This document shows, piece by piece, positions 1 to 64,000 of a DNA stretch of 64,000 nucleotides. The first letter of the stretch is position 1, and each line of letters starts with the position of its first letter. Below the pieces are notes generated by a model. That model saw nothing but the letters and a program-made list of their open reading frames with translations, did no database searches and had not been told where the DNA came from. The position numbers were made by a program, and so were the translations under genes. The DNA comes from Haliclystus octoradiatus (lineage: Eukaryota; Cnidaria; Staurozoa; Stauromedusae; Haliclystidae). The DNA is taken from positions 14,693,936 through 14,757,935 of the forward strand of contig OU744448.1 in the NCBI GenBank assembly GCA_916610825.1, given 5' to 3'.

Positions 1-78
1 ACAACAGTTCAGGAGTTCATGAAATTTTGGGCCAATTTATTGTTCATGAACTGTTCATGAATTATTTTTCACAGGGGA
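1..78. repeat. Edge of a GTTCATGAA-type repeat ending CACAGGGG
   Basis: The window opens in GTTCATGAA/TGTTCATGAATT repeats like those of the large array at 13.4-17.2 kb, and stops at TTTTTCACAGGGG (about 66-76), the same terminal motif as the big array. The rest of this copy is left of the window. From 79 to 619 nothing coding was recognised; it is intron sequence of the SEGE-repeat gene. Confidence 0.6.
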
Positions 79-619
79 ACACATACTTTTGAATAAATGT
101 TTATCACAGAAATGTTAATTACAGTTATTTGAGAACGGCATTTGATATTGTATTTGATAACCGGTCCAATACTCATTGAGCCTAATCCAGGACAGCCAAC
201 AATATGGTCATTGCTGTTACAATGGAATTATTTTTTTCAGGCTATTGTAGAGAATAATGATTGCCTAATTTTCAATACGAGTAGGCCTACCATAGATTTA
301 CGTCACATTGTTAAGATCTTACCTAAAAAGTCGACAAAGCTAAATTGGGCATTTAAATTTTAATCTATACAAACGCTCTTGAAATGTCTAAAGGATTTGA
401 AACCTTCACAAGGATATTTAGTAATGGATGGATTTTTATAAGGTAGCCTGCAATCTACTCCGAAATGAACTAAACAGTTGGTTTGGTTGTATCGACATAC
501 CGTACTTGTGTGTCATGTTTGTACAAAGTCAAAAGCTGCTAAATTATCCTAAACAGGCTATCTCATGTATAACATTTTTGTTGTTGTTGTCTGTATTAAA
601 CTGATATGCTCTCTGCTAG

Positions 620-3600
620 GGATATTGAGGCATCATTGCAAGACAAAGAAACAATCCCCCCACTGTCAACCACAATTGAAAGTCCTCCTCCACCTGCAAC
701 ACCATCTACCATCACAACTTTCACGTTATCTTCAACTCTCCACTCAAGTGCTCTGCAAGGCATCTCTGAAGGTGAAATTTTATACCCTGGTAATAAAACT
801 GGTCAATATAGTGAAGGAGAGTATCCGTTATCACCTGGCCAGGAACTCAATAATCGCTCATTAAAATCTGATCCTGTTTTTCAAGGTATGGACACCTAAA
901 TAGAAATGTTATACTCACTCAAATGATAAAGGGATCGTTTTTGTTTTAGTTGTAAGAAGCCTATGAATCAGTAAATAGCTAGCCTGCGCGCAGACCCATA
1001 TATATGTTGAGGATTTATAGTAGGGTCTGCATAATATTGACAGAAAGCTTGCGCTTAGTTGCGTGAGTGGCTGAAACGTGAGAAACCATTGTACATCCAT
1101 TGTTCATCAGCCAATTGTTAGCGATTCTTCCAAACTAGAATCAGATCATGATCGGCTGGTGAACAATAAAAAAGATTGGGGTCTGCGCGCAGACTAGTAA
1201 ACAGCAGCATACTTAAATTAATGCACATTTACAATTGTTCTTTAAACACCATGAGTGGTGGAGGTGTGCAGAATATTCAAAATGAAGTGAAATTTGTTGC
1301 CTCAGTTCAGACTATTTGAATGTTTCACAATGTGTTATAGTTGCAGGACAGAGGATAGCGGGAAAAACCAAGGTCAATCTTTATAGATAATATTATCATC
1401 TGGATTGCAAAACCACTTATGCAAAAAATGGAATCTGAGTCTCATGAACACACGATAAGCATTTTACCCACAGTTCATAAACGTTTCCCTGTTAAATGTC
1501 CTGTTTTTCACAAACGTTTCATAAACAGTTTATGGAAATGTTTACATTTAACATTCACAAACTGCTACCACAGGGGCATAAGTAACGGCTGATGGTAACA
1601 TGATGATGGTAACATGGTGTAGGTCTACTTGGCTTTCAGCTCTGCTGGTAGCTTCAAAGTACGATTAGACCAACATTATAACAAGTTTCTAATTTCTGAT
1701 TATACATTTTTATAATATTTTATATTACGTATCATAGACCCGAGGAAGCTTGTTGCTAATGTTATTGGACAAGGCAGGCAGCCTCACAGTTTTGTTGGGT
1801 CACAGAAACATAGCCAAGACGACACAACTCTTGAAGATAGTGAACCATTAACCCATGTAAGTCTCATTTGAGTTTCATTATTTTATTACATCAAGCTTGA
1901 ATCTGCTGTTATCTACCATACTATAATTTAATTGTCTGTTGTTATGCTTTAACAACTATATAATTGTATTCATAATTCATATTATCAATATCAAGAGCCT
2001 GCTCTATCAGTGTGGTGATAATGTTGCTAAAATATCAATTATTTTCACTCTACCATCTCATAAAAACCAAAGAACCGCTTTGACTTCTGCATACTCCATA
2101 CAGTGAACCAACAGACATCCATAGATTAGTTATGTTACTGATCTTTTCTTCATCGTGATAAACATCTTCCTTCCAACAGCATTTCTTGTTTTTCATATCC
2201 CAAAGTGAAACCGATTGCCCTCCAGAAAAGATAAACCTATGTGTACTATTTAATGATACTGCTTGTGTACCTAAGTCTATTGTTTGGTTATCAAATTGAA
2301 GGCTGCCTAGAATCAAGTTGTTAATTGCCCCAGTAGACGAAAGGCATAATAATTGATTCTCAGATACAATAAGACGGCAAGAATTATTTGCGCTAGTAAT
2401 CTCTTGTAACTTGTTATGATTTGTTATATCCCATATTTGGATCTTCTGAAGCGCTGTCAAAACAAACACAAATTTTGTCTTTGAGCATGTAATGTGTGAT
2501 ATAGGAGCATCACACCTGTAGGTTTCTTTCAACTTAGGTAAGTCATTCAACATGTAGCATCGTAGATATCCATCACTTAAACCGGAATATAACATTTGAT
2601 CTGATACACACAATGATCCAATTGATCCTTCACTATCTTTAATGACATGCATGCAGTTGAGATTCATTGCATCCCATATCATTACACAGTAATCGTATGA
2701 ACCGGAAATTAGTAGGTTATCTTGTGTTGCTAATGATAATACTACTTTCTGATGCCCTAATAAATGTTTAACGTTCCCTTGTCCTATCGCAATACATAGA
2801 ATGCTATTTTTAGGTGATTCATCTGATGCGTTTCCAACCGCCGCAAATATTTGATTGCAGCAGACAACAGCATCAACAATTGATTCGATTCCTCCATTAA
2901 CTGTGGCTAATGTTTCATTGCATCTAAATAATGCTAAATCATGAATAGGGTGGATCCTCCTTGATTGTAACTTAATCAAAGGCCATTCGTTAAGTAGCTC
3001 ATCGTATCTTTCTTTTTCGCAAAGATATTGGTATGCAATTGCGTTGATATTCGCGGTGGTTCTAATTAAATTTTGACGTTCTGTTTTTGATGTTCGATTT
3101 AAAACAGACATTTTGTATTCAAAGTAAACAGAACTCGCCTTTACGATTTCTGGAAGTGAATTCAACCGAGATATATACTTCAAACAAAGAGTCTTTCTTG
3201 TATCTGGTTGGCTGTAGAATTCATAAACAGAGGATACAATTAATATTTTTATAGATAATAGCTTATCGTCTGCAGATTGGACAACTCCAAAAGCCATTTG
3301 GGCATTCTCCCTCGCCTTCTTAAATTCTTCCTTAGACGTGACTAAATCCTTATCAATAAGTTCAAACCCCGTTTCCAGGTATCCTATGGCAGAAACTAAT
3401 TCTTTTCTTCTCAAAGAACCAAGACTTTCGTGGATTTTTTGGAATTCAGAAAGTAATAGTTTCCTGATCTTTTCATCTACAACATCTCCAGTGTTGAGAG
3501 CCTCGGATGCTCTTGTTGCAAAAAGGCGCCATGCAATCCCAACAGCGGCTTGGATAAAACCAGAATCAGACATAATACTTTCTGGTATGAATGATGAATT

Positions 3601-5875
3601 GATAATGCTGATCAATTACTGTAGTAATTTGTATTGTTCAAGTTTGATACTGCCTTAGATTATATATATTTTGTTTACCAACTTCTTATATCTCAAATTT
3701 GATTTTTTGTTTCGTTTGTTATCCATGTTGCCCTGGTTACCAGTCAATCCATACTCAATGTGAAGCGTCCACGGACTCTCCACTCCACCCACGCTTTCAG
3801 CTCGCAGTTGAGTCAAGTTTTTAATATTAACTTAACCAAGTAATGTAAGATAAATTTTGTCTAATCATCCTTCATGGTATTATAAACAAATCCAGAAAAT
3901 ATTTTGAACATTTTAAATTCTATAATTTCATCAAAGTATGAGAAACTTCCAAGTACGAGACACTATCAAAACTTGAAAACCTTCAGTATTTGCTACCAGA
4001 ATTACTCTTGTTTTACATATAAAAATATTCTATTTATTAATTCATTCACAATAACGCCCTTACTGATATATAAAGTAAAAGTCCTAAGCTTGAATAGAGT
4101 CTAAAAACATCTGGTACATCAAATTTTTCATCAATAATAGTACAGGAAAGACGTGGACGGATGTAATCTGAGTACGGTTTAACTGGATACCGTTGCCCTA
4201 ACCTCACTTTTAAATGTTCTGAAAATTCTGACATCATCGCTAGCAAAATATAATTATCGTCTTTTCTCAGATCTAGATCGGATCCATGTTGTTGCTATAC
4301 AGTATTTAATACTTATGCAAAGACTTATAACATCCGTTTGATTTCTTACTAGGATGTTACTGACAATGTCAGCTACAGCGAGGGGGAAGTTAATCATGAT
4401 ACAAAATGGAATAATCGACAATTACCTCATTTAACACAACAAATTGAAAATGGCACTTCAACACTCGGAAAGCCTTTTTCTCAATCCAATGGTTTCAGTG
4501 AAGGAGAAGTGATTTCTGAAAAGGGTAGGTTGATTAGATACTCTACCTGTACTTTAGCATATTCCTAAATTCACATCTCTACAGACATCCAGCATCAACG
4601 GTCAAATTATTGCTGATATTGCAAGTTCTATTTTACACGCTCCGATTCTTCAAGTCAGAATGCACTCACTTCAACTAACTATTAAGATTGGTCTGAACGC
4701 TGGCAACCACGAGAAATCTATGTATGTTTGTTTTGAAAATCTGAAAGTGCTACCCATTGAGTACAACCTAGAGGGAAAAATCTTGACCAGTACAAATAAA
4801 CTCTAAAATCTTGGTACTATTATAAATTCAAATTTTCCTCTCATTGCCTCACTAGACTGACTATAGCTGCCAAAACACGCAGCAGATCATATTAACTTAA
4901 TGATGATTTGATCTCATAATGGCGTAAAATAACTATATGATACCAACATACATAACATAATCATGGGGGCCATAAAAATATTTCAAGCATTCAAATTTTA
5001 ACTCAGCACGCTACCTGAGATAATTATACGAAATTTAAATTTAACTAAATGTATACAGAACTGATAGAATAGGTAATACTTTGATTATATTTCATCATGT
5101 ATATCAGCGATAAATCAAAAACACAAGTATTTGCGACAGTTTCGATATAATATATCATTTTCAAGCAATTGAGAAAGAGATCGTTAAACAGTTGGACATG
5201 TTGTATATAGGAAAAAATCTAATTTGCATAATAATTAATCTATTGTTCTTTGTTTTTCTTTAACATGCTAAAACTACACACATTATGACGGAAGACAAAA
5301 TTCTACGAAGACAGCAATTACAGATGCAATACAACAGCACATTATAATACTAACAAATGATCTCTTTCTCAATTGCTTGAAACTGATATAACATTATATC
5401 GAAACTGTCGCAAATACCTGTGTTTTTGATTTATCGCTGATATACTAGCCTGCGTGCAGACTAAAACCTATCGTAACGAAAGTGTAAAAGTGAAAGTTTA
5501 CACTTTCGTTAAGATAGGTTTTAGTCTGCACGCAGGCTACTGATATACATGATGAAGTATATAGAACTATTAACGAAATTAATCACTTAACACCCGCACT
5601 ATTATTTATATTTTATTGGAATTGTTGTATATAAAGAAACGCATGATTTTATTCATATTTCAGGCGATCTGCCATCTAACATTGTATCAACCAATGAGCG
5701 CCCAATTAATGAAGACCTTCCTATTTCGAATTCAAACAATGCGTCTGTTTCTCGTTTGATAACAGTTGCTCAAACTCAACATAGCCAAGTGGACTTTATG
5801 TCTCACGTAAAAGACGCTGCTTCAACGAATGAACATTTAGAAAATATATCAAGTGATGACGAAGAAATTTCATAA
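620..5875 (+). CDS. 3' part of an SEGE-repeat protein gene (possibly TALPID3-like), 4 exons
   Basis: Four exons join without a phase break: 620-885, 1738-1856, 4353-4524 and 5664-5875 (TAA). All have GT/AG borders, for example CTCTCTGCTAG before 620 and GTAAGT after 1856. The first exon opens at an acceptor, so the 5' part of the gene lies left of the window. The product is acidic, Ser/Pro-rich and low in complexity. It repeats a short motif: ISEGEI, YSEGEY, YSEGEV and FSEGEV, and it ends SSDDEEIS. No membrane segment or catalytic motif is visible. SEGE repeats near a C-terminus recall the centrosomal/ciliary protein TALPID3 (KIAA0586), but that is recalled similarity, not an alignment. An AATAAA-type poly(A) signal lies near 5887. 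The 2.5-kb third intron holds an antisense WD40 gene. The gene model is secure; its identity is not. Confidence 0.6.
980..1196. mobile_element. Hairpin-end MITE, 9-bp target duplication
   Basis: Terminal inverted repeats TAGCCTGCGCGCAGACCC and GGGTCTGCGCGCAGACTA bound 217 bp. The flanks GTAAATAGC (971-979) and GTAAACAGC (1197-1205) form a 9-bp target-site duplication with one mismatch. Same family as 5446-5539 and 49986-50062. A 9-bp duplication suggests Mutator-like mobilisation. It lies in an intron of the SEGE-repeat gene. Confidence 0.85.
1486..1576. repeat. Short GTTCATGAA-family element, CCCTG...CAGGGG ends
   Basis: Begins CCCTGTTAAATG, contains TTCATAAACAGTTTATGG-type repeats, and ends CTACCACAGGGG. 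It resembles a one- to two-unit version of the 3.7-kb array in claspin. The CCCTG/CAGGG ends resemble hAT-type termini, but no clear target duplication was found. Confidence 0.45.
2050..3573 (-). CDS. Intronless WD40-repeat protein with a helical N-terminal domain
   Basis: Single open frame of 507 codons, read from the ATG at 3573. The frame continues open about 14 codons upstream to 3615, but there is no ATG there. Residues 1 to about 220 look alpha-helical and charged (motifs RKELVSAIGYLETG and VVQSADDKLLS). From about residue 230 onward there are degenerate WD40 blades, for example LLISGSYDYCVMIWD, LYSGLSDGYLRCY and FIFSGGQSVSLWD, which should form a beta-propeller used for protein binding. 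There is no signal peptide or transmembrane segment. The gene is entirely within an intron (1857-4352) of the SEGE-repeat gene, on the opposite strand. Lack of introns in an intron-rich neighbourhood suggests retroposition, but no poly(A) tract or duplication was seen. The frame is intact, so it is probably functional. The specific function is unknown. Confidence 0.8.
   Translation of the reverse strand: MSDSGFIQAAVGIAWRLFATRASEALNTGDVVDEKIRKLLLSEFQKIHESLGSLRRKELVSAIGYLETGFELIDKDLVTSKEEFKKARENAQMAFGVVQSADDKLLSIKILIVSSVYEFYSQPDTRKTLCLKYISRLNSLPEIVKASSVYFEYKMSVLNRTSKTERQNLIRTTANINAIAYQYLCEKERYDELLNEWPLIKLQSRRIHPIHDLALFRCNETLATVNGGIESIVDAVVCCNQIFAAVGNASDESPKNSILCIAIGQGNVKHLLGHQKVVLSLATQDNLLISGSYDYCVMIWDAMNLNCMHVIKDSEGSIGSLCVSDQMLYSGLSDGYLRCYMLNDLPKLKETYRCDAPISHITCSKTKFVFVLTALQKIQIWDITNHNKLQEITSANNSCRLIVSENQLLCLSSTGAINNLILGSLQFDNQTIDLGTQAVSLNSTHRFIFSGGQSVSLWDMKNKKCCWKEDVYHDEEKISNITNLWMSVGSLYGVCRSQSGSLVFMRW
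5086..5562. mobile_element. Long-inverted-repeat MITE, host of a nested insertion
   Basis: Left arm about 5086-5182 and right arm about 5359-5562 (excluding the nested 5446-5548 segment) are inverted copies sharing, for example, TTTCAAGCAATTGAGAAAGA and CAGCGATAAATCAAAAACAC. A spacer of about 176 bp separates them. It lies in the last intron of the SEGE-repeat gene. Confidence 0.8.
5446..5539. mobile_element. 94-bp hairpin MITE nested in the long-inverted-repeat MITE
   Basis: TAGCCTGCGTGCAGACTAAA and its inverse TTTAGTCTGCACGCAGGCTA form an almost complete hairpin. Exact 9-bp duplications CTGATATAC flank it (5437-5445 and 5540-5548). The uninterrupted mirror arm of the host (GTATATCAG near 5099-5107) carries the site once, so it is an internal empty-site control. 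Confidence 0.92.
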
Positions 5876-7632
5876 ATTATATATCAAATAAATTATTACA
5901 TTTATAGTAATGGAGATCATGTAGCGTCCGTCATTCATACTATCTTAATCCAGCACATCGTTACAAATATATTTACCATATTTATTGAGCTATTCGGATA
6001 AAAAGTCAAGTTTGGTTAGTAACCTTCAAAGAAATACTCAATAGCAACAAATTTACAATTTTATTCTGAAAAACGTTTCGGAAATTTAGCTTCTGTCATT
6101 TTCAACTTAAAATATAGTCCATATAACTCATGCATTATTTAGTATGTGTTATTGTTATCATTTAGCATAAATATGTCTAAAAATTGTTTATATTTTGAAC
6201 TTGAAATTGGCAGAAGTTGAAACCTCAGAAGCGTTTTCAAGATTAAGATGATTTAGTTATGATAATGATATTGGATCTATACGCGTGTATCAGGATGATA
6301 CTTTTATTTCATTTTGAAATAGTAATAAATTATTTTCTCACATCGCACATCATTATTGAGAATTCCTATAAAATTCATTGCGATTTTCCCATTATTCTGT
6401 CTTCCTATCATAGAGATCTACGCTAATTTCGACAAATATTTCTTGATTCTGAGTATCATGCGCAGCTCTCATGCAAAGTAAATGTTGAGCTGGATATATC
6501 CTACTAACTGTGAAGAACTTGCCGATCCTCGTCTGGTCAATCCCAATGGGAATGGAATGCTGCAGATTGGAATACGCCCGCATCGCGTAAGCCAGAATTA
6601 TCCAACAGATAACTCTGTCGTAAACATGTTGAATTGTTGATGGAAACTGAGTCCATGCGTGTGAAGGGAATAAGCACTGCCATTAATCGACTACGAGTAT
6701 AGTCAAATATAGCGAGTAATTGGAAACTGGCCGTTTTGCAAAGGAACTGTAAAATACTATAAAACTAAGGGATACTATAACCAACATATACACTTATACA
6801 GTAGTGAAATATTCCATGAGTTTAATTCGATTTTAGACTTCATACACGTAGGTATTGATTCAATACAGTAATGGGGAAGTTATGGCATTTAATGTGGGCT
6901 GTACTGTTTTTCTTAATTCGTTTACGGTAAATGAAATCCACTAGTATACATATACATTACGAAAGAAGACTATTTATAAAAACTGTTTAATGATTGTTCC
7001 GATATTTACAAGATTCGTAATAATTTAAAATAATGTAAGCTTTGATTGATTTATATTAAATGAGAGAAGATACTCTTTGATGTTGTGGTTGGTGTACTTG
7101 ATGTCCGATCGATACAGCGTCGTTTCGTGGCTGGGCCACTTGAATTACTACGCCGTTGTGCCTGCAAGAGACCGTAGAAATAAAGCATGTCATTTTCCAT
7201 CAAGAAAATGTAGTGTATTATCGCTGTCTCTAGTTGAGCTCGTATCCAAGGTTACATTATATACAGTATATATAATATAAATATAGTTATTGGGAATGAG
7301 GTCGTTTGAAAGCAAGGTTAAATAATCTACTACAGATAATCCACTACACATCACCTTATCTTGGCTGTCTAGGTTATTTAGGAATAGAATGCAGATATTA
7401 TTACAATACTAGATTACTAGTTATATGGAGTTCCAGTAACATTGATTTAGTATTCTATACACATATAACATGCTTTCTCATAAATCATAGCAATCCGCAT
7501 TATTTATGCAGGAACCTGATAAGCTGCAAGCTTTTTTTCACAGGAATGATTACAATATGTATAGGAACAAGGTAAAATAGCAGTTATTAAATTAAGTATA
7601 ACAATAAAGCTAGGATTGATTATAAGAATTTT
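5876..7632. other. Intergenic region between two converging genes
   Basis: This 1.76-kb stretch separates the SEGE-repeat gene stop (5875) from the claspin stop (7633); it must hold both 3' untranslated regions. One minus-strand frame is open from about 6682 to 6392 without splice signals that I trust. It has no family I recognise and no ATG near its upstream end. Nothing else is identified. Confidence 0.5.
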
Positions 7633-10600
7633 TCAACGATTTACTATGCATATGCGGAGATGCTTAAAGCTGGTCCCACTAGCAACAACTTTCATCTCAT
7701 GCGGAATACTCTTCCAATCGAATGCATGTAAGATAAAATGATTGGCTATAGCATATATCATACCTGGTTACCACCTTGATTCGATTGGGCATCATCTTTT
7801 GTTGGCGAAACAGATTGAAAGACAAATGCAGCACGCTTAGCTTTGACATTTTGAGCAGTGACAGAACTTAGCCGAAATAGCGATGTTTTACTTCTTGATA
7901 AAAATGAGCCCTGGTAATGAAAACGGAATCGTATGAGTATAACGTAAAGAACAGACTTTGAAATACCATCGTATAAAATGCAAATAGATTATAAATGCTC
8001 ACAGCTCGCTTAGTAGACACAATCGATTGAGAATCTTCAGAATGATCAACTGAAATGCAAATATTTAATAGAAATAAACAACACATTTAGTATATAACGG
8101 ATAATTATGACATTATTTTATACATCAATGCAGACAAACGAAACAAAACGTGTGCAGAAATTGACTTCTGGACTTGACATAATTTTCAGAATTGCCATCT
8201 TCAATCCAATCAAAGAATAATGTGTTGTATAATAAAAATCCATACAATTACTAAACGGGATTTTTGCTAGTCTGATTTTTGTTTATCACAAACCGGGTAT
8301 TAAAGCTGGTATTTTTTTTACCTGGTTGGTTGGCTAGTTGGTTACTGTTTTTTTTTAGCATGAGTGAGTTTAATGGTTGAACGCCCTTCCTGACGCCAAC
8401 CAATAATGCTTCAGCCAGGGATTTAACCCAAAACCCCGCAGGCCAAGATCCAACGCCCTAACCACTACACTAATGACTAATGCTCCTGCCATAACCCATT
8501 TTGAATAGGTATGCTTTTTGCGATCCTAATTTTTGGTTACCAAAATCATGATGTGAACAAATTTTCGATTGTTATCTGTAAAAAAATTGAATTGCCAAGG
8601 TATATTTTTTAAGATTTATCAAATTTTGGAGTATCATTTTTAAGGTGTTCAAACATTTCGTGATTTCGAGACCCTCCTCTGCAAGAATGGTACAGTCCCT
8701 GTATCGTATACCCAGAAGTTACTCGCTGGGACTTTAATATTTAGCTTCTATTCTTCACATCCACATAATAAGCCTCAAATCAAAGTTAATATTTTCCTAG
8801 CTAAATCTATGTTTTAAACCAACGTTTTATCTATGCACCTTCTTTACCCATGTCTTAACTGACGTTAAATTTACCAATCAGATTGCAGAAAACATTGGTG
8901 GAATTCTAAAAACTTCTTTCCCACATGGTTTGCAATGTATCCAAAGGTTTATTTTTCAAATATTGTTCAAGTTATTTGGGATTTATGTGAACCAGGTTTC
9001 TTTGTGTGAAGTTTTTAGTATTACAGAGTAAAATCACTATTGAATACCGTTCATAATTTTGAGTATAAATCTGTTAGTTTAGATTCATGGATACGGTACA
9101 AAGGCATCCATACGAGTACCGTCCTATATAATCGAAAGAGAACAGGCACTGAAATTGTTTTTCGTATAATGTACTTTTGGAATCTGTGTTATAGCCTACA
9201 TCCAACAAAAACAATTATTGTTTATTATTATAAAACATATTATTGCTCTTGTTATTATGAGTGAGATGACTCACCTGGTGGTGATAAATGACTTGTATCC
9301 TTGATCAAATTAAGAATACTTTGACTGTCTTCATCTAGATGCATTATACAAGGCTAATAGGAATAAATCAAATATCAGTTGATTAGTGATGAAACAATTA
9401 ACCAATGAGATCTGATACCTTTTGATGTTTATAGATTAGATACCTCCTTCTCTTGCATGAAAGTCTCTCTTTCAAAGCGCTGTTTCCGTGTATTTCCTTG
9501 GCCGGCCATTTGATCTGACGTATTCAATAGCTCAGCACCATCAGCTTCGTCATTAGAATCATCATTTCCAAGAGCAGGTGAGAAATTAAAATCGTCAATA
9601 TGCTTCCAACGAAAATTCCGTCTTCTACCTTGTCCATCAGAATGAAGGTCACCATCTTCAAAGAACATTTCTTGGTAACGACGGATTTCTCGTTTGTCTT
9701 CATCAAGAACGGATTTCCTGAGATTATAAAGTCGGGTGTCAACATCATTTTAGAGATATTGACAACAAGGTAATGCTGCATGAGTACATAAACTAGACTG
9801 TACTACATTATTTATGTGATTTTAAAAATAATCAAAATTAAATGTATCGCAAACTGATTGAAAATCTCTAGACCCATTGCATAATTGTAAAATGTTTCTT
9901 TCTATTCGTCAAATGTATTAAGCCACATTGAATATATTGTCAACAATGGAATGAAATGCCATCAAACAGATGCTGCCGTTGAAATTTAATCACTGTCACA
10001 ATTAATCTGGTACATAATCAAAGCAAGAAGAAGTTGAATGTAGGTCGAAGTAGTGTCTACTTACATATGGACCTTGTTGACTTGATTTTTTAGTTCCTCA
10101 TGAGATGGTAGATCCTCAACTTCGGAGTCTTCCTCATATTCATCAAATTCACTTCCAAGATCTTCATCTTCATCAGAGCCAGCCTCACTTCCAGATAACT
10201 CTGCCTCTTCTTCAACAAAATCATTTCTATTTAACCGGGTAGGAGCACTGGAAATGAAAATAATATCAAGTATAATATGTGGTCTAATGATTGAACTGTA
10301 CTGTAGTATGATATTTCGATAATTACTTCTCATACAACTCAAACAAGTTGGAGTTGTTGCAAAAGGGGAAGTTTGGAAGATCTGACTATTGATTATTAAG
10401 ACAATTAAATACATAGTATTGGGTTCAACTGCCATACATGTTCAATGATTTAATTTCTTTAAATTAGAACAAATTAAACTGACCTTGGCATGGCGTTAGT
10501 TAGATCAGGTTCAATTTCTTCACCTTCAGAATCAATAGGAACAGTTGCAACTGAGGCAGAATCATCATCGTCGTCATCATGACCTATCCCGTCATTATCA

Positions 10601-13600
10601 TCTTCGTCATCGCTTCCAACGTTAATAGTCTTTCTTTCCATGCGTTTTATTGAGAATATGATATCGCCTTCAGAGTCAGGATCTTCTAGTGCTGCATCAG
10701 TTTCAATGTGCTCAACTAATAAAAAGGAAATGAAAACAAATTAAGATACTTTGACATATTTAAACATTACCCAAAACTATGAAAACTATTAAACTATAAT
10801 CTTACCTTGGTCTGTGGTTGGCTTAGCATCACGTTTAGCAACAGTGTCAGATGGGAAAACACCAGAACATAAACCAATCAATTCATCTTCCTTTTGTGTA
10901 GTTTCAACGTCTACTGGAAGTCCCTTGCACGGGTGGTTGTATTTGTTTTGAGTTTGAGTACTGTCTGGAAACTTTCCAGAACATAAACCAAGAAGTTCAT
11001 CATCATTTTGAGTTGGATTTGGAGATGTTATTAGAGAAAAAAGAGATCTTTTTGAATGAGGAGGACTCTTGTCGAACTTTCCAGAACACAAACCAAGAAT
11101 TTCATCGTCATTTTGAGTCGTTTCTTTATCAATTGGAAGATGAATCCCACAATCCTGTTTGGGTTGAGTAGGACTATCACTAAATTTTCCAGAACACAAT
11201 CCAAGTAATTCATCACTGTCTTGTGTGGTTGAATTGACGGGAAGTGAGAATAGGCTAAAAGGCTTTTTAACTTGATCACCAGTGCTTTGAAATTTCCCAG
11301 AGCAGAATTGGAGGGCATGATCAAGATCTTGTGATTCAGAATTATCATGGGTGTCAGTTGGTAGCATGTCAGTTGATTTGAGGTTATTAGATGGTTTGGA
11401 ACAAAGTCTTAGAGCATCACTGATTGATTGGAAAGGTGTTCCATTGGTTTTCGACTTTGTTGAATATGGACGTGACACAGGAACAGGCTTTAGAAATCTA
11501 CATGACACAAAATACAATGTAGACATACAACTGACATACAGAAAATTAATAAGATTATATATTCTCATTTGAGATGGATAGTTCTCTTACCCTTGCGTAT
11601 CTAGAATTTGCGTAAACTGGGCGTCTTCATCGTGTAAAATTGGAGCAGATTGTGCTTGTTGAGCTTGTTGCATTGGCATTGATGATATAATTGATTCGTT
11701 TCCAAACGTTGGCAAGGCCTGTAACAGAGCAACCACATTATTGATTGTTACAAAGCTTTGTTAGTACGGTAGCAAATTTATCAGACATTTGACTGTTAGT
11801 GCAGTGTCTGAAAATGAATCTGAGCCTGGATTTTTCGTATAAAAAAAAGTTATAAAAAGTAGGGAAATATAGTCTACCATTTACAAATGAAAAAAAAACC
11901 TGAACATCCTCTGTCAAAAGATAAAGACAAACAGTATGAAGCTGAAGTCTATTTGACTCACATGATGCCTTCCTTCTGTCCCACTGCATAATGCATTAAT
12001 AAAGGATGTGATCTCATTTCATACTATCAGATGGATGCATCGCATTATTTTTAATAGACAAGGTTTGCTGTGTCTATTGATGAGTTTGTACAGTACGTAC
12101 ATTGTACAACATTACATATTGAATTATGAAATTGCCAAATTGTGATTGGTTAAGGGCTGTGTACACTGTACAGCTACTACAAAACAAATACACAAATAAA
12201 GTCCTTGCAAAGATCAGCACCGCATAGCTATAAAATTGGTATCAATCAATCAGAAATTTGGGAGTGGTAATGTTAGAATATTATGGTGATGCTTAGATAG
12301 TAGATACATACTGTGTTTCCAAATGGTACACTCCCGTCTATTGTATTTTCATCATTATTATCTGTAGATAACATGTATTGGTTTGAAGCTGATATATCAT
12401 TGTTATCACTGGGTTGGAAATGCATTGCTATAGGCTGCCAAGGATGAATTGAGCTTTCTGTTTCCATCAAATCCGGTTTCCCTGAATCATCACTAGTCAC
12501 ACTGTTACTAAGGGCAGATGACGAGCCATCAGGATTAAGACCGGTTGTTTGTACCGCGTCAGTTTTTATGATAGCAAGAGCATCCACTTTATCTCTTTCG
12601 TCAAATTTATCTCTGCTGAGTTCTCTTTCTAGTTGTGTTCTTGCATCTACCATGTTCCATTTCTCAACTTCAATGTCTTGTGTGTCATCTGTAGCTGTGA
12701 TACGAATACGAAAGTTAATTATGAATGAGTGGATATAATAGACTAACCAATATGAATAAGTTATGGGATATCACAGCATAGAGCCATTGCCGTGATTGAT
12801 AAGCTTTACACGTGGGTTTCTCTCCAAACTTTAAAAAGTATTAAACAGACATAAAAAGACTTAAACCTGAGGGCACTCTTGAATAGCCATACATCATGAT
12901 AATTGTGTCTTTGTGCAGCATATCCCTATCCCTCACACAATAATGTGGGTATAGACGTTTAAGGAGCAAAGTATTGGTACTGGTTGCTTTCAACAACTTA
13001 CCTTGCATTATGTCAATTTCCCTTTCAGCCGGGCCTTTAAGAGGTGTGATTTGTGAAGAATGCCTTCCTGATGCCTGTCCAAATGTTTTAAGCTTTTCTG
13101 GAGTGTCCATTTTGATTTTGCTCTTTAAGATATCATCATCACCATCATCATCATCATCATCATCATCATTATCTGATCCCTCGTCAGTTTCCTCTGCACT
13201 GAAATCTTCATCATCAATTTGTTGTTGAGACTCAATCATTAGGCGTTGGTGTTTCCTTTCCTCACTGATTTTTGATTTTAATTCCCCTTTCAAAGCTTCA
13301 AGTCGAGATCCTACGGATGGATTAATTTCATTCTATTAGAAAACAATCTACTGAAACTTTACCTCGGTTATATTGGTAACATTATCCCTGCTACTTTCAT
13401 TCTACAGAGTTCAAATGTTGTGGATAAGCCTTTAATTTCAAGCATAAAACCGTGTTTTGGCTTGCTAAACAACATTTCATGAACAGTTTATGAAGTTCAA
13501 GAGAAGTATTCATGAACTCTTTGTGAAATTCATGAACCCAAAGGGAAATATTTGTGAATTGTTTATGAACACAAAGGAAAATATTAATGACCTGTTCATG

Positions 13601-16600
13601 AAGTTCATGAACCCAAAAGGAAATATTCATGAAGTTCATAAACCCAAAAGGATATTTGTGAATTGTTTATGAACACAAAGGGAAATATTAATGACCTGCT
13701 CATGAAGTTCATGAACCCAAAAGGAAATATTCATGAAGTTCATGAACCCAAAAGGAAATATTTGTGAATTGTTTATGAAGTTCATGGACCCAATTCATGA
13801 ACCAAAAGAGAAATATTCATGAATTGTTCATGAAGTTCATGAAACCAAAGGGAAATATTTGTGGATTGTTCATGAAGTTCATAAAAACAAAGCGAAATAT
13901 TTGCGAATTGTTTATGAAGTTCACGAACCGAAAGAGAAATATTCATGAATTGTTCATGAACACAAAGGGAAATATTCGTGAACTGTTCATGAACCGAAAA
14001 GGAAATATTTATGAAGTTCATGAACCCAAAGGGAAATATTTGTGAATTGTTTATGAAGTTCATGAACTCAAAGAGAAATATTCATGAATTGTTCATGAAC
14101 AGAAAGAGAAATATTCATGAATTGTTCATGAACAGAAAGAGAAATATTCATGAATTGTTCATGAAGTTCATGAACCGAAAAGGAAATATTTATGAAGTTC
14201 ATGAACCCAAAGAGAAATATTCATGAAGTTCATGAACCCAAAGAGAAATATTCATGAATTGTTCAAAACGTTCATGAACCCAAAGAGAAATATTTGTGAA
14301 TTGTTTATGAAGTTCAGGAACTCAAAGAGAAATATTCATGAATTATTCAAAAGGTTCATGAACCGAAAAGGAAATATTTATGAAGTTCATGAACCCAAAT
14401 AGAAATATTTATGAATTTTTTATGAAGTTCATGAACTCAAAGAGAACTATTCATGAATTGTTCATGAACCGAAAAGGAAATATTTATGAAGTTCATGAAC
14501 CCAAAGAGAAATATTCATGAATTGTTCAAAAAGTTCATGAACCAAAAACGAAATATTTATGAAGTCCATGAACCCAAAGGGAAATATTTGTGAACTGTTT
14601 ATGAAGTCCATGAACCCAAAGAGAAATATTCATGAATTGTTCAAAAAGTTCATGAACCGAAAAGGAAATATTTATGAAATTCATGAACCCAAAGGGAAAT
14701 ATTTATGAATTGTTTATGAAGTTCATGAACCCAAAGGGAAATATTCATGAATTGTTCAAAAAGTTCATGAACCGAAAAGGAAATATTTATGAAATTCATG
14801 AACCCAAAGGGAAATATTTATGAATTGTTTATGAAGTTCATGAACCCAAAGAGAAATATTTGTGAATTGTTTATGAAGTTCATGAACAGAAAGAGAAATA
14901 TTCATGAATTATTCAAAAGGCTCATGAACCGAAAAGGAAATATTTATGAAGTTCATGAACCCAAATAGAAATATTCATGAATTGTTCAAAAAGTTCATGA
15001 ACCGAAAACGAAATATTTATGAAGTCCATGAACCCAAAGGGAAATATTTGTGAACTGTTTATGAAGTCCATGAACCCAAAGAGAAATATTCATGAATTGT
15101 TCAAAAAGTTCATGAACCGAAAAGGAAATATTTATGAAATTCATGAAACCAAAGGGAAATATTTATGAATTGTTTATGAAGTTCATGAACCCAAAGGGAA
15201 ATATTCATGAATTGTTCAAAAAGTTCATGAACCCAAAGAGAAATATTTGTGAATTGTTTATGAAGTTCATGAACAGAAAGAGAAATATTCATGAATTATT
15301 CAAAAGGTTCATGAACCGAAAAGGAAATATTTATGAAGTTCATGAACCCAAAGAGAAATATTCATGAATTGTTCAAAAAGTTATGAACCGAAAACGAAAT
15401 ATTTATGAAGTCCATGAACCCAAAGGGAAATATTTGTGAACTGTTTATTAAGTCCATGAACCCAAAGAGAAATATTCATGAATTGTTCAAAAAGTTCATG
15501 AACCGAAAAGGAAATATTTATGAAATTCATGAACCCAAAGGGAAATATTTATGAATTGTTTATGAAGTTCATGAACCCAAAGGGAAATATTTGTGATCTG
15601 TTTATGAAGTCCATGAACCCAAAGAGAAATATTCATGAATTGTTCAAAAAGTTCATGAACCGAAAAGGAAATATTTATGAAATTCATGAACCCAAAGGGA
15701 AATATTTATGAATTGTTTATGAAGTTCATGAACCCAAAGGGAAATATTCATGAATTGTTCAAAAAGTTCATGAACCCAAAGAGAAATATTTGTGAATTGT
15801 TTATGAAGTTCATGAACAGAAAGAGAAATATTCATGAATTATTCAAAAGGTTCATGAACCGAAAAGGAAATATTTATGAAGTTCATGAACCCAAAGATAA
15901 ATATTCATGAATTGTTCAAAAAGTTCATGAACCGAAAACGAAATATTTATGAAGTCCATGAACCCAAAGGGAAATATTTGTGAACTGTTTATGAAGTCCA
16001 TGAACCCAAAGAGAAATATTCATGAATTGTTCAAAAAGTTTATGAACCCAAAGAGAAATATTCATGAATTGTTCAAAAAGTTCATGAACCGAAAAGGAAA
16101 TATTTATGAAATCCATGAACCCAAAGAGAAATATTCATGAATTGTTCATGAAGTTCGTGAAGCCAAATGAAATATTTATGAAGTTCATGAACCCAAAGGG
16201 AAATATTTGGGAACCGTTTATGAAGTCCATGAACCCAAAGAGAAATATTCATGAATTGTTCAAAAAGTTCATGAACCGAAAAGGAAACATTTATGAAATC
16301 CATGAACCCAAAGGGAAATATTTGTGAATTGTTTACGAAATTCATGAAGCCAAAAGGAAATATTTATGAAGTTCATGAACCCAAAGGGAAATATTTGTGA
16401 ATTGTTTATGAAGTACATGAACCCAAAGAGAAATATTCATGAATTGTTCAAAAAGTTCATGAACCGACAAGGAAATATTTATGAAATCCATGAACCCAAA
16501 GGGAAATATTTGTGAATTGTTTACGAAGTTCGTGAACCCAAATAGAAATATTCATGAATTGTTCATGAAGTTCATGAAGCCAAAAGGAAATATTTATGAA

Positions 16601-19600
16601 GTTCATGAACCCAAAGGGAAATATTTGTGAATTGTTTATGAAGTCCATGAACCCAAAGAGAAATATTCATGAATTGTCCAAAAAGTTCATGAACCGAAAA
16701 GGAAATATTTATGAAATTCATGAACCCAAAGGGAAATATTTGTGAATTGTTTATGAAGTTCATGAACCGAAAAGGAAATATTTACGAAGTTCATGAACCC
16801 AAACGGAAATATTTGTGAATTGTTTATGAACACAAAGGGAAATATTCATGACCTGTTCATGAAGTTCATGAAGCCAAAAGGAAATATTTATGAAGTTCAT
16901 GAACCAAATGGTAATATTTGTGAATTGTTTATGCAGTTCATGAACACAAAGGGAAATATTCATGAAGTTCATGAACACAAAGGGAAACATTCATGAACTG
17001 TTCATGAAGTTCATGAACCCAAAAGGAAATATTTGTTAATTGTTCATGAAGTTCATGAACACAAGAAAAATATTCATGAACTGTTCATGAACACAAAGGG
17101 AAATATTTGTGAACTGTTCATGAAGTTCCTGCACCCAAAAGGAAATATTTTAAACTGTTCATGAAGTTAATGAAATCATAAAATAAATGTTTTCACAGGG
17201 GAAGATCAAAGAGATGGCTAAAATGCAGTGATTTTCAAATATTTGTAAATTTGGGCAAATATTTTCTATTCTTTGCATGGACCTCAGATGAGACATTTAC
17301 AGTTAAACTTTCGCTTATACAAATAATCAAGCATTGCTAAGATGGTTTAAAAAGGGTGACAGCTTCACGAACAGAGCAGCAGCAGCATACAACAAGCTTT
17401 GTGCTAATTGAAGCAGCAAAGCAAAGCAGCACTTATATGTACAGAAATTATAAGCAAGAAACATAGAAGCAATATTTACCAACCCCAGAAACCAAGCAAC
17501 TTCGCCAAACCTCAGCAATTGGATGAGTTTTAACTCCAGAATAAACATAATTTCTACTATTCAATGTTAGCAATATTTAATATCCAGATTACAAGATCAA
17601 TTAATTAGCAGTATGTGTACCTGGTGTCTTGGCAGTTTTGACACTTTCAAATGTAATAAGTTTATTTTCGGCAGTTTCATTGGTTGCTTTTGTAGTAGTT
17701 TGCAATCTTCTTGCGGTTGCAGAATTTGATTCAGATGATTTTGTATGTTTCTTGAGTTTCTAAAAACAAGCATAATGAGCAAATGAGCATATATCCCTTG
17801 CAAAATATAATTTGTGAGTTCCTGAACAGATCATGAGCAATCATGAACTTCATAAGCAGTTCATTAACAGTTCATGGCCGTAAAACTACCCAAATTACAA
17901 AAAGGTTAGGCTATAAACAATTGGGAAATTTCACATTCATGAAATCAGGAAGAGATGATATGACAACACATGACTCGTTTACAATGAATGGAAGTAAGAT
18001 GGTAAGATGACTGCTGTCAATAGATTGTTTATGAATTGATACGTACATTCATGAATTTATCCAGTTCTTGATTATCTTCAGAATCAGCAGGCATTATTGA
18101 AAGAGCTTCATCATCGAAATCAATTGCAGATGCAAGTGTTGGCGTTGAAAGAAATACTTTAGACAACAGACTTTGTGTAGGAGTCGATTGCAATCTTTAA
18201 AAAACAAACAAAATTGTTGATGGCCTTAACTGAGTTCAATAATCAATATATCACATAGAATTTTACACCCTTGAACAAAATGGAAAGGCTGAGCCAATGA
18301 ATATTAATGATGTAGTATTTTGATGCCAAATCATTGTATTTGTATCAGTGTATGGAACATCATGTGGTGATTAGTTGTATTGTCATTGGTATATCTCATT
18401 ATCTCCTCATTAGTAATGTATTATTAGTTGCTGTGTGTTGTTGTATTAGCCTCTTATAAATTGCAATTATGTTTTAACATATTAAATTTAGTAGAGAAGT
18501 TGCCGCTGTTATTCTTGTCTCTTCCATGCCAACCAGACAACTATTTCCAATAGAAAATAGCATTCCATGAAAAAATGGCATGCAGATGATAGGCCTACTC
18601 AAACCACAGATTGATGCCTTGTCACAAGTAAACACTAAACAACCCACATACCATATTCTCATTCATGCTATACTATATGCTAGCTAGGCTTACCTTTCAT
18701 CCTTTACTACCTCAGATTGTTTGATGTAGGAGGATTTGATATCTGGTACACGTTGTAGAAAATGTTTTACAGATTTTGCTTCAGGCACATGATACGGTAT
18801 CTTAATAGAAGCATCTAAAGGATAAAACAAGAAATGAGTCTGAGATGACACAACTATAACAATTTATACTAGTAGGTTTGTTCCACGCTAATTTGAGTAC
18901 TTGTAATGCTCGATGAAAATATCCAGATCATAGGAGTCAAAGATAAGACAACTGAGACATAGGCTACTAGTTATTAAATCAACTCTAAGATTCAAACCAT
19001 TCAAGGTGAACATGTGATTTGTTTACATTTTTGTGTTGATTGATTAATTGTTGGTAACATACCTTTGTAAGAAAATGAGGAACTCCATTTAAATAATTAT
19101 TAGTTAATTTTTCAAATATGTAGTTTGATTAGCAATATTAAATAATACTTGAGAATCTTCCATGATGAATCGTTAGCATCGCCTTTAACTAAACATTGCA
19201 TTGTTTTATGACAGTGATCCATAATGCCAGTGTGCGTTTGACAAAGGTAGGCTATGATGTCCATGTTTTCAACACCCTTGACGTATTTGAAATTTTTCAG
19301 GAATTAGGGCCAAAAAATGTACACCTTGAGTCATTCTATGTAGGCCTATTACTAGTGAAATGACAAACGCACAAATTACCTCTCACTAATCGTTGTTGCT
19401 CACTCTCCATTTCTGCAACAGCTGCCTTTTTGGGTTTCTTTAATTTCTAAAAAACAAAAAACAGATGGACAGCTGTTATATATATAGATGTTCTATAGAG
19501 AATGAAAACGAAATGCTGACTTGATTATAAGAAAGATTGACAATTGAAAGAATAGCTTAGTTACGTGGAAATAACTTGACATCAGCCACATACTGATGAC

Positions 19601-20928
19601 ACCTGACAAAGCTGACAGAAGAACCCGATTCTTAAAACCAGACAGATTGCTTTAGATGCAGTCTATGGGTAAACATGTAAATAAAGAATTTATTGAATAA
19701 TGTGTTAATGATGGGCACACAAACGTACCTTGCGCCTTTTTCCACCTGGCAATATGTTATCAAGTGAGACTTCATCTTGAAGATCATTTCTTTGATTATC
19801 GAGTGCTTCTTCATCTGAGCTGTTATCTGAGAACATTTCTTTCAAATTAATATCATTTTCTTGTAAATCTGCATCACCTTCCATGTTTCTGTATTTTTGT
19901 CGTAGTTCATTGATATTAATTGATTTTTTTGTTCTTCGATGAGATTTAGTGATTGATATATTTTTGTTTGGAATGGATTCTTCATTTTCTGTCTCAACAG
20001 TATTTTCAAGTGGCAACGCAGTATCTGTCTGACTTGCAGTATTCTCTTGAACCATGGCTTGAGAATCTTGTTCATTTTCATCATCTTTTTCACTCTCACT
20101 ATCACTTAAGATCATACGTTTACTTGATTTCCTTCTTGTACCTACTAACTTTGTTTCGTCTGCACTAGTTTCTCCATCTTCTTCGCTTGAAGCAACAGTT
20201 TCGTTATCTTCATTGGGGGTACTAGACTCAAGCTATAAGTGAAACATTGAATCGGGTCAAATTCAATGAAAACATTTCCTATGTCATTGGTTTTTGACTT
20301 TTGTTAATCAATTCGAAAAATTTAATCGAGGTGGTCATTTGTGACTGGCTGAGATCTGAGAAGACTGGACAAACAAACAATTGAAACAATAGACACGATT
20401 GTACATTATCAGTATCAGTATTCTACTGTTTCACACATGTAGCTGTTTAGGTTATTAAAATCAACAATTATATTTGAGAGACTTTCGAATTTTTCTAAAA
20501 CATGTAGCCTATCCTATTATTATTGATAACCGAAAGTAGTAATGCATTGCTTTCTAAATTCTTGGTACTACAATTCCTTCAATTTGATTCCTAATTATAT
20601 CTTATTTTATTAATTGAAGAACATCTCAAAACACGCAACAAAGAATACTAACCAAAAGTCTTTTGCAACTACAATTTGAAGAATTGATTATCGATCTGTT
20701 TCTATCATAATTTAGGTTGGTAAGAGAAGACCATGTATTGTTGTTCTCAGCTTTTAGCTCGGTTGAACTCTCAAATTTGAAGAACAGGAAATAACTTAAG
20801 ATCCATGGAATTTGAGAACACAAACATACGCCAATAAATAATTTACCTTTGATAATGGGTTCGCATTTGAGAAAATTTCCAGTTGGTTTTCTAACATCAA
20901 AGCCATATCTTTCATAGCAAGTTGTCAT
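7633..20928 (-). CDS. CLSPN: Claspin, replication-checkpoint mediator (18 exons)
   Basis: Claspin is a nuclear fork protein that presents Chk1 to ATR. Exons in transcript order: 20928-20847, 20750-20653 (these two less certain), 20232-19729, 19446-19380, 18814-18694, 18194-18047, 17759-17621, 13310-13002, 12688-12312, 11718-11591, 11497-10806, 10715-10484, 10247-10065, 9717-9444, 9353-9275, 8049-8003, 7910-7764, 7710-7633 (stop). Phases match throughout; the product is about 1234 aa (human 1339). Diagnostic blocks: RLVRDASIKIPYHVPEAKS; DEDAQFTQILDTQGFLKP; repeated LLGLCSGKF Chk1-binding motifs in exon 10806-11497; LPSHEELKNQVNKVHMK; FFEDGDLHSDGQGR; FRWKHIDD; and a C-terminal SGTSFKHL. Acidic runs include poly-Asp at about 13130-13180. 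The last exon uses a weak acceptor (GGAAG). The intron 13311-17620 carries the satellite array. Start: first ATG below the E2F-like sites. Confidence 0.92.
8340..8497 (-). mobile_element. tRNA-derived SINE
   Basis: On the minus strand a Pol III A box (TAGTGTAGTGGTTAGGGC) and B box (GGGTTAAATCC) are followed by a body with GGCGTCAGGAAGGGCG and a short A-rich tail (the run of T at 8348-8357). This is the usual head-body-tail layout of tRNA SINEs. It lies in a claspin intron (8050-9274). No target duplication was resolved. Confidence 0.75.
13386..17195. repeat. 3.7-kb GTTCATGAA higher-order tandem array
   Basis: About 90 head-to-tail units anchored by AAATATT. The long unit is 42 bp (AAATATTTATGAATTG..., with GTTCATGAACCCAAAGGG) and the short unit is 31 bp, lacking an 11-bp block. 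Three long units plus one short give a 157-bp higher-order repeat, clear at 15520-15677-15835 and again around 15949-16106. Both strands read as long open frames (for example NIHELFMKFMNPKG), an artefact of the 42-bp period. Candidate outer ends: CCCTGCTAC near 13388 and TTTTCACAGGGG at about 17184-17195. Entirely within claspin intron 13311-17620. Confidence 0.9.
17816..17880. repeat. Diverged GTTCATGAA repeat fragment
   Basis: GAGTTCCTGAACAGATCATG and following ATCATGAACTTCAT units resemble isolated, decayed units of the neighbouring array. It lies in the adjacent claspin intron. A similar scrap is at about 47880-47930 (CAGTTTATGAACG, TTTTCATGAACAG). Confidence 0.5.
20847..20928 (-). CDS. 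CLSPN: Proposed first coding exon of claspin
   Basis: ATG at 20928 opens 27 codons (MTTCYERYGFDV...) and ends at a GTAAAT donor, phase 1. Joining to the next certain exon (20232, phase 0) needs an intermediate exon. A good candidate is 20750-20653 (acceptor CTAAAAG, donor GTTAGT), which enters in phase 1 and leaves in phase 0. The phase fit and the two E2F-like sites just upstream support it. I do not recognise the residues as conserved claspin sequence, so this exon could belong to another short transcript. Confidence 0.5.
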
Positions 20929-21235
20929 CAGTTGAAGAGCAATTTTGGTTTTCCCGCGAATTATTTGTTCGCCCGCCAAAATTACGAAAACGAGAATTAG
21001 CCAAATCGAGTATGATTCAAGTGGACGGCATTTTTTTGCAAAATCATTTTATTCACTCACATGATCATCAATCATCAATTCATCATGATAACATGATTGA
21101 TTTATTGAGTGTTGAAGTCAAAGGAACGGTTTACTGTTTACTGGATAGAGTTAACAGCTATTGTAACATGGTTCAACATCATATGATGGACTTTGAAACA
21201 CCGCGTTAATGAGTTATATCGACGTGTAGATTAAC
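20929..21235. promoter_or_regulatory. Claspin/GNPTAB divergent promoter with two E2F-like sites
   Basis: The 307-bp gap separates the proposed claspin ATG (20928, -) from the GNPTAB ATG (21236, +). Two E2F-like motifs sit next to claspin: TTTTCCCGCG at 20949-20958 and GCCCGCCAAAATT at 20971-20983 (reverse AATTTTGGCGGGC). These are the only CG-rich motifs nearby. E2F control of S-phase genes, claspin among them, is established in animals. That these sites are used here is inference. No TATA box is obvious. Confidence 0.6.
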
Positions 21236-24200
21236 ATGCGTTATAGAATATTTGGAAGCTTATGCAAATTGCTGCAGAGGCGCACATACACATGTTTGTC
21301 TTCCACTTTTGGTATTTGGTGTTGTGTTGGAGGAGTTTTACTACTTTTGATTTCTCTTGTGCAATTTGGAGAGGTCTTAGTTCAATGGAGCATGCAACAC
21401 TATTCGAAAAAATACGATGAGAGTTTTGATAATGTTGCAGGAAAAAGTTTCAAGGAACGTACTTGTTACAATTCTCCGATTGACATTGTTTATACCTGGG
21501 TCAATGGTAGTGACCCAAAACTAATTTTTGAGCTCAACAAAGTCAAAGCGGAATATTTAAAAATTTGTAATGCTTCAAAAATAGAAGAGAATAAACAAGA
21601 AATTAAATATTCATGGAAAAATGGAAAATGCCCTTATCCAAATTGTGTACCATTGAACGCTCTGACTATCAAAGGTTTACCAAATAATATATCATTAGCA
21701 GAACTAAAAAAATTAAATAAATTATTTCAAGTTGCAAAGCTGCTTGACCATAATATTCTAGGGGAGCCATTATTATCTGCTTTATACTTCCCAGAAGGGA
21801 CTGATCTCAGCAGGCTGCAGAATAAAACTTTAAAATTAAATAGGAACATTGAAGTAAACACATCAAGAATTTACCTCACCAGTACACTAGAGAAAGGGAA
21901 GAAAAGGTTGGCAACCGATGCTATTATCCTCGATATCCCCGACGATTACACTGAAATAGAGATTAAAAGAGCTCTGCGTTTGCAAGACATTGTTATTAGA
22001 TCAGTAAATTTACACCCCACTGAATCTTTGGCTCATGTTGTGTTTAGCGATGAAATAAACGCCAGGCGGGCTATATCACTTAAACGAGGGAACATCACTC
22101 TTGAAGGAAGAAAGATTAAGTTTTTTCCTGCTACACTGTGTTGGAAACCCCTTTTACCAGAATATATATCTGTAGAAAAAAATGAAGATATCTCATCAAG
22201 CCGATTTGCAGATAATGAGGAGCTTCGTTATTCTTTGCGATCTGTTGAAAAATTTGCCCCTTGGGTTAGAAACATTTATATAGTTACAAATGGGCAAATT
22301 CCATCTTGGATAAATCTCGAGAACAAGAGATTAAAAATAGTAACACATGCAGAAATCTTCAAAAATAAAAGTCATCTTCCAACATTTTCCTCTCCAGCAA
22401 TTGAAACTCATATTCATAAGATTGAAGGATTATCAAAGAAGTTCATTTACATGAATGATGATGTATTCTTCGGCGATTACATTTGGCCTGATGATTTCTA
22501 TACTCATGACAAAGGCTACAAAGTATACTTGACCTACCCAGTACCAAATTGTGCAGACGGATGTCCTGCATCGTGGGTTCACGATAAATACTGTGATAAA
22601 GCATGCAATGTATCAGCATGTGATTGGGATGGAGGCGATTGTTCAAATAGTTCTATCTCTTCATGGCAGCAAGCAGCCATTCGGGGTCTCTCTCTTCAAG
22701 CACAAGGAGGCTACTGCCATAGGGGATGTGCTAACAACTGGGTTGGTGATAGATATTGTGATGGACAGTGCAATACTGCTAAATGTGGCTTTGATGCTGG
22801 TGACTGTGGAGTATCAAGATTGAAAGAACTGCATTCGGTTAATATTCCTACTGCCGGCAATTCCACATTGATAATTCCAGATGGAATTGATGCTTTTTAC
22901 GTCAATATGTCAAATGTTTTTGCTCAAGGATCAATATCTTCTGCTGATCATGACGAAGCATCTGTTGTCAGAACTGTGATTGCATCACATCGCTTTATGA
23001 TACTATCAATCACATTATACAAGAATGTCAGCAGGATCTCAATACCCTTTCAAGTATCTGGATATAAAGATCTCAATCATAGTCAACCTTTGGAGATACA
23101 TTTCTCCATTTCAATCAATACAGCTGCAGTGTTTGTGGATAAGCCTACGTCAACGCAGAGCTCAATTATTGAACAACATAATACTTTACCAACTGCACCC
23201 ACAACACTGTACCCAGAAAGTTTCTATGGAAATAGGAGCGAGTCATTTCTGGAACTCAAATCTGCATTGAAGCTTTGGCAAAATCAATCATCATCTGAAC
23301 GAATTAATGAAATATTGAAACACCTGGAGATGAAAGATTTTGATTCTGGAACTTTGAAAACAAATTTGATGAAACAAAATGCCTCAGCCCCTATCAAAGT
23401 CAACATGACGGTGTTAGAAAGTATTCCTTGGCTGAAGAATTTGGTTATTCCTCTTGTTATTTCAAATCAGTCAGAAGCATTTGACAATTCCAAGCAGGTG
23501 AGTCTTTTACAGAATCATTTTAAAATAATTCACATTAGATAGTCAATTGCTAAATGGTCACTATGAAATTTGATCAGTTTGATTTATTCAAGCAACTGTT
23601 GATTCTACAGCAAAAAACACCACTCTGTTTAATGCCGTTTTGTAATAAAGCATAGATATGTGTGCACAGTTGCTTTTTCACTGAGAAGAATACGTGTGTG
23701 ATTGATCGCACACCAAAATGTTTCAATTTCAATATTTTTTGCAATTCAGTTTGGTGATGATTCTGGTGACATATTTTAATCCCATCATTAGAAATGTTCT
23801 TTCATTTCAATTTCCTGTTTTTTTCTTTTCTTATTATTCATTATTCAATGATCTTCAATCTACTATTATAATGATTCTAATTCGACTTGCTGAACAATTA
23901 TTTGAACATTTGCACAGAGAGACATTCCATTAAGTTAGGATTTACCAGGAAATGTGATGTTAATTGATGTAAATTTATTTACTGATAATCATAAAGCGTG
24001 TTATCATGACAACAATCAAGCATTTACACGGACTAACATAATTTAGTTAAATCAAGTCGTTATTCAAATATCTATTCTGTAAAATAAATTGTTGTAAAAT
24101 TGTAGCCTAGTGTTATTATATATATATTTATAAATCTGTCTTGTGAAAACTAGCTTTTACCATAATCTAGTCCTGAATAATGGTGATGATGATGATGATA

Positions 24201-27200
24201 ATTTTAGGCGTGCCTTTTATAATTACATCACCCTTGTCATCTTTATAATAGAAACCATGCCGAAATGTATTCAGGCTTTTTTCTTTCAGAATCAACACTT
24301 TTCTGATTTTTAAGTTATCTGATGTAAAAATAAATTAGAATTTCCATGCCTGTTGCCTGTTAGTTTGTTTTCTTTTCTGCCAACAGCTCGTGTAGTAGAC
24401 TGGTCAAAAAAATAAAGTTTGAAAGTTGAATTGCATTCTCCATTTTATTGTTCTAATGGGTAAAAAAAATCAAAAGTTCAAAATTTGAGCTCAAAACATA
24501 TTGGGAAATGGGCGCTCACTGCCCCTCAAAATTTATACAGAAAGTCAATATGGAGCGATTCAGAATTTAAAAATTTATAATTAAATCTCAGTAAAATATT
24601 TTTTGAATAATTTTGTATGTCTATGAAGGTAACAATCTCAGACACTTTATTGTGGCATTTAAAAGTCTATTGGTTGAGAACCTGAAAACTTTGCTTCAAA
24701 GTGATGCATTTGAATGTATGGCTTCCACTGTGATTGACAGATTATACAAGTGTGTGGTTTTCTGTTCTGTCAAAGTGTAGACATATTTCAATTTTAATTT
24801 ACCATGATTGGACAAAGATTGTTGGAGACTGTTTGAAATTAAATGCTAATACAGACAATGGTTTCTTGTACATTTTTGTTGGGAAATATAAGCGCTGTAA
24901 TGATTGAAAGTTCAAGAAAAACCAAATTTGTCAACACCTTTCCGTTTCCCACCTATTTTTAGTTTTATAGAAAACCACACACTTGTATATTCTGTCACAA
25001 TCACAGTGGCAGCCATACATTCAAATGCATCACTTTGAACCACAAAATTTCAGCATAGGTTCTCATCCAATAGACTTTTAAATGCCATAGTAATTTTTCT
25101 GAGATTGTTACCTTCGTAGAACATTATTGAAGAATACTTTACTGAGATTTAACTATTTTATTTTTTTAAATTTTTCCCCATTGACATTGTGTATTAATTT
25201 AAAGGCGCATTGAACTACTGAATTTTGAACTACTGACTTTTTTTACCCATTAAAACAATAAAATCAAGAATGCAATTAAACTATTAAACATTCTTTTTTT
25301 TGGAAAAGTCTATGGTTTAGGGCTACTATTTGTTTTATTGATTATATTTTTGAAGGGCCTATGCATCGGAATTTCAGTTTCAATTTTGATAAAAAGATAT
25401 CAAAATATGTAGTCCCAATAGCTTTATTTAAATTTGTCATTCTAATATAATATAATATAATATAATATAATATAATATAATATAATATAATATAATATAA
25501 TATAATATAATATAATATAATATAATATAATATAATATAATATAATATAATATAATATAATATAATATAATATAATATAATATAATATAATATAATATAA
25601 TATAATATAATATAATATAATATAATATAATATAATATAATATAATATAAAATAATATAATAATGTGAGTGCTCAATGTTTGTTAAGACAGAGCATAATA
25701 TAGAATAGACACAAAGTTGAGGCAAAAGCCTTTTCCATTACTCAGAGTTTCACACGTTTACTTTGCGTTCATCAGACGGTTTTTAGGGAGGATTAGCTCA
25801 GATGGCAGAGCAATCGAACTTTAGATCGGATCATATTTGATCCATCGTGGTTCAAATCTCCCTAAGGTCAACTCAGCCTTGACTTTATCTGAAACATCAA
25901 ACAAGTACCATCTGAGGATGGCGGATGGAATGGTCCAGAGGGAATTGCATTGTGAGTAGCTGCGGCGCATCGTTGCGCATTGACAATCAAGACCTATCTG
26001 CTATGAAATCTGTTGAAATTGATCTGCAGTGTCGCGGCTGAGATCAACAAAGAGCGTTGAAAATCATTTCTCTCAGTGAAAAAAGCCACTCATCTAGAAA
26101 TAGAGGAGTGGTACGGGTGCCTTCGGTAGGGCGACACCATCTACATTACTTATTTTTTACTATGAACGCAAAGTAATTACAGTGAAACCTGTATATAACA
26201 GCCAGCTACAAGAGGTAGATAAATTGACCATTATAGACAGGTGGCCTTTATATAGAGGTTTAATTCATTAGAAAATACTATTTTAGACATTGCAAGATTG
26301 ACCACTATAGACAGGTGGCCGCTTTATAGAGATGACCGTTATAACAGGTTTGACTACTTAATTATACTATTAATGTAATTACCTTTGGTGCTGCGCTGCA
26401 TCTTTGACATTATTATTTAAATTTTTATATCCATTCATATGCAAGGCTGCAACTTGACTGAGTAAAAAGTGTTCCGGTTGATTTATTATAGGCTACTAAT
26501 ACTAATTTACACAAATAACTAACAATAGGGGCAATACAATAATGGTGATAATTAAACAATAAACCGACTAAAATGTTCACACATGGTTGGTAACAAAGTT
26601 AGTGCTGTATACACCATTTTCACACATTCATTTCCAAATATAGACCATTTTCACATCCTTCGCATATCACCTTTCATTTTTCACCCCCCTTGAGCTTTTG
26701 TTTAAAGGAGCAAAAATGACCAGCAGGCGCTACGCACTTAGGATCACGTGCACGCTTATTGTTATAACACAATGTTCATTGTTGACATGAATTTCATTAC
26801 AAGTTAGGCCTGCATATAACAATTGTTTCAAAGCGAGACGGTTGAATTACGCTAAGCATAAATCCAACTTGTGCTCGCAGCGGTGGCCGGTCAATTTTGC
26901 CCCTTTAAGGCGTAAAGATGGCTCATGAGCACTAAATTCTGGATAGCGTTTGCAACTTTCATTCACTTACAATGAGAATGACAAATTTAAATATAGCTAT
27001 TGAAACTACCGGTAGCATAGTCGTCAAATCTTTTACCCAAAAGTGACATTTTTCAACTGGAAACTTTTCCTGCAAGTAACAGGAAACATATTTTAATCTG
27101 GTTAATGCATGCAGGCTAGTAGCAATCAGAGTGATAAAAGGTTGTGTTTTATTGAATCATGATAGATTTTATGAAGTAAGTCACGTTTTAAGGCTAGTTA

Positions 27201-30200
27201 GAGCACGATTTGTTGGGGCTCTGCCATACTGCTGGTAAAGAAGTATTGTTGACATATTTTTCTTTTAGATTTTGAATGTTTTTTATTATCTTACTGTTAA
27301 ATATTTTTGAATTATTCTCATTTGTTTGGTATCTAATAATCTTTAAATCCTTGAAAACTAAACCATGTGGTGATTGTGATCATAGATGATTAAAAGATAA
27401 GTGATACGATACAAGCTTAATTAATATTTAAACCCGGTTAGGCCATCATCCTTACAACTGATGCATTTATGCATGCATGCTATAAGATTACAATTCTAGA
27501 AAGGGAGTGGGATCTATACACCTGCTCATTACTAGTAACCAGCTTTCTAGATCTAGCAATGGTTAGGACGTTTCTTTTCAATCCTCGGATTATCAGCCTG
27601 CTCATTAATAATCAAAATGTCTCTAATTTGGTCCATTATCTGGACGATTTTATTATGGCAGGTCCTCCAAATTCTAACATCTACCTGACATAGCTCGAAC
27701 GTTCCATCCAGCTTTGCTCCATACTGGGTCTGCAACTAAACCCAACAAAATGTTTAGGTCCGTCTACAATTCTGGTAGTGCTGGGAATCGAAGTGGATTC
27801 TGTTAACCAAACTGCCCGTTTGCCAGAGGAAGAATTTCGAGAAATAAAAGAGCTCATTGACTCTTGGAAATGAAGACACTCTTGTTTCAAAAAAGAATTA
27901 CAGTCACTAATTGGCCATCTCCACCATGCTTCTAAAGTTGTATGGCCCGGATGTGCCTTTGTGTGCCGGATGCTAAACTTGCTTCCATGTTTCAAACCAT
28001 TTCGATTGAATGGAGAATTCAAGAAAGACCTGGACTGGTGGCAACAATTTTTCCAGTCTTGGAATGGTGTATCATTCTGGTTGTACCCTGGTATCCCAAT
28101 TTCTAGCAATGTCACTGTCCTGTCAGATGCATCAGGGTCAATTGGTTAATGGGCATTTCGCAACCAGCAATGGCTTAGTGTGCAATGGTCCGGGGCACAA
28201 CTTCACCATTCGATTTAAGGAGTTATTCCCTATTGTTGTGGCAGCTAACATATGGGGATACCAATGGGGGAGGCTACACAGTATTTTCAAATGTGACAAT
28301 GAAGCAGCAGCCTTTATTCTTAACAAGCGTTCCTCAAAAATTTCAGATATCATGCATCTAATTTGCGTTCTCTTGTGGACAGCAGCACAGTGCGATTTCT
28401 TTTTCTCTGCAGTGCACATCCCTGGGTCATTAAACGGGATCGCTGACTTTTTATCACATTTTAATTGGCAGGCATTTTCACCATATGGCACCAGCAGCAC
28501 ACTACCACCCTATATCAATACCATCATCTCTACTGAAAGATTGACCTAAGCCAAATAAATCACCAATGCCAGGTATATATAGATAACACTGTTGCCCGAC
28601 AACAAGAAAAACATACACATCTGCCCAACGAAAATATATGGAAAATTAAAAGAATGCAATTTAATGTACCACGGGAGTAGCTACCTGTAGCTAGCAACCT
28701 TATGCATGTCATTCATAAAGTATTGTCTTTCCCAGATAGCGACTCCGGTATACTTTGGGCTTCATGCACACTAGCTTATTTTGAATTTCTGAGATCTTCA
28801 GAGTTCACTGTGTCAAGCATGAAGGCATTCGATCAAAACACCGATCTACAGATCTCAGATGTGGCATTTGATAGACTTGATAAACCAAACTGCCTCAGAG
28901 TCCACATAAAGTTATCTAAAACAGGCTGTTTCCACAAAGGCTGTTATCTGCATATTGGTCGCGGGACTGCCCCTTTGTGTGCAATTTAAGCAATGATAAA
29001 CTACCTCAATAAATTAGGAGACAGAAGTGGTCCACTATTTGTATTCTCCAATGGCCAACCACTGTTTTGGATGCGTCTATCAACATGGGTTCAATCAGTT
29101 TTTGCAACTGCAAATATTCCAGAAAAATTTAATACCCATAGTTTTAGAATTGGTTGTTGCCGCAAGAAACGGTGTTCCAGATCATCTCATCAAAGCCTTA
29201 GGTCGTTGGACCAGCGATGCATTTACTTTATATATTCGTACTGCAACAGAGTCATTATCAATTTATTGTATGCCCCTTTTGGTGCTTGGTGATAGTTGGT
29301 GGTAGGATCATGCATCTCTGCCTTCTCCTCTTCAAGCACCTTGAAGGATGGTTTGGTGGTGTCAGGTCTGCCTTTGGACTGCTAGCTCTTGCATATCGCT
29401 ATAGTCACCTCCCACCAACCAAGCACTTATCCTAAATATCAGGGTAAGGTGAAGGGTTTAAACAAGCTTAATTAATATTTAAGCCCGGTTAGGCCATCAT
29501 CCTTACAACTGATGCATTTATGCATGCATGCTATAAGATTACAATTCCAGAAAGGGAGTGGGATCTATACACCTGCTCATTACTAGTAACCAGCTTTCTA
29601 GATCTAGCAATGGTTAGGATGTTTCTTTTCAATCCTCGGATTACCAGCCTGCTGCAGAGTCATGAACAAAAGTTTGCTCATTTTTATTGCTTTTGCTTGT
29701 TGCTCTGCTGATAAACCAATGTAGGGTTATCCTGCTCATTGCTATATTCAGACATACGCTTGTTGCAATGCTAATCACCTGCTGTAGGGTTAAGTGATGA
29801 ATCTGCACATATTTGCTGAAATGCTAAGCACCCGCTGTAAGGTAAACTTCTGATGCTGCTATGCTAATCACCCGTTGTAGGGTTAATTGATGTATCTGCA
29901 TATATTTTCTGCAATGCTGAGCATCCGATGTAGGAAAAACTTCTGATGCTGCCAACGGGCGCAAGTGCAACTGTCTAGTTTTAATTGGAAGCGGGCTGTG
30001 GAGGGCTATGTTTGATTATTGCACTCCCTCCCACACCATTGGGTAAAAAGGTGATGAGTATAACTAGGAACTCCACTGACTTAGCAGTGTGATTGGCCTT
30101 GGTTGGTGGTGTCAGGTCTGCCTTTGGACTGCAAGCTCTTGCATATCGCTATAGTCACCTCCCACCAACCAAGCACTTATCCCAAATATCAGAGTAAGGT

Positions 30201-33200
30201 GAAGGGTTTAACCTTTAATAACTTATTGATTTCTAGCTTAAGTATCATAATATAATATAATATGAGATGAACACATGTATGTGAGAGTGCTCAATGTTTG
30301 TTAAGACAGAGCATAATATAGAATAGACACAAAGATGAGGCAAAAGCCTTTTCCCGCTACTCAGAGTTTCACACTTTTACTTTGTGTTCATCAGACAGTT
30401 TACTAAAAAATTAAAACATACCACTATACTCCTATAAATTCATACATAGACGCAATATCTATCTATTGTGTTGATACAAAGGCTGTTGTTTATTATTACA
30501 ATTGTTATGATTAGATACACAATAGATCTATATTGCGTCTATGTATGAATTTAAAGGAGTATAGTGGTATGTTTTAATTTTTTAATAAACCATCCGAGGA
30601 ACGCAAAGTAAAAGCGTGAAACTCCAGAGTAATGGAAAGGCTTTTGCTTCATCTTTGTGTCTATTCTAGCTTAAGTATCATAGTTTCAGATTTTTAGCGT
30701 GGTTTTTCTCTTGTATCATTTAACCATGAGTCCAAGCTTAAGCTCCGTAATTAGGGATCAATTTTCATTCGTTTTGATTTTAATTTTTAACGGTTTTATC
30801 TGATGAAATTAAGTGAATCCAACTCAAAAGCTAAAATACTGAATCAGACCGCCGTATTTGCTTCTAATTTTCATGCTTTAATTTAAATGCAAAATCAATT
30901 AGGCTTTAGGCTAAAAAACAGGCTTTTTCAAAGGGCTCATTATAAAAATACAAAAAAAATGATTTTTTAAAAATGCCAAGATTAAATAATTAGTTTATCT
31001 ACAATAACATAATTTTGCACATTTTTCTATAAGTCCAATTATCAGCGGTCACTTTCATAGAGGATGGCAGATTATTCCACAAACAAGCACCAGCTGACTG
31101 GAAAGAGTCGCCATAGCTGTGTTTGATGTATATGTCATTATTAGTCGAGGAGCGAGTATTTCTGGTGATTTGAAATTGATAACATCAGTAATTAGTTACA
31201 TTATGCTTTTAATTTTGTTAAGATATAAATTGTAATCAGATGTATGTCAATCTTGAAATGACCATTGTTACAAATCAAGTTTTTGGTTGCATTTTCAGAT
31301 TGGTAGAAAGCTGCTATGGATCAACACTAAAAATGAAAGCATCGCATCGAATCCATTGCATGTAAATATAAAAGACATCCGTTTCTTCTCAAATAAGATT
31401 AACAAGGCAAAGCATTCGTACAAATATAAAGGTTTTCTTCCATGGGAGCGCCTCTCACTTTTATCAAATGTTGAGAGCCTGATAAAGCAAAGAGAAATTT
31501 TAAAATCATACGAAATAGATTATTTGAAAGGTAGGCATTTGATGGACTCATTTGCAGATACATTACATCACGTTGGAAAGATTTACAACAAGGCATTTGG
31601 TTATCAAGCACGCAAAGTACCAGCTCACATGCCACATTTTATAAATGTTGATATCATCAATGCTATGCAAACAAGATTTTCAAGTTATTTTGACATCACA
31701 TCATCACATAAAATCAGAAGTTCAGATGATATGCAGTTTGCATTCTCTTATCAATACTACCTGATGAGCTTACCAGGACAGATGAACTTGACTGAATTAT
31801 TTATTGAGTTTGATACCGACATGTCTGGTAAGTTGTTGCACTGTTAGGTTATGCCAATGCAATACCAAATGGAATTTTTAACTGTTGTCATTAGTAAGAA
31901 TGTGTTATTTTCTATTTTATAAAGTTTGATTTAGAACTATTCAGTGGAGGGAGATAGCAAACCTGCAATAGAAAGATGTTAAACTCAACAGATCATAGCT
32001 TACTATCAGCTGTGGATGCTTCACTGTATTTACATTGATAATTTCCTATATTTTCAGAAGCTGATTTTCTGATCTTTTCCAATTTGAAGGATTTAGCTAC
32101 ATAATCAAAACTAAATGTTCAATGAATTGAAAACAAAATAAATATCTTCATTTCATAAAAACAAATGTTGAATCAAAAATACTCAATTGAAATCCAGTTT
32201 TTAATAAAGTAGGCCTACTGAAACTGCTTAAAAGATATGTTTTGGCTGTGATTTGCTATGTTTTAGCTGGATATATATTGTTGTTTGTTTGTTTGAATGT
32301 TATTTTATTTTGTATGACAATATGAGCGATGCTCCTTGTTTACGTTATCCAAAATTTAAATTAATTGAGTATATGAAAAGATAAACATTTTTTTAAGATA
32401 AAGGATAGCGACAAAAAATAAACAGACTTAGGTTTAAACAACGTTTCGTGATAGCTTAATTGCATCTTCAGGTTAACAGGAATAACATATTAAAATTACA
32501 AAGTATTTATAGTAAAAATTTACGTGATTATAAAATTGGGTACAAAACAATGGAACAAAGAAAATATAATATTTACTTAGGTAGAGTTACACAAATAGCC
32601 TAGACCGGGCGGAATCTTTATGAGTGTTGAGGGTCGGACTTAGCTCTTTGATTGATAACATTTCATGAATTAAGCAATCAAACGTATTGGTGAACTTCCT
32701 CAGTACAGAAAAAAATGTCCGGAATTTTTGTCATTTTTATTGTGAGTTTGTAAGTGTAAACCGACTGCCGACCCACTATGTTCGCCAATACGTTGATGTA
32801 GATGCCGGCGCGTAAAGCCGACATAACTCGCATCGCACGAGCCACACTGGAATAGGTAAACAACGCATTGATGAGACAGTAAAGCCGGCCTCGGTTCACA
32901 CACACAAACATCATCAATTATTTTTCTAGATTTAAAAACTGATCGAAAGCTCTATCTGACTTCAACACTCAAAGTTTTCAATTGTCACCGTGGTGAATTG
33001 GCGGAAACCTGGTCTTTGTAAGGCAAAACAATGTTAATTGCATCTCTTTTCTTATAATCTTGAAAAATAATTGATGATGTTCGTGTGCGTGAACCGAGGC
33101 CGGCTTTACTGTCTCGTCAATGCGTTGTTTACCTATTCCAGTGTGACTTGTGCGATTCAAGTTATGTCGGCTTTACGCGCTGGCATTTACATCAATGTAT

Positions 33201-34762
33201 TGACGAACATAATGGGTCGGCAGTCCGTTTACACTTACAAACTCACAATAAAAATGTCAAAAATTCAAGGAAGTGCACCAATAAGTTTGATTGCTTAATT
33301 CATGAAATGTTATCAATCAAAGAGCTAAGTCCGACCCTCAACACTCATATTCCGTCCGGTCTAGGCTATTTGTATAACTTTACCTAGGTAAATAATATAT
33401 TTTCTTTGTTGTATTGTTTGGTACCCAAATTTATAATCACGTAAATTTTTACTATAAATACTTTGTAATTTTAATATGTTATTCCTTTTAACCTGAAGAT
33501 GCAATTAAGCTAACGTTGTTTGAACCAAAGTCTGTTTATTTTTTGTTGCTATCCTTTATCTTAGAAATGTTTTTCGAAGAAACTTTTACTGAATGAAACA
33601 TTTATTAATTATGATTAAAACATATGTTAGAAACAGATTCTAAATAAATAAAGAATTGAATTTAATAAACATAGATCTAATTATCATCTTGAAACAATGA
33701 GTATATATATGATTAAATTGAATTAAATTATTTTGTGACACAGTATATTGCAGTTAGATGTAATTTTAAATAATGTTTAAATTGGCCATAGTCTTGTTGC
33801 TTGCTGCTATAGTTTCATTCCTGTGGAGACATTCATTTTTTCCATTACAATTCAGCTTCAGAAAGCCCAGTAACACTATTAGTATGTGCATGGAGATGGT
33901 ATGGTAGCCCTTTTGTAACATCCCTGATTCATAAAATATTCAACAGCATATTATATATCTGAGTCAAGGAATATCATTAGAGAGCATTATGATGTAATCA
34001 GAACTCAACAGAAGCTAGTTTAGAGCAGTTCAAAAGAAAAAGAACAAATAGGTTGAATAATTGTTGATTGATTGGTGTGTTTGATGTATTTCAGGTACAT
34101 TGTCAGAACGTGAACTTCGAACTGTGGCTGCAAGAATTAATCGCCTGCCATTGATTGAAAATGTTATGACTGCTTTTGAAGAGCTTGTTAGAAATTGCTC
34201 CAATACAACTTGTGCTAATTGCACCCCATTAGTAACCAAAGATTTTATGGCTCATTGCCCAACACTTATAGCAGAACTCAACAACACAATTAAAGAAAAG
34301 AAAAAATTCAAGTTTGAAATACTTGGCGAAGATTCCATAGCTTTCAAGATGCTACGTGGCAACGCAAGTGATATTTTGCAACAATTGGACTGGGTTAGAA
34401 AAAACAAACGTAAATTTGTATGTTTGAATGATAATATTGACCATGAACGTCATGATGCTCCAATGCTGCGTGCCATTTTGAAGGATTTTTACCACTCATA
34501 TTTCCCAATTCCTTCACAATTTGAATTAGAACCAGGATATCGGAATAGGTTTTCAACTGTAGATGGTTGGAAGAAATGGGAATCACATCAAACGGACAGC
34601 AAAAGCTCGATTTATGCAGTGCTTGTTTTCATATTTATTATTGCTTTGCTATTATGGACAAGAGGATATGTATTTATCAAGGAAATATTCCCCCGTTTGT
34701 TCAATTATATCAATCCTTTTGGCAGGAGGTTCTCTAGAACAAATAATTCGTCCTGGATATAA
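21236..34762 (+). CDS. GNPTAB: N-acetylglucosamine-1-phosphotransferase alpha/beta precursor (3 exons)
   Basis: Golgi type III membrane enzyme that transfers GlcNAc-1-phosphate to mannoses on lysosomal enzymes, the first step of mannose-6-phosphate tagging. Exons 21236-23497, 31299-31827 and 34095-34762 join in phase to 1152 aa (human 1256). N-terminal membrane segment about residues 27-47; Stealth block DIVYTWVNGSD at 83-93; second Stealth block with DNEELRYSLRSVEKFAPWVR and IYMNDDVFFG; two Notch/LNR modules (CPASWVHDKYCDKAC and CANNWVGDRYCDGQC); probable site-1-protease site RHLM/D at 833-837; VPAHMPH; Stealth block MQFAFSYQYYLMS; an EF-hand loop DTDMSGTLSERE spanning the last splice junction; FVCLNDNIDH; C-terminal membrane segment. 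Start: first ATG, 5 bp past an upstream stop. The 7.8-kb intron 1 is packed with mobile elements; intron 2 holds a Penelope palindrome. Confidence 0.98.
24400..25290. mobile_element. Palindromic MITE-like element in GNPTAB intron 1
   Basis: Two arms of about 380 bp are inverted copies. The ends AGTTGAATTGCATTCTCCAT and the matching AAGAATGCAATTAAACT bound it, and the inner arms share AAAACCACACACTTGTATA. No coding capacity was seen. A second copy at 37764-38720 is split by another insertion. Confidence 0.75.
25444..25652. repeat. (TATAA)n microsatellite, about 42 units
   Basis: An almost perfect 5-bp tandem repeat of about 208 bp. It reads as an artefactual open frame on the minus strand (ILYYI repeats). 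A Penelope-element fragment begins at its right edge. A short TATAA tract also precedes the related copy at 30248. Confidence 0.97.
25660..25782 (-). mobile_element. Penelope-like element 3' end fragment (copy A)
   Basis: Shares GTGCTCAATGTTTGTTAAGA and the downstream ribozyme-like segment with copy B at 30286-30400 (near identity over about 110 bp). The opposite arm survives only as TATGAACGCAAAGTAA at about 26161-26176, because a SINE separates the two. It sits directly beside the (TATAA)n tract. Confidence 0.75.
25735..25779 (-). ncRNA. Hammerhead-ribozyme-like motif (copy A)
   Basis: Minus strand: stem I CCGT/ATGG, core CTGATGA, stem II ACGC/GTGT (A-U closing pair), core GAAA, short stem III ACT/AGT, cleavage triplet GTA. 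The layout is that of the minimal type I hammerheads known from Penelope-like elements. Activity is not shown. Confidence 0.72.
25783..26150 (+). mobile_element. tRNA-headed SINE with a type II-like head
   Basis: The first 85 bases fold like a tRNA. The acceptor arms TTAGGGAG/CTCCCTAA pair, the D-arm GCTC/GAGC holds the A box (TAGCTCAGATGG), a long variable arm GGATCA/TGATCC follows, and the B box is GGTTCAAATC. The anticodon stem is poor, so this is a SINE head rather than a working tRNA gene. A body of about 280 bp follows and ends near CATCTACATTACTTA. It is inserted between the two arms of a Penelope palindrome. Confidence 0.75.
26180..26352. repeat. DNA-transposon-like fragment with two internal repeats
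   Basis: Starts near CAGTGAAACCTGTATATAAC and has two direct copies of TTGACCATTATAGACAGGTG (at 26222 and 26308). Such ends occur in DNA transposons of many animals. The family is not resolved. Confidence 0.45.
26702..26908. mobile_element. TTAA-flanked MITE with about 35-bp inverted ends
   Basis: Ends AGGAGCAAAAATGACCAGCA and the inverse TGACCGGCCACCGCTG-type end (GGTCAATTTTGCCCCT) are flanked by TTAA at 26702-26705 and 26905-26908. TTAA duplication is typical of piggyBac-mobilised elements. No coding capacity. Confidence 0.6.
27411..30210 (+). mobile_element. Tyrosine-recombinase (DIRS-order, PAT/Ngaro-like) retroelement with split direct repeats
   Basis: Repeats in order: A1 27411-27602, coding part, B1 29353-29460, A2 29462-29653 (B1 abuts it), B2 30103-30210. 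The A copies are offset by exactly 2051 bp and the B copies by 750 bp. Coding remnants: RT with VHYLDDFIMAGP; RNase H with LSDASGS and VHIPGSLNGIADFLS; and a tyrosine recombinase with EFLRSSEF, THSFRIG and LGRWTSDAFTLYIR (R, H-x-x-R and Y residues). Stops and frameshifts (for example at 27691 and near 29150) show it is dead, and most of the RT and any gag are missing. Between A2 and B2 a TGCTAATCACC(C)GYTGTAGGG unit is repeated about four times. In GNPTAB intron 1. Confidence 0.88.
30354..30398 (-). ncRNA. Hammerhead-like motif, copy B left arm
   Basis: Minus strand: stem I CTGT/GCGG (with G-U pairs), CTGATGA, stem II ACAC/GTGT, GAAA, ACT/AGT stem III, GTA cleavage triplet. All core bases are intact. 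Confidence 0.65.
30590..30635 (+). ncRNA. Decayed hammerhead-like motif, copy B right arm
   Basis: Stem I CCAT/ATGG is perfect, but the core reads CCGAGGA instead of CTGANGA. The conserved U4 is lost, so it is probably inactive. GAAA and stems II and III are kept. Confidence 0.55.
32394..33563. mobile_element. Penelope-like palindrome of a second family (copy F), GIY-YIG in both arms
   Basis: Arms 32394-32926 and 33062-33563 are inverted copies around a 135-bp spacer. Each arm encodes, reading outward, a GIY-YIG endonuclease fragment: minus 32903-32700 (CDASYVGFTRRHLHQRIGEH) and plus 33085-33387 (CDSSYVGFTRWHLHQ, FDCLIHEMLSIKELSPTLN). The catalytic-type Y..GFT.. and R/H/E positions are recognisable, but both arms carry disruptions. 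In GNPTAB intron 2. Confidence 0.82.
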
Positions 34763-34991
34763 TATTATTCAATATATTAAAATATGTGCTTCTAAGCAAT
34801 CCTATTCCCAATTATATTTATCTTTTTTATAAATACGTATAACAATATTATATTGTTAAATTCACAACCATTCAGTTTTGTACAGTAGGAGGCCTACCAA
34901 ATTCAAATTGTAACCTTGAAAGTGCTATAACCATTTAATATTATTGAAAAAATAATTAATTTAAATATTATATAAATTACTATTTATAGTA

Positions 34992-36302
34992 TTAACTTCC
35001 TCCTAGGTCAATTTTCTTTATGTTTGCAGTTGGTATTTCTATCGCAGCAACCTGTAACGGCCACATGCCACCAATAATACCAGCCTGCAAAGATACACCA
35101 GTAACAACAGCAATATCTGGGTCGATTTCTATATTTGGTGTTTTGTTAAAAAAATCTTTAATAATTGAGCGGACTTGTGGAATTCTAGTTGAACCACCAA
35201 CTAACACAATGTCATCAATATCATATTTGCTCATTTCTGCTTCTTGTAGGACCCGTTCAACAGGTTGTAATAGCTTTGAAAATAACTTTTGATTTATTTT
35301 ATTAAATAAATCTCTTGAGATTGGTATGTCGAATATGTAACCTGGCTTGAAGGCATCAAGTCTTATTGAAAGTAACACTTGTTCGTGATCAGTCAGATTT
35401 AATTTTGCCTCTTCGACTAACAAATGTAGATCATCAAGTGTTTGTGGGTCCAAATCAATGATACCAAACCGTTCATTTATCGTATTTTCTATGTAGTTGA
35501 CTAAATTATCATTAACGTCTTGGCCACCAAATCTGTTATTTCCAGCCATAGCCAATGTCACAAACATACCACCTTGTACACTTAACAACGATACGTCAAG
35601 TGTTCCACCGCCAAAGTCAATGACAACAATCATGTGATTGCCTTGTCTTGTATGAAGGCCATATGCCATCGCAGCAGCCGTTGGCTCATTAATTAACCGC
35701 AATACTTTCAATCCTGCTAGTCCCCCTGCTTTAATTGTGGCATTACGTTGAACCTCATCAAATTCTGCAGGAACACTTATAACTGCCTGGTTGATACTAA
35801 ACCCAAGGTTCTTTTCAGCTACTAATTTTAACTTTTTAAGAATGATTGATGCAACTTCGATTGGTGAAATGGTGAACAAAGTATTATTTGTATGTACTTC
35901 AAAAGAAGGGTTTTTTCTATTGTCTGTACTCAATTTGAAAGGGTATAGCCTTTGAAGCTGTGCTATATCATGATCACTAAATAATTTTCCTATGAAACGT
36001 TTTCCATCGTAAACCACTGATCCAGCAACTCGACTCATATTTCTGGAATCAAATTGCCCGACCGCTGCACTGCTACCATTAGGAAAGAAAATAACACTTG
36101 GAATTGTCCTGGATCCATCTTCATCTTTGAATATCGTTATGTTTCCTGATATTGACTGATAACTGCCGACACAAGAATACGTAGTGCCAAGATCAATTCC
36201 TATGATCTTTGGTTTTGGTGGAGGAAGTCGACTCTGGACGATATAGCCGGCAATAAATAAAGCCAAAATAAGAGCTGCAACTGGACCAAACGCAGAATTC
36301 AT
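34992..36302 (-). CDS. HSPA13: Hsp70-like microsomal ATPase HSPA13/STCH, intronless
   Basis: Single open frame of 436 aa (human 471) from the ATG at 36302; an in-frame extension to 36335 has no ATG. A hydrophobic signal/anchor (about residues 5-22) is followed by a complete Hsp70 nucleotide-binding domain: phosphate-1 loop [17 protein letters not shown]-like [21 protein letters not shown], phosphate-2 [12 protein letters not shown], and the adenosine motif [13 protein letters not shown]. It ends with the STCH-typical [13 protein letters not shown]. No substrate-binding domain follows, which is normal for HSPA13, so this is not a truncation. It acts in the ER/microsomal lumen. It converges on GNPTAB (stops 229 bp apart) and diverges from the two-pore channel gene (845 bp between start codons). 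Confidence 0.97.
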
Positions 36303-37147
36303 CGTAAGATAATAAGACTGTATTATTATCTCCAACTCTCAGCACCTAGAAATCATGCTGTTATTATATCATTAATGTCAGCCTTCCGATTCCTCAAGAA
36401 TTCCAGGCCGATGATTAACTTTCTTCATAAAGCAAACATTATTTTGACCCCATCCTCCTCTATAGGTACTTCGAATAGCTTATTGAACTCTGACGCAGAT
36501 CAAAGCAGAGTTGATTTTCATATTATTTGTTTTCCACGACTCAGATCCATAAATAGGTCAAATTAAATAGATATTATATAGTAGGCCATATATCAGATCG
36601 TATTCAACAGATAATAGGACATATGCTACTCAACTTACTCTCTGCTTTAACTCTGGTCAAAGCTCTAGCCAAGATCCAAGAATGATCTGCGATTCCATAG
36701 TCTTGATGAAATATAAAAATAAGATAGGGACGAGGCTAGCATAACGTGTAATAGCGCCATCATCAATTGATCTCGTGTTGCACATTGACCCGCATTGCTT
36801 GTTGTGTCGTTTCATGGTTCATTCAACAAAACATACTGTGTTGAAATTTGAAAACAATCCCAATGATTTAGACATGCCATACATTAATTAACAAGAAACA
36901 ATATAATCAATTTGTTATAGAAATCCAACACGTTTATTGATAACGGTAACGTTTGATTGGAAATTTACGAGGAAAATTGATTGAATGTTTGTTTTTATTT
37001 ATATTATATACGCATCCAGTATTTTTATGTAACATGCCATACATTGCACAATTATTGAAATGAAAACAACATAAGAATGGTGCTGCAGAGATTTTTGCAC
37101 AAAGACGCGGATAACAGAAATTGCTAGACTTTGCAACATATTCAAGC

Positions 37148-40100
37148 ATGGATAGAATCGAAGATATTGAAAATAATGAAATTGAATGCAGAGAGATTCA
37201 GTTCAGGCTACCGCAGCCACAGGTCAATCATTCATCAAATGATCATATTTCAGCGCCAACCATGGAACAAGAAAGAAGCAAGCTTTCAGATTTGGTTTGT
37301 ATGGCATATTGAATGGTGTCATTGTTCATTATTTCGATTCCAAAAAGCCGCACATTTATATTGTATTTATAGGCCTACCTCCAGAAATTGATTTTTTAAC
37401 TGAAATCTTCCAACACATTCAATTATATATATAGCACCTCAACGTTCCCAAGAAGGTGGTGTGAAAATAAAGCTACCATCAAAAACATAGAACATTTTGA
37501 GAATTTACTTTTCCATTTATTAGCATAATTTTCCAGTTGTTACAAACAACACTTCCATTTTAGACAACAGCAAAGCTTTACACAATAAGAACATTTTTCA
37601 GTTTAGAATTTACTTGGCTACTATCCTGGAAGGTTTCATATGTCCTTAGCTGCTCTATAATTAGCAGTAAATAAAATTATCAAGGTTGACATTCAGGGTT
37701 CATTTTGTTTTAATTTACTTTTCCATTTATTAGCATAATTTTCCAGTTGTTATTTTTATTTTCAAAGTTGAATTGCATTCTCGATTTTATGTTCAAATGG
37801 GTAAAAAAACGAAGTGCATATAGTCCTGGTAACCGGGTCTTTGGTTGAAAAAAACTTAAGATCTAGTAGTCAAATGCACACGCGCACAATGCCAAGCGTG
37901 GAACATCAATATTGTATTTTCATTTCTGTCACGGCTTCTCGATGTAATGGTATTGCATTTGAATATTCTTTCATGGAAATTAAATGACATTGATCAATTT
38001 ATAACCTGATATACTGATATACATCTATATATATTCGATAAGTATGAAGAAGCACTGCTTTAGATATTTTCTTCGAAGTTTTCGACATTCTTATTTGTGG
38101 AACGAATTGAAAACAACACTGTTTTGGCTAGGGCTAGGCTAGCCGTTGCCGCTATCATGATCGTGAAACTATGCTGTTGCTGATGTTATTGACAAAAAAC
38201 AATTAGGCCTACTAAATCAAGCATTTACTATACTAAAACACAAATTTTACATCGTTTTCACAAGGTATCCTATTTGCCTCAATGTCATTAGGCTATCAAG
38301 TAAATTTGATATCTTTTAATAACTTAGAAAATAGATATAATAGATATAACTTTAAAGTTTAAGAAAAGTTTTATCTAGGCCTACATAATAATTTCGAGAC
38401 AGAAAAGGGTTCTGTGCTGCGTATTTGTCTACCGGGACTCTTGCTTTTTTCAACCAAAGACCTGGTTACCGGGACTCTATCCACGCCCTAAAAAAATCAC
38501 AATGGAAGACACGCATTCAAATGCATCACTTTGAAGCACACATTTTTAGCATAGGTTCTCATCCAATAGACTTTTGAATACCGCAGTAGCATTTCTGAGA
38601 TCGATACCTTCATAAACATCAAAAAAATATTCAATAATACTTTACTGAGATTAATTGTGTTTTTTGAAATTTTGAAGCGTATCCCCCATTGACATTTATT
38701 GGACCAGTCTACTGTATAGGTCTATAGTATAATATCTAGCTATGCTGATGAATTTGTGTGAAATGAGTTGCATGCTCTTAGTGGTCTACAACGCATGCAC
38801 TATATCGATGTTTTTGCCCCACATCCCCACTATGTAATATCTATTCTATATTTCCAGGACGTCCTTCTTGCATGCACATATGTCTTTGAAGCTTTTCATG
38901 GTCGACATGGATACTTCACCCCTGAAAAGAAAGAGCTGAGGTACTCAACTTTTAAAAAGTTGATAGTACAAATGTTAATCTAGTCTAACAACTTATACAT
39001 AGTAGTATTTCACCCCCTAATTAACAATCAGTCTGCAAATCTAATTCAAAATTATTTGTAGGCCTATTTCTTTAGCTATCGGCTAAAACTCCAGAGATTG
39101 CAAAACAGAGGAATGAGGACAGTTCTCCGTTATAACTATCGCACTCGTGTCTTTGATATGCAAAGTCAACTAGGTTGGCTTTCTGTTAGAGACAGAATAA
39201 CATCGCATCAACTAATGTTCACTCATAAAATTAAATTCAAACTAGCTCCTCCTTTGCTTTCCGACTTTTTCCAACTGCCATATTCCACCAGAACAAGATC
39301 TCACGCCCACAATGACATTTACATCAAGTCGAGCCATCGTCATTCATTTCAAGGTGCTGGTGCGCATAAGTGGAACGATCTACCGCCTGCAATGAAGGAA
39401 GTCCAAAGCAGACCTACTTTCAAACGTCTCCTTGAGAAGCACTTTAATGTCTGTTTTCCTGTTAACTTAGCTATGTATCAGTCCTTTGAAAAAAAGTTAT
39501 GTATAACCTAAAGGTTCTGAATAAATGATAATGATGATGATGATGGTGAACTGTTTTGAATTCTGCTGAAGTGTTAGTTTACAAGAGCGATTTTGTTATT
39601 CTGCGAAGCAACTAATAATGTGATACATTCAAGTTGCTGTGCCAGTCTGTGTTATCCCATAATAAATCTGATTTATTGTGTGAAATATCTCAATCAACCT
39701 GTTGTGGACGGTAAATCTATTATTTGTCATATCGTATTTCCTTTGTTAACTGTTAAGCTTCAGTTTGTAATCAAATATTGTAATGTAAATCACTGTCTGT
39801 AGGGAATGTATTAATTCATTATCTTAACATAATTTGTCCTTGATGGCTACAACTCATATATTAGCATAGCTGGTCCATATTCATATTACACATTCTCTGT
39901 CATCTACAGTCTAATGGACCCTTCATTCATCCTCTGCCTGCTGATGGTTAGCCTGCATCACAGACCAAAACATTTTAAAATGTTAGGCTTTGTGCATTAC
40001 AGCCTTTTGTCTAGTTTTGGGGGCATGTTCAATTTATTTTCAAAGGGCTGAAATTTGCAAAAATACCCAGGGCCCGAAATTGTTATGCTGATCAATGAAA

Positions 40101-43100
40101 TTTGCTGCAGTTTTTGATTTTATAGTTGCAACTTTTTCTGTCTGCTGTAGAATGTTTTATTATCTGCGGAAATAAATTGTTTAATCATATAAATATAATA
40201 AATATTGTTTTGTTGCTGTCAATGAAGTATTTTTTCACTAATCAAAAATAAATTGTCGCTTGATTTAGCCATTTTGCTGTTCTAAACTTAGTCGCTGTTT
40301 CGTTTTTTAATGTCTCTATACAGCCTCAACTTCACAAATTGTAAATATTTTTTTCTTAATGTTTAAAGGATTTATTTGGTGTACAATCATCCCATTGTCA
40401 GACTCGCGTTGTATTGTTTGATATGGACCAACCTTTTACTTGTTTTATTTGAAGAACCGTCTGTCCCTGGTTGGGGCTTGCCATTTTGGGTAAGTGTTAT
40501 GACTAATAAATATTGTGTAGTAACGAATTTAATTTCATCAATTTGATAAGTTTAGAGATACAACTTAAAATCACCATATCACCGTATCAATTGGCGCACA
40601 TCCCAAGTCATAGCTTTATAGAACCCTTACAATTAACCCACTTCAAGGTATAATTTGAAAAACGTTTGCAGAACTCAGGAAAGAAAACTGTGCGCCACTT
40701 GTTTCATATCTTTCACTCAAGATAGTAGTAAACCTTGAAATTCAAGTTTTTTTTAATAAAAGCAACCTAAAATAGGTTCTTTGAAATGCAAATTTTATCA
40801 GAGATTCGAAGTATTTAAATGTGTAAATATTTCTTCAATTTTTAAAGTAAAACTATTTTAAGTAATTGATAAGTGATGCATTGTGTTGTTTTTTGCACTT
40901 TTCATATGCCAAAATTCTAACAACAAAGTCAGCTAAAGTGCTAAAGGACAGGAACAATAAAATTAGAAATACAAACATTATTAAACATTATAAACATTAT
41001 AAAAGTACATATTTTATAGTATTTCTTTTTATACAATATGTTAGTGTCTATATGCAGTTTTTTCTGGTCTATGCAATGAATACATTATTTAATGTGTAGG
41101 ATGCTTCATTGAAAACATTGTGCAAACTTACTAAATACCATATTTTGTTCTCAACTAGTCATTGTCTCACAATTTCCTTTATTTATTGTAGAGAGGATGA
41201 AATACTCTAATCAATTCTCAAATTTTCACAGGCACACATCAACTAGGACTCAAGATATCCTTTCCGAGGTTTCGCATTTGACAAATGGCACTTCCATTAC
41301 TATCACAACAGCAAACCGACACACAATTAAGAACATTTTTCAGTTTAGAATTTACTTGGCTATGCCTACTATCCTGGAAGGTTTCATATGTCCGTAGCTG
41401 CTCTATAATTAGCAGAAATAAAATGATCAAGGTTGACTACTGCAGGGTTCACTTTGCTCTGTAGTTCATATTATGGATAGACTCTTGGAAAAGTTGCAAT
41501 GAGCTCATTTATGTATTTTTCTATTTTCATAGCTACAATCAATAGACTTAATCAATCATAACCGATCCATTTCCATGTGCAATAACATTGAATTGAAACA
41601 TAAATACATGAATAGTTCAAATACCATGGCTGTTAATTAATTTTGTTTTTAAATCCAATATAGGTTTCACGTATGTCATCACATTCTTATTCACCTCATT
41701 GTTTATTTATATTTGTTCTGCAGGCTACCATGAGCATTGAATTGGTCTGTATGGCAGGCTACTTCTGTCGAATTGTTCACGGGTGGGCGTTCATGCCAAA
41801 ATGGCGACATTGGAAAGACAAAAAGATCATAGTTGTTCTTGTGTGCATAGGGGTAAGGATCAACATTATAAATACACCAAAGGGAAACCTACACCATCAT
41901 CTAAGTTATATTTGTGGCATATGGAGATAACATAGGAGGCATTTGCACCTTCATTTCACACATTTATCGAGCAACGTTATAATATCTAGTTCTGCGTGGA
42001 ATTAGGGAGCATGCATTTTGGCATTTTGGCTTTAATACCTTGCAACTACTTGTCAGTCGTTCTAATTTAATTCAAATTCAAAAGTGACGTACTATCACAT
42101 TAAATATTATGGCTGGAATGAAATTAACAGCAATCTCCTTTACATATTTTGCTGGCAAACACATAATCTGTAGACAAAATCCTCTATCCTGTGTTCTCGC
42201 CGTGGGTCCGAAAGCCGCAGCTCATAGCCTGGAAAATTTAAAAAGAACAACAAAGAAAAGAAATATATTTTGTATCGAATTTCTAAACATTGAGGTATCC
42301 AATCAGCTGCATCCCTGAAGTCACATAATAGTGTTGTATTGTTGCGAGAATATTCCAATTGGTAAAATGTAATGACTTATTAAGCATGCAACCACAGCTT
42401 GATACAGTTGTTACTTTTGTTGATACATTGTTTTCTTTGCTATTTTCAGCTAACGTTAGTTGACATTGCTGCCTCTTTGATCTTAAGAGTATTTGGCTTT
42501 GATTCATTTGCTATCAGATGGACGAGGCCACTGCGGCCAGCATTTATGATTAATTTCAGTGAAAGTAGACAGGTTTGTATTTTTTGCAGCTAGCTAAAAT
42601 ATAGCCTACTGATGAATCATGTCTTATTTTAATTTCACTCCAAGTAAGATTATCACAACACCAAAATATTATGAATAACACCTAAGACAAATGTATTCAA
42701 CGTCTGTAATCAAATCACGTATATATATATATGTATCGACTAAACAATGCCGACATTGTTATCCTAATACGCATTTCATTAATGTGTGGCAAACAATCTA
42801 CTCATGCAAGGATTATGTTTCACCTGTGTCTCTCAGGGCTTAACGGAATCACATGAATCAAAACACCTCACAAAAACACCCTTTACCACCCTCTTAATAG
42901 GTAATGGAATTGGTATGCTCTTTTATAGCAAGCGTTAACAATTCATGATTGTGTTTGAAATTGAAACATACTTGTAATTTGAGTAAATTATTTGGCTTTT
43001 AGGTTCGCCGTGCGATACGTAACATACGGCGTATTTTACCTGAGATAGCAAATGTCTTGGTTTTGCTATTGTTGGTTATATCCCTCTATGCACTGCTTGG

Positions 43101-46100
43101 ATTGAAGTTGTTTCAAAAAAGGTTAGATTTAGATTAGATTAGGATCTGGGATCCGTCAATCCTTCATGGCTGAAGCTCTCATTAAATTTTGATGATAATA
43201 ATCATACATCTGATATCTTAATACTATCAATTGAATATTATTTCTTTCCGCAGGCACTTGAAGACATTAGATGGTGCACAATATTTTTCAAATTATTGGG
43301 ATAATTACTTCTCTTTATACGTTCTAACGACAAGTGCTAATAACCCTGACGTTACGTAAGTAACAATCATTTTACTATAAATTGGAAGGCACAGCTTAAA
43401 AATATAGAGTTATGGGAGAGATAACCCCTGAAAAACTATGTAGCTTTAGATAAATGGCAGACATCCAGCATTCTGTCAATTTTTGTTTTTATGGAGGCAT
43501 CTCTACATCCGTTGAACTTAAATAGTTTTTAATCAATTTCTTTTGAATAATTTGATTTGACGCCAATTGATTTAAATCAATCTTTTGTTTTATAGTATTC
43601 CTGCTTACAATGCTGATCCCTGGTACGTTTTATTTTTTGTGGTTTTCATTGTTGTGTGCATGTACATATTTGTCAGTATCTTCTTGGCTGTTGTCTACAA
43701 GAATTATAGAAAACATTTGAAGGTAAATTACAAACTTATTTACTAATTGCTATTTCTACAATATATTTTATTAAATATATTTAATTTTAAGTTGAAGGAT
43801 TGTTTTTTATAATGGTCAATTTTAAATGCTTTGTTATTGAAATGGCTGTGAAAAATATAAGCACAATATTAACAAGAGAAGGTCAAACATTATAAAAATA
43901 TGTATTTTCAGTCTTTGAATATCGTTACCAAGCACCAAACATTATAGAAGCTATATCTGTTTCTTTACGCAAGAAGGCTAAATCCGCAACAACACTTTAT
44001 TCTAGTAAAATATCTCAGCACAACTTGTCTTGCTTATATGAACTGAATAATTTAGAGACAGCAATACCTGTGTTATGTAAAATAATGCAAATAACTCGAA
44101 TTATGGTAGGAAGGCGCGGCAGCTGGCAGTATTGTTTGACGTGGTTTCTGCATTAGCTGCGATGCGATATTGAGCATCTTTGTAAGCATTAGGATGTATT
44201 GGCAAGGTATCCCTCAGTTTCTACCAAACAAAGTTTCAGTTGGCAATAAACCGTTACCAAGAGGGATGTTTCGAAATGCAGATAAACCTGTAAACCTGTA
44301 AAATGTCTAAAGTGATAGCATTGTTTATTGTTGATTGAACTGAACAAACAAAAGATGAAACTTCGCTGTCATCTAAATTATCATCAAGCTCGGGGAAGCT
44401 AACTGGAGCACACTATAATGCTTCAGCGGCACAGTGATCTCTGTCTGATGGCCAAATAACGGTAAAATTGTATAGTGTCGTTTTTAATCAAATTTTATTA
44501 TATATAGATCAGAAAGAGTCTGGAGCCTAGCTACCAAACTCTAACAACCTGCTTGTGAGATACTGGTTTGAACATTCAATCAAATAAATTTCACATCTCC
44601 AACAATTTTCCCTCACAACCATGACAATCAGACTTAAATATATTAAAATAATTTAGATTTCAAATAAACAGGATAATCTACTCATTGTGTTGTGGATTCA
44701 TAGGTTTTCAGAAAAAGTTGTAAAATGTTCAGAAAAATGTTTAACATATAATAAAAACTGATTCATAAGATCTGTAATGTAATATTCATACTTTTAGTTG
44801 CACTAAATATATTTTATTCTGTGTTAATGAAATCTTTTTTATGTTTCTGAGGTTTTGCATCTGTATTCAACTTTCTCAATGCTATTGAGTTGTACTTAGA
44901 ATGTTGGAATTCTTTTTCTGAAAAACAAACAGATGGAGAGATTCATTTTTTCACAATTTTGAATGTATATGCTTTGTTGTTATTTATGTATGGTTGTTTA
45001 CTGTTGTAGAATGAAGTAAAGTCTTCTGTTTATCGAAAGCGTAGGAATTTGAAAGCAGCTTTTGATTGTTTAAAAATTGGCATTGATGGGAGATGGATCA
45101 TCAATTTTGAGAGGTGGAAACTGCTTCTTCAAAATATGTATCCTAAGATTAGTCCTGTTCAAGTTGCAATGATGTGGCAAGTGCTAGATGAAAGTGGGAA
45201 TAATGCAATTGGTAAATCTCCCTTAGATAATTTCAACTGGTTTGATTATAACTTGTGCATTACAGTGTTTGATGTGAAGGCTCTATTGCTAAAACCAGCA
45301 AAAGTTAGCAGATTGTTGTTTCCATTTGTTAGAAAATCATACAATTACATTTGGGGGTCCAATCATTTTACTGATGGTTCATCAACGTCCTAAATCCTGG
45401 CTGAGCGAATTCAACGTTTTCATCAATGTAGAGCTTGAGCTACTGTAGCATTGATTTAGCAACCTGACACAGCATTTACTCTCCACCAATTACTCAAAAT
45501 TGTTGTGAAAACGTTTTGAGCAGTGTCGAGAGTGACTTTGAAGATGATCAAAAATCTGACGCAACTTTCTATTGTTCTAAGTTGTGTAGAGCTGGTGTTG
45601 CATGGGGGTTTCAGTTGCTAATTTAGCGCAACATTTTCTTCCCATGTTGCAGAGCTTGTTTAGAGCACTTGTAGAACAGATGTTGTGTGGCAGCATAGGA
45701 TGACTTGATATTGGGCAGATGTTGAGTTTGTCTACTTGGGACTCTATATTGCGTTGAATTGTTTCATTATGTAGAGTATTTGTTGTTGAAATGGTTGAAA
45801 TTCAATACTGCTTTTTATTTGCCTTCAGAGTACAAAGACTTTGTTCATGCTGGTGATTTATTGAGTGTTAAATTGAAAGAATCAAAGAATACTCCTCACC
45901 TGTTTGAAATGATGTGTCCAGCAATGTACCAGTCATACCCAAGTCGACTACTGCGCCGATGCGTACTTCATCGGTATGATTTTATTTAACAATGACCAAT
46001 CTAAATTGTTATCATCTTATCGATAACCAATTAAATTAACAACTCCTGTCTCTGCAAAAATAAACTATGATTAAATGAATGTTAAATGCCTGTTTACACA

Positions 46101-49100
46101 AATCTTTTCATAAATCTTCAATGAAATATAACTGTTTCACATGTGTAATTTCAATTTTCTTCTGTCTATTGCAACAATCCAAAGTGGTTTTAAACTCATA
46201 ACTTATCTCCTGATACTATCATATTATTAGACACGCATACTGTTTTTTGCCAAACTTCAAGCATACAGTCTAGAAAAAGGATTGTATGTAGATATAAAGT
46301 ATTGCAACAAAGTCTCAAGTCATGACAAGTAGCTACTCTGAAATCAATTTTAGCATAATTTTGCTCTGCATGTTTTGATTGTAAATGCATCTACACAGTA
46401 ACAACAAAGAATTTCAACCAAAATATCAAAATATCATGTGATGGAAAGCTGTCATCGGAATAGTAGGCTGTGCTATAGTTCTAACATATTTTTAAATATT
46501 ACTGTATTATTTCTCGTATTTTGCTTTGATTTTGAAATTTGTCAAGTGATCAGATCAGCATTAACACTACATGCTGCTGGTCGCAAATACATTTTATTGT
46601 GAATCACACCATTATCCTTATTTATTTAACTCGTATTCTACTACTCTGCATAATACAACAAACGTTTTTGACTACATTCCGTCAATACATCAAATTATTA
46701 TGAGTATTTCTCTGTTTTTTGGACGAGTATAAAAAAATAGAAGATTATCAAAACTCCGGAAATAGTTAAACAAACTTTCCAATTGTGATTGGTTGATTGA
46801 GCCTTTTGTATTTTCGCACAAAGAATGGAAATATATAAATGAGTATGTTCAAAAGCATAGAGAGCATCATCTAAGCTTTGATTATTATATCGAAAGCTTT
46901 GATAAACAAAGCAGAGTTTCGAACGTCCAAACAAATCACACAAAATATTATAGTAAAGAAAATACCTTGCCGTGAAGAAAACTATATATATATATATTGA
47001 TTATTTTATAAATCAAATAAAACATAAGCACTTGAGCTTGTGTTTTGTTACCCTTTTCGAGTGTCTTGCTGGTTACGTTTTGTGTATTATCTTCCATATT
47101 TATATCTCAGGCCTGTGTTATATTTGATAAATACAATTTAGACACTGACAATACTAATTATCAGTATGGCTTTATCTCTTTCCAGATATTTTGTGTACAT
47201 TTTTGATGTTGTCATTATTGGTAATGCTGTCTGCATTGGATTTGATATTGAAGCTAGTGAGATTGCCTTCCTTGTAATATTCAATATTGAAATCATATTA
47301 AAATTATACACACTTGGACCAAGGGAGTTCTTTACCACATTTTGGTGCATGTAAGTTACTATGAATGTAACTATTCTGTTCTGTTTTAAGCGTTTTGTAG
47401 TTTTTTCAATCTCTTGATTAAGTTATAGTTTTAGGAATGAACAAAATTATTTACAAAATTTATAGATTCATGAAAACGGCACAAAGTAAACACCTAATCC
47501 AGGTAATACCTTGAAATACATTGGCTTACAAATTGAGGCTCATTCCTCCCCCATTGGTTTTTTATATTAGCAGTTGTTGTTCAAGTTCTTATGATATAAT
47601 CAACTTTTCTTCATCTGTTGTTAGTGAAATAACTTGTAGTCCTACTGTCTACAATCACCGAATATAATTGAGGCTTGACTCTTTTTTCTTTGTTAAAAAC
47701 AGCTTTGATTTCCTCGTCATTGAAGCTGCAACAGTTGCTGTAATTGTAGAATTGCTTTTTCCTGGATGTGAGTATGGTAGCTTTATATTTTTAATATTTT
47801 ATTGATTGCTATATCCATTATACATGAATTTCTGCTAACATTGAAGTTACTACCATCTCGAAAGTGTCTCATTTGAAAACAGTTTATGAACGTTATATGA
47901 CCTAATTTTCATGAACAGTCCATGAGGGTGAATAGCTCTCGAAGTTTGTGAAGAGTTCATCAAGTTGAAGTTTATTGTTTTACAGGAGTTTTATTCTTAA
48001 TTTGACTTCAATAATTTCTTGTTAGAGGGAAAATGAGTGCTGAAAAAGTATCTACTGCATCATTTGATCGCATTATCCTTACCACAAACTTTTATAAATA
48101 GCAAGCCAATTCTGATATCATACAGTGCTTGTAATTCTATGTAATTTATGAAGAATGATGAAATTGTGATAACAGCAGACCATTTGAGCTGGCTGACAAC
48201 CTGGAGTAATATTTGTGTAATGATGACATATGTGATACTTTGAATGAATTTCATGTGAACCAACTTTGCATTTGTAATAAAAGTTCTTTCTTCTTTGAAT
48301 GTTGAAATTATTTTATATATTTATAAGTTAAATGAGTGTTTTTAATTTCAGTATCTTCAAGTCAGCGTGTGCTTGATTTCCTCCTGGTTATTCGTGTAAT
48401 GAGATTGTTTAAAATACTTGGAAGCATTGAAAGGTAAACATAATGACTTTTGCTTGGTTTTGTTTATTGTAATGTAAAATAGAATGGTTATTAGCTCAGA
48501 TGACAGACCACCAGAATCCAAGTCATAATATTTAGTCAGTCTGCAGAGGTACCACAGAGCTGCCCCCGAGATAATATTTGAAGCATCTTGAGCCGCCTGC
48601 AAAAATTTATAATAGTACGCATATTTAAATATTAGTACGCATTGCCAATTAAGGACAATCTTTCAAGAAATTAGTTTGTAAATATCTTTCAGACCATCAA
48701 TCTGAACTAGCAGCGTATTTTCAGATATATATTTAATTTTGAATTATATTTTCTAGATCGTGTTGGATTTTCTAGCATGTCATAATGTAGTAGTCTTACT
48801 ACCCCACACTGTTTATTATCCATTTTTTCTTGTTCAGATTTGAAGTAATCATCAATACAATTATGCAAATAGGACCTGCAATATCTACCTATGGTGGCAT
48901 CATGTTTGTATGTGTTTTCATGTAACTCAATTATTTCATTTTCTCTTACGTGACCTTTTCACGATATCGAACTCTACAAAAGCTGTAACCTTCTAGTCCG
49001 GACAGTACAAAAAAGTTGCGGAATCCTAGAATGTTTTCAACTTTTTCTTCAGGATTTTGTTGTTAGGGTTTGGCCTATCAATCAATAAATATTATTTTCG

Positions 49101-52100
49101 CCTTCTGAAATCTATGATTGCAGAATAATATTTGCCTGTATACAGTTAAAATTTGAATTAATCTATTCCTTGAAGATACAGATTATACTTTTGTAATTAG
49201 ATTTTATTTAGGTATATTGTAACTGTACAGTGTACATACAGTGTACTAATGTTTTTTAATATATTTTAGGTCATCTATTACTTCTTTGCTATAATTGGTA
49301 TGGAACTTTTCCATGGTAAAGTTCATGAGGGATTCTATGGTAACCCAAGCTCATCCAATCTGACAACAGCAGAACGGGCTGGGCTCTATTGTGGCAATCC
49401 AAATCTAAATAATACCACGTTTTATAGGCTACGTTATTGTGGTATCAATTTCAATGATGTTATAAAAGCATTTGTTACACTTTTGGATTTAACAGTTGTT
49501 AATCAATGGCACGGTGAGTTGATCATATATCTCTTCTGAATTGATAATCGCAGGACTGTTTTGTAATTTAATGTTTATACAACCAACACCAAAATCATGA
49601 AAATCCCTGAAAGTGTTGTGAAAACATCATCAAAATGTAAAAAAGTGAAAATCACAAATTTTCTAAACCATGAAAAAGTTGAATGCCATGAAAACATCTA
49701 TATTCACAATATTAAAATGTGAAAATGCCATGAAAACACAATGGAATTTCACGATTTTTTTCATTATTTTGGTGTGTTAATACATGTCTATCTTTTTTCT
49801 CAATGAAATGATCTGTTCTTTCTGTGATACAATCATTTCTTTTTGCTATTTAAAATAAAGTAATCTATCAGAAAATATAGATAAATGATTTTGAGAAACA
49901 ATTACATTTTCTCAAATGTAATGTAGCTAAGTTTAGCTACCATCTACAGAACAGTCAACAAAAACATCAAAAGTGTAAAGGTTAGTAGCTTGCGTCACAG
50001 ACCAAAACATTTTGAACTTTTTCCTAACGTTCTAAAAATGTTTTGTTCTGTGACGCAGGCTAAAAGGTTAGAAGCTTTAAGACATTTATTTTTTGATGCA
50101 AATTTGATGTTCCATATTAAACAAATCAAGAAACATATTGGGCTCATATAAATACATCAATTGAATAGATTGATATCGGAAAAACCTTTGCAAATATTTT
50201 CTAAATTGATTGGATCTGAATGCTATGCAAGTTTCTTCAGAAATTGTGGTGATTTCAATTGCTGATTTTGAAGATACCATGAATGAAACAAGAAAGTCCT
50301 AGACATCTAATCAACCTTTTTGCATTACAAATATCGGTTCTCAAGCAACTTCAATTTCCTCCAAAAACTGTCAGCTTCCAAATAATTACATTTAACTTTT
50401 CACCCTTCAACTGGGTGCGGATTGATGATTGATTGATGAGATGGAGGTACCCATCAAGTTGGTATCAAAACAAGTGCTTGTATTTCTCCTCCACTCTACC
50501 CATTTAGTAACCAAGCTCTATCATGCTGATAAGCCGTGGAACATTAATACATTCCTGCTGGAATAACTGTTACCATACGTCTATAGCAGCGATTTGGTCA
50601 ATTACATTATATTAACAATCGATTCGTATTGTAACCGAGTTTGTATGGTGTACCTTGAATAACAACAACTTATTTTCAATTAATCATCTAATGTAAAAAT
50701 CTTTGCCTTGTCAAAATACTTATTTGATATAACATAACTTGATGAAGATAAGGGCATATCATGCACCATAATACAAGGGAGGAAAACAAATTCATAAAAT
50801 AAGCTTTACCAAAGAATGTGTTGTGTGGCATCAAATTGCGAAGCTAAACAACAAATAAATATTTAGCAAAGTGAAGCATATATAGCAACTCTCCAATTTA
50901 TTAGCTTTATATGCTTTGCCATAGTATATATCAACATCAATTGTGAATTTGAAAATGAGATATAAATTTCAAAAACTATTCATTATAGAGCGTTTTTCAG
51001 CCGTTGTCAAAATCTAAAGATTTCCTGAAAAGATTTAAACTTTTTGTATATGTTTCTGTGAAATGCAATTTTATAAGAATGTAGCCCTGTGGTTACTACT
51101 GAATACTGACATTTGAATTGCCTTTAACTACTATTTATTTTAATCTCATCATTTGTTTCCTTATCTCTATAGTTATCACAAGTGGTTTTGTTGCTGTGAC
51201 ATCGAAAGCAGCGCGTTTGTACTTCTTCATGTTTCACCTCCTCTGTGTGATTGTCGTTCTGAAGTAAGATATAGATTCTTATACGATGGTTGATTACATG
51301 TTCTATGTATGATTGTTGACATATAACATATTGACATTACTAGAGTTGCTGCTGATTAGTCTACTACTATGTACAACAAAGGCATCCGTCTTATATGTAT
51401 GATTTCTTGATGATGTGCATAGATTACTTTACTTGACGTGTTACCTGAATGCTCCAATTCAGCAATTATAAATATGAGATAATATAAGAATAGCCTGTGG
51501 TAGATATCGTAAACCACGTCAAGGAGAAGCACGTCCCCACTCCCACCTCAATGCATCCAGGAGTGTTGTGTAATGTAATTTTATCTTTTCCGTGGTCCCC
51601 TCCTCGGGCCAGTTTGATTAAGTAGGAACAAATTGTGTCATGATTAAAATATTTATGTATAGAAGGACACATTGAAAGACAAAAACCAGAAGAACAGCTT
51701 GATAATCAAACTATACCTATTCATCTTTGCCATGGCCTGCACTCTCTTTTTTGTTAAGAACATACTATATATCATTGTATACGAACAAGAGGGTGTACTC
51801 TATTGAAACTCCACTGATAGGATGGATGAATAGATAGCATAGTAGTCAAATCTTTTGTAGCCATTTTAAAAAATTTTATCTTGAATATTTTTGGTATGAA
51901 AATGATGCAGAATTCAAAAAGCATTCAATCTCCAGCTATTTTAGAAAGTTTCTAAACATCTGATGGAATAACTTGTTTGCATCATCTCAAATCAAAAAAA
52001 GCACATGGTAGAATCCAAGCAAATATGTCAAGATGCAATTATCAGCAAAAATAATTGAGATTTATGCAAAGCAATGTTACATCCAACCTTTTTAAGATGA

Positions 52101-53100
52101 TCCATTTTATTTGGACGAAAAAAGCCTGCCACTTGTTCCGGTGTTGCATTTTTAATATTTTTCTTTCCGGATTGACTCACAATATCATACCAAAGAATTC
52201 TGCATCATTTTCATGCAAAAAATATTCAAGATAAAAATTTCAAAACTGGCTACAAAAGATTTGACTACCATGCATGAATAGATGACATTCTATAGAATGG
52301 CAATTCTCTTTTTTTCATAACTTGCTGGGAAGGTACCTGCCCTGAGAATGTTTCATGCGGGCTGTGTGGAAGATCAGAGAAGCCATCATTCCTCAAATAC
52401 TGTACCACATTAAATATTTTCTCTGGAAATATGGCAGCGTTATGCTGCCCAGAGCCATCTATTTACATCTATCCATCAGATTCATCTATCTGTTAGGTCC
52501 ATGTAATTTAAATTGTATTTTTGCTGACACTGGTTTAATTTCCACATTCTAAAACTACTGGAATTCCAATATCGTAGATTATATTTTTAAAGGTGTTATT
52601 TTGAATTTATTTTTAGCATTTTTGTAGCATTTATTTTGGAAGCTTTTATGCTCCAATACTCACTATCAACTGGACGTTTTGAGGCTGCGTTGGAGAGAAA
52701 AATTGAAGAGAAGAACGCTGGCATTGGAATGTAAGTGATACATGTATCCCAGAAAGTATATGGTTTGTCATTGACATTGTTTACCAAAATATGTGACCTG
52801 TTACCTAACTATAGCTTATAGTTTGTCTTAGTAGGCGTTATAGTTTCTATATCACTTTTCACTGAAGACATAACATCTATAGCTTGCATTGTAGTACATT
52901 AGCCCAGTGAATTAGTACTGGAGCTATTCCATGTTAATTCTTCATATAAACTGTTATCATCTAGCCATGCGCAATTCAAATTTCATTCGATCTACAAGAC
53001 AACAAGAAACAATATGATATTGATTTGGCCATTGAGGTCATATGTGTCTCTTTTTGACTTCGTTAATTCGAATAGTTATAAAATCGGACAATGTCAAATG

Positions 53101-53138
<38 letters not shown>

Positions 53139-53400
53139 AAATTTATGTTTATCTAATAGCAGATAATATAGAGCTCTATGTCTTCATTTGACAGAGCGGT
53201 AAATAATAATAATATATGGCGAAAAAGTCAAAGAATACACATTCTTTACTGTTACTCAAGTTTCACGCTTTTCACAGCGATCTTCAGACAGATTTTTTAC
53301 TCAATTGAGTAAAAAATCTGTCTGAAGATCGCTGTGAAAAGCGTGAAACTTGAGTAACAGTAAAGAATGTGTATTCTTTGACTCTTTCGCCATATATTAT

Positions 53401-53468
<68 letters not shown>

Positions 53469-56400
53469 ATAAAGATAGATTTATCTATCGTCAGATGTGA
53501 TAGTGCTCAATACCGATTAAACATTGGCAGAGCTGTAATACATAAGGATGGTGACTGAGTCAAAGAAAACACATTCTTAATTTCTGTTACTATAGTTTCA
53601 CGCAGTGTGCGATCATCAGACAGTTGATACTCAATGAAAAATATACATGGTGACTCCTATTACATGCTATCATAAGTGCCGCAGCGCGTTATTGTTTTAA
53701 TACAATAGTTGTCTTAACATACGATGGTGCTATTGTTCCGTTTTGGTAATTAAGGCGTTAGATAAATGAAATTGTTTCCTATTACAGCAGTTAAGTTAAA
53801 TTATGTTTTAGTTTCTTTAAAATTAGATAAATAAAATTTATTCTCGTGACGGCATTTTGAGATTAGTTCAGATTTTTTATTAAGTAATGGCTCTTTTGAG
53901 CATATAATATAATATTTTTCCAATAAACATAGATGACATTTTTTAGATATATTATTGTATGGCTTTGCATTTGCAATAGTTGACCATTTGATTTTGTACT
54001 GGCTGTTGCTGTCTTTAAGTCCCAAATATGCTTTGACAATTGCGTGCTGCTGCTGTATTTTCTATGTTTAAATGTGGATTTGTGTTGTGTGTAACGTGCT
54101 TTGAATGTGTCTTCTGTCAAACCAATATAGCTCTTTCCCTCTTCGTCGGCTGGTGTTGTCACTGTAGCCTTGTAGATGATACCTTTTAATTGGCACCTAT
54201 TTTCGAGTGGGCAAGTATCTCTATCCCTGCAATTGCAAGGTGTGGCTGTGGCGTTATTTTCATCATTGGTTATTTTGTTGTTATGACTTTTGAGAATCTT
54301 GTCCATGTTGTTAGTACAGCTATAACTCACTTTAATTGTGTTATGGTTAAATATCATTTTCCTAAATCAAATAAACTGAGCAAGATATTTAACCATAACA
54401 CAATTAAAGTGAGTTATAGCTGTACTAACAACATGGACAAGATTCTCAAAAGTCATAACAACAAAATAACCAATGATGAAAATAACGCCACAGCCACACC
54501 TTGCAATTGCAGGGATAGAGATACTTGCCCACTCGAAAATAGGTGCCAATTAAAAGGTATCATCTACAAGGCTACAGTGACAACACCAGCCGACGAAGAG
54601 GGAAAGAGCTATATTGGTTTGACAGAAGACACATTCAAAGCACGTTACACACAACACAAATCCACATTTAAACATAGAAAATACAGCAGCAGCACGCAAT
54701 TGTCAAAGCATATTTGGGACTTAAAAGACAGCAACAGCCAGTACAAAATCAAATGGTCAACTATGGCAAATGCAAAGCCATACAATAATATATCTAAAAA
54801 ATGTCATCTATGTTTATTGGAAAAATATTATATTATATGCTCAAAAGAGCCATTACTTAATAAAAAATCTGAACTAATCTCAAAATGCCGTCACGAGAAT
54901 AAATTTTATTTATCTAATTTTAAAGAAACTAAAACATAATTTAACTTAACTGCTGTAATAGGAAACAATTTCATTTATCTAACGCCTTAATTACCAAAAC
55001 GGAACAATAGCACCATTGTATGTTAAGACAACTATTGTATTAAAACAATAACGCGCTGCGGCACTTATGATAGCATGTAATAGGAGTCACCATGTATATT
55101 TTTCATTGAGTATCAACTGTCTGATGATCGCACACTGCGTGAAACTATAGTAACAGAAATTAGGAATGTGTTTTCTTTGACTCAGTCACCATCCTTATGT
55201 ATATATATATATATATATATATAGAGTATAAAACAGAGACGAGGCAAAGCCTTTTCCGTAACTCGGAGTTTCACGCTTTTATTGCGATCTTCAGACGGTG
55301 ATACTAAAAAATTAAAAACATACGATTACTCCTAAACATACATACATGAGTGCGATATCTAGCTATTGTTATCTACAATGGGTTACTGACAAATTAATAT
55401 TTTTATTGTTTGTTTACAAAGGCATATTGTTGTAAATTTCTTAATGTCTACGATTTACCGGATTTAAAATTTTCAAGGTAAAATTTGTTCTCATGCCGGC
55501 ATTTGGAAATAAGAACTCATTTCTTAATCAGAACTTATTTCCAAATGCCGGCATGAGAACAAATTTTACCTTGAAAATTTTAAATCCGGTAAATCGTAGA
55601 CATTAAGAAATTTACAACAATATGCCTTTGTAAACAAACAATAAAAATATTAATTTGTCAGTAACCCATTGTAGATAACAATAGCTAGATATCGCACTCA
55701 TGTATGTATGTTTAGGAGTAATCGTATGTTTTTAATTTTTTAGTATCACCGTCTGAAGATCGCAATAAAAGCGTGAAACTCCGAGTTACGGAAAAGGCTT
55801 TGCCTCGTCTCTGTTTTATACTCTATATTATGCTCTGTCCTAAAAAACATTGAGCACTTTCATATACATGTGTGTATAAGAGTTCACACTCAATACAATT
55901 AATTTTTTAATTAATTATTATTATATATATATATATATATATATATGTTTCTGTCGGTAACCATGTTCTCATTTGCCTATTGGTCTTGTTTTTTAAGACA
56001 TATTTTTAAAGCAATCTTATTTTTTCAAAATATATTATGCATCTTCCTGATAATTCGATGAGTATAAAAGCCTCAAATTGTTGTGAAATTAATTTTCATT
56101 GTCAAATTTCCAAATACGTAATTGTTTATGTTGGTGGAGTATTGGATCGTGTAGCTTGTTTCATTAAAATACTATTATATCCATAGACATAATAGATATC
56201 TATTATGTCTATGATTATGTCATAACTTACATTTGTGATAGTCAGCAAATAGGACGCTTAATTAATAAGTAAAGATATTTAGGGAACGGAAACAGAACAT
56301 GTAACCATGACTAAGTATTACAAGATATGACGTTCTCTTGATATATATTATATACTACTTTCCAATGCATCATATATATCTGCGTTCGTTATTTTATAGG

Positions 56401-56673
56401 GTCCCTTTGAATAATTCAACTGACGACGGTGATAATGTTCTTGATGATAAGTTCTGTATTGAAAGATATGCCCATGAAACTGGTATGAGATATCGCTTGG
56501 AGAAACAAAAGACTAAAGATGCAGAGGCATTGTTACAACAAATGTTTGAAGATGAATTGGAAGAAGGAGATTTAGGACCAGATACTGAAGATTTAGATGA
56601 ATTAAATGAAATGTTAGAAAGACAAGAGATAGCTTCACCGCGTAGGCTAACCCTTAATAACGTAGATCTATAA
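37148..56673 (+). CDS. TPCN: Two-pore channel, TPC3-like (18 exons, complete)
   Basis: Endolysosomal or plasma-membrane cation channel with two six-helix domains. Exons: 37148-37294, 38858-38940, 40369-40489, 41724-41852, 42450-42572, 43003-43121, 43254-43355, 43596-43722, 45010-45211, 45829-45973, 47186-47350, 47703-47767, 48352-48433, 48838-48907, 49270-49513, 51173-51263, 52617-52730, 56400-56673. Every junction is GT-AG with matching phase; total 800 aa (human TPC1 817, TPC2 752). Seen: domain I S1 with LFEEPSVPGW; RPLRPAFMINF; filter I TTSANNPDVT (about 266-275); IS6; linker; domain II S1; IIS4 VIRVMRLFKILGSIER (about 522-537); filter II TVVNQWH (about 635-641); IIS6 IFVAFILEAF; and an acidic coiled C-terminus. 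The VNQWH filter and C-terminal LLQQMFEDE favour TPC3, but the paralogue is not certain. Last intron (52731-56399) holds three PLE palindromes. Confidence 0.95.
37503..37755. repeat. Dispersed repeat with 41-bp direct repeats; second copy at 41325-41450
   Basis: AATTTACTTTTCCATTTATT and the following bases occur at 37503 and 37713. The intervening segment (ATTTTTCAGTTTAGAATTTA onward, about 120 bp) recurs at 41330-41450 with small differences. Both copies are in two-pore-channel introns. Family unknown. Confidence 0.6.
37764..38720. mobile_element. Second copy of the palindromic MITE, split by another element
   Basis: 37764-37817 matches the left end of the 24.4-kb element (GTTGAATTGCATTCTC) and 38490-38720 matches its right part (GCATTCAAATGCATCACTTT, TAGGTTCTCATCCAATAGAC). 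A TIR-bounded element occupies the middle. Two-pore-channel intron 1. Confidence 0.7.
37818..38478. mobile_element. Nested TIR element, ends AGTCCTGGTAACCGGGTCT
   Basis: About 35-bp inverted ends (AGTCCTGGTAACCGGGTCTT and AAGACCTGGTTACCGGGACT, continuing into TTGGTTGAAAAAA) bound about 660 bp with no coding capacity. The target duplication is unclear. Confidence 0.75.
39060..39545 (+). mobile_element. 5'-truncated non-LTR retrotransposon (LINE) 3' end
   Basis: An open frame ending at 39511 has the C-terminal region found downstream of LINE reverse transcriptases: RLKLQRLQNRGMRTVLRYNY, FKLAPPLLSDFF, FQGAGAHKWNDLPPAMK and PTFKRLLEKHF. An AT-rich microsatellite tail follows (AATGATAATGATGATGATGA, 39524-39545). 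Clade not resolved. Two-pore-channel intron. Confidence 0.75.
49986..50062. mobile_element. 77-bp hairpin MITE, exact 9-bp duplication
   Basis: TAGCTTGCGTCACAGACCAA and the inverse TGTGACGCAGGCTA bound the element. AAAGGTTAG occurs exactly on both sides (49977-49985 and 50063-50071). A degenerate relative begins near 39951 (TAGCCTGCATCACAGACC). Two-pore-channel intron. Confidence 0.9.
51836..52273. mobile_element. MITE with 10-bp target duplication
   Basis: Inverted ends GCATAGTAGTCAAATC.../...GATTTGACTACCATGC extend about 90 bp inward. The direct repeat ATGAATAGAT flanks it (51826-51835 and 52274-52283). No coding capacity. Two-pore-channel intron 51264-52616. Confidence 0.82.
53103..53134. 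repeat. (TA)n microsatellite
   Basis: Pure TA tract left of copy C. Others are at 53405-53462, 55199-55222 and 55922-55946, all beside or between the Penelope palindromes. Confidence 0.95.
53249..53291 (-). ncRNA. Hammerhead-like motif, copy C left arm
   Basis: Minus strand: CTGT stem I, CTGAAGA core (position 7 is variable in hammerheads), stem II CGC/GCG, GAAA, ACT/AGT, GTA, ACAG. The closing base pair of stem II is U-U rather than the usual G-C, so activity is uncertain. Confidence 0.65.
53318..53360 (+). ncRNA. Hammerhead-like motif, copy C right arm
   Basis: Mirror image of the left-arm motif: CTGT, CTGAAGA, stem II, GAAA, ACTTGAGTA, ACAG. Confidence 0.65.
53584..53623 (-). ncRNA. Hammerhead-like motif, copy D left arm
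   Basis: Minus strand: CTGT/ACAG stem I, CTGATGA, stem II CGC/GCG with loop ACACT, GAAA, ACT/AGT stem III, GTA triplet. U-U closes stem II. Confidence 0.7.
53801..54357 (-). pseudogene. Mirror copy of the endonuclease, frameshifted
   Basis: Left arm of copy D. It has the same protein up to KHIWDLK. One A is then missing (TTAAAGACA against TTAAAAGACA in the right arm), which shifts the frame. Confidence 0.85.
54385..54939 (+). CDS. Penelope-like GIY-YIG endonuclease domain, intact 3' part
   Basis: Right arm of copy D. An upstream Cys cluster (CNCRDRDTCPLENRC) precedes the GIY-YIG nuclease core: IYKA, SYIGLTEDTFKARYTQH, STQLSKHIWDLK and a C-terminal CHLCLLEKYYI, then stop. In Penelope-like elements this nuclease nicks target DNA for reverse transcription. 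The reverse transcriptase is missing, so the fragment cannot act alone. The apparent longer open frame into the left arm is antisense and accidental. Confidence 0.85.
   Translation: MFNHNTIKVSYSCTNNMDKILKSHNNKITNDENNATATPCNCRDRDTCPLENRCQLKGIIYKATVTTPADEEGKSYIGLTEDTFKARYTQHKSTFKHRKYSSSTQLSKHIWDLKDSNSQYKIKWSTMANAKPYNNISKKCHLCLLEKYYIICSKEPLLNKKSELISKCRHENKFYLSNFKETKT
55117..55156 (+). ncRNA. Hammerhead-like motif, copy D right arm
   Basis: Same motif on the plus strand, 44 nt from the right end of the palindrome. Confidence 0.7.
55256..55298 (-). ncRNA. Hammerhead-like motif, copy E left arm
   Basis: Minus strand: CCGT/ACGG stem I, CTGAAGA, stem II CGC/GCG, GAAA, stem III ACTC/GAGT, GTT cleavage triplet. 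Confidence 0.65.
55749..55791 (+). ncRNA. Hammerhead-like motif, copy E right arm
   Basis: Mirror of the left-arm motif on the plus strand, 37 nt from the outer end. Confidence 0.65.
56182..56213. repeat. Perfect 32-bp palindrome
   Basis: CATAGACATAATAGAT followed by its exact reverse complement, no spacer, in the last two-pore-channel intron. Confidence 0.9.
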
Positions 56674-57737
56674 ACTACAGATTTTATTGTCATTAAAAAT
56701 GATTAAATTTTGATTCTGTATAATATTATTTTTATAGAAAACAAATGTAAATAATTTGATGAAATCTAGTAATTGAATAAGTACTATTTTACTGAAATTG
56801 AATGAGATGAACAAATGAATGTTTACAAATGTTTTTGCTGGTCCTCAGCGAATCTATTCCCATGCCATCTTCTGACTGAGACTCTTTGTGATACTGATTT
56901 CTGATTGGTCAAGTTTTGAGTTGCGTTGGTGATTAGCAAATTTACAAATTAATATCTGGATTTCTGATTCGATTTGTTCTCTAACATCCAATTCAAATTA
57001 ATTTGGTCAAGATATTATAATAGAACCTGATATTATAATAGTTCTATTATAATATCTTGATTTGGTGTATAAACTATTTGCTTGGCTATATATATATAAC
57101 CTATATACTGAGCTCCGAAAATATTTTCTCTGCAGCACTCATCCAATTCAATTGTTTTACGATTTCTCTTCCAACTTTTTCTCCTAGATCTTCTTCCAAA
57201 TGTTATCTCTCGATCCTTATCCACTGTACATACGATAGAGCTCAACATTTCTATCCTGGATTAATCAAGATTGTTCTCTATTGAATGCTGCAATTCTTAT
57301 CTTAAATACTTATCCGAATGTTCTTTTGAATTGTGTTTCAACAATTGATGCAAATTTATTCTGGAATTTGAAGTAAAGTTTATTATCTATTAAGAATTTA
57401 AGACTATAATCTCGTCACAATAGATTTCTACAATTCAAATTTACGCACATTTCAGTTGTCAGACTAGTAACTAACTGATCAATTATACAAAATCTCCAAA
57501 TATATACAACCAACACTATAAACTAATTAGCATTAATGAAAAACAAGGTATATTACGTAAATACAATTATAAATTTTGCATATAAACCAAAATACATTTA
57601 AATTACACTGGTAAATACCGTTTCAAGTAAACAAAATATCTTGATTAACTAATTTACATAGGTATTAAATATAATAGCTGCTACTGCATGCTACTGGGTC
57701 TCATTTTGTAGGCTTATTCAATATCAAACTTTTCAAG
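56674..57737. other. Intergenic region, two-pore channel to ribokinase
   Basis: 1.06 kb with no recognised gene. It contains a hairpin at 57007-57060 (TCAAGATATTATAATAGAAC and its inverse around CTGATATTATAATA). The segment before 57738 should hold the ribokinase promoter; no clear TATA box was seen. Confidence 0.5.
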
Positions 57738-57799
57738 ATGGCGCGTGACAGCCAAATCAATGTTTGCGTTGTGGGATCATGCAATATGGATTTAATAAG
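57738..57799 (+). CDS. RBKS: Probable first exon of ribokinase
   Basis: ATG at 57738 opens 20 complete codons ending VCVVGSCNMDLIR at a GTAATA donor (57800), phase 2. The motif VVVGSxxxDL is the start of the PfkB-fold ribokinase, which phosphorylates D-ribose. No second exon (GGKGANQ-type motif) was found on the plus strand in the remaining 6 kb. The next exon is therefore either beyond the window, with the alpha-kinase relic and the BEL/Pao element lying in intron 1, or the gene is broken. Short exon, so moderate confidence. Confidence 0.65.
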
Positions 57800-58154
57800 G
57801 TAATATAGATAAAATTAACTAAATTCGCGCATAAATTGTTTTGATTTATAATCAGATAAAATTAAATCGCTCTTCCATGAAAAGTTATTCAATTACTCCG
57901 CCAAAGAACTTAAATCTTAAAATCATTAAATTAGCTGGCCAGGCTGCATAAAAGTTAAGTTAAGCAGCATTTTAAAAATACTTCTTGACCAGATGCCTCA
58001 AGATACCTAGGTTTCTTAGCTTGGCTAAGAATCTTGCTGCAGTTTTCTCAGTTTTTATTCCAAGCATACGTCTGTATAAGAATTTGCCTTCTTTATCACT
58101 TGAAATTTAGGCCTAGACTGAAAGTCTATGTAGGCTCTATTAGCACTATGAGAT

Positions 58155-58300
58155 TTTAAAGTACTGAAAATATACTGAAAATATACTGAAAAAGTACTGA
58201 AATTTCAGTAGATATTCAGTATGTAAAAAGTACTGAAAATGGTCTTTTTCAGTACATAGACAAAAGTACTGATTAACCACTGAAATAATACTGAATTAAC
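58155..58300. repeat. Cluster of TACTGAAA motifs in both orientations
   Basis: Roughly ten TACTGAAA, ACTGAAA or inverse TTTCAGTA motifs lie in 145 bp, for example AAATATACTGAAAATATACT and TTTTTCAGTACAT. It may be a degenerate minisatellite or the end of an element. The remainder of 57800-58348 shows nothing recognisable. Confidence 0.55.
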
Positions 58301-58348
58301 AGTACATATAGTCTAAGCAACTTACAATATTCGTTACACTTATGTGCA

Positions 58349-59406
58349 TTAAAATTGCTGAATGACAGAACGTCCGAGATTGCCACTGCAGAATAAAATC
58401 GATTCTTTATCAGAATCGTAGATGGTACATGAAGCGATCTCTAGATCAGTTAATGAATATCCACATCCTTGAATATCTAGCACTGCTAGCTGTTTATCGG
58501 GTTTTTCATAAGTATAATGTTCAAAACTTTCCATTTTGTTTAGGATTTCTGATTCAGCGTATTACATGGTAGTCTAGTATTGTTAATATATTTTACAATG
58601 TCCCCTTCAATAAATTCTTCTACGGCTACTGGCGTTTCTTCAAAAATACAAGTTACCGTCTGTCCATACTCTATGACTGGTTGTTCCAGCTCCAGGTTCT
58701 GTGCAAAATTTCGCGCTATCGCATTCATTTGCACAGCCTTTCTGGTGTGATCAATACCAGATTTTAATAACATAGGCCTATCTATTTCTTCTAATTCTGC
58801 TTTTCTATACATTTTGATGACATATTTGCCCATCTTAATACCATAAAGGACCTTTGCCTAATGCGCATGACAGAATGTGCCACTTGCAAAATGCTTCTTT
58901 CCACAACAAATTTTGCATTTGTCGGTTGATCCCATTGCTTCTTGCCAATACTAAATTCCTCCAATTGTGCATCTAACATTTCCGCGTCACTTTCCCCAGT
59001 TTTAGCATTTGGCTTAAAGGAACTGAAGCTGCAATCGAACAGCGGCTGGTCGATGGTTGTGAATAATTAGCAACGATTGCAACGTCCTTGGCCGGTGCAC
59101 TTTTTTGCTTTGGATAGGGACTTAATCTTTCCACAAAACGCACATCAATTACTTTACAATCTTTAACTTGATCTGAATGAGTGCAGACGGCACTCGCTCT
59201 CTAGCTAGAATATCACAATCCAGTTTAGAATTAAAATGAACCTTACATGCGGCTTTAATATTTGCCAGCGTCGGCTCATCTTCTAAGGGCACCAACGTCA
59301 AAGGGCCAATTCTGATGTATTTTTGACATTTTCCTTCTACGGTAGATGACAATCTTTGAACGGTGATGTTACCATCTACCATGGCAACGCCCTTCTTATT
59401 TCCCAT
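58349..59406 (-). pseudogene. Decayed alpha-kinase (MHCK/EF2K-type) gene copy
   Basis: Fragments in different minus-strand frames reconstruct an atypical alpha-kinase domain. 59406-59149 gives an N-terminal region (IKAACKVHFNSKLDCDILA). Near 58900-58850, HFASGTFCHAH is followed by an in-frame TAG. 58833-58540 carries GKYVIKMYRK and the typical VAVEEFIEGDIVKYINN. 58534-58349 carries FEHYTYEKPDKQLAVLDIQG, a TDLEIAS motif and FCSGNLG near the C-terminus. At least two frameshifts and one stop break it, so it cannot encode a kinase. No introns are seen, so it could be a processed copy or an element passenger. It lies just downstream of the BEL/Pao integrase relic, on the same strand. Confidence 0.75.
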
Positions 59407-60079
59407 CAGACTCGTTTTGCAGATAAATCTTTTGTTTGTTAATTTCTCAACTTCCTCAAGTAGTGGTGTTCACAAGGATTAGAAAATAGAATTTATGATC
59501 GAACATACAATGCTAAATGTGAGCTATTACAGCGGTATTCGGATGAATTGAAATGAAATGATGATTAGAAGACTGTATATGTTGAATTTGTAAACTATGC
59601 TGTTTAATAGAAAGACTGTCAATTTGCGTTTCTGATGGATTTGAATGAATTGTATGATTAAATAACTGTACTTACAGAAACTTCAATGAGACATGAAATA
59701 CACCAATTTGCTGAATATGCCGATGATTTATTTCTTCATGTTTGCTTTACGATAATAAGTATAATAATAAATAATTATACATGATAATGTAGCCCTGTCT
59801 TATACAGAATACATTTGGACACTAATTTATAATGAAGGGTCTTGCTCCTTTTGTAGGTATTAATTTAAATAGATAATATTTTGGCTTATGATATGGGCTT
59901 AAGAATGTATTAGCAATGTATGTATGTCTATGATTAAATAGTTGAACTTGTTGGCTTGTTAACAATTAAAAGTAAGTATATTGAGATTAACTATTTTGGC
60001 ATATGAACTAAAGAATGAATAAATAATCAATTAAACTATTGTAAATATTTAAACGTTAATGTATTGATGTCCAATAAAA
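59407..60079. other. Unassigned AT-rich stretch between alpha-kinase relic and BEL/Pao relic
   Basis: No coding frame, repeat or RNA gene was recognised. It may contain the 3' LTR of the BEL/Pao element, which could not be tested without the other LTR. Confidence 0.4.
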
Positions 60080-63000
60080 ATTGCTGCTAAGGAATGAGGC
60101 GAACATAGTCCCTCCGTGACAAAAATCCATAAATTTGTTTGTCACTAATAAGATTCAAATAAGCACAGCTTCGCAATTGGTATTGTTATAGTTGAAGTTG
60201 ATGTTTTGATGTGTGCTGATCGCACTTTACCGTCATCTCCCATATGATATGTACTTTTTGAACTACAGCTAACAGCCATTGACCACAAGCAAGGTTATCT
60301 TCTCTGAAAATACAAGGTCACCCACTCTTAGATTTCTCTCTGATATTGTCCATTTTGTTCTTTTGTTCTCTTCTCTATGACTTACGCATCGATACATCAT
60401 CTTTGCTGAATACACCTGGAGGTAATGTTGTTTGTGATCTTACAAGAAGGAAATTATTGGGTGTTAATGGTGTTGTTTCATTAATATCATCGGATATTTT
60501 TAATTTATTCATTCATAATTGCTTCTACTTCGGTGATGATCGTGTTAAATTCTTCCTGTTTTAAATTGTGATTATTGATTGAAATTTTTAGGGAAATTTT
60601 TATGCTTCTGATGAGGCGTTCCCATGTAGAGCGATGATGATGGGTTGAATTTCCATTCTACATTTTGCTGTTGGAGTTCCTTTGCGATTGCTGCATGATT
60701 TCATTTGTTGATTTCTTCTTTGATTTCCTACTCAGCACCTATGAAGTTTGTACCATTGTCACTCTGAATGAGAACAGAATCTTCTGAGGACGTTGATGAA
60801 ACTGTCTGTTGATAGGGATGTTGTTGACTCAATGTGAACTGCTCGTGACGTGATGCATGTGAAGAGACAACACCAACGCTTCCCCAGTGACCTCTTGATT
60901 TTGGTTTGAAACGGGCCAAAGTAATCCACACCAGTAGACTCGAACGGATAACCTGAAAAATCTCGAGAAGGGGGTAAATCTGACATGAGCTGTCGCATGG
61001 GGCGAGCAGCTATTCTACGACAAATAAAGCAATTGAAAAGAATTTGTCTGAGTGTTGATCTGGCACGAATGATTCAATACTTCTGATGTGTTGCACAAAG
61101 AATTTCTTCTGCAATTTGGATGACATCTGAGTTAATTTGATCTCTTCTGGGAAGAAATCTTGTTGTATTTTTTTTATGACAATTATTTCTGATTTCTGAA
61201 CCTCGCCTGATGTTGGATGCGATTCTGGTTTTTTCTTGACGTGTACTTGCTAAACATCTTCTTTTGAATGATAGATAAGTTGCAATAACTCTAGTTAACT
61301 TGTTGAATGATAGATGGCCAAAATGAAGTTGGTTGTGAAATGAATGCTGGACCAGTAATCCATCTACAATTTGAACTTAGTTGAGAAGGGTTTAATCTTC
61401 TGCTTGCGTCATCAGCGTGATTTAATAATGTCGGACGGTAATGCCATGTAGCATCAGGAATGATTTCTTTAATTTCTGCAATTCTATTTGCTACAAATGT
61501 GGTAAATCGTTTTTCGTTGTTTTGAGATAAGCTAAGGTTGTTTCAGAATCTGTCCATAAATGAAGTTCTTCTATATTTAATTCAAGCTCTTCTAATATCA
61601 TCTTTCTGACTCGAGATCCCATAAGTGCTGCTTGTAGCTCCACTCTTGGTATATATAATCCTTTAAGGGGTGCACATCTCGATTTCGCCATTGGAAACGC
61701 GCAATTTACTTTGCCTTCATATTCAAATCTCAAGTATGCAACGCAATCAAAACCAACTTCTGAAGCATCGCAGACATGAAAAGATGTTTTGCAATTTCTG
61801 TGAGGAATTGGAAATGCTCTTTGTGATTTCAATTTTTCGATTTCTCTTAGCTCACTTTTCCAAATCAACCAATTTTGAAGGTTTTCTTCATCTAGTGGTT
61901 CGTCCCAATCAGTTTTTGTTTTCCAAAATTTTTGGATTGAACAGCTTCGGTTTTAATAAAACTGGTGCTGAAGAACCATCTGGACAAAACATTGAGGATA
62001 TTGTTGATAAAACTCCACTTTTTGTGAGAGGTTTTGTAACAGTGCTTTCATTAATTTTGTACATTAATGAATCCGATTCTAAATCCCATTTCACTTCTAG
62101 AGCTCTATGGATTTTTGCTTTTGATTCAAGTTCAATGTCAACTTCTTTTATTGACCTATCTGCTTCAGGTATTGAATTTAAATCTTCTTTGTTGTTAGAA
62201 ATCTACTTAGTTAATTTGAAACCTTTGTTTGCTAATACTTCTTTCAATGATTTAGCCAACTTAATTGCTTCTTCTATTGTGTCTGTTGACGTTAATAAAT
62301 CATCCATATAGAAATTATTGAGTACAATATTTTCGCATATCGGAAAATGTTCGATATGATCAGTTGCTGCACGTTTTAATGCATAATTTGCACAACATGG
62401 AGAATCCGTCGCCCCAAAAATATGAACGGTCATTTTATAAATTTGTGGTGGTTTTGATTAATCGTTTCTAAGAGAGTCTCTATCCTCAACTGGCACTCTA
62501 GTTTGGTGAAACATTTTTTCTATGTCAACCATCGATGGTATTTTTTTTTGACGAAAGCGTAATAAACAGCCGAGTAATGAATTTAATAAATCAGGACCAG
62601 TTACTAAGTTTTCGTTCAAAGAAGTCCCTGCATAGCCAGATTCTGCATCGAAGACAACTCTTACTTTTCCTGGCTTGTTAACATTTTTACGCCTTGATGA
62701 AGTAAGTACTAAGTTTTTGGATTGAAATTTTCTATTTGCTCTGGAGTTAGTTTTTCTGCGTGACCATCAGCAATATAATTATTTATTTATTTAGATTCCA
62801 TAGCAGACCAGTATGATAATGTCCATTTTTAAATGTAGTTTCATTTAGTATATTTTGCGCTCGTCTATCTTGAACGGTAACAGTTTTTATCCTTATGTAA
62901 TGTTCCAAAACTTTCTGTTGACAAGAATTCTTCTAATTAATTACTAATTGTTTGTTTAAGCTTGTTGTGTGTATTGATATTATATTATTTGAATCTTGTC

Positions 63001-64000
63001 CCCCGAATAGTGTCAATCCTAGTGGGGTCTTTATAGCATAAGGTTCTTTATTGCTTCTCCCTTACGGCACTCTAGTGGTAGCAATAATTCGGGTATATTT
63101 GCAACAGTTAATAAACCAATGTTCTTAGTTGTGCATGTAGGAATAATTATATCTCTTATATTGGCATAGTTTGACATTTTATTTTTTATGGGAATACTTA
63201 TTGGAGGTAGGCATAAATCCTTTACAGGCCAGGCTTGTGCTTTACCAACCCTTTATTTACCCGCGGGCGCGCAAGCGGCGGCGCCATTTTAAAATTCAGG
63301 ACGTAGGACAGTTGGCTTGTGATGCGCTGAAAAAGTGCCATTATACCCAAGCGGGTGCCTCAGGATCGATCTTTTTCAATATGTTCGTGATTGATATCAT
63401 TTCACTTGCAAAAATATTATAAAAATATAGATATGTTTAAGAAATTTCTTAGACAGCTATGCTCATCAAAAAATTATTTTGTTGGCTTACTAGTTCCATC
63501 TTGAATATAAGTTGCTCTTCTGGATTGCTTACATCTAATGTTAATTGGGTTGCAGGTCTAGTGTCACTCCCTGCCACGGTCTTTATTTCAAGGATTTGTT
63601 GACGACCTTTCAATCCTATTAGATCGGCTAAGTCTTTACTGATTAATGTAGCTCGGCTCTCTGAGTCAAGAAGTGCTAGTGTTTCTGTACTACCTTTTGG
63701 ACCATGTAATCTTACAGGAATAACTTGTAAATATTAACTTGATTCATTATGCGAACTAGCAGTTGTCACTACCGCGCAGAGGCGCTATTAAATTTTTGCT
63801 GTTGAACTTTTGATTGAGATGTTTGTTTTTCTTTGTGTAAAAGAGTGTGGTGTGTGCTTTCACATGTTTTGCATTTGTAATTAGAGTTACATGCGCTTGC
63901 GACATCACTGGCATATATTATGCAAGCAATTATAAATACTAAGAAAGTAAAAATCATATCTTTTTTGAACTGTGATTTTATTTCGGCATAATGATTGTAA
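60080..64000 (-). mobile_element. Decayed BEL/Pao LTR retrotransposon (gag end, protease, RT, RNase H, integrase)
   Basis: Read from right to left: a gag-type zinc knuckle CKTCESTHHTLLH (63957-63769); an aspartic-protease-like stretch LHGPKGSTETLALLDSES (about 63720-63600); RT blocks KVRVVFDAESG, GTSLNENLVTGPDLLN, DIEKMFHQTRVP, FGATDSPCCANYAL and YMDDLL (62700-62200); an RNase H region with LYIPRVELQAALMG and LWTDSETTLAYL (61868-61491); an integrase core GVDYFGPFQ with [11 protein letters not shown] (61000-60728); and an integrase C-terminus LTPNNFLLVRS (about 60520-60400). Many stops and frameshifts mark it as dead. LTRs were not identified; the 5' end lies beyond the window. Confidence 0.85.

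Follow-up and report, generated by a model that had tools for sequence, protein, structure and literature searches.

Two described systems come closest to the structures reported here. In the anole (Anolis carolinensis), the protein of the Penelope element PAc cuts both target strands, extends both, and begins synthesis at two neighbouring sites inside the RNA, which bound the genomic tail; a dimeric form is predicted for the protein, the start site was not seen to differ between the strands, and obligate pairing of the two sites is not reported (PMC11167929). In the Penelope families of Adineta vaga, head-to-head inverted pLTRs are the most frequent arrangement, palindromes lie at the junctions, the tail is optional at one of the inverted pLTRs and target duplications measure 8-10 bp (PMC3846280). 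Head-to-head Penelope structures and a one-sided tail are already known from that work, which offers self-priming on antisense RNA as a hypothesis for the inverted, optionally tailed copies (PMC3846280). Among titles and abstracts on inverted or head-to-head Penelope copies, tails, self-priming and priming from both strands, and among later work citing the anole study, with most subscription papers outside the search, no statement was found that a dimer must pair two different 3′ ends.

The window analysed here is a 64,000-nt stretch of the genome of Haliclystus octoradiatus, and it contains several palindromes in which two copies of an element are joined head-to-head (mirror dimers). Like the PAc element, the elements concerned have tandem units, a pseudo-LTR, a motif near the unit start (here a ribozyme-like candidate), AT-rich targets and a tail, although the tail is about 77 nt long here and 30-40 bp in the Penelope copies described in that work (PMC11167929). 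No link is drawn there from the two start sites to mirror copies (PMC11167929), whereas here each resolved mirror copy has each of the two ends once. Few copies are described for Adineta vaga (PMC3846280), whereas in 35 of 35 sequenced dimers of one family studied here, termed D, one arm and one only carries the tail.

The element and its family

At one locus on contig C1 (L009), tandem 2525-bp units stand head to tail in both arms of a dimer, so forming pseudo-LTRs, and contain an open 734-aa frame. One real unit of this locus plus its first 260 bases served as the coordinate reference (ref), in which a ribozyme-like core lies at 2501-2525. The motifs YRDDG and IY...YIG were read by eye in the 734-aa frame, and we take them to be marks of a Penelope-like single ORF with a telomerase-like reverse transcriptase and a C-terminal GIY-YIG endonuclease. 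A Pfam search of the frame at E 10 returned two unrelated sub-threshold matches and nothing else, an NCBIfam search returned no match, and a PDB sequence search with the element protein gave no relevant match. Since the family libraries gave no confirming match, the probable assignment to Penelope is based on architecture and these motifs. The Penelope traits found here are tandem units that form pseudo-LTRs, an optional tail at one end, and AT-rich simple targets with duplications.

Palindromes C, D and E of the window belong to related but distinct families that share, toward the 3′ end, a short core resembling a hammerhead. The four families B, C, D and E all have this core (CTGANGA ... GTGAAAC); it is followed by GTAGC in B, by GTTAC in E, and by GTAAC in both C and D, and by eye its stem II pairs co-vary in family B. 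An Rfam search gave no hammerhead match for it, and the lowest-energy fold of the region differs from a hammerhead. The outer 3′ ends of the sequenced D-family palindromes are bimodal, falling either at S (ref 2581-2586) or at L (ref 2657-2663), about 77 nt apart, with none between. Between S and L, the lowest-energy fold of the C-, D- and E-family RNAs allows a GCUC/GAGC hairpin shortly after S, the folds being not strongly better than those of shuffled sequences (z -0.9 to -1.9). One locus (L013, C7:20465000-20473500) has in its L arm, beside a full unit, repeated mini-units 379 bp apart with the ribozyme-like motif, reminiscent of non-autonomous retrozyme-like monomers.

Palindromes in the window

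A first-pass annotation of the window had reported three consecutive palindromes with outward element 3′ ends, and these are real: arm alignment gives inverted repeats at 53200-53304/53305-53409 (C), 53538-54355/54384-55202 (D, matched as two pieces) and 55219-55521/55526-55828 (E), with arms 98-100% complementary and the 3′ ends facing outward. Each of the three exceeds the size first given for it and extends to about 53102 (C), 53461 (D) or 55925 (E), because in each case one arm continues through the 3′ tail into the flanking simple repeat.

More specifically, palindrome C has a minus-strand L arm at 53102..53304, with the element 3′ end leftward, the tail at 53102-53199 and the inner end at a TTGAG start point, and a plus-strand S arm without tail at 53305..53409. 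Palindrome D has a minus-strand L arm at 53461..54355 (ref 1764-2659), comprising the 3′ end of the ORF, the 3′ UTR, the ribozyme-like motif and the tail (53461-53537), and a plus-strand S arm at 54355..55202 (ref 1735-2582), which exceeds the L arm by 29 nt; these inner 29 nt are missing from the L arm. Palindrome E consists of a minus-strand S arm (55219..55521), an unstranded 4-nt centre (55522..55525) and a plus-strand L arm (55526..55925) with its tail at about 55829-55925. Unstranded (TA)n target DNA lies between C and D (53410..53460) and between D and E (55203..55218). The further palindromes that had been noted elsewhere in the window are both present. Palindrome B, near 30.3 kb, has a minus-strand L arm at about 30281..30480, where the bounds are those of the query and the tail may reach further left, and a plus-strand S arm at about 30517..30668, while palindrome F (32400..33557, no strand assigned; 32.4-33.6 kb) is of an older family, with arms about 85% alike. 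Each of B, C, D and E has one L end and one S end.

How common mirror dimers are

The genome searched has 33 contigs, 262 Mb in total. When at most 3 mismatches were allowed, the core motif gave 288 matches (155 forward, 133 reverse) and the control gave 0. Among 100 of these 288 matches that were listed, neighbours less than 3 kb apart were head-to-head in 28 cases, tail-to-tail in 2 and on the same strand in 4, counts that include a few duplicated loci. A shorter core found 141 close head-to-head mirror dimers of any family and 0 tail-to-tail pairs with a gap of 16-46 nt; the latter is an unfair control, because two 3′ ends would space such copies, and 28 versus 2 is the fair count.

An unselected run of 27 consecutive D-family insertions (C1 to C2:14.17 Mb), made up of the first listed exact motif matches and hence favouring young copies, contained 23 mirror dimers and 4 singles, three of them with an L end (L031, L042, L047) and one with an S end (L040). 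The share of dimers was lower among the insertions in the 20 loci of best similarity, where 12 dimers, 7 unpaired copies and 1 mixed copy (L027) were found; six of the unpaired copies have an L end and one, in L023, an S end (L015, L017, L020, L021, L022 and two in L023), and both L017 and L022 adjoin runs of N. Mirror dimers are a common outcome in several families, accounting for most sampled D-family copies and for many in three related families. This bears out the earlier suggestion of such an outcome across families, with pairs in B, C and E as well as in D. At one place (G000, C2:34370240-34371413) three close mirror dimers that have the same spacing lie inside 1.2 kb.

Resolved dimers pair one L end with one S end

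The 35 distinct D-family palindromes that were sequenced all have one L and one S end (35/35), with L on the left in 21 and S on the left in 14; were both ends drawn independently and evenly, the probability of this would be 2 to the minus 35. Dropped from the set were L055, a second copy of the palindrome in L049, and L027 with its mixed right arm. L030 (on C1) and L055 (on C5) are the same insertion with shared flanks, which indicates a segmental duplication, and L049 (C2:30826450-30828350) has one palindrome present twice, 1,082 bp apart, as a tandem duplicate.

The pairing was also scored in four families from coordinates only. As these searches scored the best 40 candidates, the counts are lower bounds, and some end calls rest on short or partial matches (in B and D, for instance, of 27, 37 and 59 nt): at least 20 of 21 head-to-head pairs are L+S in family C (the other L+L), at least 12 of 14 in E (11 clear; the remainder one L+L and one L with an unassigned end), at least 13 of 13 in B, and at least 13 of 15 in D (5 new; the remainder one L+L and one unassigned). 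The clear pairs of B, C and E and the extra ones of D number at least 49, which brings the total with the 35 sequenced to 84, and S+S pairs were 0 among the sequenced D-family palindromes and the coordinate pairs of B, C, D and E.

The rows used for pairing were 64/81 in C, 50/52 in E, 55/58 in D and 52/52 in B. Once (TA)n matches are set aside, the 17 omitted, weaker C rows contain two further L+S pairs, which belong to divergent relatives, and neither an L+L nor an S+S pair; in family E the two omitted rows are pieces of tail that lie between the arms of one pair (C5:15979896-15980604), which for this reason was not counted as clear; and the three omitted D rows are weak matches, two of which form, by eye, an S+L pair of a relative. 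Two L+L pairs stand by coordinates only, at C5:15978854/15979549 (D family) and C6:13690818/13692896 (E family), and would count against the rule. Two other L+L candidates were rejected: that of the C family at C1:16875860 (L056) is actually the centre of longer arms that continue past L, and that of the D family in the L009 array is internal to longer arms. The mirror pattern is true and general, and the rule of one L and one S per dimer is sharper than that of equal truncation.

A proposed two-sided model of insertion

Our preferred reading, to which we give a probability of about 0.7, is that these Penelope-type insertions arise by two-sided target-primed reverse transcription, probably of one RNA, followed by end joining. 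The enzyme would make staggered cuts in AT-rich simple DNA, one in each strand and about 12-18 nt apart, with a polarity that we infer. Both freed 3′ ends would then prime cDNA, one at L and one at S, about 77 nt nearer to the RNA 5′ end, with each site used once per insertion. Both cDNAs would be made from a single RNA, or at least from RNAs with a common source, and would run toward the 5′ end or stop early, and for transcripts begun in the pseudo-LTR the limit would be ref 2485/2486. Finally, the two cDNA ends would meet head-to-head and be joined with microhomology and templated filler, a kind of joining that is typical of polymerase-theta end joining. The sequences themselves show the L+S pairing, the target duplications, the contents and inner ends of the arms and the joins at the centres, from which the enzyme steps are deduced. 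Human LINE-1 twin priming likewise uses two primers at a single target for one insertion; it inverts the 5′ part of one copy, whereas here both cDNAs would start near the element 3′ end and leave two outward 3′ ends.

PAc resembles this scheme in its two adjacent start sites and in cutting and extending both strands, but the absence of a strand difference in its start site counts against a strict pairing of sites (PMC11167929). The existence of singles, 4/27 in the run and 7 more, mostly L and two of them S (L040, L023), also counts against the two-sided model. A stronger version holds that L and S are a built-in pair on one RNA, each given one target strand by one subunit of a protein dimer holding both sites, so that the mirror dimer would be the normal product and singles its failures; we regard this as a matter of even odds. 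If it is true, the tail is the spacing between paired initiation sites. The pairing of L with S gives the tail a meaning and argues against self-priming, and it makes the model of two strands and one RNA directly testable with the anole enzyme, which has already been purified.

One RNA or two

The same two-sided reaction might instead use two RNA molecules from the same locus, one copied from L and the other from S, which we consider unlikely while granting it some weight. Two RNAs would accord with the end pairing, the duplications and the free arm lengths, and the mixed copy L027 (C2:15438500-15444500) shows that a second RNA can join in: it has a D-family S arm, and its right arm begins at the presumed site of ribozyme cleavage and changes to another family after about 524 nt, so that either two RNAs or a switch of template can be involved. 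By itself, however, the use of two RNAs gives no reason for the lack of S+S beside 84 clear L+S pairs, and the correlated inner ends favour one RNA.

This correlation was assessed in the 16 non-tandem D-family dimers in which one or both inner ends lie upstream of ref 2480, a set defined by a stated rule that replaces earlier statistics on 14 hand-picked dimers. The two inner ends lie at most 105 nt apart in 10/16 (permutation mean 2.9, P 4e-5), at most 45 nt apart in 6/16 (mean 1.9, P 0.006) and at most 20 nt apart in 4/16 (mean 0.9, P 0.007); preferred stopping points around ref 1550-1600 and 1735-1780 could be a partial cause.

Sequence variants point in the same direction. Across 36 dimers, including the duplicate L055 and both L049 copies, 99 of the 14,249 sites compared differ between the two arms of a dimer, and almost every such difference is confined to a single arm. 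When the comparison is restricted to sites with a minor base present in at least 4 loci, there are 61 agreements and 2 disagreements between arms, where independence would predict about 16.3 disagreements, an expectation that is rough as the base frequencies were drawn from the same loci; most agreements concern the common base, and in the 7 comparisons with a minor base both arms carry it in 5. Looser thresholds give 3 disagreements in 114 (25.2 expected) and 16 in 340 (50.1 expected), many of these 16 being cases where the minor base is itself a private change. An identical 41-nt deletion is found in both arms of L033 and in none of the other 33 arms covering that site, which favours one RNA over two, although one source locus would also suffice. 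Taken from the sequences, these patterns would favour an origin of both arms from one RNA; a small number of active source loci, or gene conversion from arm to arm, could also be the source of the shared variants.

Arm lengths and self-copying

According to the first-pass annotation, truncation falls at one and the same point in both arms of every copy. This holds for many short dimers and for palindromes C and E, but not for D, with its 29-nt difference, nor for the 6/16 dimers of the same set whose inner ends are more than 105 nt apart. The S arm is the longer one in 10/16 dimers and the L arm in 6/16, so that neither arm is in general copied from the other. In three of the six unequal dimers (L025, L026 and L044), the S arm is longer by 1,058-1,737 nt and the tail belongs to the L arm alone. 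Wherever S is longer, the tail is found only in the L arm and the extra 5′ sequence only in the S arm, and thus neither can have served as template for the other; a better fit is that synthesis began twice, separately, on a longer template common to both arms.

A snap-back, in which the cDNA (or antisense RNA, the proposal made in PMC3846280) folds at the truncation point and copies itself, would account for the head-to-head orientation, for the identity of the arms and in part for the close inner ends. It requires the copied arm to lie inside the template arm, and such containment is not what was found, with S longer in 10/16 and the tail on L only. The three dimers with an S arm more than 1 kb longer contradict it unless the L arm lost more than 1 kb before joining, and it provides no fixed S end. 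Self-copying is consequently very improbable, and the proposal that the cDNA switches to copy itself or its sister strand, made when the window was first annotated, does not fit dimers that hold unique sequence in each arm. The arm contents seen here also contradict self-priming, the model put forward for Adineta vaga (PMC3846280).

Centres and target sites

The inner ends fall at ref 2485/2486 in 24 of 70 cases and within 2484-2496 in 31 of 70, and the centre of palindrome C carries the same TTGAG start. This position is probably the RNA 5′ end, i.e. the transcript start, judging from where the copies stop, and the arms of short dimers match because both presumably reached it. At the centres themselves there are overlaps of 1-4 nt, short gaps or inserts, 22/35 being at most 6 nt and the longest 61 nt; of the inserts of at least 8 nt, 8/13 match the flanks better than shuffles do (P at most 0.025) and 5/13 do not.

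Insertions sit in (TA)n, (TAA)n or other AT-rich DNA. Where the target is less repetitive, duplications of 12-18 bp flank the dimers (L046, L043, L050, L041, L014 and L029), as the first-pass annotation had proposed to look for outside the palindromes, and duplications of the same size are found at the singles L031 and L040; much of the target DNA is simple repeat, where duplications cannot be measured. A direct flank match of at least 10 bp occurs in 37/39 insertions (a count that includes the duplicate L055 and omits L009 and the second copy of L049) and in 26% of shuffled-flank trials, figures that simple repeats inflate. A single target duplication surrounds the whole dimer, in agreement with the earlier view that the dimer is formed in one integration event.

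These observations also bear on the two weakest explanations. Perfect palindromes are a known class of library or assembly artefact, but fold-back reads have next to no probability as the source of the dimers, in which the arms have private substitutions, unequal lengths and differing 3′ ends, target duplications flank the whole and the centres vary between loci. Equally negligible is a chance landing of independent single insertions head-to-head in one AT-rich target, since, even though simple-repeat targets do cluster insertions, as in the window, orientation is 28 head-to-head against 2 tail-to-tail and 4 same-strand (below 3 kb, in the 100 of 288 matches listed), the mostly short centres are not target DNA, and L+S pairing holds in 35/35.

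Other features of the window

Palindrome B sits within a gene at 21230-31847 that is presumably GNPTAB-like, between a piece with Stealth CR1/CR2 and LNR domains (21230-23542) and a piece with CR3 (31257-31847). A degenerate minisatellite of about 3.6 kb, with 31/42-bp units based on TTCATGAA, occupies 13520-17174, and a short MITE-like hairpin repeat at 49985-50064 has microRNA-family matches below the curated cut-offs. The minus strand carries an Hsp70 gene at 34992-36338 and a fragment of a Pao retrotransposon peptidase at 61491-61952.
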